Assembly: GCF_038050405.1 (NCBI RefSeq)
Contig: NZ_CP150900.1
Span: 186,001 to 250,000, forward strand
Length of the DNA stretch: 64,000 nucleotides
Origin: Paraburkholderia sp. IMGN_8
GTDB taxonomy: Bacteria > Pseudomonadota > Gammaproteobacteria > Burkholderiales > Burkholderiaceae
Direction: 5' to 3'
Part shown: positions 1-64,000 of the stretch, piece by piece
How the letters are laid out: each line of letters begins with the position of its first letter
Position numbering within the stretch: the stretch's first letter is position 1
The notes under the pieces: model-generated
The model's input: only the letters and a program-made list of their open reading frames with translations
Databases searched by the model: none
Told to the model about the DNA's origin: nothing
Made by a program: the position numbers and the translations under genes

Positions 1-650
1 GCGTCGGGCGTGAAGCTGTCGTATTCCGGTCCTTGCAGCACGCGGATCGGCACGGCCCACGGCACGCCCGACGGATGCCGGCCGCGCCGCAGCGGCTCGT
101 GCACCAGCACGAACTTGCACCAGGCGGGCGCCTTCACGCCGAACTCCGGCGCTTCGGGGCTGAAGCCGACATGGCCGCGCTGCGGCGGTGCGCCGACCGG
201 CAGACGGTCGCCGTCACGCAGCGCCCGGCCGCCGAGTCCGCCGAAATGGCCGGCGAGATCGGTGCTGCGCGAGCCGAGCATCGGCAATACGTCGATGCCG
301 CCGGCAATGCAGACATAGCCGCGCATGCCGCGCCTGGCCGCTTGCAGCACCAGCTCCTGGCCTGCTTGCACCGGCAGGCTCCACCACGAATAAACCGGCT
401 TGCCGTCGAGTGTCGCGCCGAATTCCGTGCCGGTGATCGCCACGCGTGTGGCGCGCAGAAAGCGCAGCACGGTGGGGCCAAAGGTGATTTCCAGGCCGGC
501 GGCATCGGGCCGGTTGCCGACCAGCCGGTTGCCGACTTCGAGCGACAGGCGGTCGAGCGCACCACCCATCGCGACGCCGAGATGCCGGTGGCCGTGACGG
601 CCGAGATCCTGAATCGTGGTCAGCAGACCCGCGCGAATCACATCGATCAT
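1..650 (-). CDS. pxpC: 5-oxoprolinase subunit PxpC, partial (biotin-dependent carboxyltransferase/KipA family)
   Basis: Reading leftwards from an ATG at 650, the frame stays open to the window edge (about 216 residues; C-terminus missing). It begins MIDVIRAGLLTTIQDLGR and continues through an HLGVAMGGALDR segment and a glycine-rich YVCIAGGIDV stretch, the pattern of the KipA/AHS2 family. With PxpA and PxpB such proteins form the ATP-dependent 5-oxoprolinase that opens pyroglutamate to glutamate. The start overlaps the stop of the upstream pxpB gene by an ATGA, implying translational coupling. A pxpA (LamB/YcsF) gene would be expected just beyond the left edge. The family call is firm; the exact substrate is inferred from the PxpB partner. 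Confidence 0.85.
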   Translation of the reverse strand, partial: MIDVIRAGLLTTIQDLGRHGHRHLGVAMGGALDRLSLEVGNRLVGNRPDAAGLEITFGPTVLRFLRATRVAITGTEFGATLDGKPVYSWWSLPVQAGQELVLQAARRGMRGYVCIAGGIDVLPMLGSRSTDLAGHFGGLGGRALRDGDRLPVGAPPQRGHVGFSPEAPEFGVKAPAWCKFVLVHEPLRRGRHPSGVPWAVPIRVLQGPEYDSFTPD

Positions 651-1300
651 GCGTGTATCCCCGCGATGGTGAAGCGCACCCGGTCGCCCGGTTGCAACAG
701 CGTGGGCGGGCGGCGCGCCGGATCGAACAGCGGCAATTCGGTGCGGCCGATCAGCTGCCAGCCGCCGGGCGAAGTGGCCGGATAAATACCGGTCTGCTCG
801 CCGCCGATGCCGACCGAACCCGCCGGCACTTCGATCCGCGGCGACGAACGGCGCGGCGTGTGCAGCGCCCGGTCGAGCCCACCCAGATAGGCGAAGCCCG
901 GTTGGAAGCCGAGGAAGAACACCACGTATTGGCCTTCCGAATGACGCTGCACGACTTCCCGCACCGTCAAGCCGGTGTGATTGGCGACCACTTGCAGATC
1001 GGGGCCGAATTCACCGCCGTACTGCACCGGGATCTCGACTTCGCGGCCCGGCGCGGGCGCATCGCCCCCCGCCTCCCAGGCGGCTCGCAACTGGCCGGCG
1101 AGCGTCTCGCGGTCGGCTTCGAGCGGATCGAAGACGAGCGTCAGGTTGTTCATACCCGGCACGACCTCCAGCACATGCGGCCAGTCGCGCGCGGCCTCGG
1201 CGGCCGCCCACACGCGCCGCTGGCATTCCAGCGTCGCGGGCGGCGGCGCCTCGCAGACGAGCGCGGCATCGCCGAGCGGAAAGATTCTTGGTTGGCTCAT
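647..1300 (-). CDS. pxpB: 5-oxoprolinase subunit PxpB (KipI/AHS1 family)
   Basis: This 217-residue protein has the usual family length. It carries the conserved C-terminal block: GFQPGFAYLGGLD, then PR..PR, VPAGSVGIGGEQTGIYP and SPGGWQLIGRT (about residues 130-190). In Bacillus the homologue KipI inhibits a sporulation kinase, but in most bacteria the PxpABC complex hydrolyses 5-oxoproline, a damage product of glutamine. The gene is followed by pxpC with a 4-bp ATGA overlap. It is divergent from a MarR-like regulator starting at 1505, which is a plausible local regulator but not proven. Confidence 0.9.
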   Translation of the reverse strand: MSQPRIFPLGDAALVCEAPPPATLECQRRVWAAAEAARDWPHVLEVVPGMNNLTLVFDPLEADRETLAGQLRAAWEAGGDAPAPGREVEIPVQYGGEFGPDLQVVANHTGLTVREVVQRHSEGQYVVFFLGFQPGFAYLGGLDRALHTPRRSSPRIEVPAGSVGIGGEQTGIYPATSPGGWQLIGRTELPLFDPARRPPTLLQPGDRVRFTIAGIHA

Positions 1301-1374
1301 CGCTTGCGGGCCCAGGTCGAGTCGGAGAAATCGGGCACGTCGCCCCTATAGATGGTTGTCGGCATCGGTGCACG

Positions 1375-1430
1375 ATGTTTGAAGCGTACATTATCAATAA
1401 AATATCAACAAATTCTCAATAAGAGTTTTT
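1375..1430. promoter_or_regulatory. AT-rich divergent promoter region between pxpB and the MarR-type gene
   Basis: The 204-bp intergenic space between the divergent genes contains a sharply AT-rich core around 1388-1425, with a repeated ATCAA word, in otherwise GC-rich DNA. This is where promoters and any operator of the adjacent regulator would be expected. No exact -35/-10 pair is claimed. Confidence 0.35.
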
Positions 1431-1504
1431 GCCAGGCTCCCGGGAATCGGTGGCTCGTCGTACACTCGCGACACCTTCCCATCCTGTTCTCGAGAATCTT
1501 CATC

Positions 1505-2017
1505 ATGTCGCGCCACCCCACCAAGATCGTCTCCTCGGAACATCTCGTGTCCGAGACGAGCGCGGAACTGTCCGAACTGGAGTACGCGCTCATCATGGCG
1601 GGCAATGCATTCAACCGCTGGATGGTGCGCTGCATGTCGGCCGCCGGTGATAAGGACATGACCGCCATCGAAGTTTCGCTGCTGCACCACGTCAGCCATC
1701 GCGAGCGCCGCAAAAAACTGGCGGACATCTGCTTCGTGCTGAACATCGAGGACACACACGTCGCCACCTACGCGTTGAAGAAGCTCGTAGCTAGAGGGTA
1801 TGTAAAAAGCGAAAAGACCGGCAAGGAAGTGTTCTTCTCAGCGACCGATGCGGGCCGCGAGCTCTGTCTGAAGTATCGTGAAGTGCGCGAAAGCTGCCTG
1901 ATCTCGACGCTGAAGGAAAGCGGCTTGACCAATGAGCAGATCGGCGAGGCTGCGCAGTTGATGCGCAACGCGTCCGGGCTGTACGACACGGCAGCGCGGG
2001 CGGCGGCGTCGTTATAA
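1505..2017 (+). CDS. MarR-like winged-helix transcriptional regulator
   Basis: The start chosen is the ATG at 1505; the frame is open further upstream but the homologous protein begins MSRHPTKIVSSEHL. The product is 170 residues. A helical region (about 20-55) precedes a winged-helix DNA-binding domain: TAIEVSLLHHVSHRERRKKLADICFVLNIEDTHVATYALKKLVARGYV (about 55-105), followed by the wing with KTGKEVFFSATDAGREL and C-terminal dimerisation helices. Proteins of this size and layout belong to the MarR/HTH_27 group. It is divergent from pxpB-pxpC and may respond to a metabolite of that pathway (inference). Confidence 0.8.
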   Translation: MSRHPTKIVSSEHLVSETSAELSELEYALIMAGNAFNRWMVRCMSAAGDKDMTAIEVSLLHHVSHRERRKKLADICFVLNIEDTHVATYALKKLVARGYVKSEKTGKEVFFSATDAGRELCLKYREVRESCLISTLKESGLTNEQIGEAAQLMRNASGLYDTAARAAASL

Positions 2018-2036
2018 CGGGTTTTCGCTGCTGCGT

Positions 2037-2061
2037 CCGGGCGCGGGTGCGGTGCGCCCGG
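2037..2061. terminator. GC-rich hairpin between convergent genes
   Basis: CCGGGCGC (2037-2044) pairs perfectly with GCGCCCGG (2054-2061) across a 9-nt loop. It lies in the 59-bp gap between the convergent MarR-like gene and ygfA, so a two-way terminator is plausible. There is no strong T-run, so it may be weak. Confidence 0.4.
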
Positions 2062-2076
2062 CGAACGCTTGACCGT

Positions 2077-2676
2077 TTAATTCGCCGCGCGCGGATAAAG
2101 GCCCGCTTCGGTCACGATCATATCGAGCGGGATGTCATGGGCTTCGCGTTGCAGCGCTTCGATGCGGCACGCTTCATAGGCGATGCCGACCGTGACCGGC
2201 TTCGTCGGACCCGGCCACGCGGCCAGCGTGCGGTCGTAATAGCCGCCGCCGTAACCCAACCGGTAACCGGCTTCGTCAAAGCCGACACAAGGAACGAACA
2301 GCAGATCGGGAATCACGACACGCCCCGAAGCCGGCTCAGCGATCTTGTGATGGCCGATCTTCATCGGCGTATCAGGCGTCCATGCGTGGAATTCGAGCGC
2401 CGCGCCGCGGTCTTTGACGACCGGCAAACTCGCTTCGCGCGGTGCGCCCGCCGCGAGCCAGACCGCGATCGCGGCGCGTGCGTCGAATTCGCCCGCCAGC
2501 GGCCAGTAAAATCCCACGCCGTTCACGTTGTAGCGTTTGAGCGCATCGAGTATGCGGCGGCTCAGCGCGACATTGTGCGCAGGCTCGGAAGCCGCTTGCA
2601 GCCTTGCTTCCAATAGCATTCTACGCAACGCCTTTTTCGATTTCGCGACAGGGTTGCATGCTATGCTTGGGTTCAA
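2077..2676 (-). CDS. ygfA: 5-formyltetrahydrofolate cyclo-ligase
   Basis: This enzyme converts 5-formyl-THF to 5,10-methenyl-THF using ATP, returning folate to the one-carbon pool. The sequence has an N-terminal KSKKALRRMLLEAR helix, the GFYWPLAGEFD segment, and the diagnostic FVPCVGFDEAGYRLGYGGGYYDR substrate/ATP loop near residues 135-160. No good ATG exists at the 5' end. A TTG at 2676 is preceded by GGAG at correct spacing and gives 199 residues; an upstream TTG at 2703 would overlap the divergent slt gene. Start uncertain, family certain. Confidence 0.9.
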   Translation of the reverse strand: MNPSIACNPVAKSKKALRRMLLEARLQAASEPAHNVALSRRILDALKRYNVNGVGFYWPLAGEFDARAAIAVWLAAGAPREASLPVVKDRGAALEFHAWTPDTPMKIGHHKIAEPASGRVVIPDLLFVPCVGFDEAGYRLGYGGGYYDRTLAAWPGPTKPVTVGIAYEACRIEALQREAHDIPLDMIVTEAGLYPRAAN

Positions 2677-2696
2677 TTCGCGCTCCAGAAACAACG

Positions 2697-4664
2697 ATGT
2701 CAAAAAGCCTTTACCGAGTATATCGCGCGGCCGGTCTGGCGCTTGCCGCCGCGGCGCTCGTCGCGTGCAGCACGGCTTCCGCCGTCAAGCCCGTTCCCCT
2801 TTCGCAACTCACGAACGACGACCAGATTTTCGTCCAGCTTCGCGAGGCCGCCCGCAATAACGATGCGGCGCGCGCAGCGCAGTTGGCGAGCATGATCCCG
2901 AGCTATCCGGCGCCGTCTTATCTGGAGTATTTCCAGATCAAGCCGCAGCTGTTCGATTCCACCGGCCATGCGCGAGTCGACGCGCCCGATGCGCCGGTGC
3001 TGGCGTTCCTGCAGAAGTACGACGGCCAGGCCATCGCCGACCGCCTGCGCAACGACTACCTCACCGTGCTCGGTACGCGTCACGACTGGCGCAACTTCGA
3101 TCAGCAATACGCGCGCTTCGTGCTGAAAGACGATACGCAAGTGAAGTGCTACGCGCTCGAATCGCGCGCCTCGCGTGGCGAGAATGTCGCCGAGGCGGCG
3201 CGTGCGCTGCTGGTCGATCCGAAAGTGTATGGCGACGGCTGCGTCGATCTGATCACGGTGCTGGCAGCCAACCAGCAATTCAGCGCCGACGACGTGTGGC
3301 AGCAGATCCGTCTCGCGTACGAGCAGAACTACACGGATACCGGCAGCAAGCTCGTCGACGCGCTCGGCAACCAGGCGCCCGATCCGGTGCTGTTCGGTCA
3401 GGCCGCTAGCACGCCGCCGTTGCTGCTGGCGCGCGGCGTCGGTCCCGATTCGCAGTCGCATCAACTGGCGTTGCTGGCGATCACGCGGATGGCGCGCAAC
3501 GACCCGGCCGTGGCGGCGGCCACGTTCGCGTCGGTGGCGCCGTCGCTGAGCTCGCCCGAGCGTGCGATCGGCTGGGGCACGATTGCCTATCAGGCCGCCG
3601 CCAAGCAGATGCCGGGCGCGCTCGACTGGTATCGGCTGTCCGCGAATGCGCCGCTGTCGAATCCCGCCTACGAATGGCGCACCCGTACCGCGCTGCTCGC
3701 GGGCGACTGGACGATGGTGCGCTGGTCGACGGAACAGATGCCGGCGCCGCTGCGCAATCAGCCGTCGTGGGTGTATTGGCATGCGCGCGCGCTGAAGCAG
3801 GGCGGCGACACGACGCAGGCAAACCAGGAATTCGAATCGATTTCTCAGGGCTTCAACTTCTACGGCCAGCTTGCCGCGGAAGAGCTGGGCCAGAAGATCA
3901 CGGTGCCGCCGAAAACCAGTGTGACCGATGCCGAAGTCCAGCAGGCGGGCACTACGTCGGGTTTCGATCTGGCGCAGCGTTTCTATGGGCTGAATCTGCG
4001 GCTGGAAGGCAATCGTGAATGGAACTGGCCGTTGCGCAATATGAGCGACCGGCAACTGCTCGCCGTCGCCGAATACGCGCGCCGTATCCAGCTGTATGAC
4101 CGCACCGTCAACACGGCGGACCGCACGAAGAGCGAACACGATTTCTCGCTGCGCTATCTGTCGCCGTTCCGCGATATCGTCGAGCGCGATGCGCAGTCGA
4201 ACGGGCTCGATATCGAATGGGCGTATGGGCTGATTCGCCAGGAATCGCGCTTCATCATGAACGCGCGCTCGGAAGTCGGCGCGAGCGGCTTGATGCAATT
4301 GATGCCGGGCACCGCGCAACTGGTCGCGAAGAAGATCGGCCTCGGTCCGATTTCGCGCGAGCAGATGAACGATATCAACACCAACATCCTGCTCGGCACC
4401 AACTATTTGTCGATGATTTACAATCAGTTCGACGGATCCGCCGTGCTGGCAACCGCCGGTTACAACGCCGGGCCGGGCCGTCCGCGCAACTGGCGGGAGT
4501 CGTTGCAGCGTCCGGTGGAAGGCGCTATTTTCGCCGAGGCGATTCCGTTCCAGGAAACTCGCGACTACGTTAAGAATGTGCTGTCCAACACGGTCTACTA
4601 CGCGGCATTGTTCGAAGGCCGTCCGCAATCGCTGAAGGCGCGTCTGGGTTATATCGCACCGTAA
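2697..4664 (+). CDS. slt: Soluble lytic murein transglycosylase (Slt70-like)
   Basis: A 655-residue protein with an export signal ending in a lipobox-like LVAC near residue 23, suggesting a periplasmic or lipid-anchored location. The first about 480 residues are helical superhelical U/L-type sequence. The C-terminal domain carries the goose-lysozyme-like signature RQESRFIMNARSEVGASGLMQLMPGTA with catalytic Glu at about 516, then TNILLGTNYL and AGYNAGPGRPRNWR. It cleaves the MurNAc-GlcNAc bond of peptidoglycan to 1,6-anhydro products during wall turnover. The ATG at 2697 is chosen because it precedes the signal peptide; it is divergent from ygfA by about 20 bp. Confidence 0.93.
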   Translation: MSKSLYRVYRAAGLALAAAALVACSTASAVKPVPLSQLTNDDQIFVQLREAARNNDAARAAQLASMIPSYPAPSYLEYFQIKPQLFDSTGHARVDAPDAPVLAFLQKYDGQAIADRLRNDYLTVLGTRHDWRNFDQQYARFVLKDDTQVKCYALESRASRGENVAEAARALLVDPKVYGDGCVDLITVLAANQQFSADDVWQQIRLAYEQNYTDTGSKLVDALGNQAPDPVLFGQAASTPPLLLARGVGPDSQSHQLALLAITRMARNDPAVAAATFASVAPSLSSPERAIGWGTIAYQAAAKQMPGALDWYRLSANAPLSNPAYEWRTRTALLAGDWTMVRWSTEQMPAPLRNQPSWVYWHARALKQGGDTTQANQEFESISQGFNFYGQLAAEELGQKITVPPKTSVTDAEVQQAGTTSGFDLAQRFYGLNLRLEGNREWNWPLRNMSDRQLLAVAEYARRIQLYDRTVNTADRTKSEHDFSLRYLSPFRDIVERDAQSNGLDIEWAYGLIRQESRFIMNARSEVGASGLMQLMPGTAQLVAKKIGLGPISREQMNDINTNILLGTNYLSMIYNQFDGSAVLATAGYNAGPGRPRNWRESLQRPVEGAIFAEAIPFQETRDYVKNVLSNTVYYAALFEGRPQSLKARLGYIAP

Positions 4665-4744
4665 GCGCCGTGCCGCCGCCACATCTTTCGATGCGGCGGC
4701 GCGCCACGCCAGCCGTTGCCGCGGCTTCCGCCAGGGAGTCGAAA

Positions 4745-5698
4745 ATGCGACATCAAGCCATTGCAATCATCGGCGGCTCCGGTTTTATCGGCAGCCATCT
4801 CGTCAACGCCCTCGTCGAAATGGGCAAAGACGTGCGCGTCGCCACCCGTCGGCGCTACAACGCCCGCCATCTCACACTGTTGCCCATTGATGTGATCGAA
4901 GCCAACGTGTTCGATCCGGTGCAACTCGCGCGCTTCGTCGAGAATGCCGATGCCGTGATCAACCTGGTCGGCACGTTGCATGGCAAACGCGGCAAGCCGT
5001 ACGGCCCTGAGTTCGCGAGGGCGCACGTCGAATTGCCGACCAAAATCGTCGCGGCCTGTGAAGGCAAGGGCGTGCATCGGCTGATTCATCTCAGCGCGCT
5101 CGGCGCCGACATGAACGGACCGAGCATGTACTCGCGTTCGAAAGGCGACGGCGAAAAGGCCGTGCATGCAGCCGGCGTGGCTTGGACGATCTTCCGGCCA
5201 TCCGTGGTGTTCGGCCCGGAAGACGAATTCCTCAACAAGTTCGCATACCTGCAGCGCGTCTTTCCGATCATTCCGCTTGCGATGCCCGATGCGAAATTCC
5301 AGCCGGTGTACGTCGGCGACGTTGCCAAAGCGATCGTCAACGTGCTCGATCTCGACGCAGCCAGCGGCCATACCTACGAACTGGGCGGCCCCACGGTCTA
5401 TGCGCTCGAAGACCTCGTCAAGTATTGCGGCGACGCGATCGGCCGCCATGCGCGAATCATCCGTCTGCCGGACGCGCTCGCGCGCTTGCAGGCGCTGACA
5501 TTTGAAATGGCGCCCGGCGAACCGGTCATCTCGCGCGACAATCTCGATTCGATGAAAGTCGACAATGTGATGAGCGGGCCGATTGCGCCTGAACTGGGCA
5601 TCGAGCCGGCCAGCATCGAGGCGATTGCGCCGGGGTATTTGACTGGCGCGTCGATGCGCTCGCGCTTCAACACGTTTCGCGCGAACGCAGGCCACTGA
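4745..5698 (+). CDS. NAD(P)-dependent epimerase/dehydratase, complex I NDUFA9-like
   Basis: A 317-residue extended short-chain reductase. The N-terminus AIIGGSGFIGSHLVNALVE holds the GxxGxxG nucleotide motif (residues 8-20), followed by NLVGTLHGKRGKPYG and the HLSALGAD / YSRSKGDGE pair (Y and K of the YxxxK motif). The layout matches the NDUFA9-like family found beside, but not in, bacterial complex I. Its substrate in bacteria is unknown. Start at 4745 follows GGGAGTCGAAA. It may be co-transcribed with the downstream GST-like gene (30-bp gap). Confidence 0.85.
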   Translation: MRHQAIAIIGGSGFIGSHLVNALVEMGKDVRVATRRRYNARHLTLLPIDVIEANVFDPVQLARFVENADAVINLVGTLHGKRGKPYGPEFARAHVELPTKIVAACEGKGVHRLIHLSALGADMNGPSMYSRSKGDGEKAVHAAGVAWTIFRPSVVFGPEDEFLNKFAYLQRVFPIIPLAMPDAKFQPVYVGDVAKAIVNVLDLDAASGHTYELGGPTVYALEDLVKYCGDAIGRHARIIRLPDALARLQALTFEMAPGEPVISRDNLDSMKVDNVMSGPIAPELGIEPASIEAIAPGYLTGASMRSRFNTFRANAGH

Positions 5699-5728
5699 AC
5701 CTTTTTTCCCTTTCCATTGATACGAAGC

Positions 5729-6382
5729 ATGAAACTGATTATCGGTGACAAGAACTATTCGTCATGGTCGATGCGTCCGTGGCTGCTGCTGAAGCATTTC
5801 GGCATTCCCTTTGAAGAAGTGTTGATCCACCTGGGCCAGCCTGGCACGAGGGCCGCCATTCTGGCTCACGCGCCGACCGGTGCGGGCAAGGTGCCGTGTC
5901 TGGTCGATGGTGACGGGCTGTCCATCTGGGACTCGCTCGCGATCGCCGAGGCGCTGGCTGAGCGCTTCCCCCAACACGCACTATGGCCTCGCGATGCGGC
6001 GGCGCGTGCACGCGCACGCAGCATCAGCGCTGAGATGCATTCGGGCTTCGGCGAATTGCGCTCGAACATGTGGATGAACATTCGCGCGTCATTTCCGGGC
6101 AAGAATGCGACGCCGGGCGCTCTGGCCGACATCGCCCGAGTCGACTCGCTCTGGCGCGAGTGCCTCGACGCGCACGGCGGCCCGTTCCTGTTCGGCGAAT
6201 TCAGCATTGCGGACGCGATGTACGCACCGGTCGTGATGCGCTTTAACACCTGGCAACCGGCGCTATCGGAAGCCGCCGCGGCTTATGTCCGTCGAGTGAC
6301 GGCGTTGCCTGCCGTGAAGGCATGGATCGACGACGCGCTACGCGAAACGCACGCTATTCCCTATCAAGACGAATGCCCATGA
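5729..6382 (+). CDS. Glutathione S-transferase family protein
   Basis: The 217-residue product begins MKLIIGDKNYSSWSMRPWLLLKHFGIPFEE, the thioredoxin-fold N-domain of GST proteins in which the first Ser/Cys after the strand binds glutathione. VPCLVDGDGLSIWDSLAIAEALAERFP supplies the cis-Pro and the glutathione gamma-glutamyl contact. The rest is the all-helical C-domain. The YSSWSMRPWL start is typical of a yfcF/maleylacetoacetate-isomerase-like subgroup. Its last base pairs overlap the cca start (ATGA), so the two are translationally coupled. Confidence 0.88.
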   Translation: MKLIIGDKNYSSWSMRPWLLLKHFGIPFEEVLIHLGQPGTRAAILAHAPTGAGKVPCLVDGDGLSIWDSLAIAEALAERFPQHALWPRDAAARARARSISAEMHSGFGELRSNMWMNIRASFPGKNATPGALADIARVDSLWRECLDAHGGPFLFGEFSIADAMYAPVVMRFNTWQPALSEAAAAYVRRVTALPAVKAWIDDALRETHAIPYQDECP

Positions 6383-7611
6383 AAATCTACGCGGTAGGCG
6401 GGGCGATTCGCGACGAGTTGTTGGGCGTACCGGTGCAGGACCGCGATTACGTGGTGGTCGGCGCGACGCCCGAGCAGATGGTTGCGCAGGGCTACCGGCC
6501 GGTCGGCAAGGACTTTCCGGTGTTTCTGCATCCGCAGACGCACGAGGAATACGCGCTCGCGCGCACCGAGCGCAAGACGGCGGCTGGTTATCACGGCTTC
6601 CAGTTCTTCTACGCGCCCGACGTCACGCTTGAAGAAGACCTTGCACGCCGCGACTTGACGATCAATGCGATGGCGCGCGAGGTGCGGCCGGACGGCGAGT
6701 TGACCGGACCGGTGATCGACCCGTTCAACGGCCAGGCCGATTTGCAGGCACGGCTGTTCCGTCACGTCAGCGATGCGTTTCTTGAAGATCCCGTGCGGAT
6801 TTTGCGGATTGCGCGGTTCGCGGCGCGGTTTGTCGATGTCAATGTGGCGTCCGAGACGATGGCGCTGATGCGCAAGATGGTCGCCGATGGCGAAGTGGAT
6901 GCGCTGGTGGCCGAGCGCGTGTGGCAGGAAGTGTCGCGCGGCTTGATGGAGAAGAAGCCTTCGCGGATGTTCGAAGTGCTGCGCGAGTGCGGTGCGTTGG
7001 CGCGGATTCTGCCGGAGATCGATGCGTTATTCGGCGTGCCGCAGCGGGCTGATTATCACCCTGAGATTGATACGGGTGTGCATGTGATGATGGTAGTCGA
7101 TCATGCGGCGCAGCAGGGGTATGCGTTGGCGGTTCGATTTGCTGCTCTTACGCATGATCTGGGTAAGGCGACGACGCCGGAGAATGTGTTGCCGCAGCAT
7201 ATCGGGCATGAGGGGCGCAGTGTGGATTTACTGAAGCCTTTATGCGAGCGGCTGCGGGTGCCCAATGAGTGTCGCGATCTGGCGCTGCTGGTCGCGCGAG
7301 AGCATGGGAATATCCATCGCGTGATGGAAATGGGCGCTGCCGCGCTGGTGAGGTTGCTCGAGCGCAGTGATGCTATTCGGAAACCTGCGAGGTTTGCGGA
7401 AGCCTTGCAGGCTTGTGAGGCTGACGGTCGTGGCAGGCTTGGGTTTGAGATGCGGGAGTATCCGCAGGCTGAGCGCTTGCGAATTGCTCTTTTGGCTGCG
7501 CGTGCGGTTGATGCTGGGGCCGTGGCTGAGCGGCTCGTTGACTCGCCGGGTGGGATTAAGGATGCTGTGCATCAGGAGAGAGTTCGGGCTGTTGAAATGG
7601 CTATTGCTTGA
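6379..7611 (+). CDS. cca: Multifunctional CCA tRNA nucleotidyltransferase
   Basis: This 410-residue enzyme adds or repairs the 3'-CCA of tRNAs. The nucleotidyltransferase head starts MKIYAVGGAIRDELLG with catalytic Asp21 and Asp23 in QDRDY. RRDLTINAMA near residue 90 is the conserved second motif. The C-terminal HD domain (HVMMVVDHAAQQ, THDLGKA with His259-Asp260, REHGNIH) adds the phosphatase/phosphodiesterase activities of the long gammaproteobacterial/betaproteobacterial type. The ATG overlaps the stop of the GST-like gene. Codon use becomes less GC-biased in the last third. Confidence 0.95.
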   Translation: MKIYAVGGAIRDELLGVPVQDRDYVVVGATPEQMVAQGYRPVGKDFPVFLHPQTHEEYALARTERKTAAGYHGFQFFYAPDVTLEEDLARRDLTINAMAREVRPDGELTGPVIDPFNGQADLQARLFRHVSDAFLEDPVRILRIARFAARFVDVNVASETMALMRKMVADGEVDALVAERVWQEVSRGLMEKKPSRMFEVLRECGALARILPEIDALFGVPQRADYHPEIDTGVHVMMVVDHAAQQGYALAVRFAALTHDLGKATTPENVLPQHIGHEGRSVDLLKPLCERLRVPNECRDLALLVAREHGNIHRVMEMGAAALVRLLERSDAIRKPARFAEALQACEADGRGRLGFEMREYPQAERLRIALLAARAVDAGAVAERLVDSPGGIKDAVHQERVRAVEMAIA

Positions 7612-7673
7612 GTTGTTTTTTTTGCGCGCGGCGCGTGATTGGGGGTTTTTGCCTTGCGTGGCGCATTATGGTT

Positions 7674-7940
7674 GTGTGCCTGCTGGGTTGGCCTTTCCTT
7701 GATTTGTTAGTGGTCTATTAGCTTCGCCCCTGTGCGGGGCGGGCACTTACTTTCTTTGCCGCCGCAAAGAAAGTAAGCAAAGAAAGCGGCTTCACACCGC
7801 TAATTCTTAAGCGGGTCCCCTGGCTTGGAGGAGGTAGTGGAGCATCTGGAATCGGTGTTCTCGCACATTTTGCGTGAGTGACAAGGCAGTCATCCTTCCG
7901 GCGGCGCTGCGCGCGCCGTAGCGGTACTTCATCAAACCGG
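7674..7940 (+). repeat. Left arm of a large inverted repeat
   Basis: About 267 bp that recur, reverse-complemented and with scattered mismatches, at 8245-8509. The arm carries a nested perfect hairpin at 7746-7777 (14-bp stem CTTACTTTCTTTGC, 4-nt loop). Weaker similarity continues outwards for roughly 40 bp on each side. Repeats of this kind are familiar as intergenic elements in Paraburkholderia (recollection, not searched). No gene is supported inside it. Confidence 0.85.
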
Positions 7941-8244
7941 CTGACAATTTCGCGTCAACGTTTTGCCCGGCGCGGTGGCTCTCCCTTGCGTCCCCCATGC
8001 CTCGCCGAGGCGCTCGCGTTTTGTCTGGCGCGGTGACCCACTGTTGCAACCCCAATCCTCACTGTCGCACCGGCTCCTCGCTCCGTGAGATCGTCCACAC
8101 TCGCACATTCGCGTACTTCGCCGAGGCGAAGCCGATGGCCCCCAATCACGCACAAACGAGGCCCCTGGTTTCCTTGGCAGACCGTTCCAGCGAGCACGTA
8201 GTGCGAGGCGGGAAGGATGAAGCGGGAGGAGCGTACGCCCCATC
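7941..8244. other. Spacer between the inverted-repeat arms, no supported gene
   Basis: This 304-bp spacer is open in several frames but lacks a ribosome-binding site or recognisable domain. The short frames seen here look like the spurious proteins often called in copies of this repeat. It may serve only as the loop of the element. Confidence 0.5.
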
Positions 8245-8509
8245 GGTTTTGAGAAGTACCGCCACGGCGCGCGCAGCGCCGCCGGAAGAATGACTGCCTT
8301 GTCACCAGCGCGGAGTGTGCGAGAACACCGATTCCAGATGCTCCACTACCTCCTCCAAGCCAGGGGACCCGCTTAAGCGTTAGCGGTGTGAAGCCGCTTT
8401 CTTTGCTTACTTTCTTTGCGGCGGCAAAGAAAGTAAGTGCCTGCCCCGCACAGGGGCGAAGCTAATAGACCACTAAGAAATCAAGGAAAGGCCAACGCCG
8501 CAGGCACAC
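8245..8509 (-). repeat. Right arm of the large inverted repeat
   Basis: Reverse complement of 7674-7940 with roughly 10% differences by eye, including the same nested 14-bp hairpin at 8406-8437. The pair could form a cruciform of about 265-bp arms around a 300-bp loop. It separates cca from the DUF2905 gene. Confidence 0.85.
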
Positions 8510-8540
8510 AGAAGAATGCCGCCGCTAAAGGCAAAAAAAA

Positions 8541-8735
8541 CTACAAAACCCTAGCAAGAAGCGACAAAACCATCGACAAAACAAGAGTAGACATAAAAGG
8601 AAAAGGATACTCGCGCCCGAAGAAGCGCAAAGTCACATCACCGGGCATCCGCCCAATCCCGATCTTCCTGAGCCACGGCCAGCAGGCCGACAACACCGCC
8701 ACGGCAATAAACGTAGTCAGCAGCCAGCGGATCAT
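8541..8735 (-). CDS. DUF2905 family small membrane protein
   Basis: A 64-residue protein with an N-terminal hydrophobic helix (LLTTFIAVAVLSACWPWL), a loop GIGRMPGDV.LRFFGREYPFPF, and a second hydrophobic helix MSTLVLSMVLSLLARVL. The G(R/K)LPGD-like loop between two membrane segments is the signature of DUF2905. Function unknown. An AAGGATT ribosome-binding site precedes the ATG. It sits just upstream of the methyltransferase gene on the same strand orientation. Confidence 0.85.
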   Translation of the reverse strand: MIRWLLTTFIAVAVLSACWPWLRKIGIGRMPGDVTLRFFGREYPFPFMSTLVLSMVLSLLARVL

Positions 8736-8757
8736 CGCGAATCCTTAAGGCAAAAAA

Positions 8758-9948
8758 TCAAAGCGTATGTGACCGGTCGCCACTCGAAAAAGCCATAAGC
8801 GTGTCATCCAGCCCACGCGAAAACGCGATCACCTTAAACAGCTCCCCCATCTCCGCCTCGGACAACAACTTTTGCACCGCATTCGCCGCAGGCAAAAACC
8901 GCGTCGCGTCTGAAGGATCGATCTCCGACAATGCTTCGGTAATCCCAGCATTCAACAGGAACCGTGCTTGCGAAGTAAACCCCAACAAATCCGCCCCAGC
9001 TTCAACCCCAGCTTCGGCGATGCCGGTAAACTCCACGTGCGCGGTAATGTCCTGCAAGCCAGGATAAACAAACGGATCACCATGCGCCCGGTGCCGGTAA
9101 TGGCACATCAACGTGCCCTGCGCACGCTGCGCATGGTAATACTCGTGACGCGGAAATCCATAGTCGATGAAAAAGGCCGCGCCGCGCGTCAGCATCGTGC
9201 AAATGGTTCGCGTGAAAGCCGACGCCGCTTCGTGCGTCTCTGTCACGTAATCGTCGCCGGCAGTTTCGATCCCGGCGAGAAACGCACCGTCCACAGCCGC
9301 GGAAACAGGACGGTCGTCGAAGGCAAAAGCCTCATCGCGCCAAACCACCCCGCGCTCGTGCCAGGCGCCGCCGGCAAAAGCAAACAGCCGCACCGGCATC
9401 GCGTCCAGCACCTCATTGCCGATTACCACGCCCTCGAACCGCTCAGGCAGCGCGTCGAGCCAGCGTACCTTCGCGGCCAGCGCCGGCGCGGCGGCTTCGA
9501 TCGTCTCGCGTTGGCGCTCACGTAATTCACCCGACAAGTCCACGATCGAGTAGCTTTCGAGCGCGACGCCCAGCGCGTCGAGCGCGTTCAGCAACCCGGC
9601 GGCCAGTTTGCCCGTGCCGGCGCCGAATTCCATTACGCCGCGCGTGCCGCTCGCCTGCAAGGCTTCGGCGAGCGGGCGCGCCAATGTCGTTGCAAACAGC
9701 GGCGACAGTTCCGGCGCGGTGACGAAGTCGCTGCCATCGTCGGCGCTGCGGCCGAATTTGCGGGCGCCGCCGCTGTAATAACCGAGCCCCGGCGCGTACA
9801 GCGCGCGCTCCATGTAGCGGTCGAACGGCAGCCAGCCACCGGCGGTCTCGAGCTCCGCGCGGATCTGCGCGACCAGCGCTTCGGACTGCGCAAGCGCGCT
9901 CGGGCCGGGAGCAGGTAAACTATCGGGTTGGTGAGCTTTCGGATTCAT
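8758..9948 (-). CDS. SAM-dependent methyltransferase, MidA/NDUFAF7 family
   Basis: The product is 396 residues, starting at the ATG at 9948. Family landmarks are the N-terminal GGWLPFDRYMERALYAPGLGYYSGG, FVTAPELSPLF, the SAM-binding VMEFGAGTGKLAAGLL (about residues 95-110) and IGNEVLDAMPVRLF. In mitochondria NDUFAF7 methylates a complex I arginine; the bacterial role is less clear. It is divergent from the SDR gene with only 13 bp between starts, so their promoters must overlap the coding starts or share elements. Confidence 0.9.
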   Translation of the reverse strand: MNPKAHQPDSLPAPGPSALAQSEALVAQIRAELETAGGWLPFDRYMERALYAPGLGYYSGGARKFGRSADDGSDFVTAPELSPLFATTLARPLAEALQASGTRGVMEFGAGTGKLAAGLLNALDALGVALESYSIVDLSGELRERQRETIEAAAPALAAKVRWLDALPERFEGVVIGNEVLDAMPVRLFAFAGGAWHERGVVWRDEAFAFDDRPVSAAVDGAFLAGIETAGDDYVTETHEAASAFTRTICTMLTRGAAFFIDYGFPRHEYYHAQRAQGTLMCHYRHRAHGDPFVYPGLQDITAHVEFTGIAEAGVEAGADLLGFTSQARFLLNAGITEALSEIDPSDATRFLPAANAVQKLLSEAEMGELFKVIAFSRGLDDTLMAFSSGDRSHTL

Positions 9949-9961
9949 CCCCGCATTGTAA

Positions 9962-10780
9962 ATGACCGCCTCTTTCGACACCGCCGCCGCCCGCGCGCCT
10001 GAAACGCCGCGCGTCGTGCTGATTACCGGCGCCGCCCGGCGCATCGGCCGGGCGCTCGCGCTCGGCTTTGCCGCGCGCGGCTGGGATGTAGCCGTCCACT
10101 ACGGCGCCTCGCACGCGGATGCCGATAATCTGGTCGCGGAAATCGTCGCGTTGGGCCGGCGGGCAGTCGCGTTGCACGCGGAACTGGCCGACGAGGCTCA
10201 GGTCGAGCGGCTGCTGCCGGACTGTATCGCCGCGCTGGGCCGCCCGACGTGTATCGTCAACAATGCGTCGCGCTTCGAAGAAGATACGGCGCAGGACGTC
10301 GGCTACGAGCGTCTCCTGAAGCTGACGGCGATCAATCTCGGCGCGCCGCTCGTGCTGGCGCGTATGCTGTTCGAGGCGACGCCCGAGGCGGCGCGCGCCG
10401 ACGAACGCCTGCGCGGCGTCGTGATCAATGTGCTGGACCAGAAGCTGTACAACATGAACCCGGATTACCTGTCGTACACGCTGTCGAAGGCGGCGTTGCA
10501 GACGGCGACGGTTGCGCTCGCGCAGGCGTTGGCGCCGAAAGTACGCGTGGTCGGGCTCGCGCCCGGTCTGACAATGCAATCCGGCGATCAGACGCCGGCC
10601 GGCTTTGCAGAAGCTCACCGTACGACGCCTTTGGGCCGCGCGTCGCGGCCGGAGGATATTGTCGCCGCCGCGCTGTATCTCGCCGATGCAGCGGGCGTCA
10701 CCGGAACGACGCTGGTGGTCGACGGCGGGCAGCACCTCATGCCGCTGCCGCGCGACGTAATGTTTTTGACGGGCGCCTGA
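9962..10780 (+). CDS. SDR-family reductase, pteridine-reductase/FolM-like
   Basis: A 272-residue classical short-chain dehydrogenase. The N-terminal LITGAARRIGRALAL has the TGxxxRxG form seen in pteridine reductases rather than the common TGxxxGIG. NNASRFEEDT follows, and the catalytic YTLSKAAL gives Tyr and Lys. The end, VTGTTLVVDGGQHL, is typical. The next gene is a dihydroneopterin-aldolase homologue, supporting a role in (tetrahydro)pterin or folate metabolism. The substrate remains inferred. Confidence 0.82.
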   Translation: MTASFDTAAARAPETPRVVLITGAARRIGRALALGFAARGWDVAVHYGASHADADNLVAEIVALGRRAVALHAELADEAQVERLLPDCIAALGRPTCIVNNASRFEEDTAQDVGYERLLKLTAINLGAPLVLARMLFEATPEAARADERLRGVVINVLDQKLYNMNPDYLSYTLSKAALQTATVALAQALAPKVRVVGLAPGLTMQSGDQTPAGFAEAHRTTPLGRASRPEDIVAAALYLADAAGVTGTTLVVDGGQHLMPLPRDVMFLTGA

Positions 10781-10868
10781 AGCGTGCGCAGCCTGCCGAC
10801 AATGGCGGCTGCCGCGCTGCGAAGCGTCCCTTTGCGTGCCCTGCACGCTTTTTTCGACTGGAACGAAC

Positions 10869-11264
10869 ATGTTTGCCGCTCTTTCGCATCCCCGGCTCGC
10901 CGATTGCCGCCGGCTTTTTCTGCGCAATTACGAAGTGCACATCAACATCGGCGTGCACGACTTCGAAAAGCGCGGCGAACAGCGCGTCGTGATCAACGTC
11001 GAACTGTTCGTGCCGCTCGCGCTGTCCACGCCGCTCGAGGACAAACTGCGCGAAGTCGTCGACTACGACTTCATGCGTTCGACCATCGCGCGCCGCGTCG
11101 AGCAAGGGCATATCCACTTGCAGGAAACGCTCTGCGACGACCTGGTCAAGACGATGCTCGAACATCCGCAAGTGCGGGCAGCGCGCGTATCGACCGAAAA
11201 ACCGGACGTTTATCCTGACTGCGACGCGGTGGGCGTCGAAGTCTTCCGTATCAAAGAGGATTGA
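10869..11264 (+). CDS. folB: Dihydroneopterin aldolase family protein
   Basis: A 131-residue protein fitting the FolB/FolX fold length of about 120. It shows RLFLRNYEVHINIGVHDFEKRGEQRVVINVELFV near residues 15-50 and the VDYDFMRSTI and HLQETLCDDLV segments that form the active-site pocket. In folate synthesis this enzyme releases glycolaldehyde from dihydroneopterin. FolX epimerases share the fold, so the exact reaction is not fixed. Downstream ttcA starts 3 bp after the stop. Confidence 0.85.
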   Translation: MFAALSHPRLADCRRLFLRNYEVHINIGVHDFEKRGEQRVVINVELFVPLALSTPLEDKLREVVDYDFMRSTIARRVEQGHIHLQETLCDDLVKTMLEHPQVRAARVSTEKPDVYPDCDAVGVEVFRIKED

Positions 11265-11267
11265 GCC

Positions 11268-12257
11268 ATGAATGCTCAGGAAATCCTGAACGACACTGCG
11301 GTCACCGAGGCCGCGCAGGCCCCAACGGGCAAAACGCCGCTTACGCGCCGCGAACAGAAAGAAGCGTACGAGAACAACAAGCTGTTCAAGCGGCTTGCGC
11401 GCCAGGTCGGCGAGGCGATCGGCGACTTCAACATGATCGAGGACGGCGACAAGGTGATGGTCTGCCTGTCGGGCGGCAAGGATAGCTACGCCATGCTCGA
11501 CATCCTGATGCGGTTGCGCGAACGCGCGCCGATCAACTTCGACATCGTTGCGGTGAATCTCGACCAGAAGCAGCCCGGCTTTCCGGAGCATGTGCTGCCC
11601 GAGTACCTGAAGCAACTCGATATCCCGTTTCACATCGAGAACCAGGACACGTACAGCATCGTCAAGCGGCTGGTGCCGGAAGGCAAGACCACCTGTTCGC
11701 TGTGCTCGCGGCTGCGCCGCGGCATCCTGTACCGCGTCGCCGGCGAGCTCGGTGCGACCAAGATCGCGCTCGGCCATCATCGCGACGACATCCTGCAAAC
11801 GCTGCTGCTCAACCTGTTCTACGGCGGCAAGCTGAAGGGCATGCCGCCCAAGCTGCAATCGGACGACGGCAAGAATATCGTGATCCGGCCGCTTGCCTAT
11901 GTGAAAGAGACCGATCTGGAAAAGTACGCGGAGTTGCGCGAATTTCCGATCATTCCGTGCAATCTGTGCGGCAGCCAGCCGAACCTGAAGCGCGCGGAAA
12001 TGAAGGCGCTGATCCGCGATTGGGAAAAGCGCTTCCCGGGCCGCGTCGAGAACATGTTCAATGCATTGTCGAACATCGTGCCGTCGCATCTGATGGATCA
12101 CAAGCTGTTCCCGTTCGCCAGTCTGCGCGCGAGCGGCGAGGCCGATCCGCAAGGCGATATCGCGTTCGACGAAGAACCGTGCTCGACCGATGCCGGCGAC
12201 GGCGCAACGCTTAACGGATCGAAGCCGATCTCGATCGTCCAGTTCGACGATCTTTGA
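11268..12257 (+). CDS. ttcA: tRNA 2-thiocytidine(32) synthetase TtcA
   Basis: This 329-residue PP-loop ATPase thiolates cytidine 32 of certain tRNAs using an iron-sulfur cluster. The ATP-binding PP-loop is SGGKDS at residues 68-73. Cysteine pairs CSLC (143-146) and CNLC (231-234) are positioned to supply the cluster ligands. [18 protein letters not shown] is a further family signature. The ribosome-binding AAAGAGGA overlaps the end of folB, indicating one operon with the SDR and folB genes. Confidence 0.95.
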
Positions 12258-12286
12258 GCGGCTCGGAATAGCCTGGAAACCGCGGC

Positions 12287-12307
12287 CCGGAAACCGGGTG
12301 TTTCCGG
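12287..12307 (+). terminator. Possible hairpin terminator after ttcA
   Basis: CCGGAAA (12287-12293) pairs with TTTCCGG (12301-12307) over a 7-nt loop, 30 bp after the ttcA stop. No clear T-tract follows, so termination here is tentative. Confidence 0.3.
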
Positions 12308-12402
12308 CTATTTCAGCCTGTAACAAGGCCTGGCGGGCGGCCTTGCCGTCAGAACCTGCGTGATAGAATTGGCGGCTCCAAACTCGTCTCTTTGCCGACG
12401 CC

Positions 12403-13764
12403 ATGAACATCGTGATTTTGGCGGCAGGCACCGGTAAGCGCATGCGGTCCGCGCTTCCCAAGGTGCTCCATCCCCTGGCCGGCCGGCCACTCCTCGCTCA
12501 TGTCATCGACACTGCCCGCACGCTCAAGCCCACGCGTCTGATCGTGGTGATCGGCCATGGCGCCGAAGCGGTGCGTAAAGCCGTGGCGGCGCCGGACGTC
12601 CAGTTCGCCGTGCAGGAGCAACAGCTCGGCACCGGCCACGCAGTGCAGCAGGCGCTGCCGCTGCTCGATCCTGCCGTGCCCACGCTCGTGCTGTACGGCG
12701 ACGTGCCGCTAACCCGCGCCAGCACGCTGCAGGCGTTGACCGACCGTGCGGGGCAGGGCGGCTACGGCGTCCTCACCGTTACGCTCGACGACCCGAGCGG
12801 CTATGGCCGTATCGTGCGCGACGCGCAGGGCAAGGTTTCGCGCATCGTCGAACAGAAAGATGCGACGCCTGAACAACTGGGCATCGCCGAAATCAACACC
12901 GGCATCATCGTCGCGCCGACCGGGCGCCTCGGCGGCTGGCTCGCGTCGCTGAAGAACGACAATGCGCAAGGCGAGTTCTACCTGACCGACGCCGTCGAAC
13001 TGGCAATCGAAGCAGGGCTTGAAGTCGTCACCACGCAGCCGGACGAAGTGTGGGAAACGCTCGGCGTGAACAGCAAGCAGCAGCTTGCCGAACTCGAACG
13101 GATACATCAGCACAACGTTGCCGATGCATTGCTGGTCGCGGGCGTCACGCTTGCCGATCCGGCGCGGCTCGACGTGCGCGGCACGCTTGAGTGCGGGCGC
13201 GATGTGTCGATCGACGTCAACTGCGTGTTCGAAGGCCGCGTGACGCTGGCCGACAACGTGACGATCGGGCCGAACTGCGTGATCCGCAACGCGACCATCG
13301 GAGCCGGGACGCGCGTCGATGCGTTCACGCATATCGAGGGCGCCGAAGTCGGCGCGAACGTCGTGCTCGGGCCGTATGCGCGGCTGCGTCCTGGCGCGTC
13401 CTTGCAGGACGAATCGCACGTCGGCAATTTCGTCGAGGTGAAAAACGCGGTGCTCGGTCACGGTTCGAAGGCGAATCACCTGACCTACATCGGCGACGCG
13501 GATATCGGCGCGCGCGTGAACATCGGCGCGGGCACCATCACCTGTAATTACGACGGCGCAAACAAATTTCGCACGATCATCGAAGATGATGTGTTCGTCG
13601 GCTCCGATACGCAACTCGTTGCGCCGGTGCGCGTGAAGCGCGGCGTGACGATCGCGGCGGGCACGACCGTCTGGAAGGACGTCGAAGAAGACATGCTGGT
13701 CCTGAACGACAAGACTCAAACAAGCAAGACGGGCTATGCACGCCCGACCAGGAAGAAAAGCTGA
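12403..13764 (+). CDS. glmU: Bifunctional GlmU (GlcNAc-1-P uridyltransferase / GlcN-1-P acetyltransferase)
   Basis: This 453-residue enzyme makes UDP-GlcNAc, precursor of peptidoglycan and lipid A. The N-terminal pyrophosphorylase has [26 protein letters not shown] (residues 5-30) and the YGDVPL metal/uridyl site. After about residue 230 a left-handed beta-helix of hexapeptide repeats runs through [29 protein letters not shown]. The acetyltransferase active site includes the [12 protein letters not shown] and [13 protein letters not shown] segments. Length and domain order are complete. glmS follows, so the two steps of amino-sugar synthesis are clustered. Confidence 0.97.
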
Positions 13765-13823
13765 TGGGCATGCCGCGCGTGAGGCGCGCACCCTGAAACC
13801 CAGCACTGAAAAGGAATTAAGCC

Positions 13824-15641
13824 ATGTGTGGCATTGTCGGCGCGGTTGCGCAACGTAATATCGTTCCCGTCCTGATCGAAGGACTGCGTCGCCTCGAGTA
13901 TCGCGGCTACGACTCGTGCGGCGTCGCCGTGCTCGGAAACGACGGGCCGCGCCGCGCACGCAGCGTCGCGCGCGTGGCGGATCTCGACGAGCAGGTGCGT
14001 GAAAGCCGTCTTGAAGGCATCACGGGGATCGCCCACACGCGCTGGGCGACGCACGGCGCGCCGGTGACGGACAACGCGCACCCGATCTTCTCGAAAGATG
14101 CGCTCGCGTTGGTACACAACGGCATCATCGAGAACTACGAGTCATTGCGCGAAATGCTGCGGGGCAAGGGTTACGCGTTCGTCTCGCAGACCGATACAGA
14201 GGTTATAGCGCACCTGATCCACAGCCTGTATCGCGGCGACCTGTTCGCCGCCGTGCGCGAGGCCGTCGGGCAGTTGCACGGCGCGTATGCGATCGCGGTG
14301 CTGCACAAGGATCAGCCGCACACGGTGGTCGGCGCGCGGCAAGGTTCGCCGCTGGTCGTGGGTTTGGGTAACGGCGAGAATTTTCTCGCTTCGGATGCGT
14401 TGGCGCTGGCCGGCAGCACCGAACGCTTCATCTTCCTCGAAGAAGGCGACGTTTGCGAACTGTCGCTCGACGGCGTTCGTATCGCCGATCGCGACGGCAA
14501 CGAAGCGCAGCGCGACGTGCGTCAGGTTGCTGCGTATGGCGGCGCGGTCGAACTCGGCCCGTATCGTCACTTCATGCAAAAGGAAATTTTCGAGCAACCG
14601 CGCGCGATCACCGACACGATCCCGCAAGCCGATTCGTTCGACGCTTCGCTATTTGGCGAGGGCGCGGACAAGGTGTTCGCGGACATCGATAGTCTGCTGA
14701 TTCTGGCGTGCGGCACGAGCTACTACTCGGGGCTAACCGCGAAGTACTGGCTTGAATCGATCGCGAAGATTCCGACCCAGGTTGAGATTGCGAGCGAGTA
14801 TCGCTATCGGGAGTCGGTGCCGAATCCGAAATCGCTGGTGGTGGTGATTTCGCAGTCGGGCGAGACGGCGGATACGCTGGCCGCGCTGAAGCATGCGCAG
14901 TCGCTGGGGCATAAACATACGCTGGCGGTGTGCAATGTGGGCACGAGCGCGATGGTGCGCCAGACCGAGTTGTCGTTCCTGACGCACGCGGGGCGCGAGA
15001 TCGGTGTGGCGTCGACCAAGGCGTTCACGACGCAGCTGGTTGCGCTGTTCGTGCTGGCCGTGACGCTCGCGAAGCTGCGTGGGCATGTGAATGCCGCGCA
15101 GGAGGCGGATTATTTCAGGCAGCTGCGCCACTTGCCGGCCGCGTTGAATAGCGTGCTGGCGCTGGAGCCGCAGATCATCGCATGGTCGGAAGAGTTTTCG
15201 CGCAAGGAGCATGCGTTGTTCCTCGGGCGTGGGTTGCATTACCCGATCGCGCTTGAAGGCGCGTTGAAGCTCAAGGAGATTTCCTATATTCACGCGGAAG
15301 CGTATCCGGCCGGCGAGCTGAAGCATGGGCCGTTGGCGCTCGTGACTGAAGCCATGCCGGTTGTGACGGTGGCGCCGAATGACGCGCTGCTGGAAAAGCT
15401 GAAGTCGAATATTCAGGAGGTGCGGGCGCGCGGCGGCCAGCTGTATGTGTTCGCGGATGCGGATACGAGGATCGTGAATGATGAAGGGCTGCATGTGATC
15501 CGGATGCCGGAGCACTATGGCTTGCTGTCGCCGATTCTGCACGTGGTACCGTTGCAGTTGCTGGCTTATCACACGGCTTGTGCGAGGGGCACGGATGTGG
15601 ATAAGCCCAGGAATCTTGCTAAGTCCGTTACGGTGGAGTGA
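13824..15641 (+). CDS. glmS: Glutamine-fructose-6-phosphate aminotransferase GlmS
   Basis: This 605-residue enzyme makes glucosamine-6-phosphate from fructose-6-phosphate and glutamine. The protein starts [12 protein letters not shown], so Cys2 becomes the N-terminal nucleophile of the glutaminase domain; HTRWATHG and NGIIENY are further class II motifs. Two SIS sugar-isomerase domains follow, with ACGTSYYSG and [13 protein letters not shown], and the C-terminal KSVTVE tail is conserved. An AAGGAATTAA ribosome-binding region lies upstream of the ATG. No ribozyme-type leader was recognised. Confidence 0.97.
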
Positions 15642-15675
15642 GGGGCGGGGCGCTGGTCGCCCTGGTTGATGAATG

Positions 15676-15735
15676 ACAAATATGTTTGTCTTCGGACAAT
15701 TATGTTTGTCTTCTTACAAATATGTTTGTCTTCGT
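15676..15735. repeat. Three tandem 20-bp repeats, each a GACAAA/TTTGTC-type palindrome
   Basis: Three consecutive 20-bp units (15676-15695, 15696-15715, 15716-15735) share the core ACAAATATGTTTGTCTTC with one or two changes. The preceding G makes the first a 16-bp dyad, GACAAA-TATG-TTTGTC. A 20-bp period places the dyads on one face of the helix. This looks like a multi-site operator, but no promoter or gene is evident on either side: glmS ends just upstream and the next gene converges on it. Confidence 0.7.
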
Positions 15736-16148
15736 TAGCACGGCACGTGCTGGGGGACGCGGTGTTGCGATTACCGTCCGGTTGCCTGTCGTCGACCGGA
15801 TGGTGTGGTAGTCGGATGGCGGGCCCGCCAATAGACGGATTCCAGCAAGCCATTTGGTTTGGATGGAAAGCAATTGCGAGTTAGATGGCAGGCAGGATGA
15901 CGGGCGCGGAGGTGCCGCTCGAAGGCAACCGTTCCGAGGCCGATACGGCGGTGTCGTTGTGCTCGGGGAAAAACGGCGCAGGACCGATGACGCTATGCGC
16001 ACCGGCCATACTTGGCGAGAGCCTGATTTCACAAGTGTCGCGATGCCACGTTACAAGCGGGCACGTGACGACGCGGGATACTTACGACGAACTGTTCCAG
16101 CGTGCGCCATTCAGGTCCGCCGTCGCACTGGCCGATAGCGGCGCCGCG
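15736..16148. other. Intergenic region without a supported gene
   Basis: About 410 bp between the tandem dyads and the DUF1571 gene. Short open frames run antisense or lack start signals. Nothing recognisable was found. Confidence 0.5.
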
Positions 16149-17087
16149 TCAGAACCTGTACTCCGGATTCTTTGGATCGAATACCGAATCGTCGAAACGT
16201 TTCAGCGTCACGTCCGTGAACGAAAACTTCTCGAAGAGTTCGAGATCGTTGTCCCACGCTTCGCTCGTGCGAAAAAAAGGTTGCCGCAAGTCGAGGCCGA
16301 GCCGCTCCTTCTTTGCATAGAAGTCGGGCCGTCCGGTAGGTGTTTCCCACGTGAACGCTACTACGCGCGCACCATGATCGTTCAGCACCTCGATCTTCGA
16401 GGGCTTCTCGACGCCTGCCGCGCGATACTTCTTCAGCTCAGCCAGAAACAGATCCGTGAAATAGTCTATGCCCAGTTCACGCACCGTATGGTTCGACTGT
16501 GCCTTGACGCGAGCGCCATTGATTGGTACCCAGAAGGACGCGAGGTTGAGGATCCCACCCAGATGCGCGTAAAGCTGGTCCGGATCCTTCGTCTCGTCAT
16601 AAATCATTTCCTGCCCGGCATTCCTGCCGTCAGCCAGCCACTTAACGTAGACTTGACGCGGCTCCTGACGATAGCGAACCAGCATGTGAGCCGGCTTCGT
16701 CTGCCATCTGCCTTTTACGCGCTGTTGGCTGAACGTCTGGAACTCGTATTCCCGGTAGCGCGCACTTCCCGTCTGCACGTAGCGAGAAAGTGTGTCGGGC
16801 GCGAGCGCTCGAAAGAGTTCGATCAGTTGCGCGTCGTCCGACCTTTCGAGCTCACCGCTTCGGGCGGCGTGGCTTAGCCAGACTACCTGGCGCTCGACAG
16901 GCAGACTCGCTACCTGTGCGATCGCGACGGGTGACTGATCTCCCGGCGCTGGATGGCTCGCCGGTGTCGGCGCGTCCTCAGCATGCCCAGGCGCGACAAT
17001 CATTGCAGCCGATGCGAGCGCTAGAGATGCGAGCCTCGCGAACCCTGCGGCGCGGGACTTTATTGACGTCTGGGCGACACGCAGCAT
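16149..17087 (-). CDS. DUF1571 domain-containing exported protein
   Basis: From the ATG at 17087 the product is 312 residues with a signal peptide (LASLALASAAMIVAPGHA, cleavage near 36). The mature part has GSARYREYEFQTFSQQRVKGRWQ, the HMLVRYRQEPRQVYVKWL strand and GRNAGQEMIYDE, then an LGIDYFTDLFLAELKKYRAAG helix and the QPFFRTSEAWDNDLELFEKFSFTDV end. I recognise this as the DUF1571 family, exported proteins with an outer-membrane lipoprotein-carrier-like barrel; no biochemical function is established. A long frame antisense to it at 15885-16877 is a shadow. Confidence 0.8.
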   Translation of the reverse strand: MLRVAQTSIKSRAAGFARLASLALASAAMIVAPGHAEDAPTPASHPAPGDQSPVAIAQVASLPVERQVVWLSHAARSGELERSDDAQLIELFRALAPDTLSRYVQTGSARYREYEFQTFSQQRVKGRWQTKPAHMLVRYRQEPRQVYVKWLADGRNAGQEMIYDETKDPDQLYAHLGGILNLASFWVPINGARVKAQSNHTVRELGIDYFTDLFLAELKKYRAAGVEKPSKIEVLNDHGARVVAFTWETPTGRPDFYAKKERLGLDLRQPFFRTSEAWDNDLELFEKFSFTDVTLKRFDDSVFDPKNPEYRF

Positions 17088-17436
17088 GTGGCACCTCGGA
17101 TTCGTCGATTTTTCGTTAAGACAGCGCAGCAAGCACGATCCACCGCCTTCTGACATGAGTCTAGAATGCGTCGCTCGTTTCGCGATCGGCTGTCGAGCTC
17201 AGGCGCGGCGCCTCAGCGATTTCGACCTGCTCATGGAAGTCATCGGCGACCTTGCTCCCTATGTCCGGTGGCAACGATCGAACGATGGCGTCCAATAAAG
17301 CCTCCGCAGCGTGAATGATCCCAGCATGGAACGAGTTCAATGCGAAGGTCCGGTGAAGGCGTCGCAAGAGCAATCTAGCACGATCCGCAGGTACGTTCAG
17401 GTCGGCTCATCCGCCTCTACGCGGTTCCGAACACAA

Positions 17437-17628
17437 TCAGGTCCGCTCAGATAAGGGGTCGACGGGCGTGTGCGCGAAGCCGACTTCCGTCGCCCATGCA
17501 CGGCACTGTGCACCGATATAGTCGAAGCCGCCAGGCGTCTCGATACGCATGCGCATGCTCATCAGAAGGCCGAAGACATTCGGCCTGCGCGCATCGTCGA
17601 TGCGGGAAGCACCAGCCGATCCGTTCAT
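17437..17628 (-). pseudogene. C-terminal remnant of a SAM-dependent O-methyltransferase
   Basis: A 63-codon frame containing RPNVFGLLMSMRMRIETPGGFDYIGAQCRAWATEVGF, which matches the end of acetylserotonin-O-methyltransferase-like enzymes (GGFDYTGA.C.AWM.EAGF in typical members, from memory). The SAM-binding core and N-terminal dimerisation domain are absent upstream, and the last residues that normally end the family are lost. It is the first in a series of gene fragments across this part of the window. Confidence 0.6.
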
Positions 17629-17988
17629 CTATCGCGATCGCTCCACTGATTTCATCGCCGTCGAGCGGGGACAGGGCAAGGCGATCAAGTCGAACCGCTC
17701 AGTTGCCTGATTGTCCGCAGCGGCCCGTATGCAACTGTCATTAACGTCGACATCGACCCGCCTGAACAAGTCTATTGACTCGATCCCCCACCATCCGCGT
17801 CCGTGAATCCGGAGCGTGGATCGCATGGCCGCTGTCAATGCGTTGGCCGTTGCAGATTTTTGCGCTTTCGATTTCATCGGTGCGCTGTGTCACAGTCGCC
17901 GGTTGCTACGCGCGAAATAATTTATCCACGTGCGTGTTAGCCACCGGCGCTTTACGCGCCCAGCCCCGGCATAACGACCGCCCTGGAG
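17629..17988. other. Intergenic or degenerate sequence before the protease gene
   Basis: No intact gene is supported. A minus-strand 82-codon frame (17629-17877) contains a segment ending RFDLIALP that loosely recalls a universal-stress-protein strand, but similarity is too weak to call. The region directly precedes the start of the HtrA-type gene. Confidence 0.4.
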
Positions 17989-19461
17989 GTGCGCTGTGTT
18001 CCACCAGACTTTTCCCGCACCTTGTTCCGCGCTGCCGTGATAGCTGTATTTCTCGTTGGCTATCCGTGCCTGAAGTCAACGGCGACTGCCGCGGGCTCGG
18101 CTCCGCTGCCTGCGAAGGAGAAGCGGGTTTCGCCCGCTAACGCTGCTACGCCGGTCGACTTCCCTACCATCGTAGAGCGATACGGGCCCGCCGTCGTAAA
18201 TATCAGCACGACGGCCCAGGAGCAACCAACGTCTGCGTCGGCCTTCGTGGCGCTCGATCCTGACGATCCCTTTTTTGCATTCTTCAGGCGCGCGGCGCAG
18301 CAACCGCAGGAGTCACAAGGCAACCCGCCAGGCGCGATATCGGGTGTCGGCTCCGGGTTCATCGTGAGCCCCGATGGCCTCATTCTGACCACAGCCCATG
18401 TGGTGGATCGCGCCGACGAAGTTACGGTCAAGCTGACCGACCGACGCGAGTTCAAGGCAAAGGTGCTGGCTGTCGACGCCCAGAGCGACGTCGCGGTGAT
18501 TCAAATCGACGCGACGAAGCTTCCGACGGTCAAGCTCGGCGACTCGTCGCGGGTGCGCGTCGGCGAGCAGGTGCTGACGATCGGATCGCCCGACCGCTTC
18601 CAGAATACCGTCACAGCCGGCATTGTCAGCGCCACTTCTCGCACGCTGCCGGATGGCAGCAATTTCCCCTTTTTCCAGACCGATGTCTCCGTCAACCCCG
18701 ACAACTCGGGTGGCCCGCTGTTCAACGGTGCTGGCGAGGTGATCGGCATTGCCGTGCAGGTTTATGCGGACTTAGACAGGTACCCCAGCCTGGCCTTTGC
18801 CATCCCGATCAACATGGCGGCCAAGGTGCGATCGCAGTTGCAAACCCAGCGCAAGCTACCTCCGGGGGGGCTTGGCGTGGAGGTACAGGACGTCGGCCCC
18901 GGCTTGGCGGCGGCCTTTGGTCTGCCGCGACCGGCAGGTGCGCTGGTCAATTCCGTCGCGCCCGGCACACCGGCCGCCGTGAGCGGCCTCAAGCCAGGCG
19001 ACGTGATCATCCGGATCGGCGACAAGACGATCGATCGCTCGGCCGAACTCGCCGAGGATGCTGCGGGTCTGCCGCCCGGGACGAAAACCACACTCAGGCT
19101 GATCCGCAACGGAAGACCGATGACGATGACGATGACGGTCATGGTCGGCGCGTCCGGGGAAAGCCCCAACGCTCGACAAAACGAAGGCAGCGCAACGGAT
19201 CGCCTGGGCCTGGCCATGCATCCGCTGACTGATGGCGAGCGGCGCACGAGCGGGCTTCCGCAAGGTCTGATGGTCGATGGGGTCTATGGGGCTGCGGCAA
19301 GCGCTGGCATCCAACCCGGCGATATCGTCCTGTCGCTCAATGGCACGCTGGTCGCCTCGCAGGAGGAACTGGCCGCGTTGGCAACAACGGCAGGGAAAAA
19401 GGTAGCGTTGCTGATACAGCGTGACCACGCGCGCAGCTTTATCTCGGTCGAGCTCAGGTGA
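17989..19461 (+). CDS. HtrA/DegP-type serine protease with two PDZ domains and an atypical active-site loop
   Basis: A 490-residue exported protein; residues 12-36 form the signal segment. The trypsin-like domain holds His137 (LTTAHVV), Asp167 (QSDVAVI) and Ser240. PDZ domains occupy about 290-385 and 400-490. The catalytic loop reads VNPDNSGGPLFN, whereas family members have NPGNSGGP: Asp238 replaces the glycine that builds the oxyanion hole, a one-base GGC-to-GAC change. The protease may be weakened, or act mainly as a chaperone. The GTG start at 17989 overlaps the best ribosome-binding sequence, so the true start may be slightly different. It would degrade or hold misfolded periplasmic proteins. 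Confidence 0.9.
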   Translation: MRCVPPDFSRTLFRAAVIAVFLVGYPCLKSTATAAGSAPLPAKEKRVSPANAATPVDFPTIVERYGPAVVNISTTAQEQPTSASAFVALDPDDPFFAFFRRAAQQPQESQGNPPGAISGVGSGFIVSPDGLILTTAHVVDRADEVTVKLTDRREFKAKVLAVDAQSDVAVIQIDATKLPTVKLGDSSRVRVGEQVLTIGSPDRFQNTVTAGIVSATSRTLPDGSNFPFFQTDVSVNPDNSGGPLFNGAGEVIGIAVQVYADLDRYPSLAFAIPINMAAKVRSQLQTQRKLPPGGLGVEVQDVGPGLAAAFGLPRPAGALVNSVAPGTPAAVSGLKPGDVIIRIGDKTIDRSAELAEDAAGLPPGTKTTLRLIRNGRPMTMTMTVMVGASGESPNARQNEGSATDRLGLAMHPLTDGERRTSGLPQGLMVDGVYGAAASAGIQPGDIVLSLNGTLVASQEELAALATTAGKKVALLIQRDHARSFISVELR

Positions 19462-19582
19462 ATGCGTGCCGGCCAGCCGGGTTCGGTGGGATGAGAGTGT
19501 CGGATGCCCGGCGGCTGTAGCGGGTACGCTGTAAAAAGACAAAAGGCCCACCGGCAGGGATAACAGGTCGCGGGTCAAACCA

Positions 19583-21232
19583 ATGCTTTCCGCAATCATT
19601 TTTTACACGTTCTTGTTCCTCGCCCTGGTCATCGTCCCGGTCGGGCTGATTCTTGTCGTCCTCCTCTTGTTGGATCACGAGCGCAGGCTCTGGCAAAGCG
19701 TAACGGCTGTTGCTGGCCATATAGGCGCAATGATGGCACAAAGACCTGTTATTTCTGGTCTTCTAAAACGCTTCCCGCGCACCGCAGACTTCCTGGGTCG
19801 CCGACTCGATTCCCACGCCCCCTGGGGCCTGCCGGCGACGGTCGCCGGCGTTGGCATTCTCTTCGGATTGTGGTTTTTCCTGGGTGTGCTGCAGCATATC
19901 CTGGCAAACGACCCCCTTGTGGCACTGGACATCCGGTTACATAACGCCGTGCCACTTTTCCGCACCACGGGGATGACGTGGTTCATGATTACACTCACGC
20001 AGATGGGCAGCGCTGCAGTTTTATCCCTCCTATGCGCGGGCATTGCCGCCCTCGCACTGGCGCGCGAACAGCGGCGTCTTGCGGCCACGTTCATGCTTGC
20101 GCTCGCGGGCACTGCCCTCATTTCGGCAATTGCCAAGGCGCTCGTTGGCTATGCACGACCGACTGACGCGATTATCAGCGTGCAGGAAGCGAGCTTCCCA
20201 TCGGGACATATGCTGTCGGGTACTGTCGTGTATGGATTGCTCGCGGCACTTCTGTTGGGCAGCCGGGTGCGTCGGGGAGTGCGCGCTCTTGGGATTACGC
20301 TGCTGCTCCTTGTCATCGTCGGCATCGGCCTGTCGCGCCTCTATTTAGGCGTGCACTGGCCATCCGACCTTCTTGGCAGCCTCGCTCTGGCGCTTATTCT
20401 CCTTGCATGCCTGTTCTTTTTCCAGCATCACGACCATCCCGTCCGATGGATCGACACATTCCCGCTGCCCCTTCGCAGCCGCGTCTTCCACTTTACAGGC
20501 AGTGCCGTTCTTGTCATTGCCATAGGCACCACCGCCATACTGACAAGCCGGACGAAAATGGTCCTGATCGGGCCGCCTCCAGTTGCCCACGCGCTCGATA
20601 TCCACACGCTGCGAACATCACTTCCTCCCGACCTTCCACGTTGGTCGGAGGACCTTATTGGTGGCCGGATGGAGCCGATTTCTCTTGTCTTTGTCGGCTC
20701 CGAAATCGATCTGGTGGATGCCTTTACGCGTGCGGGATGGACGCGCGCCGACCTCCCGACACCGTTGCGCGTTGTACAGGAAGCGCTCGCCGCGTTGCGA
20801 AACCAGCCCGACCTGACGGGTCCGGCAACGCCTGCCTTCTTCGCCAACCGGCCTCAAAACCTCACTTTTGAAAAGCCGGATGCGGGCTCTCCGAGCATTC
20901 GGAGGCGACACCATACCCGACTGTGGCGGACGACATATTGCCTGGTACCCAGTTGCCGTCCTGTGTGGGTGGCAACCGCTAGTTACGACGTGGGTGTCTC
21001 ATTCTCACAGCGCCTTCATCTTCCGACCCACCGCATTGATCCCGCCATCGACAATGAGCGGACCCTCATTGCCACCGATCTCCATCGAGCCGGGGCGACA
21101 CTGGAGGGAAGCGTTATGGTAGCGCCCCCCCTGCACGGGATGAACGCGGCGGGTGACCCGTTCTCGACGGATGGTCGTGCGGTCGTGCTGGTTTTACCCG
21201 GCGGGTTCAAGTCCGAGACGCAGCATCATTAG
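19583..21232 (+). CDS. PAP2-family membrane phosphatase with C-terminal LssY domain
   Basis: A 549-residue fusion. An N-terminal membrane helix (5-30) is followed by the multi-span PAP2 domain with all three phosphatase motifs: K185...RP193, PSGH 206-209 and SRLYLGVHWPSD 251-262. After two more helices a soluble domain of about 220 residues (PPPVAHALDIHTLR, SLVFVGSEIDLVDAFTRAGWTRAD, NDERTLIATDLHRAG) matches the LssY C-terminal domain, first noted in Legionella secretion loci. Likely role: dephosphorylation of lipid or isoprenoid phosphates at the inner membrane; the LssY part is of unknown function. It lies 121 bp after the protease. Confidence 0.87.
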   Translation: MLSAIIFYTFLFLALVIVPVGLILVVLLLLDHERRLWQSVTAVAGHIGAMMAQRPVISGLLKRFPRTADFLGRRLDSHAPWGLPATVAGVGILFGLWFFLGVLQHILANDPLVALDIRLHNAVPLFRTTGMTWFMITLTQMGSAAVLSLLCAGIAALALAREQRRLAATFMLALAGTALISAIAKALVGYARPTDAIISVQEASFPSGHMLSGTVVYGLLAALLLGSRVRRGVRALGITLLLLVIVGIGLSRLYLGVHWPSDLLGSLALALILLACLFFFQHHDHPVRWIDTFPLPLRSRVFHFTGSAVLVIAIGTTAILTSRTKMVLIGPPPVAHALDIHTLRTSLPPDLPRWSEDLIGGRMEPISLVFVGSEIDLVDAFTRAGWTRADLPTPLRVVQEALAALRNQPDLTGPATPAFFANRPQNLTFEKPDAGSPSIRRRHHTRLWRTTYCLVPSCRPVWVATASYDVGVSFSQRLHLPTHRIDPAIDNERTLIATDLHRAGATLEGSVMVAPPLHGMNAAGDPFSTDGRAVVLVLPGGFKSETQHH

Positions 21233-21640
21233 CAATGCAGATAGCCTTCGCCACGGCGTCGATCTTGGAGGCCGAGGGGACGGGGTGAAGTTCGTCAGCC
21301 GGTTCGTTGAACTGCCGGAGCACGTCCCCTTGAGCATCAAGGGTGTTTGCAGCCGGCGATTCCGTAGCGCGTACTGACGCAATCCAGCACAAAGCGCGTC
21401 ATGTCCACCGAATACTGCACCGGGCCGCCGCCTGAGGGGAAGCATAGACCGTCTTCGTCCAAACACCGACGAATCCATGGGAATCTTTGGTCACCGATCC
21501 GGCGTCGACGAAAACCTGAACGTCGGGGTTCGATGCAACGCGAACCCAATCGGCTCTTGCCGCGTTGCCGAATGACACAGCGGACGCGAAGACAACAACG
21601 GGTCCCCTCTACAACGCGAAAGCGACCGGCCGCAACAGGG
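21207..21640 (-). pseudogene. Frameshifted exported protein, surface-adhesin-E-like
   Basis: Three reading frames on the minus strand join into one recognisable protein. First GNAARADWVRVASNPDVQ and FVDAGSVTKDSHGFVGVWTK; then, after a frameshift, QYSVDMTRFVLDCVSTRYGIAG; then after another, LDAQGDVLRQFNEPADELHP and SASKIDAVAKAICIAND. This is the pattern of small secreted proteins with an adhesin-E-like domain (family name from memory). The signal-peptide region upstream is also interrupted by a stop. At least two frameshifts make it non-functional. Confidence 0.6.
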
Positions 21641-21759
21641 TGTAGCAATATGAGCCATCGTGATTTTCGCAGCGTCGTTTCCCATCCTGATCGCGATCTC
21701 GGCCTGCCAGTATGTCGTGACCGCATGGTACTCACAGGGTGGCCTGGCAGCGGCCGCGC

Positions 21760-22509
21760 CTAGCTTTCCGTCATCGCATACCGGGGCAGGCTGATCGTGA
21801 AAATGCAGCCCGTACCTGGCACATCGCGCACGCTCAGAATCCCGTCATTTGCCTCGACGCTGCGCCTCGCGATGGACAGTCCGAGCCCAAGGCCGGTTCT
21901 GTCCTCGCCGTTCTGGGTGGAAGGCAGGAACATCCGTTCCGCATTGCCGGACGGAAGACCCCCGCACTGGTCCTTCACATCGATCAGGATGCGATCCGAC
22001 ACGGCATACGCGTCCAGGGTCACCTCGCTGTGAGGATGTGTGAACTTGAAGGCGTTCTGCAGCAGGTTTCCCACCGCCGAGTAAAGCTGGTCACGATCTC
22101 CACTGACGGAGAGTCGCGGGTCCACCGCGGACACCTTCAATACGCATCCACGAACCTGGGCCGCCAGGTCAGCGGCACGTTTGACCTCCGCGATGAAGTC
22201 AGCAACGGAAAACATTCTGGATTGCACGGACAGCCCCGCTGCCGTACGTACCTCATCCAGCGAGTGATCGATCAGATCGCTCAGCCCGTCGAGGCTTCGC
22301 TCCAGCACCGCTCCCGTGGCGCCAGACAGACTTAGATTTCCGGTTTTGGCGGCGGTAAACGCGAGGGTGACAGTCTGAAGAAAGTTACGCAGTTCGTGGG
22401 CGAAAAATCCCATCCGTTCATGCATCTCAATGGCCTGCCTGTCCGCCATGACAAAATCTCGCTGATAGCTGAATTCGGTGACCGCATCGGCAATTGCGTT
22501 GTCCAGACA
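21760..22509 (-). pseudogene. Histidine kinase lacking its N-terminal domain (truncated paralogue of 43837-44973)
   Basis: From CLDNAIADAVTEFSYQRDF to the end this matches the intact kinase at 43837-44973 with about 30 differences in 240 residues by eye. It keeps the HELRNFLQ phospho-acceptor, the GNLLQNAFKFT N-box and the GLGLGLSIARRS G-box. The first about 130 residues, including the N-terminal sensor region, are missing: similarity stops at 22509 exactly where a receiver-domain fragment on the other strand begins. A hybrid frame could start at 22551 but its first 14 residues would be antisense receiver sequence. Confidence 0.75.
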
Positions 22510-22513
22510 CTGG

Positions 22514-22846
22514 GCGCCTGATGGTGGCTCGGCCTGGGCCTTGGCGCGCATGGGCCGTCCTGACCTGCTGCTGACCGACTAGGACATGCCTGGCATCGAC
22601 GGCCCCACGCTATGCCGGATTTTCCGGAACGATCCGGTGCCGGCCAGCGTGCCGATCATTATGGCGTCGTCCTTGAGCTTGCCGCCCGCCGGCACCCCTG
22701 ATTTACACAATCTGTTCCTGCAAAAACCGGTCGATGCCGTCGCACTGCTGGCTGCGGTATCCGCGCTCGCGGTTGTAGCTGTAGCAACTGACACGTCGCA
22801 AGTAGATGCAAAGCTGGATGACGGACCTTCCGGAGACCAGCAATAA
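22514..22846 (+). pseudogene. Response-regulator receiver domain, 5'-truncated with an in-frame amber stop
   Basis: Reading + from 22514 gives APDGGSAWALARMGRPDLLLTD, then TAG (22580-22582), then DMPGIDGPTLCRIFRNDP and LHNLFLQKPVDAVALLAAV. This is the second half of a CheY-like receiver; the stop falls directly after the phospho-acceptor Asp, and the KP motif is present. The first strands and acidic pocket are missing. It abuts the truncated kinase head-to-head, suggesting one deletion removed the 5' ends of both genes. Confidence 0.7.
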
Positions 22847-23027
22847 TCAGACAATGCGGTGCGCTCAAGATGGCGCCATGACCACTGTCCGCCAAATGCG
22901 TCGTCACCAGATTGGTCGCAGGACCGATAGCCGCGTCGCGCTTGTCCGGCGAAAGACCGAGCCACGCGTGACCGGCGGACCCCACGGGTTATCATGCATC
23001 GACTTCCGCTGCAGGAGCGACGCCCTG

Positions 23028-24002
23028 ATGCCCCCCACTCCGGTTGACGCCGCTGCGCCATTTCATATCGTCCTGAACGTCGCCTCCGGCAGCAATGATG
23101 CGGGAGCCACGCGCAACACGATCGAGACCATCCTGGCCAGCGCGAACCGTGAGCACCACGTGCGCCTGGTCGAGCGGCCCGAGCAGCTTGATCTGGTCGC
23201 CCGGCAGACCGTTGCTGAAGCGCGCTTGCGCAGCGGCGTGGTGGTCGTGGCCGGTGGCGACGGCACGATCCGCACGGTCGCGCAGGCGACACTCGGCAGC
23301 GGGTGCCTGTTCGGCGTGCTTCCGCAAGGCACCTTCAACTATTTCGGTCGGACCCACGGTATCCCGTCCGACACCGCCGATGCGACAGAGCTGCTGCTGT
23401 CGGCACGTGCGCATCCGGTGCAGGTCGGTCTGGTCAACGACCGCGTCTTCCTGGTCAATGCCAGTCTCGGCCTCTACCCCGAACTGCTCGAGGATCGCGA
23501 AATCTACGCGCGGAAGTTCGGCCGCAGTCGGCTCGTCGCGCTGTGGTCGGCGCTGTCGACGCTGCTGCACGAGCATCGGCCGTTGCGGTTGCTGATGGAG
23601 GACGAGGACAAGACACGCCCGATGCGCACCCCAACGCTGTTCGTCAGTAACAGCCGGCTGCAGCTCGAACAGATCGGCATTCCACAAGCGCCGGAACTGG
23701 AACACGGTTTGCTCGTCGCGTTGACGGTGCGACCGGTCAGCATGCTGACACAATATTGGTTGATGGTGCGCGGCGCGCTCGGCCAGCTCGGCACGGCCGA
23801 CGACGTGATCAGCTTTGCCTTCCAGCGTATCGTGGTCACGTCCGCAACGCGCCGTCGCGCGCGCGGCGTGAAGGTGGCGACCGACGGCGAAATCGTCTGG
23901 CTGCAACCGCCGCTCGAATTCCGGGTCGCTGCCGAGCCGCTCTATCTGTTGAAACCTGAGCCCGAGTTGCGCTGCGCGCCGTCGCTGTCCGATCCGTCAT
24001 GA
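23028..24002 (+). CDS. Diacylglycerol kinase-family lipid kinase
   Basis: A 324-residue protein; the start at 23028 has GCAGGAGCG upstream, and the longer upstream frame is rejected. It begins with the NVASGS loop (17-22) and carries GGDGT (76-80), the nucleotide motif of the DAGK catalytic fold, then LPQGTFNYFGRTHGIP (98-113). Such proteins phosphorylate diacylglycerol or related lipids. The stop overlaps the next ATG (ATGA), so it is translationally coupled to the phosphoesterase. The three-gene operon suggests a lipid phosphorylation/dephosphorylation cycle at the inner membrane (inference). Confidence 0.88.
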   Translation: MPPTPVDAAAPFHIVLNVASGSNDAGATRNTIETILASANREHHVRLVERPEQLDLVARQTVAEARLRSGVVVVAGGDGTIRTVAQATLGSGCLFGVLPQGTFNYFGRTHGIPSDTADATELLLSARAHPVQVGLVNDRVFLVNASLGLYPELLEDREIYARKFGRSRLVALWSALSTLLHEHRPLRLLMEDEDKTRPMRTPTLFVSNSRLQLEQIGIPQAPELEHGLLVALTVRPVSMLTQYWLMVRGALGQLGTADDVISFAFQRIVVTSATRRRARGVKVATDGEIVWLQPPLEFRVAAEPLYLLKPEPELRCAPSLSDPS

Positions 24003-24841
24003 GTTTGCTGCTACAGATTTCCGATCCGCACTTCGGCACTGAACGGCCCGACGTTGTCGACGCGTTGGTGGGCCTCACGCACGACGCCGCGCCTCAACTG
24101 GTGGTCATGTCCGGCGACATCACGCAGCGCGCGCGCCGCAGGCAGTTTCGCGCCGCGCGCGCGTTCGTCGACCGGCTCGGCGTCGCCGCAACGCTGGTAA
24201 TCCCCGGCAACCACGATATCCCGTTGTTCAATCTGGGTGCGCGTCTGTTCCGGCCGTATGCGAACCACCGGCGGGCATTCGGCGACGACCTCGAGCCGAT
24301 ATTCGAATCGGGCCAGTGGCTGGTCATTGCGCTGAACACGACGCGCTTCTATCGCCACAAGAACGGCGAGGTGTCCGCCGAACAGGTCGAACGCGTCGCG
24401 GCGCGCCTCGAACAGGCTGCCGAGACGCAGTTGCGCGTGGTCGTCACGCACCAGCCGGTCGCGGTGACCCGTGTGCAGGACGAGACCAACCTGTTGCACG
24501 GTCGCGCAGCGGCAGTGCGACGCTGGTCCCAGGCCGGCGCCGACGTGATCCTCGGTGGCCACATCCACTTGCCTTTCGTCACCGCGCTGCACGACCGCTT
24601 TGCCGGGTTGCCGCGCAAGGTCTGGGCCGTGCAGGCCGGCACGGCTGTGTCGTCGCGCGTGCGCTTCGAGGCCGGCAATTCGGTCAACCTGATTCGCTGC
24701 GTGTCGCCGGCGAGTCCGCACCGCAGCGCGTTGGTCGAGCGCTGGGATTACGTCGACGCGCAGCAGCGCTTCCAGCGCGTTGACGTCAGCGAACTGCATT
24801 TCGACGCGTCGCTCGCCGCGCAGCGACAGGAGACCCTATGA
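23999..24841 (+). CDS. Calcineurin-like metallophosphoesterase
   Basis: A 280-residue protein with all the two-metal motifs: SDPHFG (Asp9, His11), SGDITQRA, GNHDIPLFN, THQP and GGHIHLPF. This is the class III cyclic-nucleotide-phosphodiesterase/UDP-diacylglucosamine-pyrophosphatase-like fold; the substrate cannot be read from the sequence. Its position between a lipid kinase and a PAP2 phosphatase, with ATGA overlaps at both ends, points to a phospholipid or lipid-intermediate substrate. Confidence 0.88.
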   Translation: MSLLLQISDPHFGTERPDVVDALVGLTHDAAPQLVVMSGDITQRARRRQFRAARAFVDRLGVAATLVIPGNHDIPLFNLGARLFRPYANHRRAFGDDLEPIFESGQWLVIALNTTRFYRHKNGEVSAEQVERVAARLEQAAETQLRVVVTHQPVAVTRVQDETNLLHGRAAAVRRWSQAGADVILGGHIHLPFVTALHDRFAGLPRKVWAVQAGTAVSSRVRFEAGNSVNLIRCVSPASPHRSALVERWDYVDAQQRFQRVDVSELHFDASLAAQRQETL

Positions 24842-25629
24842 CGGACACGGTTCGTGCACTGGCCGCGAACGCGCTAGCTGGCTTCGTTGCCACGCTGGTG
24901 CTGCTGCTGGGCGCGGCGTGCGGGGCGTGGTGGCTGGCGCTGCGCCGTCGGCGTCGCGTGGCCGCCGACGGCCTGCCGTCGCCGCCCAAAATCGCTGTCT
25001 ATCTGGGACTGAGCGGCGCGGTGGTGGTCAGTGCGGCCGCCGTATTTGCGACGCTCGCGTGGCAGATGAGCAGCGGCCGGCTTGCGCAGTTCGACCAGGC
25101 GTTCACCGACGGAATCCGTCAGTCGGTGCCGCTCGGCGTGGCACACGTTTTTGCTCTGGTCACGCATTTCGGCGATTCGGTGACGCTCGCCGCGCTGTGT
25201 GTCAGCATCGCGACAGCGCTGGTGCTCTCGGGAAGCCGTTGCCTGGCGTTATGGTGGGTGCTCGCAATTGCCGGCAACGGCACGCTGAACCGGACGCTGA
25301 AGCACGTGTTTGAGCGCGTACGCCCGATGCAGGACCCGACGCTGGCGCTCGCCGACGGGTGGAGTTTCCCGAGCGGACACACGTCCGGGTCGCTGGTTGC
25401 CTACGGGATGCTCGCGTACGTGCTGGTGCGCGCGCTGCCGAGGGCCTGGCACCTGCCCGCTCTGCTAGCGGCCACCACGGTCGCGTTCACGACCGCGTGC
25501 AGCCGCGTGTTCATCCAGGTCCACTTTGCCAGCGATGTGCTGGCCGGCATCGCGTCGGGCACCGCATGGCTCGTCGTGTGCATCTGCGGCTGCGAACTGA
25601 GTTGCTTCGGGAGGGCGCGGCAGCGCTGA
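24838..25629 (+). CDS. PAP2-family phosphatase
   Basis: A 263-residue integral membrane protein. It has an N-terminal anchor, a second helix near 55-75, and the three PAP2 motifs: KHVFERVRP, FPSGHTSGS and SRVFIQVHFASD. Unlike the PAP2 protein at 19583 it lacks the LssY extension. It is the last gene of the coupled kinase-phosphoesterase-phosphatase operon and probably removes phosphate from phosphatidate, lysophosphatidate or undecaprenyl-pyrophosphate-like lipids. Confidence 0.88.
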   Translation: MTDTVRALAANALAGFVATLVLLLGAACGAWWLALRRRRRVAADGLPSPPKIAVYLGLSGAVVVSAAAVFATLAWQMSSGRLAQFDQAFTDGIRQSVPLGVAHVFALVTHFGDSVTLAALCVSIATALVLSGSRCLALWWVLAIAGNGTLNRTLKHVFERVRPMQDPTLALADGWSFPSGHTSGSLVAYGMLAYVLVRALPRAWHLPALLAATTVAFTTACSRVFIQVHFASDVLAGIASGTAWLVVCICGCELSCFGRARQR

Positions 25630-25695
25630 CGCGTGATGCCCGCAGATAGCGGGGAGCGGACGCTCAAGGGTGCGCATGACCCGCCGTGCAGGGGG

Positions 25696-26073
25696 TCAAG
25701 GCTTATAAGCAATGGCTTCGATTTCTACCTTGGTGCCGACCATGTTCGTCGCCTGTACTGTCGAACGTGACGGCTTGTTCTCGCGGAAGAACTCTCCGTA
25801 AATGCGATTGAATTCATCGAAGTCGCGTGCGTCTTCAAGCCAGACGGTTGTCTTCACGACGTCTTCGAGCGTGCAACCCGCGAGCGCGAGTACATGAGCG
25901 ACGTTCTTCAACGTCAGACGTGTGTGAGCTTCTATCCCGCCAGCGACGATGCTGCCGTCTTCGTCTCTGGCTACCTGACCGGATACAAACACAAAATTGC
26001 CGGCTTTCGTCGCTAGCGAGCGTGGCAGGGTTCGTGTGCCCGGATTGCTCTCTGCAAAGTACTCAATCGTCAT
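25696..26073 (-). CDS. RidA family protein
   Basis: A 125-residue protein from the ATG at 26073, which has AGGAGGT 7 bp upstream; a GTG at 26082 is less likely. It shows NFVFVSGQVARD, GGIEAHTRLTLKNVAHVLALAGCTLEDVVKTTVWL, FNRIYGEFF and the closing ATNMVGTKVEIEAIAY. RidA proteins hydrolyse reactive enamine/imine intermediates. The usual PxRxT catalytic Arg region appears as KPSRSTVQA, so the arginine is present. It stands alone, convergent with the lipid operon. Confidence 0.9.
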   Translation of the reverse strand: MTIEYFAESNPGTRTLPRSLATKAGNFVFVSGQVARDEDGSIVAGGIEAHTRLTLKNVAHVLALAGCTLEDVVKTTVWLEDARDFDEFNRIYGEFFRENKPSRSTVQATNMVGTKVEIEAIAYKP

Positions 26074-26749
26074 TTGAGTCACCTCCGCAAACCAGTGTGC
26101 CCCTGCGACCGCCGGTGATCAAGGAGCACATCGCTGAAAAACCTCCGCTGCCCTTTCTATACCCCACGCTCTGTAATCGAACCATTTCCCCCGAAATCCT
26201 GCGAGCGTCCGGTGACGGGGCCAAGTTCACTTGCGTCCGCTCCTGGCCGGACCGGGCCCGGCGCGACAGGCCGTCCTCGACCCGTTGCCGACATTCGGCA
26301 GGTAGGCAGCGTGAGTCTGCTTTCCAGGTACTACGGTCACTGGAGGAGCCCGTGACCGATCCGCCTAGCGGAGCGCGTTAATACAACGCCGTACAGGTGA
26401 GCGCGAAGTCGACGGAAAGCGCGGAATTTGCACGATGAAGCTCGTTCCGCTTTCCGAGGATTCGACCTGAATGGTGTCGTTATGCGCGAGTTCGGCCTAA
26501 CAGGCACAGCGAATGCTTCACCTGCATCGTGTCGTCGCCAACTGTGGAGTCATCGCGGAAAAGCGCGCCGGATGGCGACTCCGGCCACCCGTCCGGATCG
26601 GCCAGGAATATGGCGAGCGTCTTCATACTCAAAGGCTTACGATAGAAAACCTGGTACACCGCTCCCATTGCCGTGGCGGAACCAGGGGGTCGAACACGCA
26701 GAACGGTCCCGTGGCTCATTTCGACGAGCACTCCGTAAGGGGACGGCAC
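26074..26749. other. Gap before the glycine-rich gene, no supported gene
   Basis: About 670 bp. A minus-strand frame (26480-27031) reads as ordinary-looking protein (segment LVEMSHGTVLRVRPPGSATA) but overlaps the start of the next gene and has no recognised domain. The plus-strand frame of the glycine-rich gene also extends upstream to 26513. Neither is called here. Confidence 0.4.
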
Positions 26750-28234
26750 ATGAACGTAGTGCATGGAAGGATCAGACGAAACGATCCGAAGCGTGTTGTA
26801 ATGTTCAGACAGGCCGAGCTTGCGCATTCGGGTGCAGGTAGCCCGGATGTAGACATCAAGGCCACACCGCCTGCGCGGGGTAGACGCCTTGCGCTTTGGG
26901 TTGCGTCGGCAAGCGCATTGGCTGTCGGGGTCATGGGTATCGTCGCGGATGGCGATCGGTTCGACTATGATCAGGCGCTCGGGATCATCGGACCCACGTC
27001 GCCAGCGCAGCACACGTCCTGGTCCGGTCATGTCGCGCTACCATCGTCACCTCCCGCTCGCGGAACCGCGGTTGCCAGTGCTGAGCTCGCCCCGCCTGTG
27101 TCTTCCGCTCCGTCCGATCACCGCGCTGGACCTACTCCGGATTCTGCTGCGCCGCAGTCGGTTACACGGGGGCCTGGTCAAGCAAGCTATGCCGCCACAC
27201 AGAATCGCCGCCATTCGGCGCCGCACGTGAGAGCAATCGCGCGGCATGCGCCCGAGATCACCCGACCCACATCGCCAACGCAACAAGCGTCTTCGTCCGG
27301 TCATGTCGCGAGATCATCGTCACCTCCTGCCCGGGGAACCGCAATTGGCAGTGCTGAGCTCGCCCCGCCCGTGTCTTCCGCTTCGTTCGATCAGCGCGGT
27401 GCACCTTCTCCGAATTCTGCTTCACTGCAGCTGGCTGAAGGACAGCCTGCAGGCGGTCACGGCGGAGGCGGTTCGGGCGCGGGCGGTTCAGGCGCAGGCG
27501 GTTCGGGCGCGGGCGGTTCAGGCGCAGGCGGTTCGGGTGCAGGCGGTTCGGGTGCAGGCGGTGCAGGCGCAGGCGGTCACGGCGGAAGCGGTTCGGGCGC
27601 AGGCGGTTCAGGCGCAGGCGGTTCAGGCGCAGGCGGTTCGGGCGCGGGCGGTTCAGGCGCAGGCGGTTCGGGCGCGGGCGGTTCAGGCGCAGGCGGTTCA
27701 GGCGCAGGCGGTTCGGGCGCGGGCGGTTCAGGCGCAGGCGGTTCGGGTGCAGGCGGTTCGGGCGCGGGCGGTCACGGCGGAAGCGGTTCGGGCGCAGGCG
27801 GTTCAGGCGCAGGCGGTTCGGGCGCGGGCGGTTCAGGCGCGGGCGGTTCGGGCGCAGGCGGTTCGGGCGCAGGCGGTTCGGGTGCAGGCGGTTCGGGCGC
27901 GGGCGGTGCAGGCGCAGGCGGTCACGGCGGAAGCGGTTCGGGCGCAGGCGGTGCAGGCGCAGGCGGTTCGGGCGCGGGCGGTTCGGGCGCGGGCGGTTCA
28001 GGCGCGGGCGGTTCGGGTGCAGGCGGTTCGGGCGCAGGCGGTTCAGGCGCAGGCGGTTCGGGTGCAGGCGGTTCAGGCGCAGGCGGTTCGGGCGCAGGCG
28101 GCTCGGGCGCAGGCGGCTCGGGTGCAGGCGGTTCAGGCGCAGGCGGTCACGGCGGAGGCGGCCACGGCGGAGGCGGGAACGGCGGAGGCGGGAACGGCGG
28201 AGGCGGGAACGGCGGGAACGGCGGGTCAAGGTAA
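26750..28234 (+). CDS. Glycine-rich pentad-repeat protein with one membrane segment
   Basis: The ATG at 26750 has AAGGGGA upstream. The 494-residue product has a short cytoplasmic N-terminus, one membrane helix (RLALWVASASALAVGVMGIV, about residues 47-67), a Pro/Ser-rich stalk containing a degenerate duplication, then about 250 residues built from the pentad S-G-A-G-G with rare A-G-A-G-G and H-G-G-S-G units, ending in GGN repeats. The layout resembles a surface-exposed or periplasmic stalk, loosely like mycobacterial PE-PGRS repeats, but no homology is claimed. The repeat is open in several frames, so coding status rests on start, membrane helix and stalk. Confidence 0.6.
   Translation: MNVVHGRIRRNDPKRVVMFRQAELAHSGAGSPDVDIKATPPARGRRLALWVASASALAVGVMGIVADGDRFDYDQALGIIGPTSPAQHTSWSGHVALPSSPPARGTAVASAELAPPVSSAPSDHRAGPTPDSAAPQSVTRGPGQASYAATQNRRHSAPHVRAIARHAPEITRPTSPTQQASSSGHVARSSSPPARGTAIGSAELAPPVSSASFDQRGAPSPNSASLQLAEGQPAGGHGGGGSGAGGSGAGGSGAGGSGAGGSGAGGSGAGGAGAGGHGGSGSGAGGSGAGGSGAGGSGAGGSGAGGSGAGGSGAGGSGAGGSGAGGSGAGGSGAGGSGAGGHGGSGSGAGGSGAGGSGAGGSGAGGSGAGGSGAGGSGAGGSGAGGAGAGGHGGSGSGAGGAGAGGSGAGGSGAGGSGAGGSGAGGSGAGGSGAGGSGAGGSGAGGSGAGGSGAGGSGAGGSGAGGHGGGGHGGGGNGGGGNGGGGNGGNGGSR
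26991..27405 (+). repeat. Degenerate duplication inside the stalk of the glycine-rich protein
   Basis: Two segments of about 138 bp, 26991-27128 and 27266-27405, encode parallel peptides: SSPPARGTAVASAELAPPVSS versus SSPPARGTAIGSAELAPPVSS, each preceded by a TSP.Q..S.SGHV motif. Identity is roughly 80% by eye with a 275-bp offset. Confidence 0.75.
27466..28220 (+). repeat. Tandem 15-bp repeat array (about 50 copies)
   Basis: The array is built on the 15-bp unit GGCGCAGGCGGTTCG, varying mainly at two third positions (GCA/GCG, TCG/TCA). Four punctuating GGTCACGGCGG units near 27574, 27770, 27922 and 28146 split it into blocks, giving higher-order structure. The last 80 bp change to GGCGGAGGCGGGAAC-type units. 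Copy number is likely unstable by slippage. Confidence 0.9.
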
Positions 28235-28565
28235 TCTGCCGCCTTGTTTTCAGCCGCCCTTTCGTGCAAGAGACGAAGGTCATGGCGGCTACCGGACGGG
28301 TAATCACAATTTGTATGGAACATGAAGCGTGAGATCCCTTGCGTATGTCCATCTCTCTAGCGGAAGCTCTGATGGCTGTATGCAGCCGGCCACCCAGGTT
28401 CGGGGCAACACTGAGAGACGAATGTCAGCTGCCGAAGTGCATCGGCCATATGAGCGTCCATTTGCTCAGGTAGAGGAATGACGGGAACTGGCCGCTTACT
28501 GCCGCACGCCGCAGACAGCAACCCGCCCACTTCTGCCCTTCAACCACCGCCCCCTTTTCCCAGGC
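28235..28565. other. Gap with no supported gene
   Basis: Roughly 330 bp between the converging glycine-rich and SGNH genes. No open frame with start signals, hairpin or recognised fragment was found. Confidence 0.45.
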
Positions 28566-29588
28566 TCAGTGACCAAGACCGCTCCTGGCGATCTGCTGCT
28601 CCACGAACTGGGCGAACAGTGCATGCAGGCGCGTCGTCGGATGAAGGTCGTCGGCAAATATATACGTCTGATCGGCATTGGCCGTCACGTAGGTACCCGG
28701 CGAGCACAGCAATGCTGTCGCATGGGGCGTTTTCGCAGGGTCGCAGGCGACGCTGGTGTTGGACACGGCGAAGCCATTGACCTGAAAGTTCACCACGATC
28801 TGGTTCACCCAAGTATAAGAATCGATCTGGATGACCTTGCCTTGCAGGCCATTGGCCTGCAAGGCGGCGTTCAAGCTATCGTTGAAGATTTGCGATAATT
28901 GGGTCAGGTTTGCCCCGCCGTCGGGCGAGGCGATGCCTTTGGGCGATCGTCCGACATTCGGAACATTGACCACCACGACATGGGTGGCGCCGTTCTGGAC
29001 GATCTGCCCGACAACTTGAGCCAGGGTGTTTGCCGCCGTCTGCACGGTCTGCGCCGCGGCCGGCAGCGCCCCGGCGCGAAGCACGTCGTTCGAGCCAACC
29101 CAGACCAGCACCAGTTGATTGGAGTTGAAGTTCCCGTGCGCGGCCAGATAGCTCGAAACCTGCTGATTGACGGGCATTTCGATGTTGCCGATCACGTCGG
29201 CAAGAAAGTCGTACAGGTTTGCCGGCGTCGCCACCGTGGCGCCGCCCTCCGCGTAGCCGAGTCCGCTTTGCGCACTCAATTTATGAGTGATGTCGATCGT
29301 AAATGCCGCGCTTAGCGTATCGCCGTAGTATTGCGCGACATCCTGGGTCCACACTTGCCCCGGGTTGGTCGTGAAACGCCCCCCGCCCAGCACGCTGCCG
29401 ATCGGCGCATAGGTCCCGACGTCCGACAGGCTGTCGCCGAACGAGACCACTTGCAGATGAATGCCGCCCGCCGGGGTGGCCGAGTTGCTGCCATTACTCG
29501 AGCCGCCTCCATGCCCGCCGCATGCGGTAAGCAGTGCAATTACCACGGCAAGAATTGCAGCACCTACCTTGTCATTGATTCCTTGCAT
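28566..29588 (-). CDS. SGNH/GDSL-type esterase lipoprotein
   Basis: Start at 29588 behind GGAGGTAGCT gives 340 residues. The signal peptide ends in a lipobox (LLTAC, Cys about 20), followed by a Gly/Ser linker. The hydrolase domain starts VVSFGDSLSDVGTYAP, block I with catalytic Ser of GDSL, then GYAEGGA (block II Gly), VLVWVGSNDVL (block III Asn) and FADDLHPTTRLHALFAQF (block V Asp and His). It probably cleaves esters or lipids at the cell surface. A long upstream extension of the frame is not supported. Confidence 0.88.
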   Translation of the reverse strand: MQGINDKVGAAILAVVIALLTACGGHGGGSSNGSNSATPAGGIHLQVVSFGDSLSDVGTYAPIGSVLGGGRFTTNPGQVWTQDVAQYYGDTLSAAFTIDITHKLSAQSGLGYAEGGATVATPANLYDFLADVIGNIEMPVNQQVSSYLAAHGNFNSNQLVLVWVGSNDVLRAGALPAAAQTVQTAANTLAQVVGQIVQNGATHVVVVNVPNVGRSPKGIASPDGGANLTQLSQIFNDSLNAALQANGLQGKVIQIDSYTWVNQIVVNFQVNGFAVSNTSVACDPAKTPHATALLCSPGTYVTANADQTYIFADDLHPTTRLHALFAQFVEQQIARSGLGH

Positions 29589-29701
29589 AGCTACCTCCGC
29601 CTCGCGAATTCGCCGCTGATCGGCCGGGGAGCTGCGCTCACGTGGCCGGCTTTTCTGCGTTCTTGCAATAAGCACTTTCATTAAGCAAAAAGGATGCGCT
29701 G

Positions 29702-29899
29702 CTAGACGTTGATAGAAGTTGGCAGTATTAGGCCTAAACCGATGACATTGAAGATGTCGATCATTGCCTGGACCCCCGCGAGCTTGGCGAGGCGAGCGGC
29801 AAGAAATGTAAGGGCGACCAAAATCTTGACGCCCCAAAGCATGTTGCGTCGCCAGCCTGCCTCCGTTTGCGGACGAGTGATGCTTACTTCTTCGGACAC
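29702..29899 (-). pseudogene. DoxX-like protein, truncated after 65 codons
   Basis: A GTG start at 29899 with AAGGAG upstream opens into MLWGVKILVALTFLAARLAK and LAGVQAMIDIFNVIGLG, the first membrane segments of a DoxX-like protein. Homology ends abruptly and the frame closes ILPTSINV, so the remaining helices of the usual 120-130 residues are missing. Expression signals look intact but the product would be a stump. Confidence 0.6.
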
Positions 29900-29976
29900 G
29901 ATATATTTCTCCTTTGAATAGATGAGGGGTAGGCCGGCCCTCCGCGGGCCGACTCGAATAAATCATTCGAGCGTGG

Positions 29977-30204
29977 TCAGCTCGCCCGCGCGGTCTTCAG
30001 CGCTTTGGTCCACCACAGCAAGTCGTCGATCGGTTGTTCGGCGACGGCATCCAGCTCGGTCAGGTGCGGGGTGATGTCCTGCCCCTGAAAATGCGCAAAC
30101 AGTGCCGCTGCCGGGACATGGACCGCCGCTCGGGTTGGCGCGAGCTGCATTTCGACTGCGACCTCGCGCAGTTGCTCTATCGCGCGCGCGCCATTGATAA
30201 TCAT
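29977..30204 (-). pseudogene. C-terminal fragment of an NADPH-dependent FMN reductase-like protein
   Basis: From 30204 the frame encodes GARAIEQLREVAVEMQLAPT, RAAVHVPAAALFAHFQGQD and a closing DDLLWWTKALKTAR, the last helices of a flavodoxin-fold NAD(P)H oxidoreductase. The flavin-binding N-terminal 110 or so residues are absent: upstream codons are simply one arm of the perfect inverted repeat at 30208-30254. The gene was evidently cut at that point. Confidence 0.55.
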
Positions 30205-30207
30205 TGG

Positions 30208-30254
30208 AAGGCCTCCTGGCCGCCCTTCTTTCCTTGGGGCGGCCAGGAGGCCTT
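30208..30254. repeat. Perfect 18-bp inverted repeat with 11-nt loop
   Basis: AAGGCCTCCTGGCCGCCC (30208-30225) is matched exactly by its reverse complement at 30237-30254. The structure abuts the truncated reductase fragment and lies just before two transposon-end-like direct repeats. It could be a strong terminator or a scar of an inserted element. Confidence 0.85.
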
Positions 30255-30261
30255 TCAATGA

Positions 30262-30299
30262 GTGACATTCTTATTGTCGCGACGGTGACATTTTTATTG
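30262..30299 (+). mobile_element. Possible insertion-sequence end (paired GTGACATT-TTATTG repeats)
   Basis: GTGACATTCTTATTG (30262-30276) and GTGACATTTTTATTG (30285-30299) are spaced 23 bp apart. Multiple short direct repeats of this sort are typical of IS21-type ends (family recollection). No transposase gene is present, so at most this is a solo end left by deletion. Confidence 0.35.
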
Positions 30300-30325
30300 C
30301 GGTCTACTGGAGTAGCTCGCTGTTA

Positions 30326-30367
30326 CGTGCCGACCAGTTGCCGCTGCCTGCGGCGGTCGTCGGCACG
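30326..30367. terminator. Hairpin downstream of the small gene at 30402-30575
   Basis: CGTGCCGAC (30326-30334) pairs with GTCGGCACG (30359-30367), enclosing a second GC-rich pairing. It lies 35 bp beyond the stop of the minus-strand small gene, a position suited to transcript ending, but lacks a T-run. Confidence 0.35.
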
Positions 30368-30401
30368 CAGGCACTTCGGCTGACCGAAATCCCATCTTTG
30401 C

Positions 30402-30575
30402 TTAACCTCGCAACAGTTTCTTATGTGATTTCTTGCGATCCGGCTTCGGTTTGATTTTTGTTACGCCGCCGATCGACGGCGGATCGCTCGCCGGAAAGGT
30501 GTCCTCGACGGCCTTGTCGACGTTGTGCTCGCTCTTGTCACTGTTCGGATGTTGCTCGGGATGGTAGATACGCAT
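30402..30575 (-). CDS. Small conserved hypothetical protein (57 aa)
   Basis: A 57-codon gene with GGAGGCC ahead of the ATG at 30575. It encodes a highly charged peptide with the central motif DKAVEDTFPASDPPSIGG and a Lys-rich tail (KPKPDRKKSHKK). The VEDTFPASDPP motif is familiar from small proteins of unknown function in many proteobacteria. No membrane segment. Function unknown. Confidence 0.65.
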   Translation of the reverse strand: MRIYHPEQHPNSDKSEHNVDKAVEDTFPASDPPSIGGVTKIKPKPDRKKSHKKLLRG

Positions 30576-30719
30576 GATGGCCTCCGGTCGCAGGTGTTGG
30601 GGACAATGACGTCCCGGAAATATCAGCGAGGCGCGGTCCTGCAGCGGAAGGCAATGCGGTTGGGACGCGCGGCTCGGGCTCTGGCGTGAGTGCCTGCCGG
30701 TGAACGCGAATGCAAACGT

Positions 30720-31031
30720 CTAGCGCTTGCGCGTGACCTCGCGCCTTGGAGACTGCGTGTTGGCATTCGCGTCATTCTGTATGCGTTGCTGATACGCGTC
30801 GCCACCGCGCCGGTCGGTGTCGGTCAGGCCGCGCGAAAGATCCTGATGCGCCTGCCGTCCGACAGCGCGCGTGCCTTCTTCATGTTGCGATTCCGCTGAC
30901 TGGTCGGTCTCGTGCGGTAGCGGCAGCGGCGCAACTTTCTCATGATTCTCATCCGCCCGGGTGCCGGTGCATCGTTTTGCAGCATCACGGGGGACGGCGT
31001 TGGCATTGGGCTCCCGTTCGGCGAGTTTCAT
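30720..31031 (-). CDS. Hypothetical hydrophilic protein (103 aa)
   Basis: Start at the ATG at 31031, preceded by GGAGCC. The product is very polar and probably disordered, with RADENHEKVAPLPLPHETDQ and GRQAHQDLSRGLTDTDRRGG segments. The second motif (a QAxxDLxxGLxDTDR pattern) recurs in small stress-associated proteins in Burkholderiaceae as I recall them. No known domain. Confidence 0.5.
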   Translation of the reverse strand: MKLAEREPNANAVPRDAAKRCTGTRADENHEKVAPLPLPHETDQSAESQHEEGTRAVGRQAHQDLSRGLTDTDRRGGDAYQQRIQNDANANTQSPRREVTRKR

Positions 31032-31215
31032 CAAAGGCTCCGTTGTGAAAGGTAGATCCGGATCGTCTGTCCAGAGACGGTGCGTGACTAGCGCGCACCA
31101 TCGAGGCCGGGACGTTTCTTCATCCCGGCGGTGAGTCGCAGCCGCGTCTTCGTATGGCGGCCGTCCATACTTGACGGGACCCCGCTGGCCACGTTCTCCA
31201 CCTGCGACGAAGGCC

Positions 31216-31290
31216 CTACCTCAATCCGACATAGCCGAGCACGAACAGAACGATGACCACGGCTCCCACAAGCCAGACGATGTTGTACAT
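31216..31290 (-). CDS. 24-residue single-span membrane microprotein
   Basis: The ATG at 31290 has an excellent AAGGAGAGCGTC ribosome-binding region. It encodes MYNIVWLVGAVVIVLFVLGY followed by VGLR and a stop: one transmembrane helix with a short basic end. Very similar microproteins occur widely in proteobacteria near stress genes (recollection). The signal is strong for such a short frame. Confidence 0.6.
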   Translation of the reverse strand: MYNIVWLVGAVVIVLFVLGYVGLR

Positions 31291-31549
31291 GACGCTCTCC
31301 TTAGGTTCGACACCCGCTTCAGCCGCCGCGCGACACTTCGGTCGCGACCAGCTGGCGAAACGTGCGGTGGCATCTGGCGTTCTGTCACAACAAGGATGTG
31401 CTGCGTTGCGCCGGTCGCCGGTTGTCCGCGAATGCGTGCCTCACGGCAGCGACCCGGGAATCGGTGATGCGCGCAAGGTGTAACGCTACGTTCTCACGTG
31501 CGACCGGATATGTCTGTACGGTAGCGGTCAACGACCTTGACTCGATGCG

Positions 31550-31860
31550 TCAAACCCCTGTTCCTGTTCCACCGGGTGGGCGAGTCATCCTGGTTCCTTC
31601 TACGCGCGACAGCACTGACGCAACCAGACGGTCGCAATCGTCACCGCCGAATTCGAACAGGTTGCGCTCGCGCCAGATCGACATCACGCGCGAGCGATTC
31701 GCGTAACAGGCTCTTCGCTCGGAAATGCCGGCTGCGCACGGTAGCCTCGGGAATATCGAGGCACTGAGCAGTTTCCTCGAAGCTCATTCCCTCGACAGAC
31801 CGCAGCACGAACACGGTACGAAGGGCTATCGGCGGGCACCGCCGCGATTGCTCACATCAA
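31550..31860 (-). pseudogene. ECF sigma factor remnant (region 4) with frameshift
   Basis: Minus-strand translation gives ALRTVFVLRSVEGMSFEETA followed by QCLDIPEATVRSRHFRAKSL and LRESLARDVDLA, the sigma-70 region 4 helix-turn-helix. A one-base shift is then needed to read ERNLFEFGGDDCDRLVASVL, the usual C-terminus of this subfamily, ending at 31550. Region 2, which contacts the -10 element, is absent upstream. A relic. Confidence 0.7.
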
Positions 31861-31957
31861 ACGCGACAGGCCCGTCGCCTGCATCAATGCCGGTGGCGGC
31901 AGATTCCCGCTCGGACGCTGGTCCGTCCGGACAATTATCATGTGTCGGGCTCGCTTC

Positions 31958-32716
31958 CTACAGAAAGCAGAACATCCCCACAACGGCGGCGGCCATCACG
32001 GCCGTCGCCACCCAGCCGACGACCCGCAGCGTGCCTGAAATGCGGAACGTCCCCATGATGTCCGGATTCGATGCCATCTTCATCATGAGCACCATGATGG
32101 GGACTGAGGCGACGCCGTTAATGACGGCACTCCAGAAAATTGCCTTGATCGGGTCAATCGAGGTGAAGCCAAGGGAGAGGCCAACCACCGTAGCAAGAAT
32201 GATGATTCCGTAAAACCGCTTGGCGAGCTTTGGTTCCAGCTCCAGGCTGTTTTTCCAGTCGAACGTTCCTGCCATCGCATAGGCCGCAGAGCCGGCCAGG
32301 ACCGGCAAGGCAAGCAGCCCGGTACCGATGATGCCAATACTGAATAGCAGGAACGCAAACTCCCCTGCGATCGGTCTGAGCGCAGAGGCGGCCTGTGACG
32401 ACGTTTCGATGTTGGTAATGTGGTGCGCGTGCAGGGTCGCGGCCGTGGCGAGAACGATAAAGAACGCGATCAGGTTGGAAAATCCCATGCCGATCCAGGT
32501 ATCAAACTTGATCCGTTTCAGATTTGACGCGCCTTGGGACGGCGCATGCTTGAGTGCGCGCTGCCCGTGTCGTGCCCGCAACTCCTCGACCTCCTGCGAG
32601 GCTTGCCAGAAAAACAGGTAGGGACTGATTGTCGTGCCGAACACCGCGACGACGGTTGTGACGTAGCCACCGTTCCACGACAGATGCGGAAACACGGTCC
32701 GGATCGCGACGGTCAT
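31958..32716 (-). pseudogene. Nramp-family metal transporter, N-terminal half missing
   Basis: The homologous part starts about 32716 and runs 252 residues: FGTTISPYLFFWQASQEVEE, GMGFSNLIAFFIVLATAATL, the FLLFSIGIIGTGLLALPVL and AGSAAYAMAG region, and the final helices GWVATAVMAAAVVGMFCF. This corresponds to the second half of an Nramp Mn/Fe transporter. The DPGN motif helix and the first about five membrane segments needed for metal binding are absent. The open frame continues upstream to 32953 but that extension is unrelated. Confidence 0.75.
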
Positions 32717-32975
32717 CCGATTACCCCTATCCGGACTACACCTTGTGCGGCTATTGGTGCTCAACTCCCTGAACCGCGTTTGCTTCATCTGCGTGACCAC
32801 CTTGTGCCGATGGCTGGGTGTCCGGGTCTCGTGCTCGCGCAACGTCGCAGTGTCCACCGTAGCGGCTTCGGTCGCGTCTTCCCCGGCAGGAAGAACATCT
32901 CTGGAAGGCGTTTCTACGCAAGCCCGCGCCAGTAGCCGTCTCACGAAACTCATTCGGCTACTGCTGGCGACAGGA

Positions 32976-33001
32976 AAACGCCGGCCTTGCGGCCGGCGTT
33001 T
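32976..33001 (-). terminator. Rho-independent-like terminator of the PRC-barrel gene
   Basis: AAACGCCGGCC-GCAA-GGCCGGCGTTT on the minus strand: an 11-bp perfect stem with tetraloop, followed by TTTTCC. It lies 69 bp past the stop of the minus-strand PRC-barrel gene at 33070. Confidence 0.7.
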
Positions 33002-33069
33002 CGAACAGGTGGCGAACGTGTCCTGTTGGTTCGACCACTACAGACACGCCCGTCCTTTGTTTTAACGGC

Positions 33070-33540
33070 TCAAAGATCGAGCGGCCGGCCTTCGACTGCG
33101 CCCCGGGTGGCCAGCCAGTAGGGCCGCTGGTTGTAGTACTCGTGCAGCGACGAACCCCACTGCGGGTCCGACATTGCGGGCCAATGGTCCTTGTCGAAGC
33201 CGGGCGCGTTTTTGATGCGGTCGGCGGCGATGTCGAGCCGGAAGCACTTTTCGTTAGTGTCTAACGTCAGCGCGCTCCACGGGATGGCGTAAAGGGTGTG
33301 GCCCATGCCAAGGAACCCGCCGCTGGACAGGACGGCGTACGCGATCCGGCCGCCACGCACGTCGAGCATGATGTCGGAGATTTTGCCGATATCTTCGCCA
33401 TCCGAAGTGATGACCTTGTCGCCGGTGAGCGTGGCTGCTGCCATCACATCCGGGCCGGGGCCTTCGCCAGTTCCACCGCCGACAATCTTCGCGCCGCTGC
33501 CGCCAGTTGCAGGTTGGGCGCCGGGGTCAAGTGTAGTCAT
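33070..33540 (-). CDS. PRC-barrel domain protein
   Basis: A 156-residue protein from the ATG at 33540 (GGAGGACATC upstream). After a Gly-rich disordered N-terminus, the PRC-barrel reads GDKVITSDGEDIGKISDIML, DVRGGRIAYAVLSSGGFLGM and HTLYAIPWSALTLD (about 38-100). The tail contains GFDKDHWPAMSDPQWG, common in stress-associated PRC proteins. It is one of three PRC-barrel proteins in this window. Confidence 0.85.
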   Translation of the reverse strand: MTTLDPGAQPATGGSGAKIVGGGTGEGPGPDVMAAATLTGDKVITSDGEDIGKISDIMLDVRGGRIAYAVLSSGGFLGMGHTLYAIPWSALTLDTNEKCFRLDIAADRIKNAPGFDKDHWPAMSDPQWGSSLHEYYNQRPYWLATRGAVEGRPLDL

Positions 33541-33676
33541 GATGTCCTCCTCGTGAAAAGACCAGACCTTCAATCCCGCGATCGTCATGTCACCAGCGAG
33601 TGCAGACACGGATCGGTGCGCGACGGCGAACGCTACCTTGTCCGAGCCCACGGCAGGGCTGCTCTTACGAAATGAA

Positions 33677-34003
33677 TTAATGCAACTGCTTTTTCAGATC
33701 CGAAAGTTCGGCATGAACCGAGGTGACGGCATTTTTCACTTTCGCATTGACATTGGTCGCACGTTGACACGCCTGCTCTGCACGGTCGCCGAGCTGCTCA
33801 AGGTCGTCTACCCATTGACGCATGCGATTTTCGTCTTTTGATTCCATTATTTTTTTTGCGCCTTCGGACTTTCTATCGAGTTGATCAACGTAGTCGATGA
33901 GGTCCTTGGGCAGTGTGGCGTCGGCGTGACAGGCCTGCGAGGCTTTCTCGATGGTTTGCTCGAGATGGGTGAAACGCTTCTGGATTTCGCTAGCTTGCAG
34001 CAT
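33677..34003 (-). CDS. Hypothetical helical protein (108 aa)
   Basis: The ATG at 34003 is preceded by GGGGGAG. The product is almost entirely charged amphipathic helix: EIQKRFTHLEQTIEKASQAC, DYVDQLDRKSEGAKKIMESK and a coiled-coil-like VNAKVKNAVTSVHAELSDLK end. No named domain was recognised, but codon use and start signals support a real gene. It lies 137 bp upstream of, and in the same direction as, the PRC-barrel gene. Confidence 0.7.
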   Translation of the reverse strand: MLQASEIQKRFTHLEQTIEKASQACHADATLPKDLIDYVDQLDRKSEGAKKIMESKDENRMRQWVDDLEQLGDRAEQACQRATNVNAKVKNAVTSVHAELSDLKKQLH

Positions 34004-34752
34004 GATGAAACTCCCCCTCGAAGGTTGTTCCACGGTAAGTTGGGGTGCCGTTTTTTCCGGATCCCAACGTGATACCGCCAGTCTCGTCTGCCTGAGCCAG
34101 CTGACGTATTGCTGCTCCGCATTTCCCAGCCAATCGACGGGTGGCGGCCTGTTTACTATAGAACTCTCCACTGCAATCAGACAGGTCCCGTTCCTTCCGC
34201 GTGGCGTAAGCGTGCTGGAAGCGCCCGCCCGTTTCACAGACTGTTGAAGAAGTCCGCCACGGTGACATTCGTCTGGAATCGTGCAGGATGCAGCAGTGTG
34301 CGCCGCATCAATTGAATGACCCGGGACTTCTGGGAGCGGAGCGATCTGGTGATAGGGGCGCATCGAGGTCGGAGGCGTCGTGGGGTGACCTCAGGATACA
34401 AATTTCTTTGTGTGCGCGCGTCAGTCTCCGCGTGTATCGAACGTGCCGCGTTGCAAAAACCGGTTGCTCCATAGCCGCTCGATGCGCTCGCTGCAGAGAG
34501 GGACGGCAGGATCGATCACCCGATGGAACAGGGACAGCGGGCTGACAAATCGTGTGAAGGGTGTTGACCGCTACCGTACTGACCTGCCGTGTCGGCAGTG
34601 AGGACGTATTAATGGACATCGAGCCGCCATGTGCCCTCGTCCCTTCCGCCGAACAGGCCGAAGAACTGCGCGCATCTCCGCTCGACGCCGTCCCGTGCAG
34701 GTCGGCTGCACGGGATACACCCGGGGGGCGTCAGGCTAAACACGCAAGTTGC
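34004..34752. other. 750-bp stretch with no supported gene
   Basis: Several short frames cover this stretch on both strands, none with a convincing ribosome-binding site or domain. It is probably decayed sequence, like other gaps in this region. Confidence 0.4.
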
Positions 34753-34944
34753 TCAATTGTCGTCTGACCTGCTCGGTAGGTGCTCGTGCGGGACCGGCTC
34801 CGCTTTTGCGGCATCAGGAACGTCGCCCGGGGTGCCCGGCGAAGGTTTCGGAGACGGCGATCTGGTGCCTGGCGTAACGCCGTGGACGGGGTGATCCGGA
34901 AGTCCTGGCCGGTGAATCGGTCGTGTGGTTGGGCTTGAGGGCAT
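34753..34944 (-). CDS. Small proline-rich hypothetical protein (63 aa)
   Basis: The ATG at 34944 has a strong GGAGGAAATC upstream. The product is Pro-, His- and Ser-rich (RPGLPDHPVHGVTPGTRSPS, PKPSPGTPGDVPDAAKAEPV) and predicted to be unstructured. No homologue was recognised. Called because of the start signal. Confidence 0.45.
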   Translation of the reverse strand: MPSSPTTRPIHRPGLPDHPVHGVTPGTRSPSPKPSPGTPGDVPDAAKAEPVPHEHLPSRSDDN

Positions 34945-35683
34945 GATTTCCTCCAACGCTGAGGTGACCAGCAACGACCATCGTACCTCTATTGAAGTCG
35001 CAGAACGTACCGGCTCCACGCCCACTACTTTCAGCGAAACCGCAGACTTCTGACATGGGCCGCCGGGCGCGCCCGAGCGATAGCGCGCGTTGTTCCCGCT
35101 ACGCACACGGACGGCACGATCAATCCAGTCAAGGACAGGAAAACCGTATGGCCCGTCGAACGGCGGGTGTTGAAGGCTACCGTACAGAAGTACCTTCTCG
35201 CAGGTGGGAGGTTTGCATCAGGCCACAGACCGGGCGCAGCGAAAAATATACCGCGCGGACGTCAGCCTTCGAGACTATCGCTGCTCATTCGAGAATAGTT
35301 TGAAGCCCCAGTACCTGTTCCAGGGAGAGCAGCGCCCGGTGTTGCGACGTGCCGCCGCGGGTTGATCGGCGCCTGGACAGCTTTCCAAAACGAAGCGATG
35401 ACGCCGGAATCATGTTTCCACATGAAAAGCCGGACCTATTCAGAAATAGCGTAGTGGATCGAGCTATCGGGTATCCGGACCGGGCAGGCAGACATTCTGA
35501 CTAGTCTGCTGGCAGAACCAACCACTGCCCCGATGCCCGAAAACGACTGGAAAGCGATGCGCGTGTTGCGAGTCAAACCCGGCTTATTCATCGAGACCTG
35601 TTTCGCGTTTTTGTACGCTGTCGTACCGCGTCCGCAGCCGCTTCGGCGTAGCGTCAAAAGTATCCCGAAACAACCTGGAGACG
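34945..35683. other. 740-bp stretch with no supported gene
   Basis: No frame with start signals and no recognisable fragment. The last about 40 bp contain the ribosome-binding site of the YSC84-like gene. Confidence 0.4.
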
Positions 35684-36274
35684 ATGATGCTGCGACGAAC
35701 ATTCATATGGGGTACGCCCGGATCCATCCTTGCCATTGGGCTCGCGGTTTCCGGCTGCACAACGACCGGAACATCCGACGCCAGTGGCCACCAGGCCGAC
35801 AAGCGCCACACCATCGACGCGGGCGTCGACTCCACCCTTGCACGTCTTTACACGATCGCCAACGGCTCGCGTGAACTCGTCAGCAAGGCGCGTGGCGTAT
35901 TAGTGTTCCCGTCGGTGATCGCCGCTGGCTTCTGGGTCGGCGGCCAGTATGGTGAAGGCTCGCTGCGAGTCGGCGGCAGCACGGTCGGGTACTACAGCAC
36001 CACGACCGGTTCGATCGGGCTGCAGATCGGCGCGCAATCGAAAGCGATCATTTTCCTGTTCATGACCGAGGACGCACTCACCCGGTTCCGTAATAGCGAA
36101 GGCTGGTCGGCCGGCGGTGATGCATCGGTGGCGGTACTGAAAGTCGGTGCGAACGGCAACATTGATACCACCACCGCGACGGCGCCAGTGGAAGCGTTCG
36201 TACTCACAAACAGCGGACTGATGGCCGGCGTAACGCTCGAAGGCACGAAGGTCACCAGGCTCAAGTCACTATAA
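35684..36274 (+). CDS. YSC84/SYLF-domain lipoprotein
   Basis: A 196-residue protein with a signal ending in a lipobox (VSGC at about 25) and the SYLF domain: LVSKARGVLVFPSVIAAGFWVGGQYGEGSL (about 66-95), GLQIGAQSKAIIFLFMTEDALTRF and GGDASVAVLKVGANG. SYLF domains bind lipids or actin in eukaryotes; in bacteria they are exported proteins of unclear role, often stress-induced. Two adjacent ATGs (35684, 35687) are possible behind CTGGAG. Confidence 0.85.
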   Translation: MMLRRTFIWGTPGSILAIGLAVSGCTTTGTSDASGHQADKRHTIDAGVDSTLARLYTIANGSRELVSKARGVLVFPSVIAAGFWVGGQYGEGSLRVGGSTVGYYSTTTGSIGLQIGAQSKAIIFLFMTEDALTRFRNSEGWSAGGDASVAVLKVGANGNIDTTTATAPVEAFVLTNSGLMAGVTLEGTKVTRLKSL

Positions 36275-36336
36275 GGAGCGACGCAGGCGGGGCAGGTTTG
36301 TGTCTATTTGTCGTTTTCAATCTTAGGGGAGGGGGC

Positions 36337-36483
36337 ATGCCCATTCTCACGAACGCGGGTCCGCTGGTTTCGCTGATCGCCGGCATTCTGATTCTCGTGG
36401 TGCCTCGCCTGTTGAATTACATCGTGGCGATCTACCTGATCGTGATCGGGCTGCTCGGGCTGTTCGGAGGGCACCTCCACTGA
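36337..36483 (+). CDS. DUF3096 small membrane protein
   Basis: A 48-residue protein behind a GGGGAGGGGG ribosome-binding stretch. AGPLVSLIAGILILVVPRLL and NYIVAIYLIVIGLLGL are the two hydrophobic segments of DUF3096. Function unknown; often found near stress genes. A broken second copy is at 41090-41236. Confidence 0.85.
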   Translation: MPILTNAGPLVSLIAGILILVVPRLLNYIVAIYLIVIGLLGLFGGHLH

Positions 36484-36589
36484 ACCGAAACTATCCGTTA
36501 AAAAAGCACGTTGCGAACATCGGTCTTTTTAACGGTGGTCTCAGTGCGTCGGGGCATCGACCGCCGGAAGCAGAGAAGGAGTATCGAAC

Positions 36590-37363
36590 ATGTTGCGAAG
36601 CATAAAGAGTCTTCATGGATGTACCGTCGCGGCACGTGACGGCGACATCGGAAGCGTCGATGATGTTTATTTTGATGACGAGGCGTGGGGAGTGCGCTAT
36701 CTCGTGGTCGACACCGGAAACTGGATGCGTGAGCGGCAGGTGCTGATTTCACCGTATTCAGTCAAACACTTGGACCGGGAATCAGGCACCGTCCTCGTGC
36801 ATCTGACGCGGCAACAGGTGCGGGACAGTCCGAACATCGACACGCACAAGCCGGTGTCGCGTCAGCACGAAACCGAGTACCTCCTTTACTACGGCTATCC
36901 GACGTACTGGGGTGGTTTAAACCTGTGGGGGATGGGCGCCTCCCCCGCATTCGACATAAAGGACGTGCCGCCAGATCCAGCATCGGAGGCACTCCCGCGC
37001 CCCGACCCGGACGCACATCAAGCGCCCGTGGATGTCCATCTGCACAGCACAAATGCCGTAGAGGGCTATCACATCGAGGTGGCCGATGGCAGCATAGGCC
37101 ATGTCTCCGGTTTCATCTTCGACGATGTTGCGTGGGCCATTCGTTATCTGACCGTCGATACGCGAAACTGGTGGCCCGGTGGCAAGGAGGTGCTGGTGGC
37201 AACGCGGTGGATCGACCTGATCGACTGGATCGGCTCTACCGTTTCTACCAGACTCAGTCGCGACGCAATCAAGAATAGTCCTGAATACGACGACTCCGTT
37301 CCACTCAGCCGCGATTACGAAAAGAGACTCCACGAGTTTCATGGCAGGGACGGATATTGGTGA
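36590..37363 (+). CDS. Protein with two PRC-barrel domains
   Basis: A 257-residue protein starting behind AAGGAG. The first PRC-barrel is DGDIGSVDDVYFDDEAWGVRYLVVDTGNW (18-46) and the second DGSIGHVSGFIFDDVAWAIRYLTVDTRNW (about 165-193), so the gene likely arose by internal duplication. Each domain is followed by a VLI/VLVA...W segment and a SPNI/SPEYD tail. Cytoplasmic, no signal. Likely an adaptor or membrane-surface stress protein; role unknown. Confidence 0.85.
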   Translation: MLRSIKSLHGCTVAARDGDIGSVDDVYFDDEAWGVRYLVVDTGNWMRERQVLISPYSVKHLDRESGTVLVHLTRQQVRDSPNIDTHKPVSRQHETEYLLYYGYPTYWGGLNLWGMGASPAFDIKDVPPDPASEALPRPDPDAHQAPVDVHLHSTNAVEGYHIEVADGSIGHVSGFIFDDVAWAIRYLTVDTRNWWPGGKEVLVATRWIDLIDWIGSTVSTRLSRDAIKNSPEYDDSVPLSRDYEKRLHEFHGRDGYW

Positions 37364-37534
37364 GGACAGTGCGACATCACGGTCTGTTCGCGCCGGGGAC
37401 GCAGCCGTCGGGGTCAGTCTGATCGCGGCTTGCGTCAACAGCGCGATGTTCGCCGCGTCATCAGCGAATGGGTTTTCAGATGAGACGCCCCACAGCGCCC
37501 GCCGCGAAGGATTCTCCGGGCAAAAATTTCGCGC

Positions 37535-37690
37535 CTATATCCTGCCCAGAACAAGTAGCACTAGCACGACGATCAACACCACGCCCAGCAAACCGCTGGG
37601 CATATAGCCCCACGACCGGCTGTGCGGCCAGGTCGGTATCGCACCGATCAATATGAGTACCAGCAAGACTATCAATATTGTTCCCAACAT
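37535..37690 (-). CDS. DUF3309 small membrane protein (copy 1)
   Basis: A 51-residue protein with GGAGAAGGG before the ATG at 37690. Two hydrophobic helices flank the conserved IPTWPHSRSWGYMPSGLLG loop of DUF3309, ending LLVLGRI. A second copy is at 45888. Both share a homologous 200-bp upstream region. Confidence 0.85.
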   Translation of the reverse strand: MLGTILIVLLVLILIGAIPTWPHSRSWGYMPSGLLGVVLIVVLVLLVLGRI

Positions 37691-37900
37691 GGCCCTTCTC
37701 CTTCCAGACTCCGTGTTTTGAAGAGACCGGTCGCCGCGCTCTCGCTAGTTGCCCGGAATCTTCATGGTTTTCGCGAGGGTATCTCAGCAACGTTCAATTT
37801 GATGCTGGCGAGCATCCGCGACACTCCTAAAAGATCTCTACAGTAGAGTGAGCGTGACCTTGATTTGCCATGCAGTCGGTACGGTGGTGGACACCTAGAT
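37691..37900 (-). repeat. Conserved leader upstream of DUF3309 copy 1
   Basis: Read on the minus strand, this 210 bp aligns with 45681-45887, upstream of copy 2. Shared blocks include GTCCACCACCGTACCGACTGC, TGGCAAATCAA and ATGAAGATTCCGGGCA. Blocks near the DUF3309 start are also kept. It probably holds the promoter and a regulatory 5' untranslated region. Confidence 0.7.
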
Positions 37901-38065
37901 CTCTTTGTTTGTAGTGGCCATCCCGCGTTTACGAGGACCGCGTGCCGATGCACGGCCAAGGGCGCTCTCGTTGCCGGACTGGGAGTTCAATCGAGCTTTG
38001 CCGGCCGGGAAATGGTTCGGCGCGAGCCATTGATAATTCGCTCTCGCGAACAGAAGATGCGCCTC

Positions 38066-38397
38066 TTATAACGCCTTCAGATCAGGCAGCAACCGGTCGA
38101 ATTCCCGTCTCACCACGCCATAGCATTCACACACGCGTTGTTCGAGCCCCGGTCTATCCAGCACCTCGATGTGACCATGACTGTAGCGAATCAGCCCCGC
38201 GTCCTGCAGTTTCAGCGCCGCCTCCGTCACGCCGGATCTCCGCACGCCAAGCATGTTGGCGATCAGTTCCTGCGTCATCGTCAGCTCGTTCGACGGCAGG
38301 CGGTCCAGGCTGAGCAGCAGCCAGCGGCACAGTGCTGGTCGATCGAATGATGCCGGTTGCAAACGGCGGTCTGGGCCATCTGCGTGATCAGTGCCTG
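38066..38397 (-). pseudogene. Crp/Fnr-family regulator fragment with frameshift
   Basis: The minus strand encodes QALITQMAQTAVCNRHHSID, then after a one-base deletion near 38325 LCRWLLLSLDRLPSNELTMT, QELIANMLGVRRSGVTEAAL and KLQDAGLIRYSHGHIEVLDR. This is the linker helix and winged helix-turn-helix of a Crp/Fnr regulator. The cyclic-nucleotide-type N-domain is gone, replaced in frame by an unrelated fragment. Confidence 0.7.
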
Positions 38398-38538
38398 AAA
38401 AGTCAGATCGGCATTCTTCTTCTGGACTTCGGACATGCTGTCGTACAGCGCCTGAAACGCAGGAGTGAGCTTTCTGATGCCGTCCGCGTGAGCGTCAGCG
38501 ATCTGGCCATAGGACTTGAGATCGTCGACAGCGCTCAT
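38398..38538 (-). pseudogene. LTXXQ/Spy-type protein fragment fused to the Crp/Fnr remnant
   Basis: The frame encodes MSAVDDLKSYGQIADAHADG and IRKLTPAFQALYDSMSEVQK before the sequence switches at about 38398 to Crp/Fnr. The LTPAFQALYDSMS stretch matches the second LTxxQ repeat of Spy/CpxP-like periplasmic proteins. Signal peptide and first repeat are missing. The in-frame join is a chimera produced by deletion. Confidence 0.55.
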
Positions 38539-39053
38539 GCTGTTGAATTTGGTGGTTCGCGCCTGTCTGAGCGAATGCCAATCACAACGATCAGGATTTT
38601 CGTGCTCATGAAAAATGTGTGCATGGTCCTCATGATGATTCTCCCGTTCGCCAACGAGGCGATCTGACGCAGCCGCGGGGAATCAGGTCGGCAAATAGCC
38701 ACGCTTCACACCAATTGGCAACCACTCTTTTCAGCCGCGCAAACTCGTCACTGAAATTTCGCCGGCATGGCGACCGCTCGTTGATCGCGCCGATAGCATA
38801 GGCGCTCGAGCGGGAGGCCGTCGTCCATATGTCAGGTTCATTTAACCAAAAAATATCGCAAGGGACTTACGTCGCCACGATGGGCACATTGAACGGTGGC
38901 TGTCATAAAAAGCGGCGCCGCTGACGCGACCATCCCCGTACCCGGTAGCGCCATCGAGCATCCGGCCGCACGGCGTCCGCCTCACGAAGAATGTCACTTA
39001 AAGTTTTTCACGCGCGCTCCGCCAGACTGCGCTTCGAAGCCGGCATGTCCCCT
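38539..39053. other. 515-bp stretch with no supported gene
   Basis: No start signals, hairpins or recognisable fragments. It separates the fused relic from the permease gene. Confidence 0.4.
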
Positions 39054-41036
39054 CTATGCAGCAACGCCGCCAGATTGTGGTTCAGGATCGATCGCGCTTG
39101 ACTTGCCAGTCGAGGCAAGGCAAGCGCTAACCATATCCCGAACCGACGTGGCATAGCAATCGGCGCCGAGCGCGCTCTGGAGGTCCTCGCTCCACTGATG
39201 CGTATCGCCCGTCGGCCAGAGGCCCACGACGATCAAAGCGTGCGGCAAGCACTGCCGAACACGTCGCAGAAGGTAGCGCAAATGGGAAGGGATGCCATTG
39301 ATGTTCAGATAGAAGATACACACCATCGTCGTCGCGCTGAGGTCGAGTCCGCTAATCCGGGCACGCGAGGCCGCGTCATGGGGGACCATCCGGCAATCGA
39401 GATCGTGCTTTCCGAGAAGCTGGACAAGGACAGCCGATGCCAATTCGTCGAGAGGCCCCCTACCCGCAATGCAAAGGACCCGATTCCCTGCGCGCCGAAC
39501 CTGGGGCGTTTCCATGCTGGGCGAGGGAGCCTGCGGAGCCGGTTGATGCGATACCTTATGCTCGGTAGTGGCTGGCGCCAGCGCGCCCCAGTTGCCACCG
39601 GCTTCGACCGGAGCTGGATCAGTGTCTGCGTAATCATCCAGACCCTCGATGAGATCGTTCACTGTGGTCTCGATTCGCGCCAGTTGTACGGCCGTTACGC
39701 CGCCGAGCAACACATCATTGGCTGCAAGCTGCAATGCCTTGAGTGCAACTTCATCGTAATAGGAAGAGAGCGACCGGTCGCGTAGCAGTACTTCGGCTTG
39801 CTCCAGTGCGTCGTCAGGGTCACCGGCGAGCGCCCGCTGGTAGAGGTTTTCGATTGGCGTTAGCGCGGGCCGATCGCCGAGCAGCACGTCAAGAAATTCG
39901 AGCCGTGTGACATGGCGACCGAGAACAAGGAGGCAAAGGGTCAGCGGAGTGGACAGGATGAGCCCGATCGGCCCCCATATCCAACTCCAGAAAATCGCAG
40001 CCACGACAACCGAAAACGGGGAAAGTCCGGTGCTATGGCCGTACAGCATTGGTTCGATAACCTGACCGGCCAGCAGTTCGACGACCACAAAAAGCGCCAG
40101 TGACCAGATCGCCATCGACCACTCAGGACTGACTGCGGCAGCGAGTGCGGTAGCCAGAATAGCTGAGATCCAGATTCCCACGTAGGGTACAAGGCGCAAC
40201 AGCGCGGCCAGAATACCCCACAGCACCGGGCTGGGCACGCCAATGAAGAACAGGCCTGTCCCGATAACGACACCCACGCCCGCGTTGACGCCGAGCTGTG
40301 AAACGAAATAGCGGCTCAAGCGCCGCGCAGCCTCATCCATAGCGGTAGTGGTCCGATGCAAATCTCTTGAACCAAACAACCGGATGGCCCTGTCCCGCAG
40401 ATCATCTCGCTGCAGCAGAATGACGATGGTAACGATGAACACGATGAAAGTCGTCTCGAGCGGACTAATAACGGGAGACAGCAGGCGCCGTGCAACCTGC
40501 AGAGGTGTCAGGACAGGCTCGCGTACTTCGACCGGAAGCGCTGCAGACGGTTGAGCGTCAGGCGAGGCAGAAGCCGACTCACGAGCCAGTTGCGGCTGAT
40601 CAACGGTTACCCGCTGAAGCGCGTGGCCGGCCGCTCCTACCAGACGGTTCAATCTTCCGATCGTCAGTCCATGCACGGCATCGATTTTTCTTTCGATGGT
40701 CGCTTGATAGCGGGGGACGCCCACCGCGAGATCCGTAATCTGGGTGGCGATTACGCCCGCAAGCAGGACGATCACTGAGACCGAAATCACAACTGCGAGG
40801 AGTACCGAAGCAACGTGGCCAAGCTTGATGCGACCAAGAAAATTGGCCAACGGGGCAACCAGGAAGCTGAGCAGAATCGCAAGCGTGATCGGGATGAGAA
40901 CCTCTCGACCAAAATAGAGGGCGGCGACGACCGTCACTCCGACAGCAAGGGTAATCAAACCCTGCACACTGGGAGTTTCGGGGGCCTCGACGTGCGCGGC
41001 AGGCCTCGTGGGGCGAGATTCCATAAAATCGAACAT
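39054..41036 (-). CDS. AI-2E-family permease with a large C-terminal cytoplasmic extension
   Basis: A 660-residue protein from the ATG at 41036 (41024 also possible). The N-terminal about 370 residues hold paired helices, a variable loop with disordered ASASPDAQPSAALPV, then LSRYFVSQLGVNAGVGVVIG, VPYVGIWISAILATALAAAV and EPMLYGHSTGLSPFSVVVAA, typical of the family. After VTRLEFLDVLLGDRPALTP come about 270 soluble residues: a helical part and a Rossmann-like segment (RVLCIAGRGPLDELASAVLV ... LPHALIVVGLWP). Family members export or import small solutes; the substrate here is unknown. Typical members are about 350 residues, so the extension is notable. Confidence 0.85.
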   Translation of the reverse strand: MFDFMESRPTRPAAHVEAPETPSVQGLITLAVGVTVVAALYFGREVLIPITLAILLSFLVAPLANFLGRIKLGHVASVLLAVVISVSVIVLLAGVIATQITDLAVGVPRYQATIERKIDAVHGLTIGRLNRLVGAAGHALQRVTVDQPQLARESASASPDAQPSAALPVEVREPVLTPLQVARRLLSPVISPLETTFIVFIVTIVILLQRDDLRDRAIRLFGSRDLHRTTTAMDEAARRLSRYFVSQLGVNAGVGVVIGTGLFFIGVPSPVLWGILAALLRLVPYVGIWISAILATALAAAVSPEWSMAIWSLALFVVVELLAGQVIEPMLYGHSTGLSPFSVVVAAIFWSWIWGPIGLILSTPLTLCLLVLGRHVTRLEFLDVLLGDRPALTPIENLYQRALAGDPDDALEQAEVLLRDRSLSSYYDEVALKALQLAANDVLLGGVTAVQLARIETTVNDLIEGLDDYADTDPAPVEAGGNWGALAPATTEHKVSHQPAPQAPSPSMETPQVRRAGNRVLCIAGRGPLDELASAVLVQLLGKHDLDCRMVPHDAASRARISGLDLSATTMVCIFYLNINGIPSHLRYLLRRVRQCLPHALIVVGLWPTGDTHQWSEDLQSALGADCYATSVRDMVSACLASTGKSSAIDPEPQSGGVAA

Positions 41037-41089
41037 AACGACCAACGCTCGCGATCCCGTCCAGTCGGGTGGGTGGTTTCGGACCAGTA

Positions 41090-41236
41090 CAGAGGCGTTC
41101 CGCACAAGCCGGGCAGCTCGATGACGATCAGATAGATCGCAACGATGTAGTTCCGCGGGCGAGGCGCCGCGAGCATTGGAATGCAAGCGATCAGCGAAAT
41201 CAGCGCGCCCTCGTGCGTGTTGTCCGGCTGCATCAC
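41090..41236 (-). pseudogene. Degenerate second DUF3096 copy
   Basis: Minus-strand sequence ALISLIACIPMLAAPRPRNY-IVAIYLIVIELPGL mirrors the intact DUF3096 at 36337 (NYIVAIYLIVIGLLGL) but with Cys, Pro and Glu inside helices and a changed end. It lies just upstream of the permease gene on the same strand, and its frame runs on into the permease region. Confidence 0.6.
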
Positions 41237-42541
41237 GGGCGCGCCAGAGCTTCTCTTTCTTCAGGCGAACAGACTTCCATCTATTCCGACTTGAGTACTA
41301 CCACCGAACCACCTCTATCGGGATTGCGCACCACGACAACCATGCTGACGCACACGGGATAGCGCCGGCATAGCGAGAGGGAGCCGATGCGGGTTCACCC
41401 ATTGGCCAACGGTAGGGCCGCCAGCATCAACGCAGGAGGAACAGGATAGGGTCGGTGGGTTCATGGGCGTTATCCGACATTAAAAAGTCGGCTATCGTTC
41501 CGAGCAGTCCGGGATGACCTTTCTGAATGTGGCCGTATCGAACGCGTTGAAACAGAAGTTTCAACGCGCACACGAATACGTTGCTCGTAACCCGGATTGA
41601 AGTCGGTACGGTGCCGTACCCGGTTTCAAACAATCAATATTGCGTCAGCGCAGCGGCGGCCGGACCTGATACGACACGATGCTGTGCCAAAGACATGATC
41701 ATGTTCAGCACGTGCTGGCGACGCGCTGTTGCAGAGGGAAATTGGGTTCGACTCTTCGCTGGTCGACTTCTCACCAGGCCGGGTATGGCGCGACCGGACA
41801 GCGTGACGATCACTGCGGGCGAGATCCGCGCTTTGAACATGACGCTCGGGGTCCGTATCCACCTTTTTTACAGAACAGCGGATTTCTGATCGTTCGAACC
41901 CGTCTCTTTCCTCATAATGGGGGCATCTCAAGATTCGGAAATTGCGCACTAAGCCGAGATGAGTGCGGCCATTGGTAGCGCACAAACCCGTTGCCGTTGA
42001 ATTTGGTAATGCAGCAGGTTTATGCAACGCAAACACGAGACATATTTTTTGCGCTGGCGTTGCGCAAGCGATCGTTTGCGCAATTCCAGTACAGCGGCGA
42101 ACGATCCAGTTCAGCCACGAAGGTACGGTCGCCGGTGCTGGTTTGGATGAACATAGCCCGGATCCAAACCGGGCACTTTGTCGACGCGCAGCGTCACATT
42201 CGGGCCGCACGGGATCGTCCTGCGCGGTGACAGTGATCCCGGAGCCGCTGTTCGAATTACTCTTCTGTGACCGCAACATCGTTTCGCAAGACACGCTAAC
42301 AACATGTACGCTAGCGTACCGACAGTCGTCCCGCGCGTGAGGATAATTGCATGGCGTATGGCTGATGCCAGCGTGTGTGATTCCGATGGCCGCGGCAGTC
42401 GCTGCGGCTTCTTTTTGGTGCGGACAGAAAAACAGCAGGTGGCACGGGCATTTCGCGATATGCGGCCGGGGCCGCCCGCAGCCTTTTACGCACAGGCGCG
42501 TTGCGTGGGCGCGAAGCGGGAACTTTAAACGGAGTTCCGTC
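41237..42541. other. 1.3-kb stretch without a confident gene
   Basis: Long minus frames exist (for example 41626-42567) but are rich in Cys, Arg and Ser with no domain and look non-coding. Short pieces such as FQRVRYGHIQKGHPGLLGTI could be relics. Nothing is called. Confidence 0.4.
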
Positions 42542-42820
42542 ATGCGGCAGCCGGGGTTGTTGCACATACTGTTGGATCATCTTGAAGCCGCCGACGCTTC
42601 AAAAGCGCAGATGGCCTATTTTTTCGACTCCTGGGTCAATTTGCGGGATGCGGAGGCACCCCTTTGTCCAGCCTGCAATCTCGAAGGGTCGAGGCAGTCG
42701 CTGGCTCTATTGATGGGTAGACGGCGCACGTGGCTGGGAGTCTGCTTCGCCTGCGGCCCTCAACTCGGGGCACCGCTTGAAAGTTCGCTTTTTTGCAGAT
42801 GGCCTTCACAAACTTCGTAG
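42542..42820 (+). CDS. Possible small Cys-motif protein (92 aa)
   Basis: From the ATG at 42542 with a weak CGGAG site the frame encodes LLHILLDHLEAADASKAQMA and YFFDSWVNLRDAEAPLCPAC, then VCFACG: paired cysteines that could bind zinc. Its last 60 bp overlap the convergent gene at 42760, so one of the two may be wrong. Not recognised. Confidence 0.35.
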   Translation: MRQPGLLHILLDHLEAADASKAQMAYFFDSWVNLRDAEAPLCPACNLEGSRQSLALLMGRRRTWLGVCFACGPQLGAPLESSLFCRWPSQTS

Positions 42821-43140
42821 ATGCCGCGCGTGATCGGCGACCCGTAGTCAAGGCGCCAGCCCTTTATGAACAACTTCGCGAGCGCGGCGGAATCCGTGAA
42901 GTCGGGTATGGTTAAAAACTGCGGGGCAAGCTCCTCCAAAAGCCGCCCCAGTTCAATCCGCTCAAGCCAGTCGCAATGCGCACCATTGCCGCCAAGCCAG
43001 TTGTCCATCAGGTCGATCTTGTGATCCGTTCTCAGCCGTTCGCTGGTGCGCGCGTGTGCAACGAGCTGCGCGATAACCATGTAGGAGCAGTTCCGCGCGG
43101 CTTGATCGTCAAGGTTATTGAGGTAAGAATTTCTAAGCAT
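42760..43140 (-). CDS. Hypothetical protein (126 aa)
   Basis: The ATG at 43140 lies inside the end of the upstream gene (8-bp overlap), suggesting coupled translation. The product is hydrophilic: MLRNSYLNNLDDQAARNCSY, HKIDLMDNWLGGNGAHCDWL and KLFIKGWRLDYGSPITRGIY. No domain recognised. The coherent helix pattern and codon use support coding. Confidence 0.55.
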   Translation of the reverse strand: MLRNSYLNNLDDQAARNCSYMVIAQLVAHARTSERLRTDHKIDLMDNWLGGNGAHCDWLERIELGRLLEELAPQFLTIPDFTDSAALAKLFIKGWRLDYGSPITRGIYEVCEGHLQKSELSSGAPS

Positions 43141-43381
43141 GTTCGGTTTGAGTCTCCGCGACTTCGAAAGCGTTTTCTTCAATCCGGTGGACAGCCCATT
43201 CGTTCGAAAAGGCGATGGCGTCGGCTTCAGTCCCAAAATCCGGCAGATTGATCGCGGCGTAGATTTCGATCTCGTCGTGTGTATGGGCTTCGATCCGATA
43301 GATTCGCGCCTGCGCAAAAAAACGGCCAACCGAGAATGTGGGGATGCTGTCAACACTGAAGTTGCGGTATATGACTCGCAT
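43133..43381 (-). CDS. Hypothetical protein (82 aa)
   Basis: From the ATG at 43381 (GAGGCC upstream) the product begins MRVIYRNFSVDSIPTFSVGR and continues FFAQARIYRIEAHTHDEIEI, a small beta-rich domain followed by a helix (TEADAIAFSNEWAVHRIEEN). It may belong to the small DUF6566-like group common in Burkholderia (weak recollection). First of a two-gene pair with 42760. Confidence 0.55.
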   Translation of the reverse strand: MRVIYRNFSVDSIPTFSVGRFFAQARIYRIEAHTHDEIEIYAAINLPDFGTEADAIAFSNEWAVHRIEENAFEVAETQTEHA

Positions 43382-43836
43382 GGTAGGCCTCGATCGGGTA
43401 AGCCACCGCACTGAAAATGTTGCGGAAGTGACTCAAGTGTATGTTGTCACAAGTCAATGTCGGCAGGCTATTTGTGAACCTTGGTTAGCCTGCTGCCGCG
43501 GCACTGAGCGGGCTCCGCATGTTGGGCTCAGTGCCTTCGTATGTGCGCGATAACTTGATCTCCTCGCGTTCGCCGAAAGACCTCCCCGAACGCGCAGAAC
43601 GCTAATATGATAAATGGTGGTAACTATTACCCGAAGGAGGCCAATCCGCTGCATCGCAGTGGTTAACTGCAATTTCGCGAAGCCGGCCCATAGTTTTCTG
43701 GTGGAAGTGTCGCGCCATCGTGTTTGGACGTCGTTGCTCGAAATGCCAGTGAGCAAATACACTCGCCGGGGCGGCTCCGGCGACACCGCTGGCGCCGCCC
43801 GTGGAGGTGCCAGAATCAGCAAAAAAGGGGCGCATC
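43382..43836. other. Promoter-bearing gap between the divergent hypothetical pair and the kinase
   Basis: The 455-bp gap contains a perfect 10-bp inverted repeat, GGCACTGAGC (43500-43509) and GCTCAGTGCC (43526-43535), and an AT-rich patch near 43602-43630 that could be a promoter. No gene is supported. Confidence 0.45.
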
Positions 43837-44973
43837 ATGATGCACGTTTTTCTCGCAAACAACCGCAATGAACTGATAGAACGGTGTCGGGCGAAGGTGG
43901 CACAGAGGCCCGCGCGCGAGGCAACCGCGCAGCAACTTCAGAATGGTGTGCCGCTGTTCCTGGATCAACTCATCAGGACGCTTCGAATGGAACAGACATC
44001 GGAGCCCTTGGACAGCCGCAAAATTTCAGGTCCCTCGGGCGGCGGGGCGTCTTTATCGGAAATCGGTGAGTCAGCGGCGCAGCACGGACGGGAGTTGTTG
44101 AAGCTCGGGTTTTCCGTTGACCAGGTCGTTCACGACTATGGCGACCTGTGCCAGGCAATTACTGACCTCGCGTACGAGCGCGACGCTCCGTTTCTGATAG
44201 ACGAGTTTCGAACCCTTAACCGCTGTCTGGACAACGCAATTGCCGAGGCGGTCACCGAATTCAGCTATCAGCGCGATTTTGCGGTTGCAGATCGGCAAGC
44301 TGTTGAAATGCATGAACGGCTGGGGCTTTTCGCACACGAACTGCGTAACTTTCTTCAGACTGCAACGCTTGCGTTTACCGCAGCAAAAACCGGAAATCTA
44401 AGTTTGTCTGGAGCCACGGGGTCGGTTCTGGAGCGGAGCCTGGACGGATTGCGCGATCTGATAGACCACTCTCTGGACGAGGTTCGTACCGCCGCAGGAA
44501 TTTCTTTGCAATCGAGGATGTTTTCCGTTGCCGACTTCATCGCTGAAGTGAAATATGCCGCCGACCTTGCGGCCCAGATTCGCGGATGCGTATTGACGGT
44601 TTCCACTGTAGATCCGCGGCTTGCCATCAGCGGGGATCGTGACCAGCTTTATTCGGCGGTTGGAAACCTGCTGCAAAACGCCTTCAAATTCACGCACGAT
44701 CACACCGAAGTGACGTTGGACGCGTACGCGTCGTCGGACCGCGTCCTGATCGATGTGAAGGATCATTGCGGTGGCCTCCCGTCCGGTGACGCAGAACGAT
44801 TGTTCCTGCCGTTCACGCAGAACGGCGAGGACAGAACCGGACTGGGGCTAGGTCTTTCAATCGCGAGGCGCAGCGTCGAGGCAAATAACGGTGTTCTGAG
44901 CGTCCGCGATGTGCCCGGCACCGGTTGTGTCTTCACGATTGCCCTGCCTCGATATGCAGTCTCCGCAAGCTGA
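43837..44973 (+). CDS. Sensor histidine kinase with N-terminal RsbR-like helical domain
   Basis: A 378-residue soluble kinase from the ATG at 43837 (AAAGGGG upstream). Residues 1-150 are helical, HVFLANNRNELIERCRAKVA and VPLFLDQLIRTL, similar to RsbR/RsbRD-type sensor domains, and include AAQHGRELLKLGFSVDQVVH. The transmitter has HELRNFLQ (phospho-His), GNLLQNAFKFT, DHCGGLPSGDAERLFLPFTQ and GLGLGLSIARRSVEANNG. No membrane segment. Response regulator at 45158 is a likely partner. A truncated paralogue is at 21760. Confidence 0.88.
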   Translation: MMHVFLANNRNELIERCRAKVAQRPAREATAQQLQNGVPLFLDQLIRTLRMEQTSEPLDSRKISGPSGGGASLSEIGESAAQHGRELLKLGFSVDQVVHDYGDLCQAITDLAYERDAPFLIDEFRTLNRCLDNAIAEAVTEFSYQRDFAVADRQAVEMHERLGLFAHELRNFLQTATLAFTAAKTGNLSLSGATGSVLERSLDGLRDLIDHSLDEVRTAAGISLQSRMFSVADFIAEVKYAADLAAQIRGCVLTVSTVDPRLAISGDRDQLYSAVGNLLQNAFKFTHDHTEVTLDAYASSDRVLIDVKDHCGGLPSGDAERLFLPFTQNGEDRTGLGLGLSIARRSVEANNGVLSVRDVPGTGCVFTIALPRYAVSAS

Positions 44974-45157
44974 GCGTTACCGCTGTCGGGTCATCTACGC
45001 ACGATACGCGGGTCGCGGCTCACCGCTGAACCGACCCGTGTGGGGCCTTGACGGTGAAACGTAGCGATATTTCTCCAGTCTCCATGCTGGCAAAAATTCT
45101 CACCGGTTCCCCAGGTCCTGAAATTGCTGCAACTGCAAAGCAACCTGGGGAATCGAA

Positions 45158-45541
45158 ATGTTTACTGCCGGAGTCACGCGCCTGCTTATCGCGGACGACG
45201 ATCCAGATTTATTGGCCGCGTACGTACTGTTCTTTTGTGTTTGCGGTTTCGACGTCCGGACCGCCAGGAACGGGGCAGACGCGCTCGCCGAATACTGCGC
45301 GTGGCGTCCCGCAGCAGTGTTGCTCGATATCGAAATGCCGCGTCTCGACGGGCGCGCCGTGGCGAGAGAGATCCGCCGCGTCCGGGCGACACCTGCGCCA
45401 CTGCTGGTCGCCATCACGGGTCTAACTGCGCTGTCTGAACGGGCGGAATCGATGCACAGCGGATTCGATCACCATTTCGTGAAGCCGGTTCTGATGCCGC
45501 TAGTCCTGGCAGCTATCACCCTGGGGCTTGCTGCGCGTTGA
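45158..45541 (+). CDS. Single-domain response regulator
   Basis: A 127-residue stand-alone receiver: acidic pair in IADDDPDLL (residues 11-19), phospho-acceptor Asp57 in AVLLDIEMP, Thr in VAITGL and Lys in HFVKPV. There is no output domain, so it acts by protein contact or as a phosphorelay step. It lies 184 bp after the histidine kinase in the same direction and probably works with it. Confidence 0.88.
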   Translation: MFTAGVTRLLIADDDPDLLAAYVLFFCVCGFDVRTARNGADALAEYCAWRPAAVLLDIEMPRLDGRAVAREIRRVRATPAPLLVAITGLTALSERAESMHSGFDHHFVKPVLMPLVLAAITLGLAAR

Positions 45542-45680
45542 ACAGCGAACCTGTGCAACGCAGCAACCGCGCTTTATCACGGGCGGAAGTTGAAAGCGTC
45601 TTCGGGACGGCCCGGCAATGCCCCCAAGGCGGCCGCACCCCGGCACGCGGTAGTTGCGAACTCCAGGCGAAAAAAAGAAA

Positions 45681-45887
45681 TCTCGATGTCCACCACCGTA
45701 CCGACTGCGTGGCAAATCAATGCCAGCCTCACGCTACAGACCGGGTCTTTTCTGGGTTGTGCGGATGCCCTCCAACATCACATTGAGTTTTGTAGAGATA
45801 CCTCGCAAAGGGCATGAAGATTCCGGGCACTTGGCGAGAGAACGGCGACGGACTCGTCGTATCACGGAGTCGAAAGGGAGTCGTCTC
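45681..45887 (+). repeat. Conserved leader upstream of DUF3309 copy 2
   Basis: Aligns with the reverse complement of 37691-37900, with conserved blocks at the distal end (45686-45720) and close to the start (45806-45870). A short frame beginning MSTTVPTAWQI in this leader is open here but broken in copy 1, which argues against it being a coding peptide. Confidence 0.7.
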
Positions 45888-46043
45888 ATGTTAAGCATAC
45901 TTTTGATAGTCGTACTGGCGTTCATATTGATGGGCGCAATGCCGACCTGGCCATACAGCCGTTCGTGGGGCTATATGCCCGGCGGGGTGCTAGGTGCGCT
46001 GCTGATCGTCGTCCTCGTACTGTTGCTTCTGGGCAGAATATAG
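45888..46043 (+). CDS. DUF3309 small membrane protein (copy 2)
   Basis: A 51-residue protein, MLSILLIVVLAFILMGAMPT followed by WPYSRSWGYMPGGVLG and a second hydrophobic helix ending LLLLGRI. Same length and loop as copy 1 at 37535. AAAGGGAG precedes the ATG. Function unknown. Confidence 0.85.
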   Translation: MLSILLIVVLAFILMGAMPTWPYSRSWGYMPGGVLGALLIVVLVLLLLGRI

Positions 46044-46169
46044 GAGCGCAAAAATTCCTGTCTGAATGATCCGTTCACGGGCAGTCGTTGTCGGACCGTG
46101 CCATGAGAAAACGAGCAGGCGGCACGCGTTGGTTAGTTCAGTCATCCGTCATTTTCAAGGAGCAATGTC

Positions 46170-46346
46170 ATGAACAAGGATCAAGTGAAAGGTCGCGTCG
46201 AGGAAGCAAAGGGAAAAATCAAGGAAGCTGTCGGCAAGGCCACGGGAAGCGAAGCGACCAAGGTGAAAGGCAGGGTCGAACAGGTCGCTGGCAAGACACG
46301 AGCTTTGTACGGCGATGTAAAGGAGCAGCTGAAGAAGCAGCCGTAG
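46170..46346 (+). CDS. CsbD family stress protein
   Basis: A 58-residue protein: MNKDQVKGRVEEAKGKIKEA followed by VGKATGSEATKVKGRVEQVA and GKTRALYGDVKEQLKKQ. This is the canonical CsbD repeat. Such proteins are strongly induced by general stress in many bacteria, though their action is unknown. AAGGAG precedes the ATG. It lies 127 bp after DUF3309 and before a PRC-barrel gene. Confidence 0.93.
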   Translation: MNKDQVKGRVEEAKGKIKEAVGKATGSEATKVKGRVEQVAGKTRALYGDVKEQLKKQP

Positions 46347-46444
46347 GACGTTCGCGCGGACAGGTTTTGAGGCGTCACGTAGTGGGTCAAAGTGCTCGCG
46401 TGACGCCTTTCTCAACGTATGCTTTCGAACCGCGAGGGTGCCCG

Positions 46445-46846
46445 ATGAAACGGGTAGTCACGCTGGTATCGGTGGCTGTGCTCGGAACGGCTCTGATCAT
46501 GGGAGCGCTGCGGGCTCAGGAGACGCTAAAATCCATCACGGAGAAGCGCGGTGATGTCGTCCAGTTGGCGACGGGGTATCGAGCCTCCCGGATCAACGGA
46601 TCGCCCGTCGATAACCGCAACAAGGACAACATCGGAAGGGTTGACGATCTGATCGTCAACCCAACGGATCGGGTTCCCTACGTTATCCTCTCCGTAGGAG
46701 AGTCTCTCGGTATGGGAACCCATCTCGTCGCAGTACCGTTTGGCAGCTTTCAGGTCGTCGATAAGCAAATGCGGCTAGCCGAGGCGGTGGATCTGATTGA
46801 AACACTCGGAGGCGGCTGGTCGGCAGACGAGCTTGAATCCAGGTAG
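46445..46846 (+). CDS. Exported PRC-barrel protein
   Basis: A 133-residue protein with a signal peptide (VVTLVSVAVLGTALIMGALRAQ). The PRC-barrel follows as GYRASRINGSPVDNRNKDNI, GRVDDLIVNPTDRVPYVILS and VGESLGMGTHLVAVPFGSF (about 45-110). Proteins of this type appear periplasmic. It is the third PRC-barrel gene in the window. Confidence 0.85.
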   Translation: MKRVVTLVSVAVLGTALIMGALRAQETLKSITEKRGDVVQLATGYRASRINGSPVDNRNKDNIGRVDDLIVNPTDRVPYVILSVGESLGMGTHLVAVPFGSFQVVDKQMRLAEAVDLIETLGGGWSADELESR

Positions 46847-46907
46847 GACCGAGGGCCGAGGGGGCAAGAACACGGCCTGCCGCTGGCGCACGCCCCGAAG
46901 GAAGTCC

Positions 46908-47135
46908 CTCGCGGAATGCGGCGATCATGCGCTGGGTCAGGCGCGTCACGCCGGAGATCGTCAAGCGGTGGAACCGCTTTGCTACGGCAACCTGCCAGTC
47001 GTGGCGAGTCGATGAAGGCCAACGGTTTGCTGCCCGAGGACACGACGGTCCGGTCCTCGAAGTCCCACAACAAACTGATCGAGCAGGACCGACGTTTCAA
47101 CAATGGCGCTCGCAAGCTCTGCAGCACCAGCTCGG
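46908..47135 (+). mobile_element. IS6-family transposase remnant
   Basis: Two frames together recall an IS6/IS240-type DDE transposase: TIMRWVRRVTPEIVKRWNRF-like sequence with TCQSWRVDE (first catalytic Asp region), then after a frame change ANGLLPEDTTVRSSKSHNKL and IEQDRRFNN (near the last catalytic Glu). About 80 central codons are deleted, and no terminal repeats were seen. Confidence 0.6.
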
Positions 47136-47167
47136 AAAACGCTCAAACACGACGACTCGCGCCAATC

Positions 47168-47680
47168 TCATGCAGTGTCGGTCACCGGATCTCTATCGCG
47201 CGATGACGTGATATGCTGCCTGGCCGCTGCGTTGCTGTGGGACAACGCGCGCAGCGCAAGAGCGAACGCCAGTTGCGTCTCATGAGCGACTGCGCCACAG
47301 TCTTGATCGAAATGCCTGACGGCGCTGCGCAGATGCAGCGCCGCCTGCTCGTAAAGCTCCGCTGCCATTGCGTGATGCTGGGCCGCGGTCGCGCTGCTTT
47401 CGACGGAGCACGGAGGTCGGGGCACTATCAGCGGCGTACTGGCGTTGTGTTTGAGGGCGTCGTTCGCCCGGTCGATGGCGTGCAACGCATGACCGTGCGC
47501 CATCATCGCCTGATGTGCGGCGTGGGCGAAGTCTTTGCCTGCCTCGAAATGCCGTGACGCCTCGCGGTGAAATCGCCCTGCCTGCTCGTGATGCGACGCT
47601 GCGGCTTCGAGGTGTGTCAGCGTCGGATAGGCCGGCCCCGGCCCGATGGCAATCGGCGGCAGGGCGGATACTGCAATCAA
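47168..47680 (-). CDS. His/Ala-rich hypothetical protein (up to 170 aa, start uncertain)
   Basis: The frame encodes helical, His- and Ala-rich repeats: HLEAAASHHEQAGRFHREAS, RHFEAGKDFAHAAHQAMMAH and TAAQHHAMAAELYEQAALHL. It is plausible as a real protein of unknown function. The only start is a TTG at 47680 with no ribosome-binding site, and it overlaps the divergent ureohydrolase frame by 35 bp. The 5' end may be truncated at the same junction. Confidence 0.55.
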   Translation of the reverse strand: MIAVSALPPIAIGPGPAYPTLTHLEAAASHHEQAGRFHREASRHFEAGKDFAHAAHQAMMAHGHALHAIDRANDALKHNASTPLIVPRPPCSVESSATAAQHHAMAAELYEQAALHLRSAVRHFDQDCGAVAHETQLAFALALRALSHSNAAARQHITSSRDRDPVTDTA

Positions 47681-48548
47681 GCACGCGCGATCGAACTCGA
47701 ACGCCCCGACCCGTTGTCAGCTGACTGAAGCGCTATCGGATCATTTCACTACCTCCGGCAGCAATTTTTCACTTATTGGCCGGGCGCTGCACCACTACGA
47801 TTTCGATGTCGGCGGCCCGATCTACGACAATCGTGCATTGAAGGTTGTCGATTGCGGCAACGTGCCAGCAGACCCACGGGACCTGAGTACGCATGGTCCA
47901 CGGTCCGAGCAGGCGGTGCGCAAGATCCTGAAAGCAGGCGCGATGCCGATCATACTCGGCGGCGACCATGCGATCCCGATTCCGGTTTTGCGCGCGTTCG
48001 ATGACCAGGGGCCGATCACGCTCGTGCATATCGATGCACACCTCGACTGGCGCGATGAGATCAACGGCGTACGCGAAGGCTTGTCGAGCACGATCCGCCG
48101 TGCGTCCGAAATGGAACACATCGGGGAGATTTTCCAGATCGGGCTGCGAGCTCAGGGCAGCGGCCGGCAGGCTGACTATGACGCGGCAGTGGCATACGGC
48201 TCGCATCTGATTCCGGCATACGAAGTGCACGAAGTGGGCATGCAATCCGTGCTCGACCGGGTCCCCGCGGGCGGGCGCTACTACTTGACGATCGATGCGG
48301 ATGGCCTCGATCCGTCAATCGCGCCGGGCGTTGCCGGCCCCGCACTTGGAGGGATCACCTACGTACAAATGCGTCAGTTGATCCACGGCCTGGTCAAGAA
48401 GGGCCGCGTGGTCGGCATGGACATCGTTGAGATCACTCCGTCGGCTGACGTGAACAACATCACATCGATCACCGCGGGCCGGCTCATCGTCAACATGATC
48501 GGTGCTGCGGTCCGCGCCGATTACTTCGACGCTCCGCGTGTCGGCTAG
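47646..48548 (+). CDS. Agmatinase/ureohydrolase family protein, N-terminus missing
   Basis: A 300-codon frame. From about residue 40 it is a good ureohydrolase: metal ligands in IILGGDHAIP, VHIDAHLDWRDEINGV and TIDADGLDPSIAPGVAGP, with GMDIVEITPSADVNNITSITAGRL at the end. The usual 60-70 N-terminal residues (active-site and oligomer-forming GxPFD region) are absent, and an in-frame TAG lies just upstream of the ATG at 47646. The enzyme would hydrolyse a guanidino compound to urea. Probably impaired. Confidence 0.7.
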   Translation: MAIGGRADTAIKHARSNSNAPTRCQLTEALSDHFTTSGSNFSLIGRALHHYDFDVGGPIYDNRALKVVDCGNVPADPRDLSTHGPRSEQAVRKILKAGAMPIILGGDHAIPIPVLRAFDDQGPITLVHIDAHLDWRDEINGVREGLSSTIRRASEMEHIGEIFQIGLRAQGSGRQADYDAAVAYGSHLIPAYEVHEVGMQSVLDRVPAGGRYYLTIDADGLDPSIAPGVAGPALGGITYVQMRQLIHGLVKKGRVVGMDIVEITPSADVNNITSITAGRLIVNMIGAAVRADYFDAPRVG

Positions 48549-48559
48549 CGTATACGGCC

Positions 48560-49279
48560 ATGACCTATCAGTTCGATTTCCTGTCGATTCTCGACTACGG
48601 GCCGGTGCTGGCGAAGGGCGTCGCGCTGACGGTGGAGCTGATCGCCGTCGGCGGCGTAGCCGGGCTGGCACTCGCCGTCGCGTGCGCGTGGGGCAAGACG
48701 CAGGGGCCGCGCTCGCTCCGCTTCGCTATCGACGCATATGTCGAGCTGTTCCGCAACACCCCGTTCCTGATCCAGTTGTTCTTCGTGTTCTTCGGGCTGC
48801 CCAGCTTCGGCATTCACATTTCGTCGAACTCGGCTGCATTGCTCGCCACGATGCTGAACCTCGGCGCGTACTGCACCGAGATTCTGCGCGCCGGGATCGC
48901 GAGCGTGCCGAAGGGACAGACGGAAGCTGCGCTCAGTCTCGCGATGACGCGCTGGCAGACGTTTCGCCACGTGATCCTGCGCCCGGCGTTGCGCAAGGTC
49001 TGGCCGGCGATATCGAGCCAACTCGTCATCGTGATGCTTGGCTCGGCAGTGTGCTCGCAGATTTCGGTCGAGGAACTGTCGTACGCGGCGAACTTCATTC
49101 AGGCGCGCAATTTCCGCGCTTTCGAAACCTACATGGCGACGACGCTGATCTATTTCGGGCTCGCGGTTGCGCTGCGTGCGGTGCTACGCGTGATTGGCGA
49201 TCGCTACGTGGTCGCCCGGAAGGTGAACCCCGCCGTTGCGGCGCCGATCGTCATGGCGCCGGAAGGAGTATCGCAATGA
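48560..49279 (+). CDS. Polar amino-acid ABC transporter permease (1)
   Basis: A 239-residue inner-membrane protein with His/Glu/Gln-type permease features: GVALTVELIAVGGVAGLALA at the N-terminus, RNTPFLIQLFFVFFGLP, and the EAA loop EAALSLAMTRWQTFRHVILRPALRK. It starts 12 bp after the ureohydrolase stop and overlaps the second permease by an ATGA. Substrate probably a basic amino acid or guanidino compound, from context only. Confidence 0.88.
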   Translation: MTYQFDFLSILDYGPVLAKGVALTVELIAVGGVAGLALAVACAWGKTQGPRSLRFAIDAYVELFRNTPFLIQLFFVFFGLPSFGIHISSNSAALLATMLNLGAYCTEILRAGIASVPKGQTEAALSLAMTRWQTFRHVILRPALRKVWPAISSQLVIVMLGSAVCSQISVEELSYAANFIQARNFRAFETYMATTLIYFGLAVALRAVLRVIGDRYVVARKVNPAVAAPIVMAPEGVSQ

Positions 49280-49932
49280 TGACTTTCACGCTGTGGGACG
49301 TCGTACGCGGCTTGTTGCTCGCGCTGCGCTGGACCATTGTGCTGTCGATCGCCGCGTTCGTCGCCGGAGGTGCGGTCGGTCTGCTGATGATGACGCTGCG
49401 TGTGTCGCAACGCCCGCTTGCCCGTGCCATCGGGCGCGGATGGATCGAGCTGTTCCAGGGAACGCCACTGCTGATGCAACTGTTCATGATCTTCTTTGGC
49501 TTGGCGCTCTTCGGCGTCGAGGTGCCTGCATGGCTCGCCGCGCTCGTGGGGCTCACCTGCTGGTCGAGCGCGTTTCTCGCGGAAATCTGGCGCGGCTGCG
49601 TCGAAGCGGTGCCGCAAGGACAATGGGAAGCGTCCGCAAGCCTGGCGATGAGCCGGTCACAGCAGATGCGGCACATTATCCTGCCTCAGGCATTGCGGAT
49701 TGCGGTGCCACCGACGGTCGGTTTTCTTGTTCAGATCGTCAAGGGCACAGCCGTCACATCGATTATCGGCTTTGTCGAGCTGGCGAAGGCCGGCAGCGTA
49801 ATTACGAACGCCACGTTCCAGCCATTCACTACGTTCGGGTTGGTCGCATTGATGTACTTTGCGCTGTGCTGGCCGCTATCGGTCTGCAGCCGTGTTCTCG
49901 AGAGGAAGCTCCATGTCGCTCATCACAATTGA
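49276..49932 (+). CDS. Polar amino-acid ABC transporter permease (2)
   Basis: A 218-residue partner of the preceding permease, with [20 protein letters not shown], the EAA loop [24 protein letters not shown] and [13 protein letters not shown]. It overlaps the ATPase gene start by 20 bp. A periplasmic binding protein for this transporter is not present in the window. Confidence 0.88.
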
Positions 49933-50412
49933 AGATGTCAGGAAGCGCTATGGCGCACTCGAAGTGCTGAAGGGAATCGACCTGCGCGTCGACAAGGGCG
50001 AGGTCATTGCGATCATCGGCAAGAGCGGGTCTGGCAAGAGCACGCTGCTGCGGTGCGTGAACGGCCTCGAACTGATCGACGGCGGTGCGGTTCACATCAG
50101 TTGTCGGGCGGCCAGCAGCAGCGTGTTGCGATTGCCCGCGCGTTGAGCATGGAGCCGGATGCGTTGCTCTGCGACGAGATTACGTCGGCGCTCGATCCGG
50201 AGCTCGTCAATGAGGTACTCGCGGTAGTACGCCGGCTCGCCGACGACGGCATGACGTTGCTGATGGTCACACACGAAATGCGTTTCGCACGCGACGTCTG
50301 CGATCGCGTCGTGTTCATGCATCAGGGGCGCGTACACGAGGCCGGTGCGCCAGATGAGTTGTTCAACCAGCCGCGCACGTCCGAACTGTGCCAGTTCCTC
50401 GGCGTCGCATAG
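49913..50412 (+). pseudogene. ABC transporter ATPase with an internal deletion
   Basis: The 5' part reads [20 protein letters not shown] and [24 protein letters not shown], a normal Walker A, up to [12 protein letters not shown] near 50098. The next sequence is [20 protein letters not shown] in a different frame, with LCDEITSALDP (Walker B; Glu-Ile in place of Glu-Pro) and the H-loop THEM. About 80 codons including the Q-loop are missing and the frame is shifted. The transporter cannot have this subunit working. Confidence 0.85.
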
Positions 50413-50555
50413 GCCGCGACGCCCTGAGTTCCGCTTCACTGACTCTCTGGCAGCGGTTCGCAATCGGTGCGCACAAATCAAACAACTTCCTCGGAGCGTC
50501 AGACAGGCGGGTAACGTTTTAGTCTTGATCGACGGCGCTTGACGTCTCTGATTTT

Positions 50556-50662
50556 CCCGATTTCCGCGAAAGAGATTCCCCATTCGGCTCTTTGTCTCCA
50601 CGGTTGACGAATATACACTCGGCTCGAAGTTACACGAGAACAACGCCGGAGACACACCATGC
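50556..50662 (+). repeat. Degenerate copy of the dioxygenase promoter region
   Basis: About 107 bp align with 55846-55952 upstream of the intradiol dioxygenase gene; shared blocks include GCGAAAGAGATTCCC, GAATATA.ACTCG and ACGAGAACA, ending at an ATGC start-like position (50659). No dioxygenase coding sequence follows, so this is a relic of an older copy. Confidence 0.65.
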
Positions 50663-50976
50663 CGCAAGCAATCCACTGCTTCGCAATTCCCGTACCTCGA
50701 TAAAGCGTACTCAGCGGACGCGTTCAGCAACCGCCCGGGTCGAGTTGTCACCTTATGGCTAGCGGTTACAACGCGAAAGAGCGCAGTGTTTCCTGACGAC
50801 TGATTTGTGCTCCACACTCTTCGCGAGGATCTGGGTGTATGAAGTGAGCACTACGCGCATCCTTCATAGCCAGATTTTGAGGCCTGAGTTTCGCATGACT
50901 GGTGAATAAATGATCAGTCTCCAGAGCGGCCAAAAAATCAGGCGCTACCGATAGTAGAAAATGCCAGGATCCGGTT

Positions 50977-50993
50977 ATCACCGAACAGGTGAT
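50977..50993. promoter_or_regulatory. Inverted repeat upstream of the porin
   Basis: ATCACC-GAACA-GGTGAT is a perfect dyad with 6-bp arms, 36 bp before the porin start. Its position suggests an operator. Confidence 0.4.
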
Positions 50994-51001
50994 TAATATA
51001 G

Positions 51002-51012
51002 TTGTACTACAA
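51002..51012. promoter_or_regulatory. FadR/GntR-like operator at the porin leader
   Basis: TTGTACTACAA is a perfect dyad fitting the TnGTnnnACnA pattern of FadR-type GntR regulators. It lies 17 bp before the porin ATG, next to the AGGAG ribosome-binding site. No GntR gene is in the window. Confidence 0.35.
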
Positions 51013-51028
51013 ATATATAGGAGATGCG

Positions 51029-52213
51029 ATGAGAAAGGTTCTGTTTGGGCTGCTCGCAATGACAGCGACGGCATCGGTAAGTGCGCAAAGCAGTGTCACG
51101 TTGTATGGCATCGTAGACAACGGGCTCCAATACGAGACTGGTATGCCGAAGGGACACGTGTTTGGCGCGCAAAGCGGAGGATGGGCCCAGTCGCGATTTG
51201 GCCTCAAAGGTGCCGAAGATATCGGAGGCGGCACACAGGCTATTTTCCACCTTGAATCTCGCCTCAACACACAAAACGGCAGCCTGGCCAACGGCAGTTT
51301 CTTCGAGGGGCAGGCGACCGTCGGTTTGAAAAACGACAAGTGGGGTCAACTGAAATTCGGCAATATGGGTTCGGCGGAAATCAGTCAGTATTCGGGCGAT
51401 GTCGACCCACAGCAGACGAAGAAGTATGCGATTGGTACGCTGGTGCGTGGCCGGATCTTTTCGCAGGCGGGTAACGGTGCAGAATATCTGTCGCCGACGC
51501 TCGCGGGATTTACGCTGCAGGGGCAATACGACCTGACGAACTCGACGAAATGGAACTCCGGGAATCCGGGAAGCGCGCCGGGCCAGTTGGGCACATCAAG
51601 CGGTCTGGGTAGTGCTCAGGGGCGAACGGACGGCATCAAGCTGTCGTACCAGACTGGCGGCCTTTTCTGGCAGGCGACATATGACGAGGTCCGCGATCCC
51701 AACGGGCAGTTCAGCAACGTGTACCTGGCCTCGCGCTCCATCCTCACAGGCGCGACCTACGAGTTTGGCCCCGTGGTTGCGTATATTGGCTATCAGCACC
51801 TCAGTGCACCCAAGGCGTCCAATGCCGGATACTTTGGTACGGCCACTCCAACAACGCTGCCGTCAGGCACGTCGTTGCCGACAGCAGTCAATCACGAATG
51901 GATTGGAGCCATCTGGCAGACCACGCCAGCCCTTTCGATCACCGGCGCGGTGTATCACGCAAACGCCAATAACGGCAACGGTAACGCGACGCTATACACA
52001 CTTGGCACGAACTATTCGCTGTCGAAGCGGACGCTGCTCTATACCGAGCTTGGTTACGTTCGGAATAGCTCGACGTCCAATCTTGGGCTCGACAGCGGAC
52101 TGTATGGCGCGAACACTAATAACGACCCCGTGAGCAGCGCCGCGTCCAACACAAACCCGAACTATGGCAAGAGTCAGTTCGGCGTGATCGCGGGTATCGC
52201 CCACCAGTTCTAG
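51029..52213 (+). CDS. Burkholderial general porin (OmpC-type)
   Basis: A 394-residue outer-membrane protein from the ATG at 51029 (GGAG upstream). The signal peptide (LLAMTATASVSA, cleavage before QSSVTLYG) precedes the family start SSVTLYGIVDNGLQYETG. SRFGLKGAEDIGGGTQAIFHLES and the C-terminal GVIAGIAHQF, ending in Phe, are diagnostic of trimeric beta-barrel porins. It likely admits the substrate of the neighbouring catabolic locus. Confidence 0.93.
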   Translation: MRKVLFGLLAMTATASVSAQSSVTLYGIVDNGLQYETGMPKGHVFGAQSGGWAQSRFGLKGAEDIGGGTQAIFHLESRLNTQNGSLANGSFFEGQATVGLKNDKWGQLKFGNMGSAEISQYSGDVDPQQTKKYAIGTLVRGRIFSQAGNGAEYLSPTLAGFTLQGQYDLTNSTKWNSGNPGSAPGQLGTSSGLGSAQGRTDGIKLSYQTGGLFWQATYDEVRDPNGQFSNVYLASRSILTGATYEFGPVVAYIGYQHLSAPKASNAGYFGTATPTTLPSGTSLPTAVNHEWIGAIWQTTPALSITGAVYHANANNGNGNATLYTLGTNYSLSKRTLLYTELGYVRNSSTSNLGLDSGLYGANTNNDPVSSAASNTNPNYGKSQFGVIAGIAHQF

Positions 52214-52289
52214 ACGGAGTGGAAGGGTTTGGGAGAAGGAACCCGGCTTGGCTCGCGCCGACTTGTCGCGGGGCCGTCATATCGGGTCT

Positions 52290-52317
52290 GCCTGACGGAG
52301 AACGATTTCCGTCAGGC
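52290..52317 (+). terminator. Hairpin terminator after the porin
   Basis: GCCTGACGG (52290-52298) pairs with CCGTCAGGC (52309-52317), a 9-bp perfect stem followed by GGTTTGT. It lies between the porin and the convergent LacI-type gene. Confidence 0.6.
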
Positions 52318-52361
52318 GGTTTGTCTCCGCCGCCTGCACGCTGCCGGCGCCGACATCGTTA

Positions 52362-53402
52362 TCAACGAAACCGGCTCGCTATATGTTCGGGGATATTCTC
52401 TGGCGTCACGACAACGACCGATGAAGATGGCGACACGGCTGACGCTGGCAGGAGTTTATGGAAATGCATGATGTGTTGGCACGCAGAGCGCATGTCCTGA
52501 CGCAAATCGTGATGGAGAATCGCCTGTACCTTCCCCTCGCGCAGCAGGCGCACGTTGTCCCGATCCAGGTCGTGCCCGATAAAGCAGACCGGGGATTGCT
52601 GTTGCGCTTCGAGCGCTCGAAGAATGGCGACATTTCCTCCTCCCATCGAGTAGACCGCGGCGATGTTGACATGTGTCGCGAGAACCTTTTGGACCCGCGC
52701 TTCAGTTTGCGTGTCGAGACCGTGGCCGCCACTGGCGTCAACTAACGTAAGCTGCGGATATCGGATTCTCAACGCTCGCCGAAAGCTTATTTCGCGTTCC
52801 TCCTCACCCCTGAACCGTTCATCGCTCATCGTGATCAGGATGTTGCCAGGCTGCGGGCTTAACCACTGCGCCAGAAGATAGGCGGCGGTAGCGCCGGCGA
52901 CCCGGTTATCCAGCCCTGCATATGCGATGCGTCCGGACAATGGGATATCGGTGAAGATTGTGATGACAGGAATGCCGCGACGCTGCAGTTCGCCTATTGC
53001 TTCAGCAATCTCGGGAACATCGCGAGCCTTCAGGAAAATCCCATGGCTTCCTCGACGTCCAATCGAGTGAAGAGCCTCGACGACTTCAGCCGTTGTCATC
53101 GTTTCCCGCATCAGAAAACGCGACCGAAAGACGACCGGGTGCATTCCCGGCAATTCTGCTTCGAGTGCGTCCTTGATCTCATCAGCAAAGCGTGCGGGAG
53201 CTTCTACGACCACGTCGATCATGAGCTTTCTCCCTGTGGTGGCCAACTGCAGCTCCTGCTTCTCGAGCTCCTTGATTGCCTGCTCGATGCGCTTGCGCGT
53301 ATGTTCACGAACGTGTGCGCGTCCATTGAGTACACGGTCGACTGTGGCTACCCCGACCCCGGCCTGTAGAGCTATCTCCTTGATAAGAAAGCGGTGAGCC
53401 AT
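52362..53402 (-). CDS. LacI-family transcriptional regulator
   Basis: A 346-residue regulator from the ATG at 53402. The N-terminal FLIKEIALQAGVGVATVDRVLNGRAHVRE (5-33) is the LacI helix-turn-helix and hinge. The rest is a periplasmic-binding-protein fold: LMIDVVVEAPARFADEIKDA, ITIFTDIPLSGRIAYAGLDN and AVYSMGGGNVAILRALE. This type commonly senses sugars or polyols. It is divergent from the PhyH-like gene and likely controls the cluster through the shared 25-bp element at 53415. Confidence 0.9.
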   Translation of the reverse strand: MAHRFLIKEIALQAGVGVATVDRVLNGRAHVREHTRKRIEQAIKELEKQELQLATTGRKLMIDVVVEAPARFADEIKDALEAELPGMHPVVFRSRFLMRETMTTAEVVEALHSIGRRGSHGIFLKARDVPEIAEAIGELQRRGIPVITIFTDIPLSGRIAYAGLDNRVAGATAAYLLAQWLSPQPGNILITMSDERFRGEEEREISFRRALRIRYPQLTLVDASGGHGLDTQTEARVQKVLATHVNIAAVYSMGGGNVAILRALEAQQQSPVCFIGHDLDRDNVRLLREGKVQAILHHDLRQDMRSACQHIMHFHKLLPASAVSPSSSVVVVTPENIPEHIASRFR

Positions 53403-53414
53403 CGAAGATACCTC

Positions 53415-53439
53415 GGATTTGATGTGTTTTTGATGTATT
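53415..53439 (+). promoter_or_regulatory. 25-bp element shared by two promoters (copy 1)
   Basis: GGATTTGATGTGTTTTTGATG followed by TATT lies between the divergent LacI and PhyH-like genes. It matches 23 of 25 bases of 54721-54745 upstream of the LysR gene. The internal direct repeat of TTGATGT suggests a regulator-binding site. Confidence 0.55.
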
Positions 53440-53496
53440 AATGATACCTCGTTGACAATCCATGGCGCTATGCTTGATGTACAGAGGGAGAGAGAC

Positions 53497-54690
53497 ATGG
53501 GCCGCGGCCAGGATCGCATCGAAAAACGGGGGCAGGATTGGTACCGCGAGCGCGATTGCGCTTTAGATGAATTCGCAGATCTTTTGCAGAGCGATGACAG
53601 CCGCCCGACGCGCTATGCGGCGGAAATCATGCAGCGGATTCCCGTTTACGACTGTCAGCAACTCAGTGGCATTACAGGCGACGCATCCCAGAGAGCGCAG
53701 TTGCAAGCGGAATGGGCTCGCGTCTTTCACGATGGCGCAGGGGTGCTAGTGCTACGGCGGGCATTCGCCGATTTGGGACCTGTGGATGACGCTACGGCTG
53801 TCTTCGAATCCATTATCTGCAGTGAGCAGGAGCAAGGCCAGCGTGTCGCAGACCATTTCGCAAAGGCGGGTGCGAATGACCGGATCTGGAATGCCCAGGA
53901 GAAGCTCTGCCTCCGAGCGCCCGAAGTATTCACGGAATACTTTTCGAATCCGATGCTGAGGATCGTGTCGGAAGCATGGCTTGGACCGTGCTATCAGATG
54001 ACGTCACAGGTCAATGTGGTTCGCCCCGGAGGTGCTGCTCAACAGGCACATCGCGATTATCACCTCGGTTTCCAGACGGCTGAAAAGGCCGAACGCTATC
54101 CCGCGCACGTGCATCAGATGTCCGCCTTCCTCACCCTTCAGGGCGCGGTGGCGCATAGCGACATGCCGGTTGAGAGCGGTCCGACGAAGCTCCTGCCGTA
54201 TTCGCAGCGATACGCCGAGGGATATCTGGCATGGCGCCGAGCCGATTTTCGGGAATATTTCGAGGCGCATTTCGTACAACTGCCGCTCGCGAAGGGCGAT
54301 GCCGTGTTTTTTAATCCCGCGTTGTTCCATGCGGCCGGCGCAAATCGCACTGCAGACGTTCAACGCATGGCGAATCTCTTGCAGGTCTCGTCGGCTTATG
54401 GCCGGGCGATGGAAGTGCTCGACCGCAGGAGAATGTGCGAGGCGGTTTATCCGGTATTGCGCGAGCGTCGCGCGTCAGGGCGCATGAGTGGCACGGAAGC
54501 CGCCGCGGCAATCGCCTCCTGCGCTGAGGGATACCCGTTCCCTACGGACCTCGACCGCGATCCTCCGGTCGGCGGGTTGGCGCCGGAAAGCCAGCAGGAG
54601 CTCATGCACCGCGCCCTTGACGAGGACTGGGACCCCGCCAGATTCACGCTCGCCCTAAACGATCATGCTGCGCGACAGCGCTTCGCGTGA
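53497..54690 (+). CDS. Phytanoyl-CoA dioxygenase (PhyH)-like Fe(II)/2-oxoglutarate oxygenase
   Basis: A 397-residue protein; the ATG at 53497 has AGGGAGAG before it, though a TTG at 53452 is in frame. The iron-binding triad is present: AHRDYH gives His185 and Asp187, FHAAGANR gives His278, and an Arg (284 or 290) is placed to bind 2-oxoglutarate. RVFHDGAGVLVLRRAF near 76 matches the family N-terminus. Probably hydroxylates a small substrate. First gene of the catabolic cluster, divergent from the LacI gene. Confidence 0.8.
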   Translation: MGRGQDRIEKRGQDWYRERDCALDEFADLLQSDDSRPTRYAAEIMQRIPVYDCQQLSGITGDASQRAQLQAEWARVFHDGAGVLVLRRAFADLGPVDDATAVFESIICSEQEQGQRVADHFAKAGANDRIWNAQEKLCLRAPEVFTEYFSNPMLRIVSEAWLGPCYQMTSQVNVVRPGGAAQQAHRDYHLGFQTAEKAERYPAHVHQMSAFLTLQGAVAHSDMPVESGPTKLLPYSQRYAEGYLAWRRADFREYFEAHFVQLPLAKGDAVFFNPALFHAAGANRTADVQRMANLLQVSSAYGRAMEVLDRRRMCEAVYPVLRERRASGRMSGTEAAAAIASCAEGYPFPTDLDRDPPVGGLAPESQQELMHRALDEDWDPARFTLALNDHAARQRFA

Positions 54691-54720
54691 ATTCCTGCCA
54701 GACCCCGGCGAGCAAGCATC

Positions 54721-54745
54721 GGAATTGATGTTTTTTTGATGTATT
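54721..54745 (+). promoter_or_regulatory. 25-bp element shared by two promoters (copy 2)
   Basis: GGAATTGATGTTTTTTTGATG followed by TATT, 23 of 25 identical to 53415-53439, starting 143 bp before the LysR gene ATG. Same orientation as copy 1. Confidence 0.55.
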
Positions 54746-54887
54746 TTCGCCCTTCAGCGATAGAAATACTGCCGTAGTATTGCCCGCTCGTAGCGAACAG
54801 GCGATCCGCGCGAGGTTCTCGAAGTTCGCGCGCCCAGACGCTCTGTCGCGCGGCGGTACTTTAGGAAAAGTGGAGTAGTGCAAGAAG

Positions 54888-55802
54888 ATGGACCAGTTCA
54901 AGGAACTACAGCTCTTCGTCGAGGTTGCCGAGACCGGCAGTATCAGCCGGGCTGCGGAAGCTGTGGATCTTTCCATCTCGGCGGCAAGCCGCTATCTGAT
55001 CTCGCTGGAGACCCGGCTTGCCGTCCAGCTCGTGCGCAGGACGACGCGCAATCTCTGTCTCACACAGGCCGGGGCAGAGTTCCATCGGCGCTGCAAGTCC
55101 ATCCTGGCAGACCTCGGCGAAGCTGAGTCGGTCATCAAGGATGCGACGGTTCGACCGAGTGGCGTACTTCGCGTCACTGCATCGCTCTCGTTCTGCATGC
55201 TGCACATTGCACCTATGCTTCCGGAGTTTACAGCGCGCTATCCGGATATCACGGTAGATGTTGTGGCCGCCAACCGTTACCACGACATCATCGAAAATGG
55301 CATCGACGTCGCAATCCGTACCAAGGTTCTTGAGGCAGACAGCAACATAACGGTCAGGCGGCTCGCTGCAACCCGCCGAATACTGTCTGCATCTCCTTCG
55401 TATCTCGAAGCAAATGGTTTGCCACGCTTCCCGGCAGAATTGGTGAAGCACAAGGTATTGAATTACGGACTCGCCGACAATCCGCGTGAGCTCGCATTCT
55501 GTCGCACAGGCGAATCCGTTCTCGTCAAGGTTAAGCCTCTGCTTGAATCCAACGACGGCCAGATACTTCGAGTCGCCGCGCTCGACGGTATGGGCATTCT
55601 CGTGCAGCCCAAGTACATCGTGTACGACGATCTCAAGGCCGGCCGCCTGGTTCCAGTGCTGGATGACTGGGACTTGCCACGACTGACGATCAACGTTGCT
55701 TTCCAGACGCGGGCACATATGCCCGTGAAGGTCCGGTTGTTTATCGATGCACTCGTCGAGCGGTTTCGGCAGAACGAATACGAGCGCCACTGGACCGCGT
55801 GA
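54888..55802 (+). CDS. LysR-family transcriptional regulator
   Basis: A 304-residue regulator. The N-terminal LQLFVEVAETGSISRAAEAV, DLSISAASRYLISLETRLAV and QLVRRTTRNLCLTQAG give the LysR winged helix-turn-helix. The effector domain holds the usual beta-alpha sequence with VRRLAATRRILSASPSYLEA. It belongs to the CrgA/LysR subgroup by the SISRAAE and RTTR motifs. It lies just before the dioxygenase gene and may activate it, since an AT-rich promoter and dyad elements lie between. Confidence 0.9.
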   Translation: MDQFKELQLFVEVAETGSISRAAEAVDLSISAASRYLISLETRLAVQLVRRTTRNLCLTQAGAEFHRRCKSILADLGEAESVIKDATVRPSGVLRVTASLSFCMLHIAPMLPEFTARYPDITVDVVAANRYHDIIENGIDVAIRTKVLEADSNITVRRLAATRRILSASPSYLEANGLPRFPAELVKHKVLNYGLADNPRELAFCRTGESVLVKVKPLLESNDGQILRVAALDGMGILVQPKYIVYDDLKAGRLVPVLDDWDLPRLTINVAFQTRAHMPVKVRLFIDALVERFRQNEYERHWTA

Positions 55803-55845
55803 CGGTCGTGCGCGTAGAGCAATCCTGCCCGCGCTTTCCCACTTT

Positions 55846-55952
55846 CCCAATCTGCGCGAAAGAGATTCCCTTTTCAGCTCTGTTTTGCCGGCTTCGGGGA
55901 ATATAGACTCGTCTCAAAGCTGTACGAGAACATTGAAGGAGACGCCTGATGC
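55846..55952 (+). repeat. Dioxygenase promoter region (paralogous to 50556-50662)
   Basis: The 107 bp up to the dioxygenase start have an older copy near 50.6 kb. The conserved GCGAAAGAGATTCCC and GAATATA.ACTCG blocks are candidate regulator and promoter elements. Confidence 0.65.
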
Positions 55953-56872
55953 AACATGCAGCACCCTCTGTTTCGCCATCCTCGTCACCATATTTCGATG
56001 AAGCGCGCTCGGCCGACGTCGTCAACGCTCGCATGGGGCAGAATGCCGACGAGCGGCTGCGGCAGGTCATGACGATTCTAGTCAAGCATCTGCATGCGGC
56101 GGTAAAGGAGATCGAGCCGACGCACGAAGAGTGGTTTGCCGCCATCCGCTTCCTGACTGAAACCGGTCAGATGTGCACTGACTGGCGACAGGAGTACATC
56201 TTGCTGTCGGACATCCTCGGTGTCTCGATGCTCGTCGACGCCATCAACCATCGCCGGCCGAGCGGGGCGACACCCAATACGATTCTCGGCCCGTTCTACG
56301 TTGCGAATTCGCCCGAGTATGAGAACGGCGCGAACATCTGCCTGGACGGAAAGGGTGAACCTCTGGTCGTTGCAGGACATGTGACGGACATCGAGGGCAC
56401 ACCTATCCCGAACGCGAAGCTGGAGGTCTGGCAGACCAATGACGATGGCTTCTACGACGTCCAGCAAAAGGGGGTTCAGCCGGAATCGAATCTGCGAGGC
56501 GCATTTACCTCGGATGCAGAGGGTCGGTACTGGTTCAAGTCCGTCAAGCCGCGCCACTATCCGATTCCGTCGGACGGGCCGGTCGGAAAACTCCTCGGTG
56601 CAATGGGACGCCACCCGAACCGTGCGGCACATCTGCATTTCATCGTGACCGCGCAGGGCTACGACCCCGTTATTACTCACATCTTCACGCCTGATTGCCC
56701 GTATCTCCCCGAGGACGCGGTGTTCGGCGTCAAGCGTGAGCTGATTGCCGAATTCAACAAGATTGACGACCCGGAAGCTGCTAAGCGCGTCGGGTTCTCA
56801 TCACCGTTTTGGTCAGTGTCGTGGGACTTCACTCTCGCGACGTCCACTAAGCCCACGCGGCAAATCCCGTAA
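55949..56872 (+). CDS. Intradiol ring-cleavage dioxygenase, hydroxyquinol/catechol 1,2-dioxygenase-like
   Basis: A 307-residue enzyme with the N-terminal dimer-forming helical domain (WFAAIRFLTETGQMCTDWRQ, EYILLSDILGVSMLVDAIN) and the catalytic barrel. Fe(III) ligands are Tyr169 (DGFYDV), Tyr204 (RHYPIP), His228 and His230 (AAHLHF). The LGVSMLVDAIN segment is typical of hydroxyquinol 1,2-dioxygenases, which open 1,2,4-trihydroxybenzene to maleylacetate; catechol cleavage is also possible. GGAGACG precedes the ATG. Downstream genes have no maleylacetate reductase. Confidence 0.88.
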   Translation: MQHAAPSVSPSSSPYFDEARSADVVNARMGQNADERLRQVMTILVKHLHAAVKEIEPTHEEWFAAIRFLTETGQMCTDWRQEYILLSDILGVSMLVDAINHRRPSGATPNTILGPFYVANSPEYENGANICLDGKGEPLVVAGHVTDIEGTPIPNAKLEVWQTNDDGFYDVQQKGVQPESNLRGAFTSDAEGRYWFKSVKPRHYPIPSDGPVGKLLGAMGRHPNRAAHLHFIVTAQGYDPVITHIFTPDCPYLPEDAVFGVKRELIAEFNKIDDPEAAKRVGFSSPFWSVSWDFTLATSTKPTRQIP

Positions 56873-56947
56873 TCGTTTGGCACGCGGGAGCGTGTGCTGT
56901 CGACGAACTGATGAAATTGATTAAGCTGACAAACAGGACTACTGTAT

Positions 56948-57829
56948 ATGAGCGCGAAAAACATTGAACTGCTGGCTGCGTATTGGACCCTTGCCGGCGA
57001 CGTCTATCCGTGTGGGCCAGTCGAAATCAGTCCGTTCCCGCTGCGAGACCGTTGCGAAGCGGCATCGCGTGCTGGCTGGAGCGGCGTCGGCCTCATCCTC
57101 GATGACCTCGAGTACAGCATCGAAAAATACGGGCTCTCCGGCGTCAAGAATATTCTGGACGACACGGGCATGAAGTACTTCGAGCTCGAAATTCTCATGG
57201 ACTGGTATCTCGATGGCGAGGTGCGGGCCAAATCGGACAGCTTCCGTCGCCGTGTCATCGAACTGGGCGGCGAACTTGGTATGCGCAATCTGAAAATCGG
57301 CGCGAACCCCTTCGACGAAAGCCCAGCCGACTTTGCGCGCATGAACGACGAATTCGCGAAACTTTGCGACGACGTGGCGACGGTTGGCGCGACGGTCGCA
57401 ATCGAATTTATGCCTTTTTCTCCCATCCGGAACATCGGGGAAGCGCTGAAGATTGCTGAAGGCGCCGGCCGACCCAACGGTGGCCTGATGGTTGACCACT
57501 GGCACGTAGCACGCGGTGGCAGCCCCTATAGCGAGGTCGCCCGAATCCCAGCGCGCTTCATCAAGGGGGTAGAGCTGGATGACGTAGGCGCGCAGGTCAG
57601 AGGAACGCTGTTTGAGGATTCGAGCTTTAACCGGCAGCTTTGTGGCGAAGGTGCAGGCGACTGTCCCGCCTTTATTGATGCCCTGCAACGAGCGGGCTGC
57701 ACGCTTCCTTACTACGGCGTGGAACTCATCTCCGAGTCGCACCGGAAGTTGCCCCTCGACCAGATGGCGAAGCGCGCCTACGACACCACCATCGCACAGT
57801 TCCCGGCAAAGAGCGCGGCTTCGGCCTGA
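56948..57829 (+). CDS. Xylose-isomerase-like TIM-barrel sugar phosphate isomerase/epimerase
   Basis: A 293-residue AP-endonuclease-2/xylose-isomerase-fold protein. Putative metal ligands are Glu153 (AIEFMPFSP), Asp183/His184 (MVDHWHVARGG) and a late Glu in YYGVELISESH. Relatives include IolE, 3-dehydroshikimate dehydratase and ketose epimerases. The gene lies between a ring-cleaving dioxygenase and an inositol-dehydrogenase-like gene, so a dehydratase role on a keto-cyclitol or dehydroshikimate-like compound is attractive but unproven. Confidence 0.85.
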   Translation: MSAKNIELLAAYWTLAGDVYPCGPVEISPFPLRDRCEAASRAGWSGVGLILDDLEYSIEKYGLSGVKNILDDTGMKYFELEILMDWYLDGEVRAKSDSFRRRVIELGGELGMRNLKIGANPFDESPADFARMNDEFAKLCDDVATVGATVAIEFMPFSPIRNIGEALKIAEGAGRPNGGLMVDHWHVARGGSPYSEVARIPARFIKGVELDDVGAQVRGTLFEDSSFNRQLCGEGAGDCPAFIDALQRAGCTLPYYGVELISESHRKLPLDQMAKRAYDTTIAQFPAKSAASA

Positions 57830-57870
57830 GGCTTTCGACCTTAAACCACAAAGTACTTCTGGAGACTCAC

Positions 57871-58863
57871 ATGATTCGTATCGCTGTACTCGGCGCTGGC
57901 CGGATTGGCCGTATTCACGCTGGCAACGTCGCCGCAAGCCCGAACGCGAAGCTGGTTGTCGTCGCTGATCCGTTTGAGAAGGCTGCCACCTCGCTCGCTG
58001 AACGACTCGGCTGCGAAGCGTCGACGGATTGCTCGGCTGTCCTCGAGCGTAGCGACATCGATGCCGTGGTCATCGGCACGCCGACAGACACTCACATCAC
58101 ATTCATGTTGCAGGCCGTGGCGCGGGGTAAGGCCGTGTTGTGCGAAAAGCCGATCGACCTGGACATGGAGAAATCAATCGCGGCGGCCAAGGAAGTTGAG
58201 CGCCTCAACGGCCGTGTCATGCTCGCGTTCAACCGCCGCTTCGATCCGACGTCCCAGGCGTTTCGCAAGGCGATCGACGCAGGCGATGTCGGCGAAGTGC
58301 GCCAGGTGGTCATCTCCAGTCGCGATCCGGGCATGCCGCCTCGCGACTACGTCGAGCACTCCGGCGGGATCTTTCGCGACATGGTGATTCACGATCTGGA
58401 TATGGCCCGCTGGCTGCTGGGAGAAGAGCCAGTCGAAGTCATGGCAATCGCGAGCCGGCTTGTCGACCCGTCGCTGGAAGAACTCACCGATTTTGACACG
58501 GTCATGGTGCAGCTTCGCACTGCGTCGGGAAAGCAATGCCACATCAACTGCTGCCGCGAGGCTGTGTACGGCTACGACCAGCGCATGGAAGTGTCCGGCT
58601 CCAAGGGCATGCTCCTGCAGGAGAACCTTCGGCCTTCGACGATCCGTCGCTGGACGAAGGAGGCAACCGATGTCCGCGAACCTCTCCTCAACTTCTTCCT
58701 CGAGCGGTATGAAGCGGCGTACAAGGCTGAGCTCGAAGCGTTTGTCGAGGCACTGCGTACGAACACACCTCTGCCGACATCGGTGCAGGACGGCCTCAAG
58801 GCATTGCGCCTGGCTGACTGCGCATTCGAGTCCGCGGTGTCGGGGAAATCGGTCAAGGTGTAA
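57871..58863 (+). CDS. Gfo/Idh/MocA oxidoreductase, inositol 2-dehydrogenase-like
   Basis: A 330-residue NAD-dependent enzyme: IRIAVLGAGRIGRIHAGNV nucleotide fold, Glu92-Lys93-Pro94, and FRDMVIHDLDMARW giving Asp170 and His174. In myo-inositol dehydrogenase these positions (EKP Lys, Asp and His) make the catalytic triad. It would oxidise a cyclitol or sugar alcohol to the ketone. CTTCTGGAG precedes the ATG. Inositol is a plausible but not proven substrate. Confidence 0.88.
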   Translation: MIRIAVLGAGRIGRIHAGNVAASPNAKLVVVADPFEKAATSLAERLGCEASTDCSAVLERSDIDAVVIGTPTDTHITFMLQAVARGKAVLCEKPIDLDMEKSIAAAKEVERLNGRVMLAFNRRFDPTSQAFRKAIDAGDVGEVRQVVISSRDPGMPPRDYVEHSGGIFRDMVIHDLDMARWLLGEEPVEVMAIASRLVDPSLEELTDFDTVMVQLRTASGKQCHINCCREAVYGYDQRMEVSGSKGMLLQENLRPSTIRRWTKEATDVREPLLNFFLERYEAAYKAELEAFVEALRTNTPLPTSVQDGLKALRLADCAFESAVSGKSVKV

Positions 58864-58887
58864 CGGGTAATCAGGAGGAGACAAGAC

Positions 58888-59976
58888 ATGACGCGAAAGA
58901 TTGGTGCCAACGAAACGGTTGGCGTTGCGTGCCTCGGCATTACTCACCCGCACACATCCGGTCGGGTCAAGGCAATCCAGCGTCGGTCCGACGCAAAGAT
59001 GCTCGGTGCGTGGGACACCAGTCCGCTGCTTGAGCCGTTCGTGGATGCGCTCGGCCTCGAAGCCCGCACAAAGGACGACATTCTCGCCGACGACAACGTG
59101 CACGTCGTACTCGTGCACTCGAAGAGCGAGAAGATGGCCGACCTGACCATCGAAGCACTTGAGGCCGGCAAGTCCGTGCTGTGCGAAAAACCTGCGGGCC
59201 GCAGTTCCGCGGACGCCAAACGCATCGTCGAAGCGGTCGAGCGTACGGGCGGCCTCGTGCAGGTCGGCTACTGCTGGCGTTTCGCTCCGTCGGTTGACGC
59301 CATGCAGGCGGCGCTGAAGAGCGGCCGCCTCGGGAAGGTGGTCCAGGTGCGTGCTCACGGCGGCTGCTCACATGATGAGGCGGGAACGGCTCATATGACC
59401 CAGCCGGGCGACATCGGCGGTGCCGTGTTTGTGATTGGCTGTCACCTCGTCGACCGCATTCTCCTGCATTTTGGCCTGCCGCGATCTGTCAATGCCCGTA
59501 TCACGAAGTTCCCGAACTTCCACGGCGACGAGTCTCGCGAGGATGCCGCGGGCGCCGTGCTGAACTACGAAGACAAGATCGTAGTCATCGACTTCATGTC
59601 GTGGGACGTGCTGCCCTGGACGGAAAGCTGGGATATCACGGCGTACGGCACCGAAGGCATCATGTCTTCCCGTTCGCTGCCGTCGAGCTACAAGATCTAC
59701 GACGCGGGCAAGGGTGCCTATCCGGAAGGATGGACCGAATGGCAGGAAACGAGCTTCCCCGAAATCTGGGCCACGAAGAAGACCGAATATTCGCCCGACA
59801 TTGCCGAAATCGGGAACCCGGTCTACTTCGACCGCGAATCGAATGCATTCTTCGACGCGCTTCGCAACGGCACGCCGTCGGTCGTTCCCGCCACACAGGC
59901 GTGCAACATCAGCCGCGTCATCGAGGCGATGTTCGCTTCGTCGAAGCAGGCCGGTGCAGAGATCTTTATCGAGTAG
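58888..59976 (+). CDS. Gfo/Idh/MocA family oxidoreductase (second)
   Basis: A 362-residue protein starting 24 bp after the first oxidoreductase gene, behind AGGAGGAG. It keeps the EKP motif (100-102) and a catalytic-type His186 in GDIGGAVFVIGCHLVDRILL, but the nucleotide loop is GVACLGITHPHTSG rather than GxGxxG. About 30% of the sequence differs strongly from the first copy, so a distinct step in the same pathway is likely. Substrate unknown. Confidence 0.85.
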   Translation: MTRKIGANETVGVACLGITHPHTSGRVKAIQRRSDAKMLGAWDTSPLLEPFVDALGLEARTKDDILADDNVHVVLVHSKSEKMADLTIEALEAGKSVLCEKPAGRSSADAKRIVEAVERTGGLVQVGYCWRFAPSVDAMQAALKSGRLGKVVQVRAHGGCSHDEAGTAHMTQPGDIGGAVFVIGCHLVDRILLHFGLPRSVNARITKFPNFHGDESREDAAGAVLNYEDKIVVIDFMSWDVLPWTESWDITAYGTEGIMSSRSLPSSYKIYDAGKGAYPEGWTEWQETSFPEIWATKKTEYSPDIAEIGNPVYFDRESNAFFDALRNGTPSVVPATQACNISRVIEAMFASSKQAGAEIFIE

Positions 59977-59986
59977 GAAGGTGAGC

Positions 59987-60011
59987 GGCCGGCCTCGTTT
60001 CGGGGCCAGCC
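59987..60011 (+). terminator. Imperfect hairpin between oxidoreductase and binding-protein genes
   Basis: GGCCGGCCTCG (59987-59997) pairs imperfectly with CGGGGCCAGCC (60001-60011). It follows the second oxidoreductase stop by 11 bp. No T-tract; perhaps an attenuator. Confidence 0.3.
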
Positions 60012-60072
60012 ATTAAGAACTGACTAAGGAAAGTCAGAAGTAAATTATGTAATCCTTATTAGGAGACAAACG

Positions 60073-61143
60073 ATGAACATCGTCAAGAACGTCGCGGTGG
60101 CCGTGGCTGCCTCGATTGCACTGTCTGCGGTTTCCGTATCCGCTTACGCGCAGGACAAGGGAGTCATTGGGATTTCCCTGCCCGACAAGACAGAATCGCG
60201 CTGGATCACCGATGGCAAAAGCATGGTCGACGCGCTGAAGGCGAAGGGCTATTCCGCCGATCTCCAGTACGCCAACTATGACGTGCCGACTCAGGTCAAC
60301 CAGGTTGAGAACATGCTTGCCAAGGGGGTCAAGGCGCTCGTGATTGCGCCGATCGACGGGAAGACCTTTTCCGACGCTCTGGCACTGGCGCAAAAAAATC
60401 ATATCAAGGTCATCTCGTACGATCGCCTGATCAGCCAGACGAAGGACGTCGACTACTACGCCACGTTCGACAACTACGGCGTGGGTGTCCTGCAGGGCCA
60501 GAGCATCGTTGCCGCCTGGCAGAAGAAGGGCAGCAAGACGCCTTTCAACATTGAGGTCTTCGGCGGCTCTTCGGACGATAACAACGCGCATATGGTCTAC
60601 GCCGGCGGGATGTCGGTACTCAAGCCGTATATCGATAGCGGGAAGTTCGTCGTTCGCAGCAAGCAGGTGCCGTTCGATAAAGTCGCCACCCGCAACTGGG
60701 ATGGCGCCACGGCCCAGTCCCGCATGGACAATCTGCTGAGCGCCTTCTACGGCAACAACCGGCTCGATGCCGTGTGGACGCCGAACGACGCCATCGCGAT
60801 CGGTGTGATTTCTTCGCTCAAGGGTGTCGGCTACGGTTCGGCGCAACAGCCGATGCCGATTGTCACGGGACAGGATGCGGATCTGCAGAACGTCAAGGGA
60901 ATCATTCGCGGCGACCAGACGACGACCGTGTTCAAGGATACGCGCAAGCTGGCTAGCATCACGGCCGATATCGTGGACGATGCGCTGACCGGAAAGGCCG
61001 TGCCTGTGAACGACACGAAGAGTTACAACAACGGCGCGAAGATCGTCCCGACCTATCTCGTGAAGCCCATCCTCGTCGACAAGGACAACTGGCAGCCGGA
61101 ACTCGTCACTAGCGGGTATTACACGCAGGCGCAGTTGAAGTAA
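60073..61143 (+). CDS. chvE: ChvE-type sugar-binding protein of an ABC transporter
   Basis: A 356-residue periplasmic protein with signal peptide ([20 protein letters not shown], cleavage before QDKG). The mature part follows ChvE closely: [67 protein letters not shown] and [20 protein letters not shown]. Members bind monosaccharides such as galactose, arabinose, xylose or glucose. It leads the chvE-gguA-gguB set, downstream of the oxidoreductases. Confidence 0.9.
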
Positions 61144-61163
61144 CGAAGTTCCAGCCTTCGTGG

Positions 61164-61190
61164 GCGCCGGCGTGCACTTGCCGCCGGCGC
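61164..61190 (+). promoter_or_regulatory. Intercistronic hairpin after the binding-protein gene
   Basis: GCGCCGGC (61164-61171) pairs perfectly with GCCGGCGC (61183-61190) over an 11-nt loop, between the binding-protein and ATPase genes. Such hairpins commonly protect the 3' end of an abundant binding-protein transcript (known for maltose genes). No T-run. Confidence 0.45.
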
Positions 61191-61234
61191 TACACAGACA
61201 CGTATTGCACGTGACCGATCCGAGGAATACGACG

Positions 61235-62764
61235 ATGGAAACCATTCTGGAGATGAACGAAATTCAGAAAAGCTTTGGCGCCGTCAAAGCCCTGAATAAC
61301 GTCAATCTTAAAGTCCGTAAAGGCGAGATTCATGCCATATGCGGCGAGAACGGCGCGGGCAAGTCGACGCTGATGAAGATCCTGAGCGGCGTCTATCCGC
61401 ACGGCTCTTACGCGGGTAAGGTGGTCTACGACGGTGAAGATCGCGCGTTCTCGGACATCGCCGACAGCGAGGAGGTGGGGATCATCATCATCCATCAGGA
61501 ACTCGCACTCGTCCCCATGCTCTCGATTACTGAGAACATCTTCCTGGGTAACGAACAGTCTAAGCGTGGCGTCATCGACTGGCAGGGCTCGCGGTCCAAG
61601 GCGAAGGAACTGCTGGCGAAGGTCGGTCTGACTGACTCCCCCGATACCCCCGTAGGCACACTCGGTATCGGCAAACAGCAGCTTGTCGAAATCGCCAAGG
61701 CATTGTCGAAAGAGGTCCGTCTGTTGATCCTCGACGAGCCTACGGCAAGCCTCAACGAAAAGGATAGCGACACGCTGCTCAATCTCCTGCTGGAGTTGAA
61801 GTCGCGTGGAGTGACGTCCATCATCATTTCGCACAAGCTCAACGAGATTTCACGTGTTGCCGATGGCATAACGGTCATCCGCGATGGCTCGACTGTCGAT
61901 GCGCTCGACTGCAAGGTCGGGGGTGTGAGCGAGGACCGCATCATCAAGGCCATGGTCGGCCGTGAGATGTCCGACCGTTATCCGAAGCGTGTGCCGAATA
62001 TCGGCGACGTGATTTTCGAAGTCAGGGACTGGCGGGCACAGCATCCGACCCAGCGGGAGCGCGCCGTTATCAAGGGTGTCAATCTGAAGGCGCGAAAGGG
62101 CGAAATCGTCGGTATCGCCGGCCTTATGGGTTCCGGACGCACCGAGTTTGCCATGAGTGTTTTTGGTGGAGCGTACGGCCAGGACATATCCGGGACCGTG
62201 CTCATGCACGGAAAGCCGGTAGACGTTTCGACGGTACAGAAGGCGATCAAGGCAGGCCTCGCGTATGTGACCGAAGACCGCAAAGGAAACGGCCTCGTCC
62301 TTGACGACAACATCCAGCGAAACATTACATTGGCGAACCTCGCCGGCGTGTCGAAACTCGGCGTGATCAACGAACACGAAGAAATAATGGTCGCGGCTGA
62401 TTTCCTGAAGAAGCTCCGTATCCGCGCTCAGGGGGGAACACATGTCGTCGCCAATCTGTCCGGCGGCAATCAGCAGAAAGTGGTGCTGAGCAAGTGGCTG
62501 TTCTCGGGACCGGAAGTGCTCATTCTGGATGAGCCCACGCGCGGGATTGATGTCGGAGCGAAATACGAGATTTACAGCATCATCAATCAGGCGGTTGAAG
62601 CGGGTAAGTGCGTGGTCTTGATTTCTTCGGAAATGCCGGAGCTTCTTGGCATGTGCGACCGCGTTTATGTCATGAACGAAGGCCGCTTCGTCGGCGAGTT
62701 CACCGCGGAGGAAGTCTCGCAGGAGAAGATCATGCGGGCAATCATGCGAAATGGAGGTATCTGA
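61235..62764 (+). CDS. gguA: Multiple-monosaccharide ABC transporter ATPase (two nucleotide-binding domains)
   Basis: A 509-residue protein from the ATG at 61235 (GAGGAA upstream). Domain 1: [20 protein letters not shown] (Walker A), [20 protein letters not shown] and [11 protein letters not shown]. Domain 2 starts [20 protein letters not shown], a degenerate Walker A as in sugar-type ATPases, with [15 protein letters not shown] and [13 protein letters not shown]. It matches the GguA/MmsA group that partners ChvE. Confidence 0.93.
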
Positions 62765-62765
62765 A

Positions 62766-63974
62766 ATGCGTAAGGCACTCTCGCCGGCGGCGCCGCAGGA
62801 CGCCGGAGTTAAAAATAGCGAATTCGTTCAGGTGTTCAAGCGGGCCGCCAGTGAATACGGGCTGCTGATTTCGCTCATCGTCATCATGGCATTCTTTCAG
62901 GTGTCGACGAGCGGCGTGTTGATGCAGCCGCTCAATCTGACGAATCTCGTGCTTCAGAACAGTTACATCGTCATCATGGCCCTCGGCATGCTGATGGTGA
63001 TCGTTGCTGGCCACATCGATCTGTCGGTCGGTTCGACCGCGGGGTTGGTGGGCGCACTCGCAGCGGTGCTGATGGTGCAGTTCAATGTCAACTACGTGCT
63101 GGCCACCGTCATCTGTATCGTCACCGGCGCGCTGATCGGAGCCATCCAGGGTTACTGGATCGCGTTCTGGCGGATGCCATCGTTCATCGTCACGCTGGCG
63201 GGCATGCTGGTATTTCGGGGGCTGACGAACCTCGTGTTGCAGGGGCAGTCCATTGGGCCGTTCCCAGACGCTTTCGCCGCGGTCAGTTCCGGCTTCATTC
63301 CCGACGTCTTTCACGGGCAGAATCTGCACATCACGTCGATCCTGCTTGGAATTCTGGTGGGCGTGCTCTTCTTCGTGATTGAACTTCGACACCGCGCGAG
63401 CGCAACGAAATACGGTATGGGTAGCGGGTCGTTTTCGATGTTCGTCGCGAAGAACGTCATTCTCACCGGCCTGATTGTCTTCCTCTGCTACATCCTTGCG
63501 TCGTATCGCGGCCTGCCGACAGTTCTCGTCATCATGGGAGTGCTGATTGGCGTCTATACGTTCGTCATGAATCGCACCACCGTGGGCCGCCGTATCTACG
63601 CGGTGGGTGGCAACGCGAAAGCCGCGAGGTTGTCTGGAGTCAGTGTTCCGGCCATCAGTTTTATGACCTTCGTGAATATGGGTGTTCTGGCGGCATTGGC
63701 CGGCCTCATCTTCGCTGCCCGCTTGAATAGCGGCACACCGAAAGCAGGAACGGGCTTTGAACTCGATGTAATCGCTGCATGCTTCATCGGCGGTGCGTCT
63801 GCTTCGGGCGGCGTCGGGAAGGTGGTGGGTGCGGTAGTAGGTGCCTTCATTATGGGCGTGATGAATAACGGAATGTCCATTATGGGTATCGGCGTTGACT
63901 ATCAGCAGGTGATCAAGGGAGTGGTGTTGCTCGCGGCTGTGTTTGTTGACGTGTACAACAAGAACAAGGCCTGA
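62766..63974 (+). CDS. gguB: Multiple-monosaccharide ABC transporter permease
   Basis: A 402-residue inner-membrane protein from the ATG at 62766, behind GGAGGTATC, which is inside the end of gguA. It has GLLISLIVIMAFFQVSTSGV, GHIDLSVGSTAGLVGALAAV, FIVTLAGMLVFRGL and the family loop RLSGVSVPAISFMTFVNMGV. About ten membrane segments are expected. It forms the channel for the sugar bound by the ChvE-like protein. The stop is 27 bp before the window end. Confidence 0.92.
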   Translation: MRKALSPAAPQDAGVKNSEFVQVFKRAASEYGLLISLIVIMAFFQVSTSGVLMQPLNLTNLVLQNSYIVIMALGMLMVIVAGHIDLSVGSTAGLVGALAAVLMVQFNVNYVLATVICIVTGALIGAIQGYWIAFWRMPSFIVTLAGMLVFRGLTNLVLQGQSIGPFPDAFAAVSSGFIPDVFHGQNLHITSILLGILVGVLFFVIELRHRASATKYGMGSGSFSMFVAKNVILTGLIVFLCYILASYRGLPTVLVIMGVLIGVYTFVMNRTTVGRRIYAVGGNAKAARLSGVSVPAISFMTFVNMGVLAALAGLIFAARLNSGTPKAGTGFELDVIAACFIGGASASGGVGKVVGAVVGAFIMGVMNNGMSIMGIGVDYQQVIKGVVLLAAVFVDVYNKNKA

Positions 63975-64000
63975 GCTTCGGATTCCGGACGTGCAGCCGG

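Follow-up and report, generated by a model that had tools for sequence, protein, structure and literature searches.

An operon of Paraburkholderia sp. IMGN_8 probably encodes a catabolic pathway that builds an aromatic ring from a cyclitol in order to cleave it. It joins a sugar-type importer, two proteins of the Gfo/Idh/MocA fold (GfoA and GfoB), a xylose-isomerase-like TIM-barrel protein, a Dabb protein, a predicted hydroxyquinol-type dioxygenase, and a maleylacetate reductase.

Gene content and layout of the locus

The window, i.e., the whole stretch of 64,000 nucleotides that was analyzed, had been proposed in an initial annotation to hold a porin, LacI and LysR regulators, a PhyH-type oxygenase, an intradiol dioxygenase, a xylose-isomerase-like protein, two Gfo/Idh/MocA dehydrogenases, and a ChvE-GguAB importer. 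All 11 genes were present as open reading frames, and profile matches recovered the expected domain for each family, establishing the gene content. The features are as follows, the last two being given in extended window numbering.

51029..52213, + strand, Gram-negative porin (PF13609, domain match), probable outer-membrane entry, peripheral
52362..53402, - strand, LacI-type regulator with sugar-binding domain (PF00356/PF13407, domain match)
53497..54690, + strand, PhyH-type Fe(II)/2-oxoglutarate oxygenase, accessory (PF05721, E = 2.6e-32; ATG at 53497)
54888..55802, + strand, LysR-type regulator (PF00126/PF03466, domain match)
55949..56872, + strand, intradiol dioxygenase, hydroxyquinol 1,2-dioxygenase group (PF04444 and PF00775)
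56948..57829, + strand, xylose-isomerase-like TIM-barrel protein (PF01261)
57871..58863, + strand, GfoA, IolG-type inositol/cyclitol dehydrogenase, proposed first oxidation (TIGR04380, 399.9 bits, cut-off 355)
58888..59976, + strand, GfoB, Gfo/Idh/MocA-fold protein (fold and sequence)
60073..61143, + strand, ChvE-type sugar-binding protein (NF040907, 475.2 bits, cut-off 460)
61235..62764, + strand, GguA ATPase of the importer (NF040905, 849.1 bits, cut-off 810)
62751..63974, + strand, GguB permease of the importer (NF040906, 561.5 bits, cut-off 450)
64127-64423, same operon, Dabb protein, beyond the window edge
64447-65508, second gene after the window end, maleylacetate reductase (3w5s, 2.5e-123; 3hl0, 2.6e-117)

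The operon layout is established by the position of the genes. The LysR regulator, dioxygenase, TIM-barrel protein, GfoA, GfoB, and ChvE-GguAB are encoded by the same strand (54888-63974), and the gaps from the dioxygenase to GguB are of 75, 41, 24, 96, 91, and -14 bp. The operon runs past the window edge, GguB being followed after 152 bp by Dabb and, after a further 23 bp, by the maleylacetate reductase (locus L088). The absence of maleylacetate reductase stated in the initial annotation is correct inside the window, but the gene starts 447 bp beyond the edge and is missing only because the window stops there. This rules out a locus devoid of the reductase. The start of LacI was placed at the ATG of MAHRFLIKE. 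Scans for promoter-like sites (0 versus 3.8 in shuffled sequences) and terminator-like sites (10 versus 9.9) gave no result above chance.

Properties of the encoded proteins

The best match of the dioxygenase in the PDB was 6-chlorohydroxyquinol 1,2-dioxygenase (8r2x, 1.8e-95), followed by PnpC (3n9t, 2.3e-74) and hydroxyquinol 1,2-dioxygenase (1tmx, 3.1e-70). The protein scored far under the catechol and protocatechuate equivalog cut-offs (53.2 bits versus a cut-off of 296.4 for TIGR02422). It is predicted to be of the hydroxyquinol type and to catalyze ring cleavage. Finishing enzymes of the lower pathway are encoded elsewhere in the genome (three pcaF and two pcaJ/scoB family genes above cut-off), and 3-oxoadipate CoA-transferase and thiolase (PcaF) genes are added in some related loci. 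The predicted steps from hydroxyquinol onward are placed by protein family. No flavin aromatic hydroxylase forming hydroxyquinol was found among the locus genes scanned.

In addition to exceeding the inositol 2-dehydrogenase cut-off, GfoA matched 3EUW, which is OxiD of Corynebacterium glutamicum, with 324 bits. In contrast, GfoB obtained 69 bits with the same model, TIGR04380 (cut-off 355). GfoB keeps the Gfo fold, the lysine of the EKP motif (K101), and the active-site histidine H186, both invariant in 43 sequences. It lacks the full GxGxxG loop, which is replaced by LGITHPHTSG (at least 90% conservation at most positions in the 43 sequences). The catalytic Asp is replaced by Val182, invariant in the 43 sequences (Ile in P0281). 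GfoB is a candidate for a reductase or NAD-dependent lyase step.

The model of the TIM-barrel protein (pLDDT of 93.2) had as closest folds 2g0w, the inosose isomerase IolI (1i60), and, third in the list, 5hmq, which we take to be a TIM-barrel/HPPD-like fusion of the QuiC type. IolE and epimerases ranked under IolI and 5hmq. Since the TIM-barrel fold is common to all of these proteins, function cannot be deduced from the fold alone. No NCBIfam model, IolE and QuiC included, matched at an E value of 0.001. Placed by its modeled fold, the protein is proposed to be a keto-cyclitol dehydratase/aromatase, probably metal-dependent. For Dabb, the closest solved structure was a relative devoid of assigned function (3fmb, 1.2e-13), and the match to olivetolic acid cyclase was below significance (E = 0.03). 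Neither Dabb nor the maleylacetate reductase passed any NCBIfam cut-off. All three subunits of ChvE-GguAB exceeded the equivalog cut-offs.

Distribution of the cluster across genomes

To compare gene contents, 80 dioxygenase loci were collected from public genomes. The dioxygenase scan of genomes relied on six exact peptide patterns and catches part of the relatives. Gene presence was scored by tblastn with identity and length cut-offs that we set, loci cut by a contig end being scored as absent, and open reading frames were called greedily, with false antisense frames included. GfoB was present in 44 of the 80 loci. Among these 44, we found the TIM-barrel protein in 43, the LysR regulator in 41, GfoA in 40, Dabb in 39, and the maleylacetate reductase in 37. 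The cluster occurred in Burkholderiales, Pseudomonas, Azospirillum, sphingomonads, rhodobacters, and rhizobia, with a reduced version in Rhodococcus; other groups had the same content in a reshuffled gene order. The co-occurrence proposed as a check in the initial annotation is thus established, the genes are associated more than by chance, and a locus-specific oddity is refuted.

That unrelated sugar and aromatic modules merely share an operon is very improbable. Sugar-free loci do exist, and the 36 loci lacking GfoB contained maleylacetate reductase in 25 cases and Dabb in 14. However, the content was kept despite reshuffling, and the sugar part was joined repeatedly on the dioxygenase tree, in which long branches meet (paralogues L002-L005 of the genome itself; L095, L112, and L129) and deep joins are unsure. 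The GfoB cluster is rare. Even sampling of the phylum (398 genomes) recovered GfoB in two genomes, that of the window and one of the same genus, and added no new contexts. An actinobacterial search retrieved an Amycolatopsis relative of GfoB, and no Corynebacterium name appeared among the matches listed (120 of 182).

The porin, LacI regulator, and PhyH-type oxygenase, which the initial annotation had counted among the parts of the locus, are present but look peripheral, since only 26 of the 44 loci with GfoB contained LacI and 17 contained PhyH. A necessary step for PhyH was rejected, as it was not seen in the other 27; that it might O-demethylate or hydroxylate the substrate is conjecture. 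Porins with 82-94% identity were present upstream in 22 of the 80 loci (L008-L030 except L026). In Sphingobium, three relatives of the TIM-barrel protein (40-44% identity) stand without dioxygenase or maleylacetate reductase, indicating that this family is not bound to the proposed route.

The neighborhood was surveyed with one open reading frame of at least 300 residues per cluster, for all 42 clusters at GfoB loci and for 59 of 139 clusters elsewhere, which we chose from those on the plus strand. Of the 64 Pfam families obtained for the GfoB-locus neighbors, the 25 listed did not include FAD_binding_3, which was found in 3 of the 59 neighbors at loci without GfoB. One GfoB-locus neighbor encoded a VanA-type oxygenase.

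These data bear on an alternative in which the substrate is an aryl glycoside, a Gfo protein oxidizing C3 of the sugar, the TIM-barrel protein eliminating a hydroxylated aglycone, and the dioxygenase cleaving it. The C-glycoside deglycosidases DgpA/B/C also include a Gfo oxidoreductase and a xylose-isomerase-like protein, their aromatics being aglycones, and GfoB resembles DgpA. Gfo folds do not distinguish between cyclitol and glycoside substrates. However, GfoA is of the IolG/OxiD type, stretches from Rhodococcus and S. fredii contain SDR genes and no GfoA or GfoB match at an E value of 1e-5, and this route demands either hydroxyquinol itself as the aglycone or a hydroxylase, for which the 25 families listed for GfoB-locus neighbors offered no FAD_binding_3. 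No Dgp-labelled chain was found among the four matches of the TIM-barrel protein at an E value of 0.01 or among the fold matches listed, which does not imply exclusion. We consider release of an aglycone unlikely; the aromatic is here proposed to be made from a cyclitol.

Proposed pathway and relation to known systems

In the favored pathway, a polyhydroxylated cyclohexane would be taken up by ChvE-GguAB, in place of which other lineages would use a different ABC importer of the sugar type. GfoA would oxidize the cyclitol to a keto-cyclitol, a step perhaps performed by an SDR in some lineages. The TIM-barrel protein would dehydrate the keto-cyclitol, and Dabb, GfoB, or both would complete dehydration, redox adjustment, or tautomerization to generate hydroxyquinol (1,2,4-trihydroxybenzene). 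The dioxygenase would open hydroxyquinol to maleylacetate, the reductase would convert maleylacetate to 3-oxoadipate, and enzymes of the PcaIJ/PcaF type encoded elsewhere in the genome would finish its degradation. The import-oxidize-dehydrate-cleave scheme of the initial annotation gains support from the co-occurrence, the adjoining reductase, and the fold placement of the TIM-barrel protein. Within this scheme, we still infer the substrate, the order of the early steps, the dehydration step assigned to each enzyme, and hydroxyquinol as the aromatic.

The closest described system is that of C. glutamicum, whose OxiD, the relative of GfoA, is a measured inositol dehydrogenase according to the excerpts of the reports considered here (PMC9603128, PMC7764795). 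In these excerpts, OxiD is encoded by the iol2 cluster (oxiC-cg3390-oxiD-oxiE), which, going by locus numbers, would adjoin ihtR and iolT2-rhcM2-rhcD2. The two halves are treated in separate papers, iolT2 being the sole gene that the excerpts of both name. As described there, the system shares with the present operon an IolG-type dehydrogenase, a putative sugar phosphate isomerase, a catechol/hydroxyquinol-type dioxygenase, a maleylacetate reductase, and inositol uptake. It differs by a permease in place of the ABC importer, an IclR regulator, and an additional scyllo-inositol dehydrogenase, OxiE; Dabb is not mentioned in the excerpts. OxiC, an orphan according to its describers, lacks the full GxGxxG motif and the catalytic Asp (PMC9603128, PMC7764795), the same two oddities as GfoB. 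Going by described features and synteny, OxiC and cg3390 are likely counterparts of GfoB and the TIM-barrel protein.

Growth on myo-inositol was reported to require iolD and not the iol2 cluster (PMC9603128, PMC7764795). In a strain lacking all seven dehydrogenases and cg3390, IolG or OxiD restored growth on myo- and D-chiro-inositol, and OxiE or OxiB restored growth on scyllo-inositol (PMC9603128, PMC7764795). Thus, OxiC and cg3390 are dispensable for these three inositols in that host. The IhtR repressor was released by hydroxyquinol and not by inositol, and the effectors that the excerpts name do not include tetrahydroxybenzenes (PMC9603128, PMC7764795).

The genome also contains a separate cluster of iolB, iolC, iolD, iolE, and iolG, about 1 Mb away (iolE at C1:1249419-1250279). 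The initial annotation reported no classical iol genes in the window, which is correct for the locus, where no IolB, IolC, IolD, or IolE equivalog was found among the genes scanned, but this does not extend to the genome. Because of this separate cluster and the dispensability of the C. glutamicum counterparts on three inositols, a deoxy-inositol or rarer cyclitol is favored as the substrate. The examples given in the initial annotation (inositols, quinate, shikimate, quercitol, and sugars) are not equally likely in light of the C. glutamicum results. Among candidates, a deoxy-inositol such as quercitol ranks first since one oxidation and two eliminations yield exactly hydroxyquinol. An inositol isomer or methyl ether ranks second; one oxidation, one reduction, and three losses of water would explain the presence of a second Gfo protein.

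An inosose could instead lose two molecules of water to form 1,2,3,5-tetrahydroxybenzene (6-hydroxyhydroxyquinol), cleaved to 2-hydroxymaleylacetate before reduction. GfoA exceeds the inositol-dehydrogenase cut-off, 8r2x acts on a 6-substituted hydroxyquinol, and a protected inosose gave 1,2,3,5-tetrahydroxybenzene with a matching elimination pattern, as described in the excerpt of the report (PMC11467972). However, the 3-oxoadipate CoA-transferase and PcaF genes of some loci fit maleylacetate, and the C. glutamicum regulator, as described in the excerpts, answers 1,2,4-trihydroxybenzene. This variant is also unlikely, though slightly less so than the aryl glycoside. It is improbable that the operon acts as a safety valve, in which keto-cyclitols and diketones from ordinary inositol breakdown would aromatize spontaneously to toxic polyphenols, the dioxygenase and reductase would remove these, and the sugar genes would feed the iol route. 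The genome has a classical iol cluster, and of the 16 genomes searched that bear the operon-type cluster, 9 had iolE above cut-off; but the other 7 showed no iolE above cut-off (completeness not given), and an importer, a dehydrogenase, and a dehydratase-like protein are supplied by the locus itself. Against the conversion of a cyclitol to hydroxyquinol stand the complete iol cluster of the genome, the lack of IhtR release by inositol, the dispensability of iol2 on myo-inositol, TIM-barrel relatives without dioxygenase, and the failure of the TIM-barrel protein, maleylacetate reductase, and Dabb to pass any NCBIfam cut-off.

In the quinate/shikimate route, the ring is oxidized, aromatized by a 3-dehydroshikimate dehydratase of the QuiC/AsbF type, and cleaved in the protocatechuate pathway. 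The proposed pathway would share ring oxidation, dehydration by a xylose-isomerase-like TIM barrel, and intradiol cleavage. It differs in that no carboxylate substrate is assumed, the locus has a sugar importer and no dehydroquinase, the dioxygenase is of the hydroxyquinol type rather than a protocatechuate 3,4-dioxygenase, and the TIM-barrel protein passes no QuiC model. The classical iol pathway (IolE-IolD-IolB-IolC), which has no aromatic intermediate, likewise involves an IolG-type first oxidation and the xylose-isomerase-like proteins IolE and IolI. Both pathways were rejected for this locus, where their defining genes are absent. The lower half of the resorcinol and nitrophenol pathways is also formed by hydroxyquinol 1,2-dioxygenase and maleylacetate reductase, but these pathways begin with an aromatic compound and a hydroxylase; here, the upper half is of the sugar type and no flavin hydroxylase was found among the locus genes scanned.

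More tentatively, and with slightly less than even confidence, we propose a broad but sparse aromatize-then-cleave route that converts carboxylate-free cyclitols to hydroxyquinol without an oxygenase, by one oxidation followed by a series of dehydrations, with the TIM-barrel protein, Dabb, and GfoB as a new aromatase set. Among the papers listed in searches of an open-access library without subscription journals and preprints (20 of 38 matches listed in one case), none described a catabolic pathway from cyclitol to hydroxyquinol in its title or the beginning of its abstract, which is not proof of novelty.

Cyclitols are widespread in soil and in plants, and many of the named hosts are members of genera that occur in these habitats. 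If the proposal is correct, part of cyclitol carbon passes through an aromatic compound in vivo, joining usually separate areas of catabolism. GfoB would gain a function that can be tested, as would OxiC if the two proteins are related. The proposal would also account for the orphan proteins OxiC and cg3390 and for the control of the C. glutamicum operon for an inositol permease by a hydroxyquinol-sensing repressor. The dehydratase set would also offer a biocatalytic route by which phenols of the hydroxyquinol type could be obtained from compounds of the inositol type; the review excerpt considered here describes this conversion as multi-step chemistry (PMC11467972).

Gene content and layout of the locus

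The window corresponds to C1:186001-250000 of a host genome that comprises 9.1 Mb in two contigs. Family scans confirmed the gene names given to the locus by the initial annotation; the name of maleylacetate reductase (MAR), which lies past the window edge, is based on PDB relatives. From position 54888, genes follow one another on the plus strand in the order below.

from 54888, +, LysR regulator
55949..56872, +, hydroxyquinol-type intradiol dioxygenase
56948..57829, +, TIM, xylose-isomerase-like TIM-barrel protein, proposed keto-cyclitol dehydratase/aromatase
57871..58863, +, GfoA, IolG-type Gfo/Idh/MocA dehydrogenase
58888..59976, +, GfoB, second Gfo/Idh/MocA-fold protein
then, +, ChvE, GguA, and GguB, sugar-type ABC importer

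The row extends past the window edge with genes for a small Dabb-family protein (Dabb) and then MAR. The reported lack of a maleylacetate reductase is thus correct inside the window only. From LysR to MAR, the intergenic gaps are 146, 75, 41, 24, 96, 91, -14, 152, and 23 bp, the layout predicted for a single transcription unit. LacI and PhyH genes are divergent and directly upstream of this row, and the porin gene is located farther out.

Directly beyond MAR, the minus strand (L088:4352-8249) harbors an aroE-type shikimate dehydrogenase gene (326.3 bits, cut-off 221), a class III CoA-transferase gene and, by eye, MaoC-like, VOC, and ketopantoate-reductase-like genes, forming an operon apart from the plus-strand row. 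Inspection of the ORF list by eye placed a ureohydrolase-like gene at 47646-49970 and, after it in the same interval, a pair of genes resembling polar amino acid ABC permeases.

The two ends of the predicted pathway

The closest PDB relatives of the dioxygenase are hydroxyquinol-type enzymes (8r2x, 3n9t, and 1tmx). Its scores were far below the cut-offs of the catechol (178.8 versus 392 bits), chlorocatechol (142.9 versus 359.25), and protocatechuate (53.2 versus 296.4) equivalog models. MAR matched solved maleylacetate reductases (3w5s, 2.5e-123; 3hl0, 2.6e-117); its best PDB match (3jzd, 1.9e-153) is labelled merely iron-containing alcohol dehydrogenase, and no NCBIfam model was matched over cut-off. 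The family assignments make the lower half of the predicted pathway secure. Elsewhere in the genome, pcaF (n = 3) and the pcaJ/scoB family (n = 2) were detected over cut-off. The genome also contains four additional MAR-like matches, at 67, 62, 40, and 34% identity (the one at 34% is interrupted by a stop), and six additional matches to intradiol dioxygenases, at 34 to 48% (two are partial); the ring-cleavage set of this locus is thus not the sole one.

At the cyclitol end, GfoA exceeded the cut-off of the IolG equivalog model and matched OxiD of Corynebacterium glutamicum (3EUW, 8.5e-96). Alignments revealed that GfoA retains the EKP lysine and the active-site D-x-x-x-H pair, which we take to be catalytic. 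The catalytic triad named in PMC9603128 agrees with this assignment. ChvE, GguA, and GguB passed all three ChvE-GguAB models. Both ends of the predicted pathway are firm: hydroxyquinol-type cleavage with MAR, and IolG-type GfoA with ChvE-GguAB.

Co-occurrence and rearrangement of the gene set

The dioxygenase served as the query in a pattern-based scan that covered 84,980 species genomes; 107 relatives were returned, and the 80 best were retained. Gene presence was scored with cut-offs that we set, several loci being cut by contig ends. GfoB was present at 44 of the 80 loci, together with TIM (43), GfoA (40), Dabb (39), MAR (37), ChvE (37), GguA (35), GguB (34), LysR (41), LacI (26), and PhyH (17). 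The 36 loci devoid of GfoB contained TIM (1), GfoA (0), ChvE (0), MAR (25), Dabb (14), and LysR (6). The set was found in Burkholderiales, Pseudomonas, Azospirillum, Novosphingobium, Actibacterium, Thioclava, and Rhizobium; in the scan and the dioxygenase tree, the enzyme of the window clusters with those of Caballeronia mineralivorans and Caballeronia udeis. Among plasmids, GfoB matched 831 records, 13 with at least 60% identity; six of these 13 were examined, and all six contained TIM, dioxygenase, MAR, and Dabb. TIM matched 51 plasmid records, and 10 of the 13 regions examined (five on plasmids already found with GfoB) contained dioxygenase and MAR. The co-occurrence is real, broad, and repeated. 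In the remaining three regions, all from Sphingobium (L111, L113, and L130), no dioxygenase or MAR match was present in the stretch around the TIM relatives (40-44% identity), which are near dehydrogenases and acyl-CoA or FAD enzymes, indicating that the TIM group has further jobs.

Gene order is reshuffled among lineages while gene content is kept.

Window type: dioxygenase-TIM-GfoA-GfoB-ChvE-GguAB-Dabb-MAR
Aureimonas: importer-TIM-IolG-GfoB-Dabb-MAR-dioxygenase-CoA-transferase A/B-PcaF
Rhizobium: importer-GfoB-Dabb-YciI-MAR-dioxygenase-SDR-SDR-TIM
R. ruizarguesonis: Dabb-YciI-MAR-dioxygenase-SDR-SDR-TIM-second TIM-SDR-importer (stretch devoid of matches to GfoA or GfoB)
Rhodococcus jostii RHA1 pRHL1: TIM-SDR-dioxygenase-MAR, followed by importer-like genes and SDR (assigned by eye and tblastn)

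What stays constant is therefore a core of dehydrogenase, TIM, dioxygenase, and MAR, in most cases accompanied by an importer of the sugar type. The Aureimonas locus is predicted to encode the full chain as far as 3-oxoadipyl-CoA thiolase. On a tree of 95 dioxygenases, whose deepest joins are unsure owing to long branches, the TIM label requires 8 changes, of which well-supported branches impose at least 5, versus 30.5 after shuffling; the pairing is thus likely to have originated, or been reassembled, on several occasions.

Individual loci displayed additional features. The two TIM-barrel genes of R. ruizarguesonis are side by side (L109:13001-14772), hinting at split dehydration steps; the second product is ca. 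24% identical to TIM of the window and weakly matches QuiC (35.9 bits, cut-off 1200). Among NCBIfam models, a zinc-binding dehydrogenase near the Rhizobium cluster (L093:6817-7890) scored best against the one for IolM, a scyllo-inosose 3-dehydrogenase, at 130.8 bits and so below the cut-off of 450. Paraburkholderia rhynchosiae combines a window-type LacI, PhyH, LysR, and dioxygenase stretch (66-86% identity) with an adjoining second dioxygenase, TIM (53%), and GfoB (69%), likely a recombined double locus. In five Pseudomonas loci (L045, L049, L052, L058, and L062), another copy of the dioxygenase and MAR are located upstream on the opposite strand, with LysR and, in all except L045, a transporter-like protein (judged by eye to be of the MFS type) in between; these loci seem to maintain two sets for ring cleavage. 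Six loci from Rhizobium and relatives (L063, L065, L070, L075, L077, and L078) associate hydroxyquinol dioxygenase and Dabb with another upper half, and possibly represent a second, independently assembled sugar-to-hydroxyquinol route. MAR was found in L063 and L075, and each of the six loci has a weak match to a GguA-like ATPase (33-34%); the upper half of L063 comprises a pair of Zn-dependent dehydrogenases, a distinct Gfo protein, and ketopantoate-reductase-like and 3-hydroxyisobutyrate-dehydrogenase-like proteins.

Comparison with Corynebacterium glutamicum and likely substrate

According to PMC9603128, the iol2 cluster of C. glutamicum is oxiC-cg3390-oxiD-oxiE, OxiD is an NAD+ myo-/D-chiro-inositol dehydrogenase, and cg3390 is a 'putative sugar phosphate isomerase'. 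OxiC lacks the full GxGxxG motif, carries Ile in place of the catalytic Asp, failed to sustain growth when three inositols were supplied, and is assigned no function by its describers (PMC9603128). By description rather than alignment, these two sequence oddities are those of GfoB. Immediately below iol2 in the locus numbering come the gene of the repressor IhtR (cg3388) and iolT2-rhcM2D2, whose products are an inositol permease, a maleylacetate reductase, and an enzyme of the catechol 1,2-dioxygenase type; 1,2,4-trihydroxybenzene (>0.05 mM), hydroquinone, and indole interfere with IhtR binding, and inositol and resorcinol have hardly any effect (PMC7764795). The terms maleylacetate and rhcM2 are absent from the main text of PMC9603128, and cg3389, cg3390, and oxiC from PMC7764795. 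From the descriptions of OxiC and cg3390 and the locus numbers, we infer that iol2 and iolT2-rhcM2D2 are halves of one pathway. By analogy, this literature provides independent support for a cyclitol-to-aromatic pathway.

By our own bookkeeping, one oxidation of a quercitol-type cyclitol would produce a 2-deoxy-inosose, and two β-eliminations of water would then afford exactly 1,2,4-trihydroxybenzene. The same two losses from a full inosose would give 1,2,3,5-tetrahydroxybenzene, and inositol minus three waters would give hydroxyquinol with no net oxidation. Section 2.3.6.6 of PMC11467972 describes chemical precedents with protected inositols for the tetrahydroxybenzene and three-water hydroxyquinol outcomes.

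In C. glutamicum, growth on myo-inositol requires iolD and not iol2, and a strain lacking iol2 with one suitable dehydrogenase grows on myo-, D-chiro-, or scyllo-inositol (PMC9603128), indicating that the route is unneeded there for these substrates. The host genome of the window contains a complete iol set. Among 16 cluster-bearing genomes of unstated completeness, drawn from the 44 GfoB loci, iolE was over cut-off in nine and not in seven, nor was it in the two plasmid records searched; the cluster may thus be self-sufficient in some genomes but is frequently accompanied by iolE. Together, the dispensability of iol2, the iol set of the host, and the iolE counts make, by analogy, a rarer deoxy- or methylated cyclitol a likelier substrate than myo-inositol. 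At loci that have PhyH, this oxygenase could conceivably act on such a variant.

The initial proposal that an imported ring is oxidised, made aromatic, and cleaved stands for its lower half, on family membership, and for co-occurrence; the aromatising upper half is a strong inference. The route would be a variation on the known conversion of ring sugar acids to aromatics and would probably involve new enzymology.
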